From Limnanthes douglasii subsp. nivea (Eukaryota; Streptophyta; Magnoliopsida; Brassicales; Limnanthaceae), in NCBI GenBank assembly GCA_036936605.1, contig JAUPFV010000001.1, forward strand, positions 114,832,771-114,896,770: 64,000 bases of DNA. Direction: 5' to 3'. This document shows, in pieces, positions 1 to 64,000 of this stretch. Both the position numbers and the translations under genes were made by a program. The notes beneath the pieces were generated by a model. That model saw only the letters and a program-made list of their open reading frames with translations. It had not been told where the DNA came from and did not search any database. The number at the start of each line of letters is the position of its first letter. Position 1 is the first letter of the stretch.

Positions 1-1320
1 CTCCGGCTTTTATCTTCTTGCCATTCTCCCAGGCACCACTGACGAACAGGACTGAGTCCTCCAATTCCTCTCTTCCTCCAGCAAATCATCCACCGCCTTG
101 AAGTTATCCCCCATGTTAAAGTGGTAGAAGGGGATGTGGTGGTTTCTACACATGTTAGCCACTGCAGCAAACTCCTCCATGGGCAGAGGGATCCCGGACA
201 GCCTTGATGCCATGATGCATGACATAAGGGTATACCAAGCGTTGGGGCTCAGCTGGCTCGGACAGAATTTGATTAGATGGAAATATCTGACAATCTCTAG
301 GTCTATTGGGAGCCTGAGCCCCCAGTTGAACAGCTCCATGAACATAACCACCTCACTTAATTTGCAATCCATGGGGGTCTCCGGATGTATAGGGATTCTG
401 ATGTTTTCATTTTCTGGAATACCCCATTTTGAACGCATCCTGCCCAACTCAGCAGTGTGGATGAATGCATAGTTGATTTTTTGTAGGGAGAGAAGATAGC
501 TAACACTGACCTTGTGAAAACAAGGCCCTACTTTTCCTTCTAGGCTCTCCGGCAGATCTGGATGCCTCAAGTACAACTTTTCTTTGCCCTTGTCCTTCTT
601 GGAAACTATCTCTTTGCTAGTCTGACCGGAGGGCTCAGACTCAAACGGGGCCTCTTCAACGGAGTCCTACATCACTTCCTCCATGATCGTTGAAGGGATT
701 TCAGCAGTTGTAGTGGAGTGAGGGTTCAAACTTGATTCAGCCTTATCTCCGGACTGACGGGCCTCAGTGCCCCTTTGACTCCTGCTCTCCGGTAAAGTGT
801 TTGGAGCAGAAGTTTCTGGTTGAAGGTTTGGATTAGAGCCCTCCGGTCCGGACAGCCTGTCATTAGGAGCTCTAATTGGCACCTCTGATCCGGTGCTGCT
901 ATCCTTTGCCCCCGATCTTGAGGGAGTATTTTTAGTCCCCTGGCCTTTAACCAACCGGCCTGTCCTCCTGACAATCAGCTTCTCCGGAGAATGCTCCGTG
1001 TCTGATCCCATTGCAAGAAAGGGAGAAGGTTCTCTAAGACTAGTGGTTGTGACTCCTGGCTCGACAGTAGGCACTGATTCCTGAACTGAGGAACCAGAGA
1101 TTATGGGGGAAAGGGTGGTTTGAAATAGTTTTCTAGGCTTGGTACCTTTGGAAGAGGACGAGCCACGATCTGACTCAGATGCAGAAGTGATAGGTCTGTC
1201 AACAGGTGAGGCAGGCAACCCTGCAGCAATCCGTCTTTCTCTTTCGACTTTTTGAGCCTTCTCTAACTCAGAAAGGTTGAGCCATCCGCCTTTGACAAGA
1301 GTGTTCCTCGCTGTAAACAT
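1..1320 (-). pseudogene. Antisense accessory ORF of the Tat-type element, nearly intact
   Basis: Read on the minus strand from an ATG at 1320 (MFTARNTLVKGGWLNLSELE) to the window edge. The ORF is continuous except for one in-frame TAG at 667-669 and a frameshift around 40-60, after which the expected frame (GAWENGKKIK) runs off the window. Conserved blocks shared with the plus-strand ORF at 23862-26630 are ARNxLVKGGWLNLSEL near the N terminus, VSVxYLLSLQ, ELGR, IPI..ETPMDCK, EIVRY.HL.K.CPSQ.SPN.WYTL and PMEEFAAVAN.C.NHHIPFY. A Ser/Thr/Pro/Glu-rich linker (about residues 30-215) separates the first block from the rest. Function is unknown. Some Tat-group elements are known to carry an extra ORF in reverse orientation downstream of pol, and the position fits. 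The open frame runs upstream to 1515, but homology begins at the 1320 ATG. Confidence 0.75.
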
Positions 1321-1741
1321 AAACTGTTGAACTGAGTTTTTTGCTTTAGAGAGAGAAAGCTTTGAGAGTTTTTTACAGAAGTAAGTTTGAAGGAGATGGT
1401 AAAACAGTAGAAATGAACTTGTATTTATAATAAATCTGAAAAAGTAGTTGATTCCTAGGAGAATTCGAAAAGTTTGGCAATGATTAAAAGACGGCGCTGA
1501 TGTCACCACCTGCAATTAAAGAGGTTGCTTTTCGAAGAAGGTGGGTTCGAAATTCAAGGTGAAAAAACGGCTGAAACAACCAATCAGAAAGTGACACATG
1601 TCCCACGAACTCTGGAAAAAACCGTTTTGACTTCGTAAAACTTTATCTGACCGGCTAAACCCATAGACCTGTCCGGATTAAAGCTACCTCTGATATCAGA
1701 CAGTTTTTCAGGTCTTTGGCAAGAATAATTACACAAACACC

Positions 1742-1752
1742 TAAAAAGGGGG
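1742..1752 (+). other. Polypurine tract of the plus-oriented Tat-type element
   Basis: A purine run (TAAAAAGGGGG) lies four bases before the LTR's TGATGAG start. It is the expected plus-strand primer site. The complete element at 23042-33038 has a comparable AAAGGGG run next to its 3' LTR. Confidence 0.7.
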
Positions 1753-1756
1753 CTCC

Positions 1757-2186
1757 TGATGAGTCCAAATTCTGCACGCTCCTCGGACAAGGACAGATCG
1801 GTCCAAGGCCTCCGGACCGGACAGATCACACGAACCGGACAGCTCATTTTTGCACACTATGACCATAGGATTGTTTGAACTATGACAAAAGTACTAAAAA
1901 AACCTAAACACTTCTTGACTAAGCTACTTGCTCTCCTACTTAGAGCTCATGGGTCTTTAAACATGACCCGGGTCCATTAAACATGACCCGAAAGCCCATA
2001 AGGGCCCAAACATCAGGGTATAAATACCCAACCACCTGCATTAAGTGTGAGTAATGAGAATTAACTGCTACCAGGCTGCTTAATTATCTCTCTACTCTCT
2101 ACTCTAAACTCATAACACCCACACACTACCATAAAAACACCAACTGAAATTACCAGCCTACCCTCAGGCGATTATTATCCACACCA
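1757..2186 (+). repeat. 3' LTR of the plus-oriented Tat-type element
   Basis: Begins TGATGAG and ends CCACACCA, matching the ends (TGATGAG...CACACCA) of the LTRs of the element at 23042-33038 read on the minus strand. A TATA-like TATAAATACCC lies near 2021, followed by a stretch (TCTCTCTACTCTCTACTCTAAA) also present in the other LTRs. Length is about 430 bp. The next five bases, GTAGT, would be the target duplication if the left end outside the window matches. Confidence 0.8.
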
Positions 2187-3171
2187 GTAGTAAGTACAAA
2201 ATGTTTGATGTTATCTTTCAAAAACTCCCCAATTAACTGGCGACATTGAATTATTGTGTCTATGTTCCCCCTTATCCCCTTAATTCCCATAAATAATCTT
2301 CAGAATGCAGTCCATAACATATCAAAATTCTTGATAGAACGGTGTGGAACCAGGTTGTGCCATTTTATAGTGACATCTTTGAAGTTTTGAGAGAAAGTCC
2401 GACACAACAACTTATCAATATCATTGTAATTAATCATAAATTTCTTGAACTTCTCTAGATTGTTATTCAGATTTGTATTCCTATCGATCGTTTCTATATT
2501 GGATATGTCAAACTGATTTGGTAGATGTCCACAAATAATTTCTGCAGATAAGGAATATTGTCTCCAATTATGTCCATGACTATATTGGTGATCATCGTTG
2601 GTTGTTGCATAAAGGTCTTTCTCGGACTGAACCATAAATTGATTGTTTACTTGATAGTATTGGTTCTTCAAGCCCTCATGCGTTAAAGCTAAACTCCATT
2701 GGATTAGATGTGTTAGATTTTTTCCTCAGCTTTCATTCGATCTTTTTCCTTTAGAGGTTCTTATTTATTTGAAGATTTCCCAATTCTAATAACGAGAGAT
2801 ACGTATTTCCGAGAAATACTTACCACAATGATTTCTTTTCTTTTTATGAATGCGATCCTTATTCAGAGAATATATTATAATTCCTCAGACTCTGACACAT
2901 AATACTCACTAAACTCTGAAAGACTATAATGATACTTGGTCATTCGTTTCATTTTCAATGAATGGTAGCTTCTGTTTGATCGACCACTTCGATATTTTTC
3001 CCGGTTACGTTGAAAATCAGAATCAGCAACTTTTCCCTTGGAACTTTCTTGTTCCCCAAGCTTTTGAACTTCCGAGCAGATGTTTCTTGGTTGGATAATC
3101 ATTGCTTCTCTTTCGAATTTTAATGCATCAATTTCTTCCCGTAATAGATCACGATGCTCTTTCGTGATCAA
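2187..3171 (-). pseudogene. Gag remnant of the Tat-type element
   Basis: Two open segments are clear. 3171-2875 has an acidic/basic coiled region with LREEIDALKFER, matching LRAEIEALRA in the gag at 32653. 2671-2300 has LPNQFDISNIETID...NNNLEKFKKFMINYND, matching the gag core of the 23042-33038 element (LFKRFDSSKMEKYNG...NHLEKFKNFMMNFDD). DNA similarity to that gag continues down to 2187. The frame is broken between the two segments. Gag forms the virus-like particle; this copy cannot encode a complete one. Confidence 0.7.
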
Positions 3172-3343
3172 CTATTCCTCCTTTTCTTCATTTCACGTGG
3201 TGGTCCGAACCCTTCTCCGATCTTGATTCTTTCTACAACCATCGCACGATCCACATGAATCTCAAAATCTATTATTCGATAGATTCTGAACACAAACTTG
3301 AAACACTTAAGGTTTTGGATATTTTTATCCGGGTACCTGTCTA

Positions 3344-3363
3344 GGCTCCCGATGTGGTTTCCA
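3344..3363 (-). other. Primer-binding site of the minus-oriented Tat-type element
   Basis: On the minus strand, four bases after the LTR end, the sequence TGGAAACCACATCGGGAGCC lines up with TGGCGACCACAGTAGGAGC beside the 5' LTR of the 23042-33038 element. The shared ACCACA..GGAGC pattern supports a common tRNA primer. The tRNA identity was not established. Confidence 0.55.
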
Positions 3364-3367
3364 CTCA

Positions 3368-3713
3368 TGATGTTAGAGCTTTTCATAGGGTGATTTTGTA
3401 ATAAAAAAAGTAAATAAACTTTGGGTAGCATTTACATAGATAATTAAGTTGCTTGGATATTAATTAGATAGAGAAGGTTTGAAGAAAGTTTTTGAGAGAG
3501 TAAATGTATTCTTAAATTTCTCAAATCCTAAAACAAGGCTTTATATATCCTTCTGAGCCCAGTGGGCTTACATGGTCAATATGAAAATGTGGATACCCTA
3601 AGCCCATAATTATATAAGATATTTTAAATTATTACATCCTTATTACAAGTAAATTCTGGTCTAGTTACTTACTGGTCCAACTCACAGTTTTGAAAATTTG
3701 GTCGTTATCATCA
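3368..3713 (-). repeat. 5' LTR of the minus-oriented Tat-type element
   Basis: On the minus strand it starts TGATGATAACGACC, the same TGATGA start as the other Tat LTRs here, and ends ...GCTCTAACATCA. A TATATAAA box lies on the minus strand near 3550-3541. Boundaries are by eye (a few bases uncertain), since the partner LTR is not in the window. Confidence 0.6.
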
Positions 3714-4683
3714 ATGATATGCAACTATTACCTAATAGTTAGCTTGATGCGGATCACTCTAGTCAGCACTCTCAAAGCCAAAATTAAGATTTCTCAAGTT
3801 CTCCCAAAAAGAGCAAAAGAGCTACTCCACGGATATGCAACAAAATTATCAGAAACGAATAAGTAATCTCGGTCAAATAACGAGATAATCAGAGGCGAAT
3901 AGGTCCAATAAAGGCCATTAAAGATCTTTCAGTTTAAGAAAAGTTACTCAACACCTATCAAAATTCATCTAGATGGAAAATAAAGATGATCTCAACTCGA
4001 CGTCACTCAAACATGAGTTTAGCCTCACTCGGATTGAATGTAGCGTCGAATCAGCCTGTCTCATTTAACCTCAGCTTATGCACCTTTAGGTTTATCTCAC
4101 TAAATCAAGATGAAGAAAGGTTTTTTAAAGTAATGGGAGCTCAGAAGCCTCTTGTTCAACAAAGCTCAACCTCATGTCAGCCTCGGCTTGGCATTGCTCA
4201 GCCTAAACTCGACATCAGCTTGACCTTATCTCGACATCGACTCGATCTCAATAAGGAAGAAATCTCTTAGTAGAAAATAAAAAAATGATTTTTAAATTAA
4301 GGGGAGCTCACTTAAAAACCTCTGACCTAGTAAAGCCCAGACACAACATAACCTCTGCTCAAAGACCAATGGCTATTAAAGCATGTAACTATGATATATC
4401 AAGATCCGAACACTCCAATCACTTGAAAGCAAGAAAATAAGTAATGGGAGTTAGTGATACGGTATGAAATATCATCTATATGGGGCACGAATAAAGCCAA
4501 GTTTGAGCCTTGTATGATTCATTTAAAACAAATGACCCTAACTTTCCCAAATGGCCAAACGTAACCCAAGCTAACCTCATGTTCAAGTTTTTTATTGACC
4601 ATGTTCGGATGCCATATCATGACTAAAATCTTGGCCACACAAACAAACAAAAATACTAACTAGGTCACGCGTCATAGTATAAC
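3714..4683. other. Unassigned sequence, no gene seen
   Basis: No credible coding region. The stretch 3985-4260 is rich in CTCGAC/CAGCCT-type words (CTCAGCCT, CTCGACATC recur) and may be an older part of the adjacent minisatellite. The short open frame here looks accidental. Confidence 0.4.
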
Positions 4684-5545
4684 TAGCTAATCTAGCCAAA
4701 CTTGCCTCGAGATCTGGCCAAGCTTGCCTCGAAACCTGGCCAAGCGTACCTCGAGACCTAGCCAAGATTGTCTCAAGACCTAGCCAAGCTTGCTTCGAGA
4801 CCTGGCCAAACTTTCCTCAAGAATTGCCCAAAATTATCTCGAGTCTGGTCAAGCCTGTCTCACAAATAAATCTAAGTAAACTCAAATAGATACCAAGTTA
4901 TCTAACTATGCAATGTCGTACAGCTAGGAAGAACTTTCCCGGGAGTCCAAGCCCAAGTCCCAAACAATATGCCTCGTTGGTCAGCTTGGCCACTTGGCCA
5001 AGAATAAAGCGGTCATCTCAGCTAGTTTGGTCAAGGCCAAAGTGGCTAGCTCGACCAACTTGGCCAAGGTCAAAGCAACTAGTCACTTAAGGCTAACATT
5101 GTTCAGCTTGACCAGTTGACCACTTGACCAAGCTTATCTCAAGATATGGCCAAGCTTGCCTCGATACATGGACAATCTTGCTAAGGCTAAAACGTTCAGC
5201 TCGGTCGCTCAACCTCAAGCAACCATCGCCACGAAACATAGTCAACTGGACCATTTCGCATTAAGTGACCAGCTGGCCAACTTGACCACATGACCAAACT
5301 TGCATCGGCACATGGCTAAGCTTTCCTAGAAGACATGGTCAAACTTGTCTTAAGACATAGCCAAGTTTGCTTCGATACATGCCCAATCTTGCTAATGCCA
5401 AAATGGTCAGTTTGGTCGCTCAACATCGAGCAACATCGCCACAACACCTAGCAAACTTGACCACATAGCCAAACTTGTCTCAGGACGTGGCTAAGCTTGT
5501 TTCGAAGACCTGGCTAAACTTGCCTCAGGACGCAACACTTAAAGG
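4684..5545. repeat. Diverged minisatellite (TGGCCAAGCTTGCCTCGAGAC-like units)
   Basis: At 4692-4862 a unit of about 22-24 bp close to CTGGCCAAGCTTGCCTCGA recurs about seven times with substitutions. From about 4965 to 5545 related words (CTTGGCCA, CTTGACCA, GACATGGC) continue in longer blocks. Two such blocks, starting TTGCCTCGATACATGG at 5156 and TTGCTTCGATACATGC at 5367, are diverged copies with a period near 211 bp. It is much more GC-rich than its flanks. The short ORF at 4908-5090 reads through repeat units and is not a gene. Confidence 0.8.
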
Positions 5546-7078
5546 ATGATGCCCATTGTGACAAATTTGTTTGGCTCGAAATGAGTATATGAAGATCCTT
5601 TTGTTTGGGCACCAGTTAAAACTTTATGAACTAAGATTAGAAGTTTTGCATGAGATAAGAATAATTCATTGTTCATTAAAAAAAACCAAAAAAATCTTTT
5701 AGAATAAAACAAATTCAAACTACAAAAATAAACTTAAAAATTATAATCATATACGACCGTTAGAATCTAAAAAACTACAAAAAAAAATCTTCCAAAAACT
5801 TCTACAAAAATATTTACAAAATCGTTTATATAAATAATATTTCATGATAATATAAACATGAAAAAAATTGAAATCCATCTCCAAATATAAACTTCTCCAC
5901 TAATTTATTTACATTTGATTTTTTTTCTTGTTAATTTTTTTAATATAAAAAGTATAAATTATACAATTTATAACTAAATTTAATAATACTATGAAAAACT
6001 CGGGTATTATTATTATTATTATTTTATTATTATTTTATTATTATTTTTATTTTATTTTTTTTTTATTTTTTTTTTAGCCCGATATCCAATTTTGATCCTA
6101 GCTTTCAAACATTCGGAGGTACAACTAAGTTTTATTTTGCTGATTTACTCCATGTGCTAAATAAATTATTTAAGTGGCACACAAATTCAAGAGAAAACAA
6201 GTCACAAAATAGTAATTTGACCTAAATAAATAGAATCTCTAGTTTCGTGTTTATATTGTCTTCCGGAACCTTTGATATCATAAACTTATAGTCGGATCGT
6301 AGTATCACATCTATCTGTTACGTGGGCCATATGCTGCTTGCCACCTCCCGTTTCGGTGCGTGATATGCACGTCCCGTCTCGAATCTTCTCACCATTCAAG
6401 GAATGCGACGAAAGTTGTTCGGTTGAAATTATTTTAACCAATTTATTGAACTCGGTCTAGTTGACCAAATCAACCGTTCACGAGAACCCCTTCAATAAGT
6501 ACAATATTGATATTCCACATTACTCAAATAAAGTTATTAAATACTATTACTAAAATCTATAAAAATAGTTACTAGATTACATATTATACCTTTACATTAT
6601 CTGTTAATAAATTTATCAAGTTAACTTATACCACATGTGTTAAATTTAGTTGATGTTTTTCTTAATAAAATTATAATAATGACTAGCAAAAAGAAGAAAT
6701 GGTCTATCTTGGATACCAAAATTTTGCAATTAGACATTTGAATGAAAAAGTTATCATTTAATATTTGCTGATTTAAAAATTATCACAATATTTCATTTAG
6801 ACTTTATCACCAGCTTATATATTTTATAATGTATTAAAAAAATATTCTAAAATTTAAAGTCTAGTTTTAATGTTAAACAAAAATAAATTATAAATCATAA
6901 AAAGTAAATATATAAATTAATCAAATTTTAATCAATAAAATAAATTGTGAAATGCTAAATAAATTTAGTATAAGTTCAAATTAGAAAAAAAAACTATTTT
7001 AAAAATAATAATTAAAAAAATAATTTGTTTTGTTTAGAATATGTGCATCCAATATTTTTTATTCAAGGATAAAAATCT
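5546..7078. other. AT-rich spacer with microsatellite at 6007-6075
   Basis: No coding region recognised. 6007-6075 is an (ATT)n tract grading into a T-rich run. 6300-6420 is locally GC-richer but has no identifiable feature. Confidence 0.6.
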
Positions 7079-8063
7079 CATATAATTTTAAAAATTAAAA
7101 AATATATTTTTTTATTAATTAAAATTATACATTACAAAAAAAAAATACTATTTATACAATAGTATTATGAGATGATGGACTTAATATAATATGCCTAATA
7201 TTTTTAATGATTTTAATATCTTTAACACACTCCTCAAAAATATTAAGTATTGAGAGAATAAGCATCAAGTTTCGTCATTCTTTTCAACCGAATCACCAAT
7301 CTCAATCTCAAAACTCAAATTAATTCCAAATTCCAAATTTTAATTTCTCTATTTCCAAATCATAATTCTATTTATAAATTCGAACTAAAATCTTGAATCT
7401 TCATCTCATTTATCAATTCCAAATTATAATTCTTAATATCAAAATACCAAAACCCAAAATATAAAATGAAAAATTCAAATCTTAATCAAATCTAAATCTA
7501 AATCTAAAGAAAAAGTAATAATAAAACCAAAACCAAATCTAAATCTAAATCTAAATTCCAAATCTAAATTTTATATCCAAATACCAAATTCCAAATCTAA
7601 ATTAAAATTACAAATTGAACTCCTAATCGAAATCCAAATCCAAATAAACTAAGATCAAATTAAATACAAACTCAAATATAAATCTCAATCAAATTCAAAT
7701 TCAAATCCAAAATAAAATCAAAATCATATCAAATCCATAATAAAATATAAATCACAATTGAAATTGAATTTCAATCATACTTATACTAACATATTCTTTT
7801 TCCTTATTTTCATAACTAAAACCACTGGCAATAACTCATTCACCAAGAAAGCATGTGACAATTTCCAACCATTTCCAAGAAAGCATAAGACAATTTCCAG
7901 ACTGTACGCTCTGATACCATATAAAAAATAGAGAAAAACAATATGGCTAAGATTTTTATTAATTGAAATTATGTATTTATAAAGAGCTTAAAGACAATAT
8001 TTATAGAGTAATAATATGGGCTACATGCCCTAATATCTCTAATCACTTATTTTTATGGTTTTA
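7079..8063 (-). mobile_element. Small non-autonomous LTR retrotransposon (TRIM/LARD-like), minus-oriented
   Basis: Two diverged direct repeats of about 145-150 bp (about 7079-7227 and 7920-8063; shared words TTTTATTAATT, AATTATGTATT/ATTATACATT, CCTAATAT) flank about 690 bp without coding capacity. Right of the left repeat, the minus strand reads a purine-rich TTTTTGAGGAGTG followed by TGTTAAAG, as expected for a polypurine tract and LTR start. Left of the right repeat, the minus strand reads TGGTATCAGAG (7919-7909), the standard initiator-Met tRNA primer site. The interior (7300-7780) is almost entirely A-rich AAATCTAAATCTAAA-like simple sequence. Edges are accurate to about 10 bp. Confidence 0.65.
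7909..7919 (-). other. Initiator-Met tRNA primer-binding site of the TRIM-like element
   Basis: The minus strand reads TGGTATCAGAG directly inside the right-hand repeat. This fixes the element's orientation. Confidence 0.65.
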
Positions 8064-8690
8064 CTAGTACTTTTACTTTCTTTGTCTACTCAAATTTGAT
8101 TTTTCAAATTTTTTATTGTATTATTTTTTTTTTCAAATTTTTTATTGTATTTAAAAAAAAAATAGAATCAACATATGTCTAATATTATTAACATTATTAA
8201 TTAAATTTAAAAAAATTACGAACATAAAACAAACCGTATATTAATCATTAATAAAATTATAAAAATACAAAATATTTACTAACTATCACAGGATACAACA
8301 TATTTTGAAAAATATCTTTCTACATTTAAATACTAAATTTGATTTTTCAATTTATCCTTTTTTTTAAAAAAAAAATTCTTTTTTGGTCTAATAATATTAT
8401 TATTAATTAAATTAAAAAATACTAACATATATCAAAACCATATATTAATTATTAATAGATAACAAACTAGTATTCTACATTTATATATTAAATTTGATGG
8501 TTATTTAAAAAAAAATTCTCTTTTTTCTGCCATTAGTATCAAACTCAAGACGTTCTAATAATATAATTAATTAAATTAAAAGAAAATGATTTACTAACAT
8601 ATACCAAAACTATGTATTAATTATTAATAGATAACAATTAGCATTAGGCTGGACTATTTTTTTTATCGAATTGACTAAAATCTAGGGACC
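8064..8690. repeat. Diverged AT-rich tandem repeat block
   Basis: Three related blocks (about 8150-8290, 8340-8470, 8490-8640) each contain an ATTAATTAAATTAAA word, then ACATAT..CAAA, then TATTAATTATTAATAGATAACAA or a variant. A short duplication, CAAATTTTTTATTGTATT, occurs twice at 8105-8150. No gene. Confidence 0.55.
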
Positions 8691-8719
8691 CGTGGATAGT
8701 TTGTTTATAAAAACAATTA

Positions 8720-8880
8720 TAACTTCAATGGGTATCCGAACCCGGCGGGTCCGGGTGTGAAAAATAAATACTATTACCCGACGGGTACGTGTTATGGTAT
8801 GAGTTTGAAAAAATATACACGGGATGGGTTGTGGGTTTAGCTATACCCGAACCTATCCCGACCCATTGCCATTTACAGTC
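8720..8880. repeat. CCCG/CGGGT-rich dispersed repeat fragment
   Basis: GGGTATCCGAACCCGGCGGG, TACCCGACGGGTACG and ATACCCGAACCTATCCCG alternate GGGT and ACCC words in an otherwise AT-rich setting. A similar but less regular block lies at 60595-60760. The family was not identified. Short open frames here on both strands are by-products of this composition. Confidence 0.45.
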
Positions 8881-9599
8881 AATCATGCTAGATATACTGA
8901 TTTTTGAACTCGTCATTCCCATCACTAAGAAACCAGTATATCCAATTATACCAATACGACAACATATAGAGGTGATGTAGTATAATCAAGTGAAAGAACA
9001 TATAGTCAGTAGACATATGATGACCATATTGAAAAAAATTGTTGTTCGGTTATAACGGTAGCATAATTAAAAAATAATGATTACTTTATGAAATCCACCG
9101 CTCCTACCGACAATCTGATTCTGATGAGGTTGATGATACCTACAATACTTATGTGCTAAAATATTTACTCCTAGTTAGTCATTCATTATGACGAGAGTAT
9201 GACGATTATCATACACGAGAAGAGATCTTGCATGACTATATTTTAGGAGAATATTTGAGAGAATATTGGTTGGTAGAGAAGAATTTTAATAATCTAGACA
9301 AAACTAATATCCGTTTAATTCCAACATTTCTCTTGTTCAATGAATCGATTCCCTAACAAATACCATCGCACCAATGTATCGGTCCAGGACAACCCTAGCA
9401 ACAGATCAATGAAAGTCTAAACTATTCAGTTAATCCGGTAAACACCCAACACAAATTGAGAATACTCACTCAAGATCCTTATTGGCCTGTGCAGTATCAA
9501 CAACGGATCCCCCCAATTATCCCTTGATTTGGTAATTCCTAACTATGGTTATGTTGGATCAGAAGAGTATAACACCATATAACCTTGTTGTATCCCCCA

Positions 9600-9960
9600 T
9601 CAACGACATAAATACTAGAGGAAGATTTTCATCCCAAGTTTAACCATTACAAGATGAAATCATAATACATGACCGTTGACCTTGAGTATTACATGAAAAA
9701 ATTCCACGATGAGATGTTAGGATTAGATATAGACGATAGGCTCTTGTGTAGAGCTTTCTATATGACTTTCCAAGGAAACATACTAATTTGGTTCAACTAA
9801 CTGCTTCCGGGTTCAATCCACACTTTTGATGCATTTTGGATTTATTTGCGTGATCATTTTATTGAAAACAAAGTCATAAGTGGCGATGAAAACTACATCA
9901 TCTATTTTAAACATGAGCTAATAAGAACTTATATGATTATTCAAAGAGGTTCATCATAAT
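9600..9960 (+). pseudogene. Gag core remnant of the decayed gypsy element
   Basis: In the plus frame one reads LLCRAFYMTFQGNILIWFN, a stop, then LLPGSIHTFDAFWIYLRDHF. This is the retrotransposon gag signature (CRAF..TL.G.A..WF..LPPGSI.SFDEL...F..HF). Upstream, YYMKKFHDEMLGLD fits the preceding HL..Y...M region. Confidence 0.75.
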
Positions 9961-11489
9961 CAAGAACAAATAATTGTTACGACTTTGTGTCTTTTGTTGC
10001 CTATATATAGCGCATCATCTTTGACCTCCTCCTGGAAGATATCATGAAGTAAAATACATTAATCTTCATAAAAATCTTAACTCAGATGACGCAATAAATT
10101 AAAATAGATAAAACTATGTTTATGAGGTTACCGAGTGAGTCTAATGATATCCTTATTACCATGTTTATAGTTCATATGAGCTTTAATTATGGATCCAATT
10201 CAAATAAGCAAACACCCTTGTGAATCATCACAAAAAAGAACATCACACTATAACATATTATGCCAACCGATAGCAAAAAAAAACCAAAGGTTTTGATATT
10301 TAGTATACTGAAGTCACTAAGAACATCAAAATCATCTATGAATGGGATAAAAATATTGTACACTTCTTAAATCCGGAACAAATATAGACCACATATATAA
10401 AATATATCCAACCATATTTAATAAAAATCATAACCAAATCGGACTTCATACAAGGGATGTTGAAACCCTGAAATAAAATGCATAGTCTTATCGATGAAGG
10501 AAAACTTATAGGATTCATAAAAACTCAAGCCACTCCCGTGTCAACAATCGTTGTATCACAACAATCACCACCACCTCGGGTCGACCTTCCTCAAGTGGAA
10601 CCCCAAGTTATGTGTGGTGGAAAATGATAGCATATGAAGTCTTTTATGACTATTTTGATCCCGATCCAAATGGACATATAATACACAATGGATGAGACAT
10701 TATCATCGGGATATTTAACAATTATCTATAAGATAATGTAGTCGATCTAAAAGTTTAGCCAATATAACCGACTTCAACCCACTTTTATAGAATACATTAC
10801 CCCACCATTTGTTTTGACGATGAGAATTTAAGAAGAGTGATATGAGACACAATGGTCATCGCTTTTGAGATTACAAATGTAGAGATTTAAAAAATCTTTG
10901 TTGATAATAGAAGCTCGAATAACATTTTTTAAAGAAATTTTATTATCAGATCTATGACATAGTACAATTAGCACATTCTGATGATAATATAATATATTTT
11001 CACGAGAGTGGAAACCTCAATCCTCGATGAATTCAAGAAAGATGTAGTTATATGCATATAAAATTAATAATAAAAAAGTTGAAATATATGGTACACCATC
11101 TTATAACTTCATCTTTAGAAGTTTATGCTTCAACCAAATGCATGCCATCGCATCTAAAATATACCAGTGCATTCATTATGTTATCAATGGTTGTATCGGG
11201 GTAATTTGCAGCCAATAATGTGCAGCTCGAGAGTGTTATATTGCTTATTTGGTTCCCCGACAGATAGAAAGTTAATGGGGACTCTAATAGAATAGCCAAT
11301 ATAAACATACATTTATAGTGAAACTAATATTGAATAAGTAATGCTAAGAACATGGCAGATAGTCCGCATCGACCATGACCTACAACAAATCATTTCAACA
11401 AATTAGAAGAAGTGTACAATGATACATTAGTCATAAATAGTGACATATTAATCATTAGTCAAACCTTATGGAAACCTTCAGAGATCTTA

Positions 11490-11740
11490 GGCTAATGAAC
11501 TTAAATCTAAATAAAAAAATCATTCTTATATATTCTTGGGATATTCAATCAACGAAAGAAGCATCGAACGTACCCAAATTATTCATCTAATTTTGCAACC
11601 ATGGAGCCATCATGAAGCATTAAAAAGGTTCATATACCAATAAGAAGTTTGGCAACACATAATCAATTAATCTTAATTTCTTCAAATAAATATGTCATTT
11701 TTTAAAATATTAAAACGATTCAGACATTTTAGCTAAACCC
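11490..11740 (+). pseudogene. Reverse-transcriptase C-terminal remnant
   Basis: The plus frame contains IFLGYSINERSIE, HLILQPWSHHEALKRFIYQ and FFKILKR. These match the gypsy RT connection region (FLGY.VS.RGIE...P.QI.AI..M..P.S.KE.Q.L.GR...L.RFI....... FFK.L). Stops interrupt it. Confidence 0.65.
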
Positions 11741-12699
11741 ATGAGTGAGAAGAAACCTTCCAAAAGATCGAAGAACACTTGGTTTGTCTTGAATTTCTAA
11801 AGCCACTAAACCCAAGTGAGGCTCTTTATTTATATTTCGCATCACATGACCATGCAATCCACGCGGTTCTTAAAAAAAGCAGCCATTTTTTGAGTTATAT
11901 ACTATTTCTACAAATCTCTTATAAAAGCGAAAATGTTTATACTTACAACTAGAATATGTGACATTGGCCTTATAATGGTCGCAAGAAAGATAAAGCAATA
12001 CTTTGAAGCCTATATAATCATTATCTGAACTTTTTTTCCCTTGCGAGTTGTCTTTCAAAAGCCTGTTATTTCAAGAAGACTAGTTGAACTTAGATACTTA
12101 TTACATCAATTCACACCGAAAACTACAATCAAAGCACAAGGATTTGTAGACTTCTTCACCAAGTTCCAAGTGGCACAATCGATTTAATCTGAAGATAATA
12201 TAGAGCCAAATTAAATAATCCAAACCAGCAGGAGCTAAAAACCTTGTGGCTCCAAAGTTGGGATACATATAACATATTATTCAAGGGATTTTTTTACAAA
12301 TAAAAAATGGGTTTTCTTATCTTAACTAATACAGCCAAGTACAAAGTAGTTATAACAAGACTCCAGATAATTTATATTTTTTAAATTTTACATGTTATAT
12401 ACTCGGAAAATCACAATTAGTTGACAGTCATACTCTAAATAAAGTCGGATCAAAGAAATAAAACCTAATCTTTTATCTACAAAAATTATGAACCAATTTT
12501 GCAAAGTTTAAATAAATTGAGTAAGAACAAGTATCTAAGGAAAAAATCATTTTCGTTGATGTCTTTGCTTCTTTGAAATGTAAATAATAAACACTTTGGG
12601 TGGTCTAACAAGATAATATCACCATCTATCAACCACAACCCGTTAAAACAATTTATACGACATTCGAAATCATGTTTATTGATGAACCACCAGACTAAC

Positions 12700-13410
12700 A
12701 AACCTTAATCATGGTATACTTTACTGATGGGACACTTCTAGAGGATAACAAAATATGCTCAAAACATCAAGATAATATCCATTCATTATTTACAGCCAAA
12801 AAATGTATTGCCTAAGTAAGAAATGTACTCGATTCAGAAGATTTTATCTTCGTTCTTGAAGAACTTCACGAGAAAGAAAAATGACGATCACTATGGATAT
12901 AAAACTATATAAAAGTGATTTTTTCTCGTAGGTATTACTTACTAACAATACATGCAGATGCTAAAGAATTTGTCTAGTATTGTAATACTTACCAATGATT
13001 CAACTCAATTCAAGTCCCAACAATATCCATGAAATATATCGCTAAGACAATTATTTTTGACACGTGGGGTCTAGATATAGTGAGACCACTTCCAAAACTA
13101 TCAAGAGGTTGATGTTATCTTCTGGTGGCAGTCGAGTACTTCTTTAAATATATTGAAGTAAAGTAGTAAGAAAAATATGAGCTAGAAAGGTCATCCACTT
13201 CCTCCGAACTAACTTTTGATGTAGGTACGAGGTCTTTAAATTAATACCAAAATAAAATGGTCTACAATTCCCAAATGAAGAACTTGTATTATTTTACATA
13301 ACGAAGGATTCACCAACACTTTTCCACACATTCCATCCTCTAGATAATGAACATGTTAAAGTAGCCAACTAAACTCTATTGGAAGAGATACGCCACCTCC
13401 TTAAAGGTTT
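12700..13410 (+). pseudogene. RNase H / integrase remnant
   Basis: 12700 region: MVYFTDGTLLEDNK resembles the RNase H start (YVDGAS). Then LEELHEKE (about 12855) and RRYYLLTIHADAKEFV (about 12930) match the integrase zinc-binding region (L.E.HEG / GYYWPTM..DA..FV..C). About 13060-13130 gives WGLDIVRPLPKLSRG and LLVAVEYFFKYIEVK, the first catalytic-Asp block. About 13325-13385 gives HPLDNEHVKVAN, a stop, then TLLEEI, the catalytic-Glu block. Broken by many stops. Confidence 0.7.
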
Positions 13411-15904
13411 TAACTGGTCTGATACAATTCAACAAATATTATCATTCCATTGAACTACCTTAAAGAGCACAATATATGATACCCATTTTTCTTTAGTATA
13501 CAACATGTACATCGTGTTCAAGAAGAGAAATTTATATCCTTATTCTGAACCACCAACAAAAATGAAAGACCAAACGGGGATAACCATAGAGCAAACCTTG
13601 AGCTAATTGAGGATAAACGAATCAAGACTCACATGCGCATGGAACAATAGAAAATATTAATGCGCAATATATATAAATCTAAGGTTATTTTTTTTATCTT
13701 TTATGATAAAATATAAGGTACCAAAGATAAAACTCATAGAGGTGAAATTTGAAAAAGAATCCTACACAATAACTGCCAAAGTCAAATTAAAAGTAAACAT
13801 AACAAATTAGTATGAACCATAAATAAAGGTTTTTTGAGTTTAAGAACTTATATAATATTACACAAACATAGATACATGAATTTATGTACATCCAACACAT
13901 CTATTTACATCAGTTAAGATACATATATTGAAAAACTAAAACATAAAATTATCCTTAGGTCACAAGCCTTTTCAAGGCTAACAATTTGATTTAGTATAAA
14001 GTGTGTTAATAAAATTCTAAAAATAACATAAAAATTAAAGCATAAGTATCATATTAATACAAAAGTTTGATTTAGAGAAAACAAAATCCTCTATTAATGG
14101 AATTTTGTATGAGTAAAAATTCAAAGAACGTAAATAAATTATAGAAAATCATAATTAGTGGTAGAAAGATAATATTCTCCTTTGAGTTTACTAACCAACA
14201 AAACCCCTTATTTTTTAACAATGGCTACTAGAGGAGGACCCAATTCTACATCACTAGAATCTAGAGGCGGAATAGCCTTTTCTTCTTTATCAATCACCAT
14301 TTGAGGCAATACATCTTATACTTTAAGTTTGAGTCATATCGTGTTTGTTGCAAGAAGAAATATGTTCTTCCTATTAGACTTCTCATACCCTAATTTTTTG
14401 AATGATTTTCACAATATATGTTTATTTATCATGAGGTTATTACTCCAAACAATATTAACAAAGCAAGAAAATAATAATTTACCTCGATTTCAAACTCAAT
14501 TTTCCAAACCATCTCTATTACAAGCATCTCCAATCTCATTACTCGGTTTTAAACTGATACCATTAGGTGGGAAATGTATATTCTACAATCAAATGCATTG
14601 ATGGATCCAATAAATTTTAAGATGGGCATATTTTGGCCGAATAGACTTAGGATGAATAATATATGGTAAATGAGGGAATGGGTCATTGTGAATGACTTAT
14701 CCTTTTGCTCGCTGCTATAGTGGATGCATGAGTAAAAAAAGAGAAATTTCTTCTCTCACGGGTAATTTAAATGATACAATAAATGTTCCCCCCCCCTCTT
14801 AGAGTCATTACAGGGGATGTGACAACTAATTTTGCAAGTGTTAAGCCATTATGATAATCCACATTTAATTATTTATTGGCATGACCACTACCAGATCCCA
14901 TATGTTATTTGTTTTTTTCTATTATTTCAAAAACGATGCTTACTTATTAAACTTATTTGTTTTCATCAGGTCTTTCTTATGACCTTAATATCTGATATTA
15001 CAACACTATTTCATTTCCCATTAACCATGATGGGTTTTAGGACCACCTTGTCTTCCTGAATGATAATTTTTTTTATCGAGGTTGGAGGATAGACATATTT
15101 TTTTTCTATTGTGAAAAACATTTGCTGGGTTCCTCTGGATAGTCGTTTTTTATAGGGAAACAAACCTAGCTATCATTATTTTTAAATATTGGAGCCACAT
15201 CAGCTCATATCATCATTATGGTAGCCTCAAATGAGGGGCAGATGGTCAACTTGAATGACCCATCTTCTGAAGGCTAATATCTTATGTCGATAAATCACAT
15301 AGGATAAAAACGTTGTGAAATGATCTTTTGTAAACCTCAACGAGTTCATCCAAATACTTGAGTTTTGTCTTTTTGAATTCACTTGATCAACAAAGTAGCA
15401 GCTATATTTTCCTAAAAAAAAGAAGATTGTCAGACTCTAAAATTCTACAATTATAGTCAATAAAAAAACATAGAGACAAACACTTGCTTTCCTTTTAAGG
15501 GACAAATATGAGAATAAGCTACATATTTTCCAGTATTTACTCACGCACATAGACCTTTTTTCTAATTTTTATTAGATTTTGATAAATTGTTAGTACCTTA
15601 TATTGATTATATAGTGATAAATACTAGTGAATACTTAATTTTATGAGTTTATTTAGATTATTTCTAGAAACTTATGCATTAAAAAATAAATGTTTACATA
15701 GTTGGCAATCATAACCGAAGCCATCATCAACCTTCAGTCGTTCGAGAATAATTAATTAAGGGACATTATAGATAATTTGAAAAATATAGTAGTGTGGGGT
15801 GTAAGGTTATCCAAACTCTGACCTTAAATAAATTTGTGCATAGAATACTGTTTCATAATCTAAGCAGTCTAAGTGACTTTCTCCTTCTGTAGGAAGTCTA
15901 ATAA
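13411..15904. other. AT-rich 3' region of the decayed gypsy element, no intact gene
   Basis: Open frames at 14329-14601 and 14832-15059 have no recognisable motif. By position this should be the untranslated and antisense-ORF region of the decayed element. Confidence 0.4.
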
Positions 15905-16108
15905 CTATAGACTCAGGTTAGACCCCTTGCGTATCGAGTTAAGAATATATTCTTGATCATAAATCTCATATTTTTCTGTCATAATATTTTCCGCAATCGC
16001 GTCCGAAAGATCCATTATAATATTTTGAAATAATAAATTGATTACGTTGGGTAATCTTACACCAATACCAAACATGTGCATGAAAGAGTAGTTATAAGGG
16101 GCTAACAT
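15905..16108 (-). pseudogene. Remnant of the Tat-type antisense ORF
   Basis: A 67-codon open stretch reads YSFMHMFGIGVRLPNVINLL, which lines up with FMELFNWGLRLPIDLEIVRY in the antisense ORF at 1-1320 (minus). It lies on the strand opposite the decayed gypsy pol, downstream of it, as in the two other Tat elements here. The similarity is short, so this is suggestive only. Confidence 0.45.
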
Positions 16109-16265
16109 AACTAAAGTTTATTGTATCTCTTGGTTTATCACTTTTTTTGAGGTGTTAAGATTAATAAAGATTCGCGGATCAATATTTTAATCTCAAAGCT
16201 TCCAGAGTTAAAACTCACAACTTGGTTATAAACCATTCTTGTTGACCGTAAGATAATAAAGAAAA

Positions 16266-16787
16266 TAACAGTTTTTACTAAAAAGTTTGAAAAAAAATTA
16301 GAGCTTACAATATAAGGAAAATATAGTAAATTAAACTCGTGATTAGTATTTATAACATATAATGATCCTATCTGAGGTTTCTACGTGTTGATAATCCAAT
16401 AATTGGAAGAAAACAAAAGTAACCCAAGAGGCGATATTATACTTGGGACACATGTCTTAAACCCCAATATTTAGTCTTTATTTAAGTTTATCACCTTTTT
16501 TCCCACATGCAGTAATCACTTGTATTTATAACAGTTTTTACTAAAAAGTTTGAAAAAAATTAGAGCTTACAATATAAGGAAAGTATAGTAAATTAAACTC
16601 GTGATTAGTATTTATAACATATAATGATCCTATCTGAGGTGTCTACGTGTTGATAATCCAATAATTGGAAGAAAACAAAAGTAACCCAAGAGGCGATATT
16701 ATACTTGGAACACATGTCTTAAACCCCAATATTTAGTCTTTATTTAAGTTTATCACCTTTTTTCCCACATGCAGTAATCACTTGTAT
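16266..16787. repeat. Near-perfect 263-bp tandem duplication
   Basis: Unit 1 (16266-16528) and unit 2 (16529-16787) are identical except for one A in a poly-A run and three substitutions (GGAAAATATAG/GGAAAGTATAG, GAGGTTTCTA/GAGGTGTCTA, CTTGGGACAC/CTTGGAACAC). The units adjoin without a spacer. No coding capacity. The close identity, in surroundings of ancient decayed elements, indicates a recent local duplication. Confidence 0.95.
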
Positions 16788-18960
16788 GTTTCTTTCTCGG
16801 CTGTCTTTATTTCACTTTCAAAGGCTCCGTAAAATACCTAGTTATCGTTTGGGTTTGACATAGAGCCAAATTACACGTACATCGGATCTTCTTTTTAACT
16901 AATAACAATCTTTATGTTATCACTTCGAAGTATTCGATATGCTACCCAGTTTGATAAACTATTATGGAGGATACCAATTTGGATAAAATCAACAATAAAA
17001 AAATTTACTATAGAAAATACGACGGTTACTTACATTAACAACCTACAATTTATTATTTTACTCTTTTTCATTCAGCAAAATAAATATTTTTGTCTTCAAA
17101 TACGGGTTTGGCCAATGATACGTTTTTAATGAAACGTGAGTAACGGTAGTACCAAATTGAGCTCTTCAAAGTCCTGGTAGTTTGGCTAAAAGTAGATAGA
17201 CCCAAAGAAATACAAAAGGAACGACGCTCAAATATCATTCAAATCAAAGCTCACAAGACCAATCGCAACAGAAGAGAAGTTAAAACACCGGACCTCGAAA
17301 GCTTCGTTATTCACATCAAACAACTCCAAAATTCAAAGGCTCAACTAGTAAGGAAAAAATATAAACTTATTTTTGGTTCGACAATGACAAGCAGTACATA
17401 AGCGATTAAAAAGTGTCAAACAACCTAATATAAAAAATAACAGCTTGACTTTGTGGAGACTGGTATGCATAAAGTGGTAGTCCTTCCTCACTTCGTCCGT
17501 AAAGACTATGAGACTACCGATAAGGGATAAATATGTAAATTAGCCAAACTTTTCTCAATAAAGAGAAATGTTAATAAATAACATATGATCGAATTACTTA
17601 CAATAAGTTTTTTTGTTGTTGAGAAAATGCATTAAATAAAAATAAATGGTTTATACAAGTAGATAAGGCCTATCCCGAGGAGTGGCATGAACAACTGAAA
17701 GAGAAGCAGTTCTACGATGAAAAGACTACTATAACTTGGCCAGACTCGATATAAATAAGCAAAAATACAAAAATGAGAATTCTGAAATGACCAAACTAGA
17801 CTAACCAGTAGAGTCTGAAATCAAGCGAACAAAAACAACAACTAGTATGAGGGAAATGTTGTAAACAACAAAGACAAAAAATGTAAGTTCAAAATTATAT
17901 GGGTTTGGATTGACCCATCAATCTTTATACCAAAAAACCTGAACCGAAAGTAAAAAAATGTGTGATACGATACTGCAGAAATCAAAACAAAATAAGAGCA
18001 AAAAATCTATCATCTCCCGTGTCAGGGTTTATAATAAATTTGAACTAGACAACAATATTTCGTTCAAAAATTTAAAAAATAATATGTAAAACTAAAAACT
18101 AATAACTTTAGTTTATGAATATTTTTTTTGATTATTTTATAAATAAAACTTCATTAAATATCTTTATAATCATATTTTTATGATTTCATTGAAAACTTTA
18201 TCCATTTTTAAAATCTATTATTTCGACACGAACATTTCCACAGAAACAAATCTAAATTTATGAATAAATATAAAATTATCTTCCAAATCAATTAAATTAG
18301 AAACTAAAAGTATAGTATGAAATTTAAATTTAGAATTATGAGGAAATATTTTTATTTTTTATTTATATGAAATATTTTATAAATATTTTGAATTTATATA
18401 AAATACTTGTCGATAACAAAACATTTTATACCATGTGTATCTATATAGCTAATATATCATGTTCCGAAACATGTATCCCTAATTAACTTACATAGTAAAG
18501 AATATTACATACATATTTATATTATATTCAAATTTAACCTAAATATAATTTTAATTGAAACATAATTTTTCTTTGTCAATCTGTTTTTGAATAATTATGA
18601 TCCTCATCATTATTTACAGTTATATTAGAATAAATATTTAATACAAATATAACTAGTCACATGTAATAGCAAATAGTGACCCTCTCTTTTCGGTCCTAGG
18701 CCAAGACACTAGTGGTAAAATGGTCCTTAAAAGAAATTTAATATACGGCTGGAACATGAAAGCCTAAGAAAAAATAATTAAAAGCTTAAAAAATCTAAAA
18801 CTAAAGAAAAGATTATCAAAATATTTATCATCGAGTTGTGTGAGATCTAAAAAATATATTAGGAAAAAGAAGAATAAAAGAAAAAAGAAAAATAAATAGT
18901 CCTCATTTATTCATTTGGATCTATCGATAGACATTTATTTATTACTTAAAGAGTTTTAAA
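16788..18960. other. AT-rich region, no assignable gene
   Basis: Around 17430-17520 and 17640-17750 the plus frame gives short amphipathic stretches (FVETGMHKVVVLPHF; KAYPEEWHEQLKEKQFYDEK) that look like coding remnants. No family was recognised and stops are frequent. 18030-18700 is AT-rich with nothing identified. Confidence 0.4.
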
Positions 18961-19010
18961 TTTACTTTCTTTTTACTTTCTCTCTCTTCCTTTTTGTTGT
19001 CGCTCACCAC

Positions 19011-19018
19011 TATATAAA
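19011..19018 (+). promoter_or_regulatory. TATA box of the host gene
   Basis: TATATAAA lies 97 bp before the ATG at 19108, preceded by a C/T-rich stretch (18964-18996) and followed by a GA-rich leader (GAGAGAAAGAGAGAG, 19020-19034). This Y-patch, TATA and GA-leader layout is typical of plant core promoters. Confidence 0.7.
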
Positions 19019-19107
19019 GAGAGAGAAAGAGAGAGTGTGTAGTATCGTTATCTCGTGGTGGTGGGTTTTGTTTGTGTGTTTTGTTTATTTTAATTTCGAA
19101 CAACAAA

Positions 19108-20338
19108 ATGAGGATTCGCAAGAACGCGAACCCTTCTTCGCTGCGATTCTCGTCAACCGCAAAGTCCGAAGTATGTCAACTCAACCAATCACCATGGGAT
19201 GTGATTTCTCTCTCTCCCTCGAATCACCTAGCTATGGAACTACCCTCCTCTTCGTTTCTTAACCTCGAGGTCAGTTCTTTTCATGTGACTCACTCTTCCG
19301 CTTCTTTATTTCTCTTCCATCTTCTAGATCTATGTTTTATCAACCTTTTTGATGGAACCTAAGTTTCTCGTAGGGTTTTTCGTCATTAGGGTTTTGGTCA
19401 TTTCCTTTCAAAAACCCTAAAATTATTTTGGGTTTTCGATTTTTAATGATTAGGGTTGATACAGGGGTTGCATTTGTGTTTATTATGTTGATTCCTTGTT
19501 GGGTTTTTGGTTGATTTTATGTTTTGTGTTTGTGTTGTTGGGTTTCGATTTTGAATCCAACCAGTTGGATAAAGACGATAGCTTTCATGGAAATGGAAGT
19601 TTAGGGGATTCTCTGGGTGGTATAGAGAGGTAATTATAAGCTTATTTTTTCTTACCTAATTTGAATCGAATGCATTTGATTTGATTTTAGTTTCTTCTCT
19701 TCTATCCATAGTTATTAGGGTTTATCAATTATTTATCCAGTTTAGTAGTTTAGTCTCTTAATATAATATGTAAAAGTTTATAAAAAAGGTAGTAAATGAA
19801 TTATAGCGTGGAGAAACCCGATTTCATGGTGGTGGAAACCCAAGACTACACTAACTTTGAAGAAATGAAGATGGATTCGGATATCGGGTTTGAAAAACGA
19901 GACAAGAAAAAACTGAAGAAAAGTGAAGTCAAATATTGTAGTAGCGGGAAGGGAGTGACACGTCGCGGTGGGAAATCTGGTCGCGGGTCGAAGAAAGGAA
20001 CCGGGTCCGGGTCGAGTTCGAACCCATATGAATATTATTATTATTCCGGATTTGGACCAAGGTGGGCAAAACGGAGAGGGGATAAAGCTACCTCGAATGG
20101 AGTGGAAGACGGTGGCGGTGCTGATAATGATGAGAATGTCGGAATTAGGAGTAGTAACATAGCAAGTTCTTATTCGAGGATTGAGAATGATAACAATGGG
20201 GCTGATTTTGGATTTTTTGATGAATTTGAGGATGATGATGAAGATGATGAACTGGATAATATTAATGGAGGAGTGAAGGAGGAGAAGAAGAGAATGAGAA
20301 AGCCTATCAAAGCAAGATCGTTGAAGTCTCTGATGTGA
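19108..20338 (+). CDS. Host gene, three exons, 252-aa acidic/Gly-rich plant protein of unknown function
   Basis: Predicted join 19108-19269, 19565-19629, 19807-20338 (759 nt, stop included). Donors are GTCAGT (19270) and GTAATT (19630); acceptors are CCAACCAG (before 19565) and AATTATAG (before 19807). Phases fit: exon 1 ends on a whole codon, and exon 2 leaves two bases completed by exon 3. The protein begins MRIRKNANPSS and has VCQLNQSPWDVI (about 22-33). It continues with a Lys-rich segment, a Gly/Ser/Arg-rich basic patch (TRRGGKSGRGSKKGTGSGSS), a block with EYYYYSGFGPRWAKRRGD, an Asp/Glu run (FFDEFEDDDEDDE) and a basic tail (KKRMRKPIKARSLKSLM). Basic patches suggest nuclear location. From memory, MRIRK starts and YYY.GFGP.W..RRG blocks occur in plant WRC-like uncharacterised proteins, but no WRC Cys/His motif is visible, so no function is assigned. 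An ATG at 19796 opens the last frame but lies in the second intron. Confidence 0.8.
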
Positions 20339-20614
20339 AAAGAAGGTTTGGAGATTTTAGGGTTTGATTTTAATTTTTAGTGTTTTACCACTTTTAATTT
20401 TGGGCATTGACCCATAGAGGGAGGAACTATAGGATGTTGTACTTGGACCATGAGTGAATGCTGGTCCAAAACTGTTTGTGTATTGTAAGGATGTTTTTGT
20501 AATTTTGTATGATGTTGTTGTGTTATTGTATTCATCTTTTGGTTTTTTTTGCAATGTGTTCTTCATAATAATGTCAAGAGAGATATTGATATTTTAAAAT
20601 TGTAGTTTATATAA

Positions 20615-20702
20615 AACCCAAAATTTTAAAATAAATATGATGTTCTAGATTATTTTTATTTAATTATGTGATGGATCCATATTTATTTTAAAATTTTGGG
20701 TT
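20615..20702. repeat. Perfect 25-bp inverted repeat (MITE-like hairpin) downstream of the host gene
   Basis: AACCCAAAATTTTAAAATAA... at 20615-20639 is the exact reverse complement of 20678-20702, with a 38-bp loop; the match continues imperfectly outward (ATATAA/TTATAT). It starts 277 bp after the stop codon. It could be a small foldback element or influence transcript ends. Confidence 0.85.
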
Positions 20703-20989
20703 ATATATATAGTCAAATTTATAGATTAAATACTAAAATTTGTTGCATTTTTATTATCTTAATTACATGTATATAACTTTAGATTGTAATCATATAACTA
20801 AAATTTACATCCATCTTTTTTTTACTCATATATTAGATAATTTACTTTTATAAATATTATATTTTGTTTTATATGCACTATTATTTTTATAATTTAATTG
20901 TTAATATTGTTATTAGAAAAGATAGATTGAATATGGTGAAATTATAACTGTTATTAGATTATAAAATTTAGCATTTTTTAGATTATATG

Positions 20990-21337
20990 CTTTATGAGTA
21001 GAGTATATTTTTTTTATTGACGAGGTAAGACTAATAAATTGAAAGGCAGTTTATAGGTGATACGAGATGATTTACCTATTGGATGAACAGTGACGAGACA
21101 AGATAACCAAAGAAAGATAAACATATACGAGCGAGCAAATTAAGATAATCCGGGACGAATAAGGATGTGCAAGACAAAGAAAATCCAAGACAAAGAAAAT
21201 CCGAGGTGGACAAAAATATACAAGACGAAGGAAATGTTCTCCCCAATGTAAACGCAAACCCAACGCTTAAATTTGAAGTCCAATAGACAACGTTTTATCC
21301 GATTGAATCACAAACTAGACGTTTAAACATGAAGCCC
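20990..21337 (-). repeat. Candidate LTR end with polypurine tract, minus-oriented
   Basis: The minus strand at 21350-21338 reads ACTTGAGGGGGGC, directly followed by TGTTAGCTTGGGCTTC. A G-rich polypurine tract followed by TG is the expected 3' LTR start. The LTR would extend left to an undetermined point. Gypsy protease traces on the same strand lie to the right (22437-22200), consistent with one minus-oriented element. Confidence 0.4.
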
Positions 21338-22139
21338 AAGCTAACAGCCCCCCTCAAGTGACACATGCCATAATATATTCGTTATTTAGAAACGTGTTTA
21401 TGCAGGAATAGAATTGTGATCGATATTAAATGCATGATTTTCACGTTCAACGAATAACAGTTGAAAAATAAATGTAAATATGGAAGTGGACCATGGATAT
21501 AAATTGGAAAACAACCCAAGATGCAATGGGATCTAAGTTTTGAAATATAAAGAGATTAGACTAATTATTTTCCGACTATGTTTCTCTTCCGGTTGTTTGT
21601 CATTACCTTACGAACATACTTTAGAATGATTTTTCCTTGTCATATTTGCCACCGTATGTGAGAACTTTATTTTATTTTTAAAAATGTCGAACTCTAATCA
21701 CCAACGTTTATTATTAGATACCCTAACGAGCACAAAAGTTTCTAACCATGTCATATACTTAGATACCTTGATGTGTGATATTCTTAATAGATTTTCTACC
21801 TCTTTTATAATATACTCAACTTTCTCTCTCGAATAAAAGATCTTTGCTTCCATTTGATTGGTCGTAATCTATTTTTTATTACAAGATTGTGCCAAATAAG
21901 AGTCACGTTAACATGTAATGTTAAAAAATTTACATGCATAGATGTCAAAGTTAGACTTTAAAAATCAAACAAATTGTCTTGAATTCTTTATTAATTGTGG
22001 CTCTTATTTTTAGTACCATATTTTATCCTAGTTCCAAATCAAAAGTAGTATCCAATGGTTTTGTCAACTAATGTGCCTTTATGAAGTCGTCAATATCCCT
22101 TTATTTGAATTTCATTGAGGGTTCGTTTTTCATCTCAAA

Positions 22140-22225
22140 CTTATACCCCAACGAGATTTATCGTTGGTATAAAATGATGTTCTTTGGATTGAGAGACATC
22201 GTGTATCATTACCTAGTCTCTTTGA
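22140..22225 (+). pseudogene. Short RT-like remnant in opposite orientation
   Basis: The plus frame reads EIYRWYKMMFFGLRDIVYHYLVS, resembling the RT block YCYKVMPFGLKNAGATYQRLVN. It points opposite to the adjoining protease remnant, so two fragments are probably juxtaposed. Short and uncertain. Confidence 0.4.
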
Positions 22226-22437
22226 CTACTCCGGACTAAGATCATCCGGTCTACAATAATATACTTGACACATTGGTGATAGGATGACCCGAACATTATC
22301 TTAGGATGATCATATAACCTTAATATTATGAAAATAGTGTTATACATGCTCGAAACATCTAACACTATAAACGAAATTCGAATATTATTTTCTATATGAT
22401 AGATGCTCATCGTTGCGGGTAACTCGATTTCTCCCAA
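22200..22437 (-). pseudogene. Gypsy protease C-terminal remnant
   Basis: The minus frame reads SFIVLDVSSMYNTIF...SSYHQCVKYIIVDRMILVRSSQ. It lines up with FVVVDCPTSYNTIFGRS...STVHQCLNYVVQGQVCFVWSSQ in the element at 23042-33038. This is the segment between protease and RT. The element is minus-oriented; 22440-22700 probably holds its gag/protease linker. Confidence 0.6.
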
Positions 22438-23041
22438 TTAGGTTTCTTTTCATTTTCTTACATATTGAGACTCAAATCACCATATTATATCCGCTTCTAA
22501 ATAAGATATTAGCAAGATTTCCTATATCAATTAATACTTTCTTGTTGCTAGTTCTGTCAATGATAATCGTGACGATGAGAGAATCTTACTATAGACTTGT
22601 TTTTCCCCATTGATCACCACCGGTGAAAGCGATCTGAGATGTTGGTTTTAAGTTAAAGTGCAAAAACGTATCGTCTATCAAGTGCACCTTGAGATTGTTT
22701 TGACGTTTTTTTCTTGATGATTTTGATATTTTGGCTAATGTATCTTTCTAAAGATAATATAAAATGTATGCTTATCGTTTTTAATTTTTTTGGAACTCAT
22801 GTCTTCTTTTTATTCATACTTTATTTTATATTCTCCTTAATAAACTTTACCAGCTTTCTATTGTTAACAAAACTTTAGAACTCATCCTTTGACGCATTGT
22901 ATTATTTAGAACTTTATGATTTTCATAAATTATTAAATATTTTGATGGAACCCAAAGGGAGATTATTGAATCACGTTAGGGTGTTACCCCAAAAGTACAT
23001 AGAGAAAGCTCTGCATATAATGATATCATCATAGTTAAATA

Positions 23042-23400
23042 TGGTGTGGTTAATTTCCGTTTAAGGGTAATTTTGTAAATTGGTTTATGAATTTAATGTT
23101 TAGAGTAGAGAGTAGTGAGATACTTAAGATGTGTGCTAGTAGTAAATTCTGATTACCCTCATTAATGATAGTGGTTGGGGTATTTATACTTAATTATTGA
23201 CCCATGGGCACATCGGATCGGATAGTGACGTCGAGTCAAGTTTAAGGACCAATTAGTAATTTGGTGTGAAGTGACCAACATCTAGCTTAGTCACCATTTA
23301 TTACGTTTGTACTGTTCGGTTTTTTTATAATAGTGGTTATGGTCCGGACTGCCCATCGGATTAAGTCAAGACTCAACAACTAAAACATCTGATCTCATCA
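23042..23400 (-). repeat. 3' LTR of the 10-kb Tat-type element
   Basis: 359 bp, starting TGGTGTG and ending CATCA on the plus strand, so TGATGAG...CACACCA on the element's strand. It contains a TATAAATA box on the minus strand near 23190. Aligns over its whole length with 32682-33038. Confidence 0.9.
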
Positions 23401-23413
23401 GTAGCCCCTTTAG
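23401..23413 (-). other. Polypurine tract of the 10-kb Tat-type element
   Basis: The minus strand reads CTAAAGGGGCTAC immediately before the 3' LTR start TGATGAG. It has the same AAAGGGG core as the related element at 1742-1752. Confidence 0.65.
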
Positions 23414-23861
23414 GTCTTGCAAAGAACCTTTGGAAGAGCTAACTCTTGAAAATCAATACTAATATTCTCCAATATGTTTGTTGTATCAGAACCGTAAAAT
23501 TTTCTGCTTCTTATTTAGAATTTCAAGTGTGACCTTGTTCGATTTTTGGTGGAACTGATTTTTCAGTTCAGAATTCTAATAGTTTTTTTCCAATCGTGGG
23601 ACACGTGTCAGGCTCTGGTTTGACCTCTCAGCTGTTTTTCTCCTGGAATCTCGTCCTACTAGGCTAGAAAGTTACATAGGCTTTACCTCCCACATTTTGC
23701 AGCCTTTAATCATTACTTAGATGGTTTTACCTGCTCCTAGGTAACTCCCACTTTTCACTACTATATATAAATCTTCTTCATTGTTTCATTGTATTCAAAA
23801 ATTACAAGCATTTCTAGTAGAGAAAGCTCAGTATACCTTCAAATTTGTGTTCAAGTCATAT

Positions 23862-26630
23862 ATGTTCATAGCCAGAAATGCACTAGTAAAAGGAGGTTGG
23901 TTAAACTTGTCAGAGTTAAAGGGAGCAAGAAAAGTTGCAAGAGACGAACGAATTGCTGTTGGCCTTTTTGTTTCTCCTAGTGAAGGAACCAATCAAGCAC
24001 ACGCGAATATAGACCAGGGTTTATCGTCCCCTAAAGCACCCAAGGTTAGAAAGTTCCCGTTTGTTTCAAGCCTTTCTCCTCTTCCATCAGGGTCCTCTGT
24101 CCAAGAGTCCCCAAACCCTCTCCCTAAAAAGAAAGATGTTTTTAGCATTATAAAATCCTTGCCTTTTATTACAATGGGTTCGGATACAGAAAAATCCCCA
24201 GAGAATTAACCCCACACCGAGTCACCCGTCAATCCAAATCGAAATCCACTCCTACTTCTTCAAAACCCTCCAGTTCGGAGGTAGTAAAACATATACAAAA
24301 AACTAAACCATTAGGACAGCAGCCCCTAGCAGAAGCCCAACCATCCGAACAATCTTCCATTGTAATGGAAGAAAACATGGAGGATAGTCTAGATGGCGTC
24401 CCTTTTGAGGCGTCCGAACAAACAGAGGACACAGCTGCAGATCGGAAGGACAAAACTAAAGTGGGTTTGACTCATCCCGATGCGCTTCGAAGAGTTTAGA
24501 GGGGAGAGTGGGGCCAAACTTCAAGAAGGTTAGCGTGAAGTACTTGCTGTCTCTTCAAAATATAGCCTACGTCTACACCCATATTGCTGAATTGGGTCGT
24601 ATTCGTACGAAGTGAGGAATCCCAGAGTCTGTCAATGTGAGAATCCCAATCGCCTTAGAAACTCCGATGGATTGCAAACCCAATGAGCTGGTGGTTTATA
24701 CGGAGGTGCTGAACTGGGGGCTCTAGTTTCTTTTGAACCCGGAGATAGTCAGGTATTTACACTTGACCAAGCTGTGTCCAAGTCAGATGAGCCCAAACAC
24801 TTGGTATACCCTGCTAGCTGGTATCATGGGATCCAGTCTGTCCAAGATTTCACTGCCAATGGAAGAATTTGCTGCTGTGGCAAACTTGTGTAAGAATCAT
24901 CACATCCCCTTCTACCAATAAACCTTAGGGAATGACTACAAGGTACTAAATGATCTTTTAGAGTCAGAAAATCTGTAGAGGAAGCAGTTCTTATTCATCA
25001 GTGGGGCCTACGAGAATGGGAAAAAGATCAAAGTTGACTCAAACCCAAGCCAGCTGACCAGTCGCTGGAAGAGTGTTAGTGAGTTTATGTTCCCTTTATT
25101 CTCTCAAACATTAAGTAATTATTCCGAACTGATTTATATCTCTTCTTAGTATTGCCGAAGGAGTTTTCGGACTATATAGAGGCATGTCAAGATACCTGCG
25201 CCAAATTGAACGCTTGGGCCTTAGAGAAATGGGACAACGCTTTCCACAATTATTTCACATCAGGAAACTTTGTGAGGTCTCATATGTGGAACACCACAGG
25301 GAGAAGAGATCTCACATGGGAAAAGCTGACTACCCCTCCTCCTGCATATGTCATCCTGAGGAGGACAGAGGCTAAAGATGCTAAAATTTACTTGCCTTCC
25401 AGGGCCAAAGCCCCTAGCCATCTGAACAAGGTGAAGAATAAGAGAAAGAAGAAAACCACAACAAACCCACCTCAAACAACTACTGAAGGGACCGGTTCGG
25501 AGAACCAGAGAGTCATTAATGCTGCTTTACCGGAAGCAGTAGAAGTTACTATCAATGAGGCTGGTGGGTCAGAAAAACCACCAAAGATTTCGAAGAAGGA
25601 CAAGAAACGCAAAGCCATTAGTGATGAAAAAGATGCCAAGAAGAAGAAAGTTACTCTGGGATCAGAGATAATTTTTCGTCCTTCTGAAATCCCTCCTCCA
25701 GCTCCTGCCGATCCCACCTTACAAGAGGAAATTCCACCCAATCTTTACTCCGAACAGGCTACTGCTGATGGTAACAAAGAGGTAAATCTTGACGTTTTTC
25801 AGAACATCAATATTTATTTTAATGATTTGGAAAAAGATGACTTCGTGGGGCCTTACCGTCCTCCCAACTCACCTAACGTTGTGACCCACAATGGTGAGAC
25901 TTACGCGATATATAGCGAGCAAGATACCTTGAGCCGTTCCCTCTTGGGATACATTCATCCAGTGTTTGATCTGGAGAGACAAGTGAGGGATCAAACCGTT
26001 ACCATCAACTCCCTGACTACAGAGAAGAAAATCTTGACAAACAATCTTTCTAGCGCTCAACAAAGCATAGAATTAATGAAGAAGGAGAATGATGATTTGG
26101 CTGCCAAACTGCTTAAGTAAGAAAAGACCAGCAAAGACCTCCAAACCAAGTATTCCAATCTAGAGACTTCTTTCTCAAATGATATCAAAGATTTGAAGGA
26201 GCGACTGCAAACTAAGGACAATACTATCCAGACTTTATCCGATGATAAAGTCAAGTTGGAGAATACTGTCCAAGAGAAGACCAAAGAGAAAGCTACCTTA
26301 GAAGACCAAAAAACTCATGCAATAGCTATAGGGATAAAGAAATATGCTAGTGGAATAGTGGATTCTCTGGAGAAGAGGGATGATAGAATTAAATCCGATA
26401 TGGTCTTACTGTTCCATGAGACTTTTCCTAAGAGGACTCTTGGTCCTTTGTAGAAATATGTGGACTTTAATGATCTCTCTTTCCATACGATGGCTGATGG
26501 TGACAAGCAAAACTACTCCACTAGGATAGAATCTGAAGATGATGAAGAAGTGGGTGAGAGTTCAAGTGTTGAACTCAAAAGTCCCAAAAAATATGGTGGT
26601 GAAGAAAAGACCAAAGAGAACAAGCCCTAA
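23862..26630 (+). pseudogene. Antisense accessory ORF of the Tat-type element, broken
   Basis: Runs opposite to pol. It starts at ATG 23862 (MFIARNALVKGGWLNLSELK; the open frame reaches back to 23781), with linker to 24209. After a break come the conserved blocks VSVKYLLSLQ (24530), ETPMDCK (24660), EIVRYLHLTKLCPSQMSPN (24740) and PMEEFAAVANLCKNHHIPFY (24860), with in-frame stops. 25152-26120 is a long open stretch with LEKWDNAFHNYF, a Lys-rich nuclear-signal-like tract (KKDKKRKA, KKKK) and a C-terminal coiled coil (about 25970-26450) of heptad-like Leu/Lys/Glu. A possible intron lies at 25081-25149 (GTGAGT...TTCTTAG). The first half matches the ORF at 1-1320 (minus). Function is unknown; homology across at least two elements shows it was once a real gene. 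Confidence 0.75.
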
Positions 26631-26890
26631 GGTTACATTGTGTACTTTTTCTTGATAGACTAAAGTCCTTGGATGGCCAAGTCATTTTGTTGCATTGTTT
26701 GTTTAATCTTTACGCTGTAAAACTTTAAAGTCCTTGAATGGTCAAGGCATTTTGTAAATCATAGATCGGTTGTAGTCCGATTAGATTTTAATACTATAGT
26801 TTCCTTTGTTTAAATTCTGTTTAACTTTTTATGGCAAGTGTTTAGATAGCCTTTAATATTTCAGATGTGTTGAACAAGAGTATCAAATAT

Positions 26891-27228
26891 TTTCAACCAC
26901 ACGTGTTTAATAAATGTGATCGAGTGTTCAGTATATCCGATCAACTCAAAAACATTTGAGACCCGGGGTGTTAAATAAGTGTTAAATATCCGACCCGAAA
27001 CAAAACTACACAAGACTTTTGAAAAAGGCATAATATATTATTGAAAAACCCGTATCAAACAGTTTCAACCACATGTGTTTAATAAATGTGATCGAGTGTT
27101 CAATATATCCGATCAACTCAAAAACATTTGAGAGCCGGGGTGTTTAATAAGTATTAAATATCTGACCTGAAACAAAGCTGCACAAGACTTTTGAAGAAGG
27201 CATAATATATTATTGAAAAACCCGGCCA
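26891..27228. repeat. Two-unit tandem repeat inside the Tat-type element
   Basis: The unit starting TTTCAACCAC at 26891 recurs at 27063 (period 172 bp, roughly 90% identical), both ending near GAAAAACCCG. It lies between the antisense ORF and the integrase end. Tandem repeats in this untranslated region are common in Tat-group elements. Confidence 0.85.
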
Positions 27229-27389
27229 CCTTATTAAAACCTCCCCACGCCACCAGGGTAGGAAAAAGTATGCCCCCTAATATTTACATTGATACTTAAA
27301 AAGTAAATATTTACAAAAGAGTTTTATTCTAAGTATAACGTGAGATGTTCAACATTCTATGGGTGTTTTAGTGCTCTCCCTTCTTTGTC

Positions 27390-28519
27390 TTAAAGCATGT
27401 ATGACGTCAGTTTAACCTTTACATAAAATACATAAGGGCCTTCCCAGTTCAGAGCCAGCTTACCAAACTGCTTTTCCTTAGTGTGTAAAAAAACTTTTCT
27501 TAATAATTTGTCCCCTATTTGAAAATATCTTCTTTTAACTTTAGAGGTAAATCTGCTCCTTATTAAGCCTTGGTAATGCGATGTTCTCAAATGTGCTTTA
27601 ACTCTTCTTTCTTTAATAAAATCCAACTGATTCTTGACTGCTACATCATTAGCCCGTTCAGAATATTTTTGGACTCTGTGAGATGGTAAAGTAGCTTTTA
27701 TGGGAATAATTGCATCCATCCCATACACTAGAGCAAAAGAAGACTCTTGTGTGACATCCCGAGGTGTAGTTCGGTAGGCCCATAATATTTCTTGTAAATA
27801 GCTTGGCCACTTTCCTGCAGCTCATTCTAATTTTTTATGCAATTCGGACAAAATTGTCCTATTTTCTACCTCAACCTGGCAATTTTCTTGAGGGTAGAAA
27901 GGAGAAGAAAAATAATGTTGAATTCCTATGGAGGTACAGAACACTTCCATGTCTTTATTGTCAAACCGTGGGCCATTATCTGTAGTAATCTTTCGGGGAA
28001 TCCCAAATCTGTAACATATGTTAGACAAAATAAATTTAATAACTGCCTTTGAAGTGGTTCCCGCCAAAGGAGCTGCCTCTATCCACTCCGAAAAGTAGTC
28101 AATAACAACTATGATTGTTCTACATCCACCGGATGCCATGGGAAAAGGTCCAACTAGGTCCATACCCGTCTGTCAAAGGGTATTGGTTCAGATATGGATT
28201 CCATATGAACTGCTGGCACATGAATTTCATTCCCATATTTTTGGCAAGGATCACACTTTTTCACCATTTCTTTAGCATGTGCCATTATGGTTGGCCAGTA
28301 GTATCCCGCTAATAAAACTCTTCTGGTTAGAGCCCTATAGCCACAATGTGCAGAACCTTCTCCGGCATGTAGTTCAGATAACACAACTTGAGATTCTTCA
28401 AATCCTAAGCAACGTAGGAGAGGCCTGCTGAAAGATTTCTTGTAAAGAACTTCTCTTAATATAAAAAAAACACGAGCCTTGTACTTGGTTTTCTTAGCCA
28501 CAACTTTATCCGGAGGCAA
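27390..28519 (-). pseudogene. Integrase of the Tat-type element, broken
   Basis: 28519-28154 holds the zinc-binding region (ELHAGEGSAHCG...GYYWPTIMAHAKEMVKKCDPCQ). 28163-27822 holds the catalytic core: the first Asp in MDLVGPFP, the second in TTDNGPRF, and Glu in PQENCQVEVENRTIL. 27728-27390 holds the C-terminal domain (GDKLLRKV...GKLALNWEGPY). The three segments are in different frames or separated by stops. Integrase inserts element cDNA into host DNA; this copy cannot make it. Confidence 0.85.
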
Positions 28520-28620
28520 TATCCCATTGGAGATGAACCGGAGAAGATCATATCTTTAGGTTGAATAACAAGTATATTCATACTTTCTTCACTTTCCTTG
28601 CCAAAAATATGTTGACCTGT

Positions 28621-29043
28621 CTATACGGATGGGCATTCCTGAACAAGAATCCATGAGTAAGATTCAGAATAAGGTATAGTTTCCAAAGAGTCTTCCAGAG
28701 TATTTTCCAATCTAGGAATGTGTTCGTAGTAGATATTATTGAAGTTTGCGGCAAATTCTTTCAACATAAACAAGTATTTAATCAAATGTTCTTTCTTTGC
28801 TTCAGATTGTTCTTGAACATGGTGAATCAGCAATTGGGAATCACTCATTAACCGGACTCTCTTTTCCCCACATATGAGAGTTAGCTTAAGACCAGCTATC
28901 GCAGCTTCATATTCAGATTCATTGTTAGAAGCTCTGAAGCCAAAACATAAGGTCTGGTACATATTGTCACCATAGGGAGAAGTTAAACAAATTCCATCCC
29001 ATAACCCATAATACTTGATCCACCATCGGTTCGAACTACTCAT
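28621..29043 (-). pseudogene. Second (archaeal-type) RNase H of the Tat-type element
   Basis: 140 codons open. SNNESEYEAAIAGLKL (about 60-75) carries the Glu block and VRLMSDSQLLIHHVQ (about 83-97) the Asp block; YEHIPRLEN near the end fits the C-terminal region. The SNN.AEYEA.I.GL pattern distinguishes this extra RNase H from the one adjoining RT and supports assignment to the Tat group. Confidence 0.8.
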
Positions 29044-29213
29044 TCTTTCTTAGACTGGTTTCCTGACTCCTGTCAGGAAGATCTATGAGTATGAAATTCT
29101 ACCAAGAAGTCAGCCACCGAATGGGTTTTAATTGCTGTTCGGGGTGCAAAATCAATATCATAATCACCCAACTCCACTGACCACTTGGTCATTCTAGTTG
29201 ACACATCAGCTTT

Positions 29214-29560
29214 TTAAAGAACATTTTTCAAGGGGAAAGATGTTCGAACAACAATGGAATGAGCTTGGAAGTATGGTCTCATCTTTCTTGCTACAATTAC
29301 TAGGGCCAATGCCAATTTTTCCAACTTAAAATATCTCATTTCAACATCCAACAAACGTTTACTGATGTAATACACCGGACGAGGGTGATTGTCCACTTCT
29401 CTTACTAGCACAACACTTATTGCATACTCTGATACAACTAGATATACATAGAGTTTCCCCCCCGAACAGGTTTGAAAAGAGTTTTAGGTGAAGACAAATG
29501 CTTCTTGATTTCAATAAAAGATTGGTCACACTATGAAGACCAATTAAAGTCTTTAGCATT
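29214..29560 (-). pseudogene. RT-adjacent RNase H of the Tat-type element
   Basis: The minus frame gives REVDNHPRPVYYISKRLLDV, then E.RYFKLEKLALALVIVARKMRPYFQAH. This is the standard gypsy RT-connected RNase H (PVYY.S..L...E.RY...EK..LA.V...RKLR.YF..H). Upstream the frame is interrupted. Confidence 0.75.
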
Positions 29561-29755
29561 CCTCAGCACTTAGAAAAATGGAACGCACTTGTCCGATGAT
29601 CTTGAAATAAACCTATTCAACGCAGCCAATCGTCGTGTCAGTCTTTGAACTCGTTTAATATTTTGAGGAGGATCCATAGCTAGCAAGGCATTAAGTTGAT
29701 CTGGATCAAGATGAATTCCCTTCTCACTTATTATGTAGCCCCAAAACTTTCCAGA

Positions 29756-30255
29756 TCAGACCCCATATACACAATTTTCAGGGTTCAATTTTAAATTTAC
29801 CACCTCCAAGTTAGAGAATATTTCTTGAAGGTTAGATATATGTGCATCTTCCTCTAAGCCTTTAACCATCATATCATCTATGTAAACCTCCATGTTTCTG
29901 CCAATCTGATTAGCAAAATATTTATTCACTAACCTCTGATAAGTGGCTCCAACATTTTTTAATCCGAATAACATCACCTTATAATAATGAAGACCTCTGT
30001 CTATGATGAAAGTAGTGTGATCTTGATCCTTCAGAATTACTTTTATTTGGTTGTATCCTGGAAAAGCATCTATGAAAGATAATAAATTGTTTCTAGAGAT
30101 AGAAACCACCAACTGATCTATCGAGGTACAAGATAAAGATCCTTATGGCATGGCCTATAAAGGTCAGGGAAATCAATGCACATGCGCCACTTGCCATTCT
30201 GTTTCTTGATCGGAACAGGGTTGGCCGTCCACAAAGGGTATTGAGATTTTTTAAT
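29756..30255 (-). pseudogene. Reverse transcriptase of the Tat-type element, broken
   Basis: The start is seen near 30240 (KKQNGKWRMCIDF). An in-frame stop follows; then 30112-29756 is open with SFIDAFPGYNQIK, YKVMLFGLKNVGATYQRLVN and the catalytic VYIDDMMVK (YIDD). The catalytic aspartates are retained. RT would copy element RNA into cDNA. Confidence 0.85.
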
Positions 30256-30611
30256 GTGACCCATCTTGGTTAAACGGTCAACTTCTTGAATAATCACATA
30301 GCTTTTTACTTAGAAAAAGACCTTCTCTTCTGTACAACTGGTGCAATATCACTCCAGATTGACAACTTATGGGAAATAATATCAGCTGGCACTCGAGTGA
30401 CATTACTGTTATACTATGCGAAAACATGTTGATTCTTCATCAAAAAGGATAATAACCGGTGCTTTAAATCCAACACCAACTTGGAACCAATTTTAACACT
30501 CTTGCCTTCTAAGAAGGAGTGGGTTTCAATCTCTTCAATAGGTATTATAACATTGAGAGCCTCCCTGGGATCATCAATTTCATTTTCCTAAGCAGAAGGC
30601 TCCAATAGCTG

Positions 30612-31020
30612 CTAATATTTGTTAACTCTGACTGCCCCTAAAGTTTTAGGGGCAAGGGCTATTGCATACCATTCCATAGATATCTTCTGGCTGCTCCAGA
30701 CAAAACATACTTGTCCCTGGACAACATAATTCAAACATTGGTGCACCGTAGAAGCCACAACATGCATTCTAAAAAGGCAAGATCTTCCAAATATGGTATT
30801 GTAAGATGTTGGGCAATCCACCACAACAAACAGTAGTCTTACCATCTTTTAAATAGTCCTTTTCCCAACAACACTTCCTCTTCGAACTCCCCAATAACAT
30901 TTACTAAATTTTCTGTGAAGCTTACAATGGTTTAATTCGAACGTTGTATAACTGAAGGGTTTCTCATTTGCTTGTAGGAGCTAAAAATACGATGTTTTCC
31001 AAACTGCCTGTATTATTTAG
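30612..31020 (-). pseudogene. Aspartic protease of the Tat-type element, catalytic Asp lost
   Basis: The active-site block reads LNNTGSLENIVF (about 31020-30985), where D-T/N-G-S is expected; Asn replaces the catalytic Asp (codon at 31014-31012). The downstream part at 30845-30612 has LFVVVDCPTSYNTIFGRSCL and STVHQCLNYV. A stop separates the two. Retroelement protease cuts Gag-Pol; this copy would be inactive. Confidence 0.7.
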
Positions 31021-32653
31021 AATCTGGCGTTTATCATTTCTCCTTATTGATGCCCTTATTACCACCACATCTTCATGAGGCCCTGCAATGTCTCTCAGGT
31101 CATCCTCATAAAAAACTATAAAGGGAGATGATGCCCTTTCTTTTTTTATGTATACCTCCAACTTGCCCCTTTTAATGAGGTTCTGGACCTCTTGCTTCAA
31201 GGTTATACAATCATAAGTATCATGACCTATATCATTGTGGTATTGGTAGAAACGGGTGCTCCAGTTTTCTCTGGGGGACTGCAATGCTGTTGGCTTTCTA
31301 AAATGAACCTCATTCTTAGTCTTGTCATAGATTGTAGCCATGCTCTCCTTCAATTCAGCAACCCCCTTAGGCTAAACACATGCCCCCTCTTATTTCTGGC
31401 ATGTTGGATCTGAGTTTGGTTAGACTGATTCTGCCTTGACCGGTTGGACCCCGGTCCAATCTCTTTTTCACTGTAACCGGACTGATTAGTAGCTGGAAGT
31501 GTTGTTGTTGTAGTAGTAGACCTCACTTGGTGGTGTACTCTGGTTTTTTTAGTCTTTTCGACGTTGATTTGTTTACCCAACTGATTAAACAAACCATCTT
31601 AGGTCATCGCCTTCTTCCGAGTCACTGAATCAGCTAAATTACCAAGGTTTAAACCTTGTCTTAGGGAAACAATCACAACTTGTTCAAAAAAAATATGTTA
31701 TCCTATTATTTGTGTTCACAAAACGATTGATGTACTCCTTTAGGGACTCGTTCGGCTCCTGAGCACAATGGATCATGGTGTCCCCATTACCCTTGAGTTC
31801 TTTACTTCCAACAAATTACCTCCGGCAGGCAACTCAGAACGTATTAAAATTTCTTATACATCCTTGAGGGAGACTGTTGTACCATTTGATGACACTTCAT
31901 TTGAAAGTTTGGGAGAAAGCCTTGCACAATAAGCGTCATCGAAATTCATCATGAAGTTCTTAAACTTCTCCAGATGGTTGTCCGGATCTCGACTTCCATT
32001 GTATTTCTCCATCTTTGAGCTATCAAACCTCTTAAAAAGATATTCGGAGAGTAATTTTGCTGACAAAGGCGATTGCCTCTAATTTTTTCTACGGCTAAAA
32101 ACAGTGTCTTCATTAGGTGTGGCAAAAATACTCGGTTCGGACTGAAAAGCAAAAAGATCAACGAATAACTGATCAATATGTTTATTGGTTGATCCCTTAC
32201 CCTTGCTTCTAAAGCCTGCCATGCCTATCCCTCTTTCTTGAATGTGTTTTAGCCAACCTCATTTTGTTTTTTGACCTTTTCAGTACTTGAAGATAATAAT
32301 TCTTCAAGATTAGCCTCATTTGATGGGTTGTTGGAGGACTCAGATGTAGAACTCCCAGCAGGTTTAGATCGGTGTGTCTTCTTGGAACTGAGATGTGTTT
32401 TCAAAGACTGCTCGTTATCTCAAGGATTGTCAGTGTGATGAAGTATTGATGCACCAAATGTTTCCTTAACTCTTTTTACTGCTTGTTTTATTGCTCTCAA
32501 CGCCTCTATTTCAGCTCTCAACTGGTTGCGCTCCTCAATAGTATACTCATTGTCTTCCCTTGCAACTTCCACCTCAGGAGGTGGAATATTATGCTCATTC
32601 GGATCCATTCGAACTACTTTGCTTGCTGGTTTTGAATTGTGAAATGTAGGCAC
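30964..32653 (-). pseudogene. Gag of the Tat-type element, broken
   Basis: N-terminal part 32653-32420 (LRAEIEALRA coiled segment). Core at 32180-31850 (FKRFDSSKMEKYNGSRDP, NHLEKFKNFMMNFDDA). Polar linker at 31592-31350. Zinc-knuckle-like region at about 31260-31150 (FYQYHNDIGHDTYDC...LIKRGKL), in which the usual first Cys is Tyr. Frames are interrupted several times. Confidence 0.8.
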
Positions 32654-32660
32654 CGTCGTG

Positions 32661-32678
32661 CTCCTACTGTGGTCGCCA
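32661..32678 (-). other. Primer-binding site of the 10-kb Tat-type element
   Basis: On the minus strand, three bases after the 5' LTR end, TGGCGACCACAGTAGGAG is found. It resembles the site at 3344-3363. The priming tRNA was not identified. Confidence 0.6.
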
Positions 32679-32681
32679 ATT

Positions 32682-33038
32682 TGGTGTGATTAATTTCCTT
32701 TAAGGGTAATTTTGTAAAATGGTTTGTGAATTTAATGTTTAGAGTAGAGAGTAGTGAGATAAATAAGTTGTGTGCTAGCAATAAATTCTGATTACCCTCA
32801 TTAATGATAGTGGTTGGGGTATTTATACTTAATTATTGACCAATGGGCTTATCGGGTCAGATAGTGAAATCATGTCAAGTTTAAGGACCCATTAGTAATT
32901 TGGTGTGAAGTGACCAGCATCTACCTTAGTCACCATTTATTACGTTTGTCGTGTTCGGTTTTTTATACTAGTGGTTATGGTACGAATTGCCCATCGGATT
33001 TAGTCAAGACTCAGCAGCTAAAATATATGTTCTCATAA
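32682..33038 (-). repeat. 5' LTR of the 10-kb Tat-type element
   Basis: 357 bp, collinear with 23042-23400 and about 90% identical by eye. Its outer end is mutated (TCATAA for TCATCA) and followed by the AAATA target duplication. Confidence 0.9.
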
Positions 33039-33043
33039 AAATA

Positions 33044-35684
33044 TGAGCATAATATTATGAAACTGTATAAACAATGATCTAAGGTGGTTGTACCATCGTA
33101 TTTATTTATAATGTAAGGGTCGAGCTTCTGATATAGAGATCTATTTTCTAAGATCGCTCGAGATAATACATATTTTACCAACATGTATTTGATTACTTTA
33201 TATCTATTTTAGATTTCTTATTTAGTAGCCACCTTAGTTGTATCTTTGCCTTTAACCTTTTTAGTGCTCGAGATATCATTGGTGCTATAATTCTTTTCAT
33301 CTATATCGTCATGAACGTACTTTCTTGAAGTATTTATCTTATCTTTCTCTTTTGTAGCGGTCTAATCATTTATATCCATATAACTATGAATCATTCTCGA
33401 CCTCAATTATAAAATTATCATATTGGTTATAGACAGTAATGTCTCAAATATCTTTAAAATTTGGACACTCAATTCCCCTTCTTTCTGGATCCAAATTGTA
33501 TTGGATCTTAATTGTTTTTACTTTAGCTCTTCTAGTTTTATCTCTAGTCAATGTATTATATACAGATAAGGGATATGATATCGAATTGTTTCACATGTTT
33601 TGAATCTTATTTGGATTGTGATCCTTGATTGTCCATTCATCTTTATAGTTTGAGATGGGAGCCCATACTTGATCGTGCACTTTAGCTGTAAACGTGTTAT
33701 TATCAATAAATTAATCTAGGTTTTAGAATGGTACATTGAAATAAACTTCTCATAAATGACGCTAAAAATGATGAGGGATAATATCGTCAAATGTATAAAT
33801 CCGATAGTAAATATCGACTGAGATGTTGAAAAGTGAAGCAGATGGTTACAAAAGAATAAGAAGGACAAAAATTTGAGATGTATGTTAATTATGTATAATT
33901 TTGTTATAAATTTAAAAATTCAAATGAGTATATCTGAGATTTTACATTGGCTAGTGCAGGGTCTTCGTCAACCAAGATCCAATATACAGGTGTATCGGTT
34001 GTACCTCGTATGAGGGCTTCATTAATGAAGATGGGTATCATTAACCAATACTAAAATATGCATATGTTTTGAATTCACCTCATGCAATATCTTATGAGGT
34101 CTTTTATCAAACTTGTTTCTTGAAAATCTTTGTATAAACTTTTTATAGAAGGTCTCATCTTGTAGAATTGTGTTCGAGTTGCTTAACCTAAATTATTACC
34201 ACTAAGCGTGAGTTATGTCTTTATTTATAGTATGTAAATATATAAACAACTACGTTAAATTTTAAGACGGTAAATCTATCAACCATAATGTTTTTTTCAT
34301 TTACTATACCTGAAAATTTGATTGTATGTTTTAGGTATAATATTTAATGAGATAGTGATTAAAGATACTTTATAACTTGAATTAATGCACGTACCATTCA
34401 TAAGACATGTTGAAACCTTCCATAAAAATAAACTTGCTTAAACTATATTTATTCTTCAAAATTTTAAAAATAAATGTACTTGAAAACTTAAGGCATGTGT
34501 CATTTATAAGACATATTTATTTTTTCTCAAAATATAGTTCTATTGATGAATACGAATATGTGCTTTTGATTAATTAATCCTTCTAAATTAAAGCATTCTA
34601 TGATAAAGAATTCAATTTCATTATTGTAATTTTAATAATTATATATTAATAAATATGGTATTCTATAAAGAAAAATAAAATAATATTTGTTTTAGTTTAT
34701 GTTTTGCATTTCATAAGGTATATCTAAATAAAACTAGTATGATCATATACATTAGTAATTATTTAAAGTTCATCTAGTGTGGTGGTAAAGAAAATATCTT
34801 AGACATTACAATAAATAAGATCATAATATTTTATTGACTTAATATTAAAATAAACAAGAACAATCCTATAAATTTTACTTTACAAAAATATTATAAATTT
34901 TAAGTTTATTTGATTTTGTTACATGAAGCTTTATATATTTTCAATTAAATCTGAAATTTAAAGTATATCATGGTCTATAATATCATGATTAGTTAAAAAC
35001 CAAAACAAAACTAAAAACTTTATTTGAAATTATTGATAGAATATAACTTAAAAATCAAGTAGATATTCTAGGATATTTCATCAATCTCAATAATTTTCTA
35101 TTCCATGATATCATGGAATATATGGACATAAACAAATGACACACAAATCAATTTTGTTGGTCGGTTTTGAAAGGAAAATCAAATTAAAACCAAACTCAAG
35201 TAAACATTGTTGGAGATAAAGGGACAATCTATGCTTAATGATATATTTAGCTATTGTGAGTATATTGTCTAATTATATAAGTAATCAAATGATAAAATCA
35301 ATTTGGTGATTTGACAAATAGGTGAAATCCCATTATAGAAATAAATGTGTGGAGACTATATTTAAGTTGGACATTGTGAAGGATTAACCTCAAATATTAA
35401 CCACAAATCTAATTAAAAGGAGCGAATGTTATTAAGATAAAGTTTAACCTTGATTGTTTTCACATATAAAGTTACATACAACTCTACTCCTTCAAGTTAT
35501 CGTTTAATTTTATCTTTGTAACTTGTATTTTTATTATTTAGATTATCAAAGATAAAGAACAAGATTGAAGAATGACAAGTAAAAAATAGATCTACAACTA
35601 TCAAGCGAAAAAATACAAACACATGAGATAAGTCATTAAGTAATGTGAAACTTAGATATAAGTCACTCTGTTATCTAGTAGTTG
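33044..35684. other. AT-rich region, no intact gene
   Basis: No credible ORF. 33100-33900 may be the far side of the older minus-oriented gypsy element (protease trace at 22200-22437) into which the 10-kb element inserted; no motif was firmly recognised. 35202-35420 is a diverged relative of 35683-35870 (ATAGGTGAAA..CATT, GGACATTGTGAAGGATT/GGAACTGTGAAGGATT), probably parts of the same LTR family. Confidence 0.4.
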
Positions 35685-36270
35685 TTGGATTAATTATGGA
35701 CCGATATGCTAAATATATATATCGTCATCATCATAAAGTAGTCCAATAATACGTAACTGGATTAACAATATATGTAATTAAATAAGAATTGTACCTATAG
35801 GTGAAAAAGCATTGTGAATGTATAAATGTGGTAACCGGGTTAAATTTAGGAACTGTGAAGGATTGAGTCCAAATCGCAACACTAAGACTTGAACTGATAA
35901 TTCATAGACTAAATTGATAAAATCATTTTAGTGGTCGGGGTCTCCGATCACAAAACGGATAGAGTAAATTGGCTTTATGCAACTAGAGTTTATAGTTGTA
36001 TTTGTATATAAAAAGAAGATTGTGGTTAGTTTATTCCTTAACCTAAACCCTAAAAGATCAGTCGCTGCTTTGTTGAGAAAACAAAATTAAAACTATCTTC
36101 ACTCAATAACAACTGAAGTAAAATTCAACTCAGAATTATGGATAGCAGTAGACAAAATTGTGAGTTTATTTTAATATATTTAATTATTAATCACATAAGA
36201 GATTATACATTATGTTTTGATAAATTGTATTTAGACGATTAAATTAGTTTTATATATTGTTATCAGAGCC
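35685..36270 (+). repeat. Candidate LTR and primer site of an older copia-like element
   Basis: A stretch with TATATAAAAAG (about 36007) and a leader ends before TTATCAGAGCC at 36260-36270, a near match to the initiator-Met primer site TGGTATCAGAGCC. The left boundary is approximate. The younger copia element at 36487 sits just downstream, apparently inserted in this older element's interior. Confidence 0.4.
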
Positions 36271-36486
36271 AAAACCTTATCGTGATTCATAGGATAAACT
36301 CAAGTATATCTATAATTGAATCAAAAAATATATTTTTCTTATACATAATCCATACCATTGAGATTAATTGATTAACTAACTTCGTAGGGTATGGACTTAG
36401 AGTATTATGTGAATATATATATACAATGATTGTTTTTTTTTATAAGAAAGCATGTTTAAGTGTTTTAAATTTTTTTATGAATAAAT
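36267..36486 (+). repeat. 220-bp direct repeat, left copy, flanking the copia element
   Basis: Identical in length and nearly in sequence to 41159-41378 (starts AGCCAAAACCTTATCGTGAT, ends TTTTATGAATAAAT). It ends exactly at the left LTR of the copia element. Far too long to be a target-site duplication. Confidence 0.9.
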
Positions 36487-36656
36487 TGTTAAGAATATAA
36501 AGCCCATATAAAGCCCAAGCCCGTTAGCTTTCTTTTATTATAAATAAGAGCATATGCTGTACTAATTCATATACTTCTGAATAATACAAAAACCCTAGCC
36601 GTCTAGCGGTTTGTTCCTTTTGTTACTTCTCTCGTTTCTCTCTTTGTTTCTTAACA
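36487..36656 (+). repeat. 5' LTR of the copia element
   Basis: 170 bp, TGTTAAGAATATAAAGCCC...TTTCTTAACA, with terminal TGTTAAG/CTTAACA inverted ends and a TTATTATAAATAAG TATA-like segment near 36535. Confidence 0.93.
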
Positions 36657-36669
36657 TGATATCAGAGCC
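36657..36669 (+). other. Primer-binding site of the copia element, mutated
   Basis: TGATATCAGAGCC directly follows the LTR. One base differs from the initiator-Met site TGGTATCAGAGCC. The inverted copy near 40965-40980 retains the canonical form. Confidence 0.85.
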
Positions 36670-36708
36670 AGAAGTAAACTGATCGCGTAAATGTAACAAT
36701 CAGATTTA

Positions 36709-36831
36709 TCAGGTATTTGATTTCGTATTAGAACCGATTGATAAAATTATCAGGTATTTGATTTTGCATTAGATCCGATTGATAAAATTATCAGGTATTT
36801 GATTTCGTATTAGATCCGATTGATAAAATTG
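36709..36831 (+). repeat. Three 41-bp tandem repeats in the copia leader
   Basis: Units starting TCAGGTATTTGATTT at 36709, 36750 and 36791, nearly identical. Looser repeats of GGTAAAATTGCAC and ATTGTTCGGCAA follow at 36890-37200. The leader is long (about 780 bp) and non-coding. Confidence 0.9.
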
Positions 36832-37443
36832 TAAGTGAAATTTATCGGTGAAATTGGGGCTTAGAAGGAATCGAAATTGCAAAAGTATTGGTTAAGAATA
36901 TATTTTTTTGGTAAAATTGCATTGTCAACTTATTGGTAAAGTTGCGTCTCGGGGAACAATTAGAATTGAATTAAAAAATATTGGGAAAATTGCACTGTGT
37001 AAATTATTGGTAAAATTTCATAAAAGCATTGTTCGGCAAGAAGAGTAGCGTCTGAGTTTATTGTGTTTTTATAAAATTGCACTGGATAAATTTCAGGTAA
37101 AATTGCACAAAAGTATTGTTCGGCAAAGAAAAGTTTTCTCCGATAAATTTGGTTTATTGAAGTAGTGGTAAAATTGCACAAAAGTCTGATGAAATTGCAG
37201 AAGAGTTATTATTGAATTATTAGTAAAATTTCTAATAAATAGATATAGTTTTCGGTTTTCGGATCTGCTGTGTGCAGCTCCAATAAAACGGTCCGATCGA
37301 AAGGAAAACAAAGTCCGTTTTGCTGAATTTTGGAGAGCATGTTTGGGACATCCGGCCCTTCAATATGACCGGTCGGATTTTGATTCGGTGCTATAGTTTG
37401 GGAGAAATTTCAACTGGAACAGTGGAGCAGTTTTGTTGAGATT

Positions 37444-39147
37444 GTGGATATTATTGCGAACATGATAGGAAAAGATGATAAGAAAAACCTTGTTACATCT
37501 GCATACCATTCGGGTATGTCCTCGTCTTCCACTTCAGGTATTGATTCATCATTGTGGATTTTGGATTCGGGTGCGTCTCATCATATGTCACCTCACATGT
37601 CGAACTTTGTTTCGTTGTCTCATGTTTCACCCATATCTGTTTTGTCTGTTAGTGCTACACCAATGTCATTAGAGGGTATTGGCTCTGTTTGTACCCCTCA
37701 TATATCATTATCTGATGTTTACTACGTTCCAACCCTTTCTTTGAATCTTGTTTCGGTTAGTCAATTGTGTAAATCTGGTTATTGTGTCTTATTTTCCGAT
37801 TATGTTTGTGCTATACAAAATCAACAGACCGAAAGAGTGATTGGGATAGGTCATAAAATAAGGGAACTCCATGTTTTGGAGAAACTCGAAGTAACATATA
37901 TGGATGTCTATGGTGTTGATTGTGAAAAAACATACTTGACTGATATTGCTGCCTCCGGTGTTGATTTGTCTTCGTTTCGTTTGAATCCTTCATTGTCTAA
38001 GTTTTATCTTTGGCATTCTCGTCTTGGACATGTATCTACATCTTGTTTAAAGTTTTTAGTCTCTACAGGTGCTTTAGGTCAGCTAAACACTTGTAATATC
38101 TCGGATTGCAGTGGTTGTAAACTTGCAAAATTTTCGGCGTTACCGTTTAATGAAAGTATTTCTTCCTCTATTGCTCCGTTTGATATTATTCATTCTGATG
38201 TCTGGGGTCCATCTCCTGTCTCCACAAAGGGTGGTTCATCCTACTATGTTTCTTTCATTGATGATTATACTCGATATACTTGGGTTTACCTTATGAAACG
38301 AAGATCAGATTTCCTTGGAATTTATAGAGAATTTCGGGCACTTGCTAAGACTCAACATTCTGCTGTAATAAAATGTTTCAGGTGTGACTTGGGGGGTGAA
38401 TATACATCCAATGATTTTACTCAGTTACTTGCATCTGATGGTACCACACATCAGTCTTCTTGCACTGACACCCCTCAGCAGAATGGTGTTGCAGAAAAAA
38501 AACATCGTCATCTTATTGAGACTGCTCGTTCTTTACTTTTATCTGCTGAGGTTCCTACTATTTTTTGGGGAGAAGAAATTCATACTGCTGTATATGTGAT
38601 TAATCGAATTCCCACTGCTCATAATGCAGGGATGTCTCCTTTTCAGAAGTTATATGGACAACTTCCAAATTATTCTTTCTTACGAGTGTTTGGATGTACA
38701 TGTTTTGTCATTCGTCCTCATGTAGAACGCAACAAATTGGGCCCTAAATCCGCAATATGTGTTTTCTTGGGTTATGGTGTTAGACATAAAGGTTATCGTT
38801 GTTTTGATCCCACTAGTCAGAAACTTTATGTCTCTCGACATGTTACTTTTCTTGAGCATATCCCGTTTTATTCGATTCCAACGAAATCACATGATAGAAC
38901 AAGTACCAAACTTCAGACTATTGATCCCTTTGAAAATAATAGCGACATACCCATTGATATTGATGTGCCAGCTCCTGAGACTCAACTACAAGTGATACTA
39001 CTTCTGCTCCATCAAGTCCGGATTCAGCTTCTTCTCTTAGTGAACCACCAGCTCTACCCCTTAGAAGATCTACTCGTACAAGTAAGTCTACCAAACTACC
39101 AGATTTTGCGTATTCTTCTTACTCAGCTCCTTTTGCCTCTTTCATAG
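37444..39147 (+). pseudogene. Copia protease-integrase reading frame
   Basis: 567 codons open. Residues 38-48: WILDSGASHHM with protease Asp41. Residues 190-230: GAG-pre-integrase zinc region (LWHSRLGH, then CSGC). Integrase catalytic triad Asp252 (HSDVWGP), Asp315 (CDLGGEY) and Glu351 (PQQNGVAEKKH). Residues 400-480: the copia VFGC.CFV / FLGY block. The true frame is lost around 38995 (residue 517), where a frameshift turns the product to low-complexity Leu/Gln residues; a second shift near 39150 precedes RT. The 36 residues before the protease motif show no gag homology. Confidence 0.9.
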
Positions 39148-39149
39148 CA

Positions 39150-40672
39150 AAAAACATGATTTATATGAACCAAGGTCATTTAAAGAAGCTGTTTCTGATC
39201 CTCGTTGGCAAAATGCAATAGTCGAAGAGCTCCCTGCTCTTTACCAAACTCATACATGGGATATAGTTAAGCCTCCATCCGGTAAGCATATAATCGGTTC
39301 TCGATGGGTTTTTAAAATTAAAACAAAATCTGATGGATCTGTTGAAAGATACAAGGCCCGTCTTGTAGCAAAAGGGTATTCACAGAAGTATGGTATGGAT
39401 TATGATGAAACATTTGCCCCATTGGCAAAAATGACGACTGTTCGTACTCTTATTGCGGTTGCTTCTGTTCGCCAGTGGAAAATCTTCCAACTCGATGTCA
39501 AGAATGCATTTTTGAATGGTGATCTTCATGAGGAGGTTTACATGACTCCTCCTACAGGTGTTGCTCACCAACCAGGTGAAGTTTGTCGACTTAGGAAAGC
39601 CTTATATGGACTCAAACAAGCTCCTCGTGCCTGGTTTGAAAAATTCTCTACGGTTAGTAATCACGATTCGGCCTTGTTTATCAAATGTACTAGTGTAGGA
39701 CGAATTATTTTATCCCTATATGTAGATGATATGATCATTACAAGTGATGATATTGATGGCATTGCAGCACTAAAACGTGATTTGGCTCAACGTTTTGCGA
39801 TGAAAGACTTGGGACTATTACGATATTTTTTAGGTATTGAGGTGGCTCACTCTCCAAAAGGTTATATTCTCTCTCAGACAAAATATATATCTGATTTATT
39901 CGAACGAGCGCGACTTTCTGATAACAGAACGGTAGATACTCCTCTTGAAACCAATGCTCGGTATTCTCCGACTGATGGCGTTCCTTTGTCAGATCCAAGT
40001 CTATATCGAACTCTTGTAGGGAGCTTGGTCTATCTTACAGTTACTCGGCCAGATATAGCTTATGCTGTTCATGTGGTCAGTCAGTTTGTTACTGCTCCTA
40101 CATCTGTTCATTGGGGAGCTGTTCTTCGAATATTGAGATATCTTCGTGGCACTCAGTTCCAGAGCCTTTTATTTCCCTCGACCTCTTCACTTGAACTGCG
40201 TGCCTATAGCGATGCTGATTGGGATAGTGATCCTCATGACCGAAAATCTACTACTGGTTTCTGTATTTTCCTTGGAGATTCATTAATATCATGGAAAAGC
40301 AAGAAACAAGATGTTGTCTCTAGATCGTCTACTGAAGCTAAGTATCGTGCTATGGCTGTCACCACATGTGAGATTGTTTGGTTATGATGGCTTCTTGCAG
40401 ATATAGGGGTTAATGTTACTAAACCAACTTCCCTACATTGTGATAACAAAAGCGCCATGCAGATAGCAAAGAATTCAGTTTTTTATGAGAGGACAAAGCA
40501 CATTGAAATAGATTGTCATTTCACTCGACATCATCTTCAGATCGGCACCATCTCGCTTCCGTATGTTCCATCAGCTTTGCAGATTGCTGATATTTTCACA
40601 AAGGCTCAGTCCACAGCGCGGTTTCGTTTTCTTTGTGACAAACTCTCAATGCTTATTACTGTTGCATTGTAA
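39150..40672 (+). pseudogene. Copia reverse transcriptase-RNase H, interrupted
   Basis: Begins after the second frameshift (RWQNAIVEELPALYQTHTW near 39210). Motifs are WVFKIK, RYKARLVAKG, YDETFAPLAK, FQLDVKNAFLNGDL, LYGLKQAPRAWF and the catalytic LYVDDMIIT (about 39716). RNase H follows: YSDADWDSD (about 40205), SRSSTEAKYRAMA (about 40320), HCDNKSAMQIAKN (about 40438), HIEIDCHFTR and ADIFTKA. One TGA at 40385-40387 interrupts RNase H. A short stretch after AWFEKFSTV appears missing compared with usual copia RT. Confidence 0.9.
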
Positions 40673-40673
40673 G

Positions 40674-40685
40674 TTTGAGGGAGGG
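40674..40685 (+). other. Polypurine tract of the copia element
   Basis: TTTGAGGGAGGG immediately precedes the TGTTAAG start of the 3' LTR. Confidence 0.85.
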
Positions 40686-40821
40686 TGTTAAGAATATAAA
40701 GCCCAAGCCCATTAGCTTTCTTTTATTATAAATAAGAGCATATGCTGTACTAATTCATATACTTCTGAATAATACAAATACCCTAGCCGTCTAGCGGTTT
40801 GTTCCTTTTGTTACTTCTCTC
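40686..40821 (+). repeat. Truncated 3' LTR of the copia element
   Basis: Matches the first part of the 5' LTR up to GTTACTTCTCTC, then breaks off; the last part (...TTTCTTAACA) is missing. It also lacks a short stretch (CATATAAAGCC) present near the start of the 5' LTR. Confidence 0.9.
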
Positions 40822-40824
40822 CTT

Positions 40825-41158
40825 TACGAAATCAAATACCTGATAATTTTATCAATCGGATCTAATGCAAAATCAAATACCTGATAATTTTATCAATCAG
40901 ATCTAATACGAAATCAAATACCTGATAAATCTGATTGTTACATTTACGCGATCAGTTTACTTCTGGCTCTGATACCATGTTAAGAAACAAAGAGAGAAAC
41001 GAGAGAAGTAACAAAAGGAACAAACCGCTAGACGGCTGGGGTTTTTGTATTATTCAGAAGTATATGAATTAGTACAGCATATGCTCTTATTTATAATAAA
41101 AGAAAGCTAACGAGCTTGGGCTTTATATGGGCTTTATATTCTTAACTATTTATTCATA
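40825..41158 (-). repeat. Inverted copy of the copia 5' LTR, primer site and leader repeats
   Basis: Reading the minus strand gives about 10 bases of left-flank sequence (ATGAATAAAT), the whole LTR, TGGTATCAGAGCC, and three leader repeats. This is the reverse complement of about 36473-36815. It joins the truncated 3' LTR on the left and the right 220-bp repeat on the right. Confidence 0.92.
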
Positions 41159-41378
41159 AGCCAAAACCTTATCGTGATTCATAGGATAAACTGAATGTAT
41201 ATCTATAATTGAATCAAAAAATATTTTTTTCTTATACATAATCCATACCATTGAGATTAATTGATTAATTGACTTCGTAGGGTATGGACTTAGAGTATTA
41301 TGTGAATATATATATATACAATGATTGTTTGTTGTAAGAAATCATGTTTAAGTGTTTTAAATTTTTTTATGAATAAAT
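41159..41378 (+). repeat. 220-bp direct repeat, right copy, flanking the copia element
   Basis: Nearly identical to 36267-36486. After it the sequence continues ATATTGTATGG, which would be the natural right flank of the insertion site. Confidence 0.9.
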
Positions 41379-42849
41379 ATATTGTATGGATAGGATTTAT
41401 GATTTTTTATTTTAAATCAGGGTTTGATTGGTTGCTCAATTTTTTTTCTCAATTTTGAATCAACAAAACCATAATTTAATGAAAGAATTCAAACCTATCA
41501 AGACAATGGTTCATCGACAGCGTAACTCCATATGTTATTATCGATTGAGGTTTGTCCGGTAACGTTCACCATAATCAGCAAACTGTTACCGATGCAGATG
41601 AACCGAATGAATATTGCGGCTTGCTAAAAATCGCAACCCACTACTATCGTTATGACAGCATCGGAAGGCTAATGGCTAGACGAACACTCAATAGTTACAT
41701 TTCATATGTACAAACGTAACATATAAGGTAACATTAAAGATGATGGTATTTGAACACTACCAATATTAGTCACCTTGAAATTTTTACCAGTATGCAAATT
41801 GATAAATATGTTAATAATTAGTTTTTCCAAAATTTACAAAAATATTAAATATGAAATATGATCCATAGTTTCAAATTTTGGAATCCTAATTTGAGGACTA
41901 AAACTAGGCAAAATGATATTAGATATCTTGTATTAGGAGATTAAGATATGGTGGGTGAAAAATAAGGTAATATGAGAGTACTATGCGACAAAAATTGAGA
42001 TTAAAATGAAAGAGTTTGTACGTAAAATTTTCGTATTATGTGCCTAAAATTATTATTTTTATGTATATTACAAAAAATAAAACATAGTGTTGATTAAGTA
42101 ATATGACAACCAATTGATAATCCTGATTTGGACTAAATGAGAGAAATATTTAACTTTAATAAGTAAAATTTTAATAGAGTAAAAAGTAAAATAAAAGCTC
42201 CTTAGTTTCCAAATCACTCTCATTTTCAATATTTTTCAAAAATTAAATTCATTTAATGAGTTTAGTATATGTTTTGTGATAGTAGGATTATCGATTTGAT
42301 TAAAGTAACCATGTTTTAGTAATATTTATATTTCTAATTTTTTAAACATTTATAAATAACTATAAATTTTGTAATATGAAAAATGGTAGTTAAATGTTAA
42401 AAACAGAATAAAAAGTTATGAAACTACAAAAGAAATTGATAATTTTGTATGCTCTTTGTTAATAAATAAAAAATAATCGTGTTACCAATATTTTTATTAT
42501 AACATAGACATTTAATTAATTTTATAAATATTTGTATTTCATAGTGAAATGTTAACCATAAATATTTTATAATTAAACACCTGCCTTTAAGAACACAAAT
42601 TTTTTATGTCCTAAAAATAATATAGTTATTATAAATTTTTAAAGAGATTTGCGACTTTTTTGCCACATTAATTTATAATAATCAGAAATTAAGAATGTTT
42701 TAAAACTGATTAATTTTAAAAAACCTAAAAAAGTAATAATTAAATAGTTCAAACAAAAAATAAGTTCAAATAATCATAAATTTAAAAACGTATTTGATTT
42801 AAAAAAACAAAAAAGACTTAAAAAAATATTTTGACATTATATATTAATA
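41379..42849. other. AT-rich spacer, nothing identified
   Basis: No coding region, repeat or RNA gene recognised. Sequence is strongly A/T-rich with scattered poly-A runs. Confidence 0.5.
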
Positions 42850-43329
42850 TTGTAAGAGTCCCTCATGCGGACCAACACTGTTTGAGATATATTGATCAAC
42901 TAAATTTATATGAAAGATATTTTCGACGATGTCATAACCTAGCCGCCCCGAGCAGCCGCATACCATACCATTTAACGGTGACACCACCGTCATGACTGGT
43001 AGTGGTGGTTCCACCTCCACTGTCCAACAACCCATCAGTCAATACTCTCCCTTGACCAATCACTACAACAAACGTAATCTTTAACAATCTTCATCTGAAT
43101 CCCACCAAAATTTAAAGCCTTTGAACTTACCACTATTGACTCAATCAATGACTGATTCACAACCCAATCTAGCCTTCATCAATGCAATATCCGATCCAAT
43201 GAATTCATCTCCAGTATTACACTATAAAAAATCCCCGTCTCCATATACCTTAAATACCAATAACCTACAATACAAGCAACCACAAAATAAACATACCAAA
43301 TCCTTTGTAGATGTTCTCACCAAAACATC

Positions 43330-43701
43330 TGTTACAGGACTCGTTAGGCACGATAAATCCAAACTAGAAACCCAAGGAAAGGTTCGAAGAATGGTAGAAT
43401 AAGGACTAGGAGATAATGCTGTAAGTAAGAAGATTACCTCTAAGAACACAAATTCTCTTCAATGAGTATATGAGTAGACAATAGAGAGAAAGATAAAATA
43501 ACTTGAAATTAAGATTATGCCTTTTCGGAGTTCCTATCTCTCTTACATATAGATTTAGAGTCATAAATAAAGAGAACGAAACGGACATCAATTAGGGCTT
43601 AAATGAATGAAAAGTAACGGTAGTAAATGAATTAAAAGTAACGGTAGTCAATGAATGAAAAGTAACGGTAGGATTAGGAGACCAATAGGATCTCTGTAAC
43701 A
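43330..43701 (-). repeat. 3' LTR of the CPSF73-carrying chromovirus
   Basis: 372 bp, TGTTACAG...CTGTAACA on both strands (8-bp inverted ends). Contains three short repeats of GAA(T)GAAAAGTAACGGTAG near 43605-43675. Differs from the other LTR at AAGG/AACG and ATAAT/ATGCT. The last residues of the chimeric ORF run into it. Confidence 0.95.
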
Positions 43702-46249
43702 TTGCCCCCTTCTTCGGAACATCCTTGTCCTCAAGGATGGCAATTTGGATACTTGGCGGTGAAGTTTTGGGAAAACTCCCAAGTAGCGGCCGATGACGGA
43801 TAACTCTTCCATTGAACGAGAACTTTGGTGACAGCGGCGTTGCGGTGCTTGACTGTTTTGCGTTCCAAGATTGCTTCGGGTTCTTTAGAATTTTGTTTAG
43901 AAAAGTAGGGTCTCGATCGCTAATAAGCTCCTTAAGGAATGTACTTGTCTGAGCATAGTCTGCGTGTGCTGAAAACGAAATGTAGTGTACCGACATGTTC
44001 AGCGGTGCATATAGACCATTCATGAGCGTGACTTCTTTAGGTTCATTGATTATGGTCTTTGCAAGTGTTCCTTCAACAACATAACCTGGTATGACACAAG
44101 CATTTTTTTTATCAGCACACCACATGTCAAAGAGTTGTCTTGATAACCCACTTTGTAGTCCACCAGGACTTGCCATCACTACAGATGAGCCTACATCTCT
44201 AAATTTTTTGATGCTGTTTAATGGAGAAATATGCTTGAATATAAATGGGTTTGAGTTTGCGAATTGGTTTTGGATCCATTCGTTCATGGAAAAGATGTAT
44301 GTCTGGTAATCAGCCATACACCTTTTAGCAAGTGGTGAAGCATAATATATTGGAGTGTTATGCAGATCATGGTGGGTTGCCCAGTACTCATCAAGAATCA
44401 AGAGAAGCTCTTGGGCACGACCCAAGGAAAATGCTGGAATTAGGACACGCCCCCATTGAGAAACCGTTGAGTGGATAACATCGGTGAATCGCTTGTCCCA
44501 AATATGCTGAGGTTGATGGAGCTTAACACCATAAGTGGATTCAATGATACATATATCAGAGGAGAATTGTGGGAGCTCAACAGCACAGAGATGTCGATCT
44601 TCTTCACGAGAATAATCTCCTGTGTAGAGAATACGAACACTAGCTATATCAACCATGAACATAGCAGCACCTAAAACATGGCCAGCCGTGTAGCACCAGA
44701 ATTTAATGCCGTTCACTTCTACTGTCGGATGAAAGTCAATAACCTCAATTTTCTCCATGGATTTGTTTATGTCTTGTTCATCAAAGAGCATATCTTCAAC
44801 TGAAACTTTGCTCACTTTTACATAATCAGTCAATAGTAGCTTATAGATTGCCTTAGTTGCATGGGTCATAAACACTCGTCCCTTGGATGTCGTCTTTTCC
44901 AGAAAATAAGATAGGGATGCAGCATGATCCAAGTGAAAATGGGTGATGAGAAGGACATCTATGGTTGAAGGGTCGATTTCATCAAAATAAGGCAGTGCAG
45001 ACATCCCACAGTAAGCAGGGTGAATTCCACAATCAAACAGTATGGTGTTCCCTTTGAAAGACATGTAAACGCATGATCGAATTATATCATCCTTTTGAAG
45101 GGATGAGTAGCGATAACGTCGGAGATTAACGGGATTAGAACCGCTTACCACAGGAAATTTGTGATTAAACCCTTCGCGAAAAGGCGGTAAAGCTGTGGGT
45201 TCGACGAAAATTCCAGAGTACGAACTGATCAACTCACACAGTGTAGAGTCCGTAGAAAATTTTGTTTTGGTCGCCGAAATATGAGACAAAAGAGCTTTTG
45301 GGTTTAATTCGTCTAAAACGTCATCTATTATCTCATGGCCAAACAACAATGCGATCCGAGGTTCTTGATGCATTAACTTGTTCAAACTTGCTCCGTTGAT
45401 CGCCTTACAACCCTTGTTTACATTCCCACGCAGCACATGCTTCAAACCATTAAGGTTGAATTCCATTCGGAGGTTGAGAAAATCCCATAAAATTGGACCG
45501 AGGGTGTGCAACCATTGAATACCTATCACAAAATCACAACAGTCAAGGTTTAAAGTTCTTACCTCGGTGGTGAGATCATAGCCTTGTACTTTCCAAGAAA
45601 AATTGCTACACTTGTATTTTGTAACAATTGTGCTTCCCAAGGCGGCGGAAACCACCATCGGTTTAGTCGCTTCGAGAGGGCAACCGATTTCATTGGCAAC
45701 CTTTAGGTCCAAGAAGTTGTGTGTACTCCCGGGATCAATCAAAATGTGGATCTTTTGCTTACCACTTTGTCCTGTCAAACGCATACAATTAAAGGTTGTG
45801 TTGCCCGTCAGTGCGTGTTGCGATATCATAGGCGGTTGTGTTTGCTCTGACTCAACAGACGTCTTGTTGACTACGTCATGAACCTCATCTACATCGAAAA
45901 GTCCAGATTCTGCATCACCTTCCATGACATATATATGAGCCTTGCGATGGGTTTGTTGATGGCCGGGAGTGAAGATTTCTTCGCAATACATGCATAGACC
46001 TTTTTGTTTGCGATCTTGCATCTCTTGCCACGTAAATTTTCGGGGTGTTTGGTTGTTGTTTCTTGAGATAAAATTCGGCGTCTGATGTGTTAGTGTGTTG
46101 CTAGGGGCAATGGGTAAAAGCGGTGGCTGGGTGTTTTGATTCAGATATTTCGGTGTTTGATAGGCGTTTGGAGTAGAATAGGTGTTGGGTTTGAATGCGG
46201 GTCGTTGTGGTTTGTGAGGGAGTAGGCGTAAATATGATTCATGCATCAT
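43592..46249 (-). CDS. Chimeric ORF: gag zinc knuckle - protease - RT start - CPSF73-I MBL/beta-CASP core (885 aa)
   Basis: Residues 84-101: zinc-knuckle-like CMYCEE...GHQQTH. Residues 169-182: protease block [13 protein letters not shown] (Asp172; Pro where Ser/Thr is usual). Residues 354-388: RT lead-in ([29 protein letters not shown]). Residues about 391-775: CPSF73-I, the endonuclease that cuts pre-mRNA at the poly(A) site. It has metal-ligand motifs Asp406 (ILFDCG), HFHLDH 437-442, His524 (TAGHVLG), Asp545 (YTGDYS), Glu570 (IIESTYG) and His762 (SAHADY). It stops before motif C, so one zinc ligand is lost, and the N terminus (about 30 residues) and C-terminal domain are missing. Residues 776-785 return to integrase ([10 protein letters not shown]); the rest is out-of-frame chromodomain and LTR. 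No introns are visible. Sense orientation suggests expression from the 5' LTR. The first ATG follows a gag frameshift, so translation would need reinitiation, another start or frameshifting. Nuclease activity is doubtful. Confidence 0.93.
43702..43725 (-). other. Polypurine tract of the chromovirus
   Basis: The minus strand reads GTTCCGAAGAAGGGGGCAA immediately before the LTR start TGTTACAG. Confidence 0.85.
43731..43885 (-). pseudogene. Chromodomain remnant of the chromovirus integrase
   Basis: In a minus frame other than that of the chimeric ORF one reads [36 protein letters not shown] and [10 protein letters not shown], ending at a TGA at 43733-43731. This is the C-terminal chromodomain of plant chromoviruses (P..IL..R.V......EVLV.W.......ATWE......FP). 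The shift means the chimeric protein would not contain it. It identifies the element's clade. Confidence 0.85.
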
Positions 46250-46251
46250 AG

Positions 46252-47070
46252 CTATTTTGCTGCTTCGGCAACGGATTCCACATTCTGAAACTGTCTCACA
46301 TGAAGCTGCAAATGTGGATTTAGATTAGTTAAGAAAATACTTAACGCATGGGCGCGTGGTAGGGATAACCGTGTGAGTTTACACTCAAATTTATCATGAA
46401 ACACCTCGACCGAATCGGTCTCTTGTTGTAAGCTAACCAACTCCGATAATGGATCGACATACAAACCTCCAAAGCGAGTAGAAATTGCAAGACCATATTC
46501 TGTCCAGGGTGGGTATCGATTGAAACGTTCTGCAATATAGTTGTGGTGCCATTGCAATGCCTTTCCTGTCATATGGATAGTAGCGAGTCTTACCTTCGAT
46601 TCATCTAGTGTTCCGTCAAGCGCAAAGAATTGTTCGCATTTAAAAACCCAATCGCGTAGGTCGGATCCATCAAAAATAGGAAACCCAACCTTAGTAAGGC
46701 GGGTGAGCAAACCGTTTGTTAGTGCCGTACGAGGCTCCTGATTAGTTCCACGATTCGAACCGGGGACAAGGTTCAGCGAATCAGGTGGTTCCGGAGAGAA
46801 TGTTTGGGGAAGCGTCGTGAAAACGCCGGAATGTGAAGGATCGTCGTCAACCAGCGGACGCTTTTCAGGGTTCTGTGTAATAGGGCGTAGCTCCGCAAAC
46901 ATGTTGTTAATATCATTGAATCGAGCAGTCATCTCATTCCTCAATAGATCGTTTTGTTTGAGTTGAGCCACACGATTTTCTTCATTTTGCTTGGCTTGGT
47001 CGGCCTGAACTTGCTTCATCTCCTCAAGTTGCTTGTTAACCTCGATCAAAGTTTGTGCCCTAGTTTCCAT
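46252..47070 (-). CDS. Chromovirus gag, N-terminal part
   Basis: 272 codons from [20 protein letters not shown], a coiled-coil N terminus (residues 1-55). The retrotransposon gag core follows (about 130-270): [61 protein letters not shown] and [16 protein letters not shown]. It ends at a TAG (46254-46252). The natural continuation into the zinc-knuckle region is in the frame of the next ORF ([11 protein letters not shown]), so a one-base shift in an A-run separates the two. Gag builds the particle that packages element RNA. Confidence 0.9.
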
Positions 47071-47120
47071 GACTGCTTATTTTGAAGTAGAAAAAAAAAA
47101 TCCGGGTCCGGAAGATCGAT

Positions 47121-47133
47121 GGCTCTGATACCA
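47121..47133 (-). other. Primer-binding site of the chromovirus
   Basis: The minus strand reads TGGTATCAGAGCC one base after the 5' LTR: a perfect initiator-Met tRNA primer site. Confidence 0.95.
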
Positions 47134-47134
47134 A

Positions 47135-47506
47135 TGTTACAGGACTCGTTAGGCACGATAAATCCAAACTAGAAACCCAACGAAAGGTTCGAAGAATGGT
47201 AGAATAAGGACTAGGAGATGCTGCTGTAAGTAAGAAGATTACCTCTAAGAACACAAATTCTCTTCAATGAGTATATGAGTAGACAATAGAGAGAAAGATA
47301 AAATAACTTGAAATTAAGATTATGCCTTTTCGGAGTTCCTATCTCTCTTACATATAGATTTAGAGTCATAAATAAAGAGAACGAAACGGACATCAATTAG
47401 GGCTTAAATGAATGAAAAGTAACGGTAGTAAATGAATTAAAAGTAACGGTAGTCAATGAATGAAAAGTAACGGTAGGATTAGGAGACCAATAGGATCTCT
47501 GTAACA
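47135..47506 (-). repeat. 5' LTR of the CPSF73-carrying chromovirus
   Basis: 372 bp, the same length as the 3' LTR and about 99% identical by eye. Its right end is followed by ACATC. Confidence 0.95.
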
Positions 47507-47882
47507 ACATCATTAGAAATCCACACTCTTAATATAATCACACATACAAAAAATGTCCAGCCATCTGAGTGTCAACCAAAGATAAATCAACCCTAGTACA
47601 CTTTGGTGGGTAAATTTTTACACGACAGACCTATGATGAAAATCATTCAAAATTTTCTATCTTCCCTTGGCTTTGCTGGTGAATATAACCATCCATTTGG
47701 GGACCTCGTCATGTTCTCTTATAATTTGACATATTAGAAGACAATGCTAAAATATGATTTTTTATCTAGTTTATAGGTTAACATTCCATGAGAATGTTTG
47801 AAATGGAATCAACTTTTTAATCATTGATTAGAATCACCAATCACTCATGTATGAATACTCTCACATACATGCATAAATTTAT

Positions 47883-47902
47883 GTATATATATATATATAT
47901 AT
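47883..47902. repeat. (TA)n microsatellite
   Basis: About ten TA units within the LINE ORF1-ORF2 interval. Confidence 0.9.
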
Positions 47903-48669
47903 TATCTTTTGCATACCTAAACTCATTGACGATCCTCTAAAATTATAGGTTTCACAAAAAAATAGAGCAAGGTTTAATGTTTGTAGGGTATGGGTGAAGC
48001 TGGATCTCTCTAAAGAATTAATCCTAAAAGGTTAGGTTCCTTTGGAAATCAAGTTAATTATTTAATATATTGTCTATAATGATCTTACATATTACTACAA
48101 TATATGTTATCATTTATGGCACAATATCATAGACTACAATAAAACCAAACAACCCTTAGAACTCACTCACCAGGATACCAAAACACAACTAGATTTATAT
48201 CCAGCCACAAATATATAAAAACCCCTCAATAGTTACTACTTGGGCTCTAAAATTAAATATATTATCATCAACAAACCAAAATCGGCACTTCCCTCACAAG
48301 AAAATCCAACCAGCACTCAATACAATGAATAATAATAATAAAAGTTCCAAGCATAACATAAACATAATACCAGCTTATAAAGATGAATCGGAAAATGAAT
48401 AATTGACGCTCTCACCTCATTAGATGCAAAAGGACCTCTTATCCTATCAGATTAATATGAATTCATAGACATATCCCATTTATCTCCTAAAAAATACACA
48501 GTAAGTAGTCTTCCCTCATCCCATATACTAAGAAACATTGAACTATCTCATGAGTTCCAGAGGTAATAAAAAAAAGAAAGAAAAAGAAACAATAAATGGC
48601 TACACTGATCTCACCTTAAAATAAAACAATCATTTCTAGAGGGTCTTACAGGCCCTTTCACGATCAAAT

Positions 48670-49260
48670 TATAATGACACTCATAATCCTTAATTGGAAT
48701 GTGAGAAGAGTGGGAAATAAAACTACAATCAGAAGACTTCAAGCAATCCAAAGATCATAAAATATTGACTTCTTAGAAATACAATACCAATGTTATATTT
48801 AGAGAAAATAGAGCAAATCACAAAGAAAATTGGTTACCAATAAAATACATCTAATTTAAAAAACAAAATTTGAATATTTTGTCAAGAAGAATTCATAGTG
48901 GAAAGAATAAAAAATGACGGGAAATTTCTTCACTTAAAATTTAGTCATTCTACTTTCAACATGACATTCTTAGTCACCATTGTTTATGACAAAGAGACTA
49001 AAGAACTAATAATGTTATTATAGGAATTACCAAGGAACATTAGAGACCACACTAAGCCTTGGGCTGTCATAGGTGATTTCAATGCCATCAAATCTTCTCA
49101 AGGACAAATAGCTTGTTCCACTTTATGTTCGAAAAGTATAGATGACTTTAACAAAACAATTGAAGGCTGCTCCCTCGAAGATTCTGGCTTTACATGATCT
49201 AAATTCACCTAGTCCAGTCAAAGAAAATAAAAAAAAAATTAGACAAGTTAATTTACAAGT
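48670..49260 (+). pseudogene. LINE ORF2 endonuclease remnant
   Basis: ILNWNVRRVGNKTTIRRLQAIQ (48680 onward) is the apurinic-like endonuclease start (SWNVRGL.N....RRL). AVIGDFNAIKSSQG (about 49070) is the GDFN metal-binding block. Frame breaks are numerous. Confidence 0.75.
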
Positions 49261-49917
49261 TTTCCTAGCTAGACTACTTTGAAACTACTAAAGTCCAACA
49301 CCTAGCTAAGACAGGCTTAGACCATTCACCTCGCAACATCAGTATTTCAGTAGACAACAATCAAGCCAAATCATCTTTTAAGTTTCAAAATATGTGGACT
49401 CATCATCCTAAATTCTTTTCAGTTGTAAAATAAAATTGGCAAGAAGATATAATACGATCTCCTCTATATGTTTTATGGAAAAAACTAAAAAGACTAAAAA
49501 AATACTCAAATCATGAAATTACACCACTTTTGAAAATATTTTTGATGCAATAGCCAAATCAGAAAAATATGTTCAATATTTGAATTTTTTTTGAAGCTAG
49601 CCAAACATGGAGGACCATATTAAATACTATAAAGCCAAAGCTGTTCACCTACAACTATTTCCTAGAGAAGAGACCTATTGGGAGCATAAAAGTAGGATAG
49701 ATTGGATGAAATATGGTGATAAAAACTCGAAATACTTCCACAACTATGTTAAAAAAGAAGAAAAAAGAAATACTATTCATTGAATTCAAGAAGATAACCA
49801 ATAGATCACTGACAAAGTTGATATAGAAAAATCAGTTGGAAATAACTTCAATAAACTCTTAAATAACCCTTATCCATCTAAGAACTTAGAATCTATTCAA
49901 ACAATTATACGAAACTG

Positions 49918-50745
49918 GTGACAGATCTAGATAACACCATGTTACTAACATTACATGCTAAAGATAAAATCCACTTCTTTATGAAAAGTTTAAATCCCAA
50001 TAATATAACTGGTGTTGATGGTTTCAATACTAAATTTTACTTAGTCTGCTGGAATATCATATGTAAATATCTACATGCTGCTCTAATCTTCTATTTTCAA
50101 GACCAACAAGTTCCTTAAGGTATTTTTGCTACAACTATATGCCTAATCCCCAAAGTATAATCTCCAAAAACCTAGAATAAATATAGACCAATAAGCTTGT
50201 GCATAGTCTTCAACAGAATTCTTTGTACGATTCTAAATGATAAACTAACTACACTAATTCTTAAACTTATATCAGCAGAGCAAAGTAGATTTGTTGAAGG
50301 AAAACATATTCAAGATAATATATTACAAAATCAAGAACTAGCCTATCACATTAACAAAAACGTTAAGAGAGGTAATATATTGATAAAAAATGATATGAGC
50401 AAATCATTTGCCAGAATTTCATTCAACTTAATCTTTCATATATTGGAGGAATTTGGATTTAATTAAAAGTAGATTGGCTGGATTAAGAACTATATAAGCT
50501 CAATGGGTTTCTCTATTCTTGTTAATAGTATACTTCGTGGTTACTTCAAATAAACTAATGATGTGAGGCAATGAAACCATTTATCACATAGTTTATTCAT
50601 CATGACTGAAGAATGCATAATCATATGGCTCAAAAACCTTTATGATAATCACAGTGGTTTACAATATTAAACATAAAATTCTATTATCATACTTTGCCTT
50701 GCAAATGCAGATGATCTCCTTATTTTTACTAATTTCTCTTCAAAT
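49918..50745 (+). pseudogene. LINE ORF2 reverse-transcriptase remnant
   Basis: FMKSLNPNNITGVDGFNTKFY (about 49980) is the PG.DGF block. YRPISLCIVFNRIL, LISAEQSRFVEGKHIQDNIL (about 50270), NDMSKSFARISFN (catalytic Asp block) and LANADDLLIFTN (about 50700, the ADD active site) follow in order with stops between them. Confidence 0.8.
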
Positions 50746-51779
50746 AAAATTAGTTGAATCTGCGATTTCTTGAATCAATATGAAGCATGCTCATGACAAC
50801 TGATCAATAATGGTAAAACACATTATTACAATTACGAAAATGACACACTTAATAGTAAATATATAGAAAAGACTAACATGCTTTCATCATGGTAAGCTAC
50901 CTATTAGATAGCTTGGTATCCAAATCCATACAAATAATTCAGCCCATATCTTTGACCAACTAGTGAATAAGATAAGATAAAAAATTCAAGAATGGGATAG
51001 TAAACTCTTATTATTTGGTGGAAGGCTCACCTTGATACAAACAATTTTAATGGCCATTCCAATCTACTACTTCCAAAACTATCTTCTACCTCAGTCAGTG
51101 ACTCGTAAAATTGAACAAATGTGTAATAGATTCCTATAGGGTACTACAAAGGAAAATAAATATTGGCACTGATCCAATTGAAAATATTTATGTAAACCTT
51201 ACAATGAAGGGGGTACAATATTAGAAGACTCGAGGAATTACATGTTGTTTTCTCATGCAAAATATGGTTTCATTTCACTAGATACTCTTTATTTTTTGCT
51301 CGATTCATGGACTCTATTTACTGCCTCAATAAACATCCACTTTTATCTTAGTTACTTATAAAATGTTCAAAGCTATAGAGAAAAATCCTAAAAATCAGAG
51401 ACATAGGTGAATAATTGACATTTTAGAAAGTGAGAACAGACAACATAGACTTTTGGATATAAAGATAATTTGATAGGAATACTTTTATCACATCATTTGG
51501 ATAATCAACATACATTTTGGAACCTATAGCTAAATGTTGGCCATAAGGTGATTGAGACCTTGAAAAACTCAACCATAATGTTTTACCCTTTGATATTGTC
51601 AAGAACAATAATTTCAAACTTTAACCACTAGTAAGAGGATAAACTTCAGTGTACATTATCTGATAATGAGGCTTTTAACACCAAACCAGAGAAAATATTA
51701 TAACATCTAAACTATTTCATAAACTATGGAACAATATTACTCATATAAAATGTTCATTCTTAATATGTATATAATTGAA

Positions 51780-52605
51780 AGAATGGTTACTCGTGGATTC
51801 TATCATGCAAATAAGACAACTTTGCTTGGTATTTAAGTGACAATTTTGTAATAAATGTGAATCAATAAAACATTTATTTGCTGACTGCAACATTGTTTAG
51901 AATGTCTGGAAATATTTTGAAGATTGTTTAGAATCTTCATATCTAAACACATGACTCTAACACATATAATCATATCATGGATTTTTTCAACCTAACAAAA
52001 GACCCACATAAGAATAATCATACCATCTATCATATTTTGGTCAATTTGGAAAACCAGGAACAAAGCTAAATACCAAGGCATATCTACATTAGCAAAATAC
52101 CTGATATACAAAATCATCAACAAAATCTTCAATTTAGATAATACCAATGTATTCAAACCCTCTCAGTCGAAAGATGATCTAATCATAGCTTCTGACTTAT
52201 GATGTTAACTCAGCTAAAAGAAACCTAGTCTCTGCTTAATAGACAAATGGTATCCTCATTCGACCAACATATTAAAGCTAAACACATATGAAGATGGTAT
52301 ATTAAGAGATAATTAATGTGATATTATTATAGCTTTTGGAAGAATTTATGGAAAATAAAATTCTATACTAGGTGAATGCAGAGCTTTGATAGAGATGGAC
52401 TAACTATATGCGATTTAAGGAACATCACTAATCTGGACATTAAAATTGACTCAACGTTGTTAATAGAATTTCTAGATAATCGAAATGTCCCCCGGTACAT
52501 ATCTTCACTAATTTACAGATGTAGAAAACTTCTAAAACTTGGGATGACTATAAACCATATCTTTCGAAAGGAAAATCAAGTTGTGGATTTGGTAGCTAAA
52601 TAAAA
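51780..52605 (+). pseudogene. LINE zinc-binding and C-terminal RNase H remnant
   Basis: 51840-51950 reads CNKCESIKHLFADCNIV.NVWKYF, the RT zinc-binding domain. 52376-52603 is open with DGLTICDLRNITNLDIKIDS, SSLIYRCRKLL and INHIFRKENQVVDLVAK, the C-terminal part of the RNase H found in many plant L1 elements. Confidence 0.75.
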
Positions 52606-53340
52606 TCTTAAGAAAAAAGATATTGTACTTCACAAAAGATACATCTCCTGCTTACCTCTCTGCCGTGACATTCCTACAAAGTCTTGAGGTTGGTTAGCTC
52701 AGATTGAGTGAATAGAAGAAATAATCTAAATTAAATTTGCTAAAAGTCTTGTACATACTTGAATATGATTAAATCATAGATTAAAAAGAGATCAAGACAT
52801 AGATAACTCATATGCCAAACCATACTAAATGACTATGCCCTTATTATATGTTAATCGACGTAAATCAGTCTCAAAATTTATTTACAGAACCCTCATACTC
52901 GGCTACAGTATTCATCCTACTCTTGTAAAGAGATAAAAAGACTCAAGATGAAAATCACAGAGAAATTACCTGATGAAAAGATATCAAAAGACTCAAGATG
53001 AAAATCACATAGAAATTACCTGATGAAAATGCTCAAATTATACTCCAAAAGACCATCCATCTGATAGATTTAGTGCAGTTGCTCACTAAATTGATTATGA
53101 AGCTCAGAAGAAAAAGAAAGATGAAGATATGGAAAAATCCAGTAGTTATAGCCTCTCGAGAAAAAATGAATTTGCATATGAGATTTCATTGCGAAAAATT
53201 AACGCTAAATTAAAAAGACACAGGTCAAGTTTAATGTTTAATCACTCAAAAAGTTTTCAATAGCTCATGTCATGTAGTTGGAATAGACCAATTTCAGATC
53301 TCATTCTTTTTTTTATTAATAAATTTTTATTTGATTAAAA

Positions 53341-54219
53341 AAAATCAACTAAATTTATGTTTAAATAACTTGCCCCAATAAATATTCATAAAATAGTTAT
53401 ATTACTACTAATTAAATAAGTTAGTAATTTTTTTTCTTTTTAATATATATATGAAAATGAGATGAAATGAAATTTCTAAAAATTATGGAATATATCAAGT
53501 ATTACTGTGATGTTACCTTATCTTATAACATTGAGTATAAAATATTCACATTTAAATTTCAAAAAACTATTTGCATGTATTTATATTTCTAATTTATAAA
53601 CAATTAACAGAAATATATTTATAAACAACTGAAATCATTTTAGGTAAAGAAAGCGATATTAAAACTATATTTAAAATAAAATAAAATTTGAAATTGTAAA
53701 AATACTATTTAAACGATCGGAGGATCGGAGGTATTGACGTAGTAAAATGTGGTCGGAAATTGAAGTATAATCTCGCTGTTTTAGACAACTATAAAAGCTT
53801 AAACTGTTAAAGCATTAAAGTTTGTATCAAAACTAATCTAAAGCAGAGATAACAGAGTTTAAATCCACCACCGGTCCTTCAATTATTACATTTATAGAAT
53901 TAATATTTCAGTTTTAGTTTCAATTAATACTGTATCTAGTTTTTCAATTATTACTTTTATAGAATTAATATTTGAAGATAGTTTTTCGTTAAGTAATAAA
54001 CTAATTATTAATTTTACAAAATTGAACATCTTATTTATCTTTAAAAAACAATTAATTTATTAAAAAATAAAAAAAAATTAATACAATTTAAAACGTTAAT
54101 AAACAATAAAAAACCTAGTCGTCTATTATAATTCGAACATGAAAATAATATTTTAATTTTAATAATTAAATACACTAAATTAAAAACAAATGGAGAAGTT
54201 TAGTATTTTTCCCACTCTT
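53341..54219. other. AT-rich spacer between the two LINEs
   Basis: No coding region. A short direct repeat (TCAATTATTAC.TTTATAGAATTAATATTT) occurs at about 53879 and 53936. Confidence 0.5.
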
Positions 54220-54490
54220 TTCTCTCTTTGGATTATCAATACACAATGAGGCTTCTTTTTATAAACTCATCTATTAGCCATTTGATAAACTTCCATCCAA
54301 ACATTTCTTTTACCCTCAACTATTATTCGCACTTTCATTACTGCCCGTTCAACCCATTACCAAACTCACAAACCTACAAACATTCTTTTACCCTCAACTA
54401 TTATCCACGCTTGCATCGTCGGTATCGCAAGCTTGCATGCGACCTCGACATCCTCGCTCTCCCTAGGAACCAAACAAACTTCCAATTTTC

Positions 54491-55410
54491 ATGGATCGTA
54501 ACAGTGAGAGACACATCATCAACCGATCTTGTGGAACTCGTGGCTATTCTGCTACCCAAGTTTTCTCATCTCGCTCTAGATTTTTTAACAATAAAGATTA
54601 TTTTCTAAATATCTTCGCGTTAACCGTTACCTCTGCTGTGAGACCAACTATGTTATACAATAATGATCATGTCCTCACTACCTCTCGAACCCTCCCCAAC
54701 GCCATGCTTAAAAATGTTACCATCCAGATGATCCTTACTATTATCTCGCAACCGACCTATCGATCTTTGGCAAGTATTGCTAATGCTCCTCAAGACGAAT
54801 GGTCTGCTATGAATGTAGAGAAAATCCAAAACCGGCGTATTAAGAATGGGATCTTCGTCTTCCTTCGTGAATCCATCAATAGAGACAAGTCTAACTGAGC
54901 CAAGTGTTTATCAAGATATTACATGACCAAGAAGCCTACATAATATCATGCTCAAGTTATTTCCACCATGATATGGGCCATGCATGGCCTCTGTGAATGG
55001 AAATTGACCTCATCGTGACACTTTACTTCCGGTTCTTTATCATGAATAACGTTACCTTTGTTCTCGAGGCAACTCCTTGGATCTTCAATAGCTGTTTCAT
55101 ATTCCTTAAAAGATGGGAGTTGATAGATTCTACTAGTAAGGACTTTTTAAGACCATTACACTATGGGCGAAATTCTGTAGGTTCTCGCATGAGCTTTGGT
55201 ATGAGAAAGGCCTAAGCATTCTTGGATCCTTTATCAGCACACTTATATACGTTTGACACACATATTGCTAACATGTTTTGCTTTAACTTGGCCCATATTT
55301 GCATCATTATAAAGGCCTCTGATGACTTCCGTGTCTCCATCGAAATTATCTGCATGGGAAAACCTATTTCGATCAGGATTGAGAATATGTCCCTCTTTTG
55401 GTCACCTTGA
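54491..55410 (+). pseudogene. LINE ORF1 remnant
   Basis: 135 codons open from MDRNSERHIINRSCGTRG. Then 54997-55215 has LYFRFFIMNNVTFVLEATPWIFNSCFIFLKRW, resembling the ORF1 domain that reads FFF.F......VL...PW.F....L.L..W. 55222-55410 continues with a short open stretch. Assignment rests on this block and on the ORF2 that follows. Confidence 0.65.
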
Positions 55411-55749
55411 CGTGAACTACCCTAATAATCTTGACCTTCATGTTCGAGCTGATAACCCTAATCCTCATGAGAATAACATCGACCTGGCAAGGAGCCCATG
55501 ACAGACAATAACATCCCTTAGTCCTACTACTCCAACGATGGTGAGATACCACGCTCGCCTGAATACAACACTCTCATGATAGGACTCGACGGGGAAGGAA
55601 TAACACATGAACCTACTGGCTCTTCCATTTGAGATCATCTCATCTTCTTCATGCTCCAAGATCCCTCATGTTGACCATGTCATTCCAGTCACCCAGGTTG
55701 ATTTTATAGTCCTCAACCAGTAATGCATGTATTCTCCCGTCAATTTTTA

Positions 55750-56240
55750 TGATAATATCTTCTTGGAATATTAGACGGTTAAATGACCTAATTAGACAAA
55801 ATGATGTAACTAAATACGTATTTTATAATCACATTACACTAATCAATCTCGTGGAAACCAAATTTTGAGAATTTAATGTAGCTAGAATCATAAAATCCAT
55901 GCTATATTTTTGGAATTTTAAAACTAATCACCGTTGCACCCCTTATGATGTATTTGGTTAGCATGGAACCCTAGTGGATATAGACTGTCATTTGGCTTCA
56001 TTTCTGCCCAAATTATGGATTACACTATTAATAATATTGCCTATAATAGTTACTCTTCTATCTCTTTTTTCTGTAACTTTAACAATACATCCGACCGATG
56101 GCCCTCTAGTAGGATATCACCTATGTCTCTACCCATCACCAAGGTACTCTATGAATTGATCTTGGTGATTTCAATGGCATCCACAAACCATAGGACCAAC
56201 CAAGTAACTCAAACCTCTAGAGCACCTCAATAAATGACTT
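55750..56240 (+). pseudogene. LINE ORF2 endonuclease remnant
   Basis: MIISSWNIRRLNDLIRQNDV (about 55750) and HITLINLVETKF are the endonuclease start and the catalytic ETK block. LGDFNGIHKP (about 56165) is the GDFN block. Interrupted by stops and frame changes. Confidence 0.8.
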
Positions 56241-57039
56241 AAATAAATGTTGTTATGACAACAAGCTCACTGACCTCTGTGCTACATTCTTGGAATTTAT
56301 GGTCGAATAAGCAACCTTTGAACCTCATCGAAAATCAATAGAGACATTGTCAATAACCACTGGGAGGATCATTTTCCCAATTCCTTCGACCACTATGATT
56401 ACCCTTGTACTCCCCACCATTTTTTGACGAAACCTGTTCGTTAATTCACCATGGGGCAATCACACCTGAATTATCATCCCATCGTGAGCAATAGATGGAA
56501 TTTGCATCTAACTGGCTATGTAATTAACATAATATCGTTTCACCTCCACCACATACAATACTTTCTCTCAAACCTGAACAATAAGAAGTTCAGCATTAGT
56601 GAGCGTGTTCATAAAATCTACTCTTCCCTCTACATGGCTTGAGAGGCCCTCACTAACGATCACATCAATCTTAATATTGTCAAGACTGAAATTAATATCT
56701 CAAATAATTATATTTATTCAGCCGTGTTAGACAGTTCTATCTCAAGCAAATATCTTATAAGAATTGTCTTAAGCTAGAGGATCACAACTTTAATGTTTTC
56801 CACAATAGTATTATGACTTGTATCTCTAGGATTAAAATAATATATACTTATGATAATAACAAAAATGTTTTCTCCAACCCTAAAGTGGTAGCTGAAATCT
56901 TGGTCGGTCATTTCGCCAACGTTTTTAGGGTCAAAAACCCGTTTTCATACCCTAGCTCCAATAGAATTAGAAGCCGAATCACTTTAATACTCTCAGACTT
57001 TCATAAAATATACATGATGTACCCTATAACTGAAAGATA

Positions 57040-57900
57040 GATTGAAAGTTCCATCATCAATATTGATAGTAACAAAGCTCTTGGACCAAATAGTTTAAGC
57101 GCCCAATTCTTCGAAAACATCTTGGTCGGCATTTAACCTTGATCTCTGCAAGGCTCTCTATTATTTCTTCCATCACTCCTGCATGCTCCGGAATGGATCA
57201 AAAATCTTATCGTACTTATTCTCAAATCGGACAACCCATCCTCCCCCTTTGAATTCAGACATATTGCTTGCTGCAATGTTATCTACAAAATCATCTCCAA
57301 AATCTATAGTAACATGATCAAAGACTTCATCCCCTCCTTTTTCGACCCTATGCAATATGCTTTCATCTTGTTTCGAAGTATTCTAGATAATATTCTTATC
57401 TCTCATGAGCTGATTCATGGTTATTATACCAACAAGATATGCCTTCGAGATGTCCTAAAACTCGAACTCGTGAAGGCATTCGATAACATCTGTTAGCGCT
57501 TACTCAACGATATTATTTATATCGAAAACTTTCATACTTGTATGATTGACTGGATCCTATAATGTATCTCCACACCCACTTACTCCATAAACATGAATGG
57601 TAGATCTTTTGGCTCATTTCAAGTGAAGATGAGCCTTCGTCAAAAGGACCCTCTATCCCATTATCTCTAAGTTATCATTATGCAAGTCCTCACTAGCATC
57701 CTCAATGAAAAAAATCAACCCTCCTTTAGATTTCAATGGAAACACCAGAAGATCAAGACCATCAAACTATATTTTGCTGATGATATTATGCCGCACAAAC
57801 ATAAACTCCATCAACCTCGTGAAACAAGGACTTGATGAATTTGTGAATCTCTCAAAAGTTTATATTAAACCCGACAAAAGTTAAATATGCACCTCGGATG
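57040..57900 (+). pseudogene. LINE ORF2 reverse-transcriptase remnant
   Basis: IDSNKALGPNSLSAQFFENI (about 57060), FRHIACCNVIYKIISKI (about 57250), DPMQYAFILFRSILDNILIS (about 57345), RDVLKLELVKAFDNI, SFQVKMSLRQKDPLSHYL (about 57620) and IKLYFADDIM (about 57765; FADD active site) are the RT blocks in order. Confidence 0.85.
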
Positions 57901-57999
57901 TCTCCAACCTCATCAAATACTCTATCACTCCCCATATGGGCTTTATAAAGGGAACCCCTTACCCGTCAAATAATTAAGAATCTCTCTCATCAGTACTCG

Positions 58000-59300
58000 T
58001 TTGAGTTATAAAGACTGCATGTCTTTCTTCAATAAACTTACTAGTATGATCATTTCTTTGACTTCTAAGTACCTCTCCTACATAGGTAGACTTCAACATA
58101 TCAAAGCCGCCTTATTTGAAGAGGCAGGTTTACTGGTCTTTGGTATTTATTATCCATATACACTATTGAATAATACTACAAACTCTTTCGTAGATATTTT
58201 TGGACAGGTCATGACCCAAAATTTACTGGATAAAATGTTGTTTAGTCTATAGTCACATTGCCCTTAGGTGAGGGGGCCTTGTGATTCTTCTCCTTAATTT
58301 CTGGAATGGGGCAGCCGTCTTTAAGCACTTATGGTCCATTTTGAGCAACAACACTTCCTCAATCTAGGGTAATTGGATTATTACCGAAAATATAAGAGAT
58401 AAATGCCTTTGGACTCTCCTTACATGATCTTCTAATAATCAGGGATGTAACAAGATTATAAATGTTAAGTCTATTTACTTCAAGCTATACAACTGTGTGA
58501 TTGGCAACATACGCTCTACCTCACTATGGTACGGAACTTGGCTATCTCCTAACTCTCTTTTGAGCCGTTATGACCATAGTATCTTTGTTCATGCATGTAT
58601 AGACAAAAATATGATTATCTTTGAGATTCTAAACAACGACTCTCGGAATTGTCCCAACCAACTATGTTAAGGTAAACATTCCCACCAGGCTCACTTCTTA
58701 GAAATTGGTATCGTTATAAATCTTCTTCAACATTTTTCACGTGAGGTGGATGTTAAACCATGGATCCTTAACAAAAACCATGCTTCCTTTATAATTAGTA
58801 ACATTTACCAACATATTAGGCCATCTAGGAAATATTCCTTGGCCTAATCTGGTTTGGAACAAGTACAAAATCTGCAAGAACTTATTTATTTCTTGCTTGT
58901 CATCCAAGATAAGCTTGGCATGTGTGACAAGCTCATTGTTTGGGGTTACAGCATAGTCTTCGACTGTGTCATGTGTAACCTTTCCTCGGAGTCCACAAAT
59001 CATTTATTTGTGAATTTCCCTTTCTCTCAGCTTGCTTGGGAGGCATATACCATGAAATTCCAGTTTTCTTAATTGATCTCTGATTGACCTAGATGGGTGC
59101 ATGCATATACCTGTTGGAATTCTACCCTTTCGATCCTTAGACACATATGCCGTACTTGCTTCTATGCGGTGTTTTACCATCTATTGGTTGAGAGAAACAC
59201 CACTATTTTATCTACTTCTGCCACGATTGAATCTACCATTTTCCAACGGATCCTCTTTGACCTTTGCTACAGATTTAAGACATGAATATCTAGTGGCTAT
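58000..59300 (+). pseudogene. LINE ORF2 C-terminal region with zinc-binding domain
   Basis: 58001-58252 is open (SLTSKYLSYIGRLQHIKAAL, then GIYYPYTLL), matching the post-RT region W......L...G...LI..VL......Y.. of plant LINE ORF2. Around 58800-59070 lies the zinc-binding domain (WPNLVWNKYK...C..PLSSESTNHLF.NFPFSQLAWE). Frames shift repeatedly. Confidence 0.7.
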
Positions 59301-59625
59301 GATACTTTTTATCTTATTAATTTACTCTTTTGTTTATATTTTTGTTTATGCATGGTCGAGTGATTTTATTTCCGCGTTGTCATGCCGTTTTTTCATACCA
59401 TTGTGTTGTATTGTTTTGTTTGATTGTCATACTCTACTTATTTTACTTTCGTTGTCATACGCTTACAGTGTTTCGAGAGGCTAAACCTCATGTAGTTGTC
59501 TCATATTTTAGAATTCATTTACGGGGAACTCCTCCATTAGTTATACTTGTATTTATATGGGGAATACCTCGTCGTACTTGTAAACTCAAGTTTTACTTTA
59601 ATGTATGGCTTTGAATAGTAACTCG

Positions 59626-59895
59626 TCCCTAGACTATCAAATTTAGTGACAGATAGTCCATGAACTTGCAAAAGTCTGGTAGTAGTTCATAGACTATCTA
59701 GTGTTCGATAAAGTTAGTCCCATTGCGTGTGTTGACTATTAATTTTCGTGACAAATAGTCCATCAATTATTAATTTTCGATAAAGTTAGTCCTTTTAATA
59801 AAAATGCGATGGACTAACTTTATTCAAAATGGATAATCCAAGGATTACCACCAGACTTTTGAAAGTCTAGGGACTATATGTCATCAAAATGGATA
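59626..59895. repeat. Foldback repeat at the LINE 3' end
   Basis: The left half (CTAGACTATCAAATTTAGTG ... GTTCGATAAAGTTAGTCC, 59631-59730) is an imperfect inverted copy of the right half (GGACTAACTTTATTCAAAATGG ... AAGTCTAGGGACTATATG, 59813-59879). The sequence is built from TAGTCC/GGACTA words. A related copy begins at the same place after the second LINE (63936). Confidence 0.75.
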
Positions 59896-59899
59896 GTAG

Positions 59900-61130
59900 A
59901 CATGTACATCTGATCCATAGTAAAAAAAACAAAGGTATCCTGCAAAATAAGATAACAATGTTAAGGTTCAAAGATTAAATATATCAAATTATTTTGAAGC
60001 CTAAAAATATATAGTGTATATCAAAGAGAAATCGATGAGATATTACCCGTGCAAGAAAGACACGAGTGCTAATTAATTTATTTTTCTCACCTTGCACATA
60101 CGACCAATGACATGTTTAGAGGGCTTCCGAAAAACAGGTCATCAAGATGCATTGGGGACAATCTCGACTAAAAATGAAAATTCTCAATTTATGGATTCAT
60201 TTTTCCTAATAGAAGTGAGTCAAAGTATAATTAAAAATTATACGATTTATAGATTCAATCGCGTTATTTCAAAGAACACAGTCGAGAGAGAGAGATGGGA
60301 AGTTTAGTCCCTAATTGAGAATTTTATCCAAATTTGATAGCTAGTTTGAAATAGCAAACCAGATTAGAAATGAGTGGCGGGGTATATTATATTTATTTTA
60401 TACTAGGCTAGCACACCCGAATCAGGGGCACACTATAGAATGACGTGGTATGGATCTTCAATAGTGAATTTAATAATCCTTTTACTATGTATTCAACAAT
60501 GAATATCTTCACAATCAGTTACTATAAATGTAACAGTTCAAGATTATTGATAAGTCTAGAATCATATATAACATTATGGTTAGGACTATCAATTTTGGAT
60601 TTTAGGTCATGTCCGTGTCGGGTTTGACCAACCCAAAATCTTAAAACACGTGACCCGAACCCAACACGAATATGAAATTTGCATGAGGTACAAAGACACG
60701 AATCCAACATGTTGAAATTTTTTATACCCGATATAAATTTGTATTAGGTTCGTGCCGGATTGTTCTACAATCTTATTTTTTCAAACCGAAGCTTTATAGC
60801 GTGAGGGTCAAATACATGAATAATAAAAATATACTATAGGTATGTAAAAAGTTATAAAAATATATCCAACAGGTTTATAGATTAATTAATAATACTAAAA
60901 AACCGTTAATATAAAGTTACCTACAAACTGTATATTTTTTGGTAAATGGTTTACATTGAGCATAAAATGTTATGATTAGTATCTAGTGAAAATGAAAAGA
61001 AAAGGGTGGAACTTTTAACCGAACACAGTTTATCATATGTAAACAACAAACAACATTTATTAAAAAATGTGTTGTTGAACATGCCATTATAAGTACCTTT
61101 ACATAAAATTGTTATAAGCGAGCTTGTGTA

Positions 61131-61165
<35 letters not shown>

Positions 61166-62351
61166 CATTTACTTGTTTTTATTCAACCATACAATCACAG
61201 TTATTATCAAGTTTTTTAAGTTAAACTTTTTTTACCCTGCCATTTGGATCTTGCGGAAAAGTGAACAATGGTCCAAAAAAATTTAATATAAACATTTACA
61301 TACCTTTGCCAGAACCGTACACATTGATCGATCTTTTGTAATGTAAAAAGTACGAGATAGTGTTACAGCAACTACACACAAAAACATAGTTGCAAGACTA
61401 ACTCGATTGGGAGATATCAGACCAATATATTTGTTAAATCTGAATGAAGAACAATATACTTTTAAAATTAAGATTTAATCACTTTAACTGAAAATCAAAG
61501 TAATCTTAAATACTGGTTAATCCATGACCTTAAATCATTATACAATAGGCTATGTTTGATTTTAATGAATGACAAATTTCCTAAATTTATTTTATTACTT
61601 GGTAGACTATTGGTTGTAATTTTGATAAACATGAAACATATAATGTAACATTTTGAAATTAGGGGAGTAAATTATCGAATAATTCATAGTCGGGGGTATT
61701 AACCAACACTCGAAGCTTCAAACGTTTAGATGAACATCATATGTTAGAATGAGAAGCTAAGTAGCATCATAGTGACATAGATCACAATCATGGACTTGAA
61801 AACACTTTCTAGTCAAATAATTTCATAGAACAAAAACGAATTTTTAGCCTCATAAGATCTACCGGTGAATTTATAGGCTTATAGTTAGATATTTTATATT
61901 ACACAAAACGTTCCCACATATAGCTAAGATTGGACTCAATCCGAGCAAAAAACCAAACATAAGAAAGATGAATTAGTATTGTAAATAGGTTGTTTTGAGG
62001 TTTAATTTCACCAACACGAGACTTAAATTCGGAGTCTCATATAATTCAGTTAATAAAAAGAAATCCCAAACCAAAGAAAAAATAAAAGATAAGTTGTGTG
62101 ATACATTTACTCTTCATCTTCTTCGATAATAGAGTTTAATAGGATAACTTATCATATCATCAGCCAAAGAACCTTACAGATATGAATTGAATATAAATTA
62201 TGTAACACTATGAGAAAATATTTACTCATTCTTCATAAACATTAAAGCAAAGATTAATTTACATCGTATGTACATAACTTCGAGTTCAACCTACCAATCA
62301 CCTAAAAATAAGGAGATGAAACCAATAAAAACCATATAAATCAATACAATT
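59900..62351. other. Spacer, no gene recognised
   Basis: Contains a GGGT/ACCC-rich fragment (60595-60760: GTGTCGGGTTTGACCAACCC, ACGTGACCCGAACCCAACAC) like that at 8720-8880, and a (TA)n tract. The remainder is AT-rich with only short accidental open frames. Confidence 0.5.
61134..61163. repeat. (TA)n microsatellite
   Basis: About 15 TA units. Confidence 0.95.
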
Positions 62352-63935
62352 ACCAGTATGATCAATTTTTGGACTTCTAAGCACCTCTCCGACATAGGTA
62401 GAATTCAACATATCAAACCCATCTTATTCGAATGGGCAGGTTTACTGGTCTTTGGTCTTCATTATTCGTATTCACACTCTTAAATAATACTTCTAACTCT
62501 TTCGTAGATTTCTTTGGGCAAGTCCTGACCCAAAACTTACTAGATAAAACGTTGTTTAGTCTATAGTCATCTTGCCCTTAGATGAGGGGGTCTTGGGATT
62601 CTTGACCTTAATTTATGGAATCGGGCGACCGCCCTTAAGAACATATGGTTCATTTTGAGCAACAACACTTCCTTAATCTAGGGTAACTGGATTATTACAA
62701 TAAATGTAAGAGATAAATGCCTTTGGACTCTCCTTACATGCTCTTCTAATAGCTAGGGATAGAACACGATTATTAATTTTAAGTTTATTACCTTCAAGCT
62801 ATACAAGGGTGTGATTGATAACCTACGCTCTACCTCACTATGGTACAAATATTTCCTATTTCCTAACTCTCTTTTGATCCGTTATGACCATAGTATCTTT
62901 GATCATGCTTGCATGGACAAAAATATGAATGTCTTTGACATTATCAACAACGACTCTTGGAATTGGCCTAACAAACTATGTTAAGGCAAACAGTCCCACC
63001 AGGCTCACTTCCTAGAAATTGGTAACACTACAAATCTTCTTCAACCTTCTTCGCGTGAGATGAATGTTAAACTATTGATCCTTAAACCAAAACCATGCTT
63101 CTTTTATAATTAGTAGCATTTACTACCATATTAGGCCATTTAGGCCGAATATTCCTTGGCCTAATCTGGTTTGGAACAAGTACAATATCTCCAAGAACTT
63201 ATTTGTTTCTTGCTCGCCATCCAAGAAAAGCTTGGCATATGTGACAAGCTCAGTGTTTGGGGTTACATCATAGTCTCCAATTGTATCCTGTGTAACCTTT
63301 CCTCGGAGTCCACAAATAATCTATCGATGATTTTCCCTTTCTCTCAGCTTGCTTGGGAGGCATATACTATGAAACTCCAGTTTTCTTACTTGATCTCTGA
63401 TTGACCTAGTTGGCTGCACGCAGATACTTGTTGGACTTCTGCCCTCTCGGGCCTTAAACACATATGACGTACTTGATTCTATGCGGTGTTTTACCATTTA
63501 TGGGTTGAGAGGAACGTCACTATTTTCTCTACTTTTTCCACGATTGAATCTACCATTTTCCAACGGATCCTCTTTGACCTTTGTTACAGATTTAAGACAT
63601 GAATGTCTAGTGGCTATGATACCTTTTGTCTTATTAATTTACTCTTTTGTTTATATTTTTGTTTCTGCTTGGTCGGGTGATTTTATTGCCGCGTTGTCAT
63701 GCCATATTGTCATGCCATTGTGTTGTATTATTTCGTTTGCTTGTCATACTCTACTTATTTCAATTTCATTGTCATGTGCTTACAATGTTTCAAGAGGCTA
63801 CACCTCATGTAGTTGTCTTCCATTTTAGACTTCATTTTATGGGGACCTCCTCTATTAGTGATACTTGTATTTATATAGGAAATGACTCGTCGTACTTGTA
63901 AGCTCAAGTTTTACTTTAGTTTATGGCTTTGAATA
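62352..63935 (+). mobile_element. 5'-truncated LINE copy related to 58030-59625
   Basis: Starts abruptly at ACCAGTATGATCA and is collinear with 58030-59625 to its end at about 90% identity by eye (shared CTCTCCGACATAGGTAGA.TTCAACAT, TTGCTTGGGAGGCATATAC, TCCACGATTGAATCTACC). Only the C-terminal part of ORF2 is present. Truncation at the 5' end is the classic outcome of incomplete LINE reverse transcription. No intact ORF. Confidence 0.85.
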
Positions 63936-64000
63936 GTAAGTCGTCCCTGGACTATCAAATTTAGTGAAAGATAGTCCCTCGACTTCCAAAAGTATGGTGG
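63936..64000. repeat. Start of a second foldback repeat copy, cut by the window
   Basis: GTCGTCCCTGGACTATCAAA ... AGATAGTCC matches the left arm at 59622-59690 and sits at the same distance after the LINE end. Confidence 0.75.

Follow-up and report, generated by a model that had tools for sequence, protein, structure and literature searches.

The window, by which we mean the whole 64,000-nucleotide stretch of Limnanthes douglasii subsp. nivea DNA analysed, contains a chimeric LTR retrotransposon in which coding sequence of the host gene CPSF73-I, whose product is the endonuclease of mRNA 3'-end cleavage, has been joined in frame to the element's own protease. Very probably, a spliced CPSF73-I mRNA was captured a single time by template switching, and the piece then spread as a passenger, trans-mobilised by a parent family bearing reverse transcriptase (RT). 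Capture of host genes by LTR elements is already well known, with hundreds of cases in rice, sorghum and maize; what is new here is that the captured gene is CPSF73-I, that it is fused in frame and that the chimera has been amplified to about 60 copies. The event is also unusually well resolved: a single genome shows the host genes it drew on, the parent family with RT, the two junctions and the sublines that were amplified.

Structure of the element, its parent family and the host genes

The element has the following parts, listed in its own 5' to 3' direction.

43330..47506, minus strand: the chimeric non-autonomous LTR retrotransposon as a whole, 4,177 bp, delimited by LTR pair, target duplication, primer binding site and polypurine tract
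47507..47511, no strand: left copy of the target-site duplication, GATGT on the minus strand (ACATC on the plus strand)
47135..47506, minus strand: 5' LTR (TG...CA) with three 24-bp direct repeats
47121..47133, minus strand: primer binding site TGGTATCAGAGCC, read from the sequence after the 5' LTR
46252..47070, minus strand: gag ORF, 272 aa, terminating at a stop (PF03732, E 1.7e-9)
45081..46249, minus strand: upstream part of the 885-aa ORF, covering the final stretch of gag, the protease and the linker that leads up to the start of RT
43932..45080, minus strand: captured CPSF73-I coding sequence, host CDS nt 90-1238, in frame and without four introns
43702..43931, minus strand: remnant of integrase and chromodomain region, in a frame that differs from the parent's after a 660-bp deletion
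43702..43715, minus strand: polypurine tract adjoining the 3' LTR, read from the sequence
43330..43701, minus strand: 3' LTR, K2P 0.0081 against the 5' LTR
43325..43329, no strand: right copy of the target-site duplication, GATGT on the minus strand (ACATC on the plus strand)

Paired TG...CA LTRs of 372 bp, with 3 mismatches in 371 aligned bases between them, a short target duplication, a polypurine tract and the primer binding site TGGTATCAGAGCC, which we take to be of the initiator-Met tRNA type, identify an LTR retrotransposon, and the matching LTRs and ACATC duplication noted in a preliminary description of the sequence are thus both present. tRNA and Rfam scans of the window returned 0 matches. 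Having no RT, RNase H or complete integrase of its own, the chimera is not autonomous; it is a gene-capturing LTR element of the Bs1 type, with host coding sequence lying between the LTRs and mobilised together with them.

The preliminary description had gag and protease running together in frame into CPSF73-I. Protease (PF08284, E 5.2e-9) and CPSF73-I do share a single ORF of 885 aa (46249-43592, minus strand), but gag in the window copy lies in another frame. The identity of the captured part was correctly read: ORF residues 388-775 align with residues 22-409 of human CPSF73 (E 5.6e-167, 388 residues on each side), and the best 120 of 5,592 protein database matches to the CPSF part, at 78-88% identity, are CPSF73-I or unnamed proteins with CPSF73-I domains, the organisms named among these 120 being plants without exception.

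We searched the assembly from which the window comes (633 contigs totalling 1.78 Gb, with five scaffolds of 293-405 Mb) at the DNA level. With window positions 45000-46000 as query, 40 of 258 candidates were scored, yielding 15 matches to the full query and 25 from the junction onward, on the parent side. One of the latter, the parent locus L058, is 5,434 bp long and has gag, protease, RT (PF00078), RNase H, integrase and a chromodomain (PF00385, E 6.5e-8), a feature of Ty3/gypsy chromoviruses, to which the parent probably belongs; the reading frames of L058 are interrupted. Uninterrupted parent sequence occurs at 180 places in the genome (77 + 103; control 0). Measured against L058, the insert takes the place of bases 2902-4675 (1,773 bp); RT and RNase H are gone, and integrase is left without its zinc-binding domain and with less than half of its core. 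A second deletion, of 660 bp of integrase (parent 4719-5379), affects the subline to which the window copy belongs, and the long ORF of the window copy crosses the chromodomain region out of the parent's frame. The loss of RT, RNase H and most of integrase, as originally described, is therefore real and came in two steps, the front of integrase being replaced and more of it deleted later; the element's assignment as a young member of a chromodomain-bearing family likewise agrees with its LTR divergence and with the parent's domain.

When the CPSF part was the query, 40 of 67 candidates were scored, of which 15 matched in full, 22 over about the first 403 nt and 3 over the last two thirds. These last three are two intact CPSF73-I genes, which encode 688 aa each and stand in tandem about 13 kb apart (C1:330.74 and 330.755 Mb), and a separate pseudogene without the last intron (C112:350.8 Mb). 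The captured range, 1,149 nt long and unambiguous for host CDS nt 90-1238, spans four GT-AG introns in the host (109, 816, 90 and 888 bp in the first gene); all four are missing exactly from the insert, which rules out capture at the DNA level. Twelve sites distinguish the two host genes, and since the usual base of the chimeras is that of the first gene at 8 and of the second at 4, we infer a source gene near their common ancestor.

Copy number, sublines and age

Copies were counted by searching the 1.78-Gb genome with a 30-mer across the 5' junction, the backward pattern serving as control. The search found the junction 58 times (25 forward, 33 reverse), with matches on each of the five large scaffolds, compared to 0 for the control, so that further copies of the chimera do exist. 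Cross-matching with the lists of 3' junctions assigned 15 of the 58 to the full piece, 42 to a form with the first 405 nt only (the 405-nt form) and 1 to neither; in this last copy, L057, the piece meets the LTR after 174 nt. The 3' junction of the full piece was found at 16 places and that of the 405-nt form at 43, in each case with one place lacking the 5' junction. The target duplication is exact over 5 bp in 12 of the 15 full copies, matches at 4 of 5 bases in two and is absent in one; together with the recurring junction, this bears out the earlier view of the element as a mobilised transduplicate. The full copies do not amount to 15 transpositions: four, at C223:184.4-184.7 Mb, have identical flanks on both sides and represent one insertion multiplied by segmental duplication, which leaves 12 independent insertions.

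LTR divergence (K2P) ranges from 0.0027 to 0.0429 over the full copies, which fall into two sublines: A1 (7 copies, including that in the window) with 0.0027-0.0247, and A2 (8 copies) with 0.0062-0.0429. At a substitution rate of 1.3e-8 per site per year these values correspond to ages of ~0.1-0.95 and ~0.24-1.65 million years, respectively. A gag-protease tree resolves A1, A2 and the 405-nt form as three clades (support 0.99, 0.91 and 0.92, respectively). Trees built from the CPSF piece do not recover A2 as a single clade and give A1 a support of 0.65 with the first 405 nt or 0.87 with the whole piece. For the chimera in other species, no match among the 120 of 944 protein matches listed covered more than 61% of a query spanning the junction.

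Coding state and possible effects on the host

Judged from its sequence, the captured piece is predicted to be non-functional as a CPSF73-I enzyme. It ends near host residue 413, about 9-11 residues short of His424 (human 418), the last metal-binding histidine of CPSF73-I; the metal-motif set is accordingly incomplete, and the C-terminal part of CPSF73-I is absent as well. Every checked motif residue within the captured range is present in the window copy, and HFHLDH or the histidine of SAHADY is changed or gapped in 6 of the 15 full copies. Indels in the piece affect none of the 7 A1 copies and 7 of the 8 A2 copies, one A1 copy has 2 stops within it, and the frame is uninterrupted from gag through CPSF in 2 of the 15. 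The 405-nt form retains the 135 CPSF codons that begin the piece, in frame with the SH3-type domain at the integrase C-terminus (PF24626, E 1.1e-19) and with the chromodomain region. Of 12 such copies, 10 are open from within gag, where the stretch analysed starts, through the chromodomain region; in the one copy scanned, the chromodomain did not reach E 0.001.

Substitutions in the CPSF piece comprise 16 nonsynonymous (N) and 3 synonymous (S) changes on the A1 stem, and per-copy N:S:stop counts of 43:11:2 in A1 (7 copies) and 102:32:8 in A2 (8 copies), scored against the commonest base of each group, so that shared changes are counted repeatedly; the neutral expectation is 0.69/0.28/0.03. We also analysed variants among 27 copies (all 15 full ones and 12 from among the 42 with the 405-nt form). 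In the CPSF piece, those found in at least 2 copies numbered 51N:17S (p 0.69 against a neutral N share of 0.72); in gag-protease they numbered 68N:47S (p 0.0076 against a neutral N share of 0.71). The two regions differed with p 0.037, uncorrected, and more than a dozen tests of this type were run. Single-copy variants were compatible with neutrality in both (CPSF 77N:24S, p 0.38; gag-protease 170N:55S, p 0.12). No purifying selection on the CPSF piece was thus detected in the 15 full copies or in the shared variants of the 27, and because both its shared and its single-copy variants fit the neutral expectation, the piece is, as far as substitutions tell, evolving without constraint. The catalytic core named in the preliminary description is consequently too generous a term for a piece that stops ahead of the last metal-binding histidine and changes neutrally. 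For Gag-protease there is a modest sign of constraint. Most of the deficit is contributed by the 405-nt form (5N:11S, p 0.00125); neither A1 (10N:6S, p 0.58) nor A2 (32N:21S, p 0.10) reaches significance by itself; single-copy gag-protease variants of A2 lean the opposite way (102N:27S, p 0.042), and exchange with the parent could be an alternative source of the extra shared synonymous variants.

The family might act on its host at the RNA level, its small RNAs reducing host CPSF73-I mRNA, a rather improbable effect that would be compatible with the piece being a passenger. The homology at hand is extensive: in the 8 full copies free of indels, 564-887 of 1,143 21-mers are identical to a host gene, as are 622-769 of 1,105-1,142 in the 7 remaining full copies, and those of the 27 copies together cover all but 26 of the host range's 1,162 nt (1,136 nt). 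For rice and sorghum, small RNAs have been reported on captured genes (PMC3726574), and AtCPSF73-I is described as dose-sensitive, its overexpression, knockout or knockdown being lethal and a slight increase leading to male sterility (PMC5107561, citing Xu et al. 2006). Against such silencing, the host retains two intact CPSF73-I genes and the piece is in sense orientation, so that double-stranded RNA would have to be made. Less probable again is that the selfish family serves as a mobile source of homology, the RNA of its ~60 copies tuning host CPSF73-I in trans via small RNAs; if it did, the element would gain leverage on the machinery that terminates its own transcripts. The system would make two questions testable: do the recent capture and amplification of a gene that is essential and dose-sensitive affect the source gene, and does an element keep Gag-protease functional while a fused host passenger drifts?

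Competition at the protein level, which the preliminary description had envisaged, is very unlikely. A working or dominant-negative CPSF73-like protein would draw on an in-frame protease-CPSF ORF with the checked motif residues of the captured range intact in the window copy, on the lack of indels in all 7 A1 copies and on a gag-to-CPSF frame open in 2 of 15 full copies, but the indels in 7 of 8 A2 copies and the 2 stops in an A1 copy count against it. It is ruled out as the main reading because the capture contains neither host His424, the last metal ligand, nor the C-terminal part of the protein, and because its substitutions are compatible with neutrality.

Junctions and origin of the chimera

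At the 5' junction two bases (AT; 45082-45081) match neither parent nor host, and no microhomology was seen there; at the 3' junction parent and host have AA in common, or AAxGAGCT with one mismatch. Both junctions keep the reading frame. Template switching of RT onto a spliced mRNA is the likely mechanism. An RT copying packaged parent RNA would have left it inside integrase at the short match (AA, or AAxGAGCT with its one mismatch), copied CPSF73-I mRNA and rejoined the parent just upstream of RT, adding the two bases. The product would have retained LTRs, primer site, polypurine tract, gag and protease, so that parent RT and integrase could have copied and inserted it, and amplification was probably, as these parts predict, in trans by the RT-bearing parent family. 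Subsequent deletions would then have produced the sublines, A1 (with the window copy) keeping the whole piece with less integrase, and another keeping only the first 405 nt, fused in frame to the integrase C-terminal domain. Gag-protease may have kept its value for the element, the CPSF part meanwhile drifting as a passenger.

LINE-type insertion of a CPSF73-I processed pseudogene into a parent copy would equally give an insert without introns, and the separate pseudogene lacking the last intron (C112:350.8 Mb) speaks for it; yet the 3' junction has no poly(A), the piece is truncated both 5' and 3', and 1,773 bp of parent are replaced rather than interrupted, and we consider this route highly improbable. 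An assembly artefact, raised at the outset as a possible undoing of the chimera, or chance is not credible and was rejected, given that one junction recurs at 58 places spread over the five large scaffolds (control 0) and that flanks and target duplications differ among full copies.

Template switching as the origin of the chimera has precedents in Veju TRIMs and BARE-2, for which abnormal RT template switching has been proposed, but these took unknown or retroelement sequence, whereas the CPSF73-I chimera took the spliced mRNA of a host enzyme (PMC13317346). LTR-captured genes are reported to number 672 in rice, 1,343 in sorghum and more than 400 in maize, with small RNAs on some and, in rice, a higher proportion as neutral pseudogenes (PMC3726574). 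These too are LTR elements with host gene pieces; unlike that set, as presented there, the CPSF73-I event is resolved to source genes, parent, both junctions and sublines, and the word 'Polyadenylation' is absent from the main text of PMC3726574. No earlier CPSF73-I capture by an LTR element was apparent from titles or the start of abstracts in the literature searched, which mostly excluded subscription papers, and the phrase 'cleavage and polyadenylation specificity' had 0 occurrences among the wider-search matches listed. The maize LTR element Bs1 is low-copy and without RT. It too carries host gene pieces, encoding parts of a plasma-membrane H+-ATPase, a xylan endohydrolase and a beta-1,3-glucanase, as reported in PMC13317346, but Bs1 combines three genes from three captures, whereas the CPSF73-I chimera has one gene from one capture in ~60 copies.

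Host CPSF73-I loci

The host genome carries two intact CPSF73-I genes in tandem, ~13 kb apart (L039 and L040), an arrangement that this plant has in common with sugar beet, for which PMC5107561 also describes a tandem pair. A CPSF73-I pseudogene is found elsewhere:
L042:5607-7240 (scaffold C112, 350.8 Mb), CPSF73-I pseudogene containing stops and lacking the last intron

Chimera copies and subline LTRs

Four copies of the chimera, the LTR retrotransposon with a captured CPSF73-I piece, lie inside 300 kb (L051, L052, L054 and L055) and, because both flanks are common to all four, they are a single insertion multiplied by segmental duplication. At C112:194486585, the 3' junction of the full piece occurs without the 5' junction, ~9 kb from a full copy, and is possibly a partial duplication. 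Another copy has a shortened piece:
L057:1493-4357, chimera copy in which the CPSF piece ends after 174 nt and LTR sequence follows

The two sublines with the full piece differ in LTR length (~371 bp in A1 versus ~324 bp in A2), and the LTRs diverge in the stretch containing 24-bp repeats.

Other repeats in the window

Further elements and repeats in the window are:
16265-16787, head-to-tail pair of a 262-bp unit, with 98% identity between its members
27390-31353, minus strand, Gypsy-type pol pieces split over separate short ORFs
36267-41378, Copia-type element with RVT_2 and integrase domains
58029-59680 and 62341-63998, 1.66-kb direct repeat, 87% identity between copies

RVT_1 and rve were found in the two scanned ORFs of the Gypsy-type region, and small ORFs are similar between the two copies of the 1.66-kb repeat. 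The Copia-type element is flanked by direct repeats (36267-36486 and 41159-41378) and also by inverted ones (36475-36809 and 41159-40825), so that both orientations are mixed around it, and the bordering repeats contain 41-bp tandem units.
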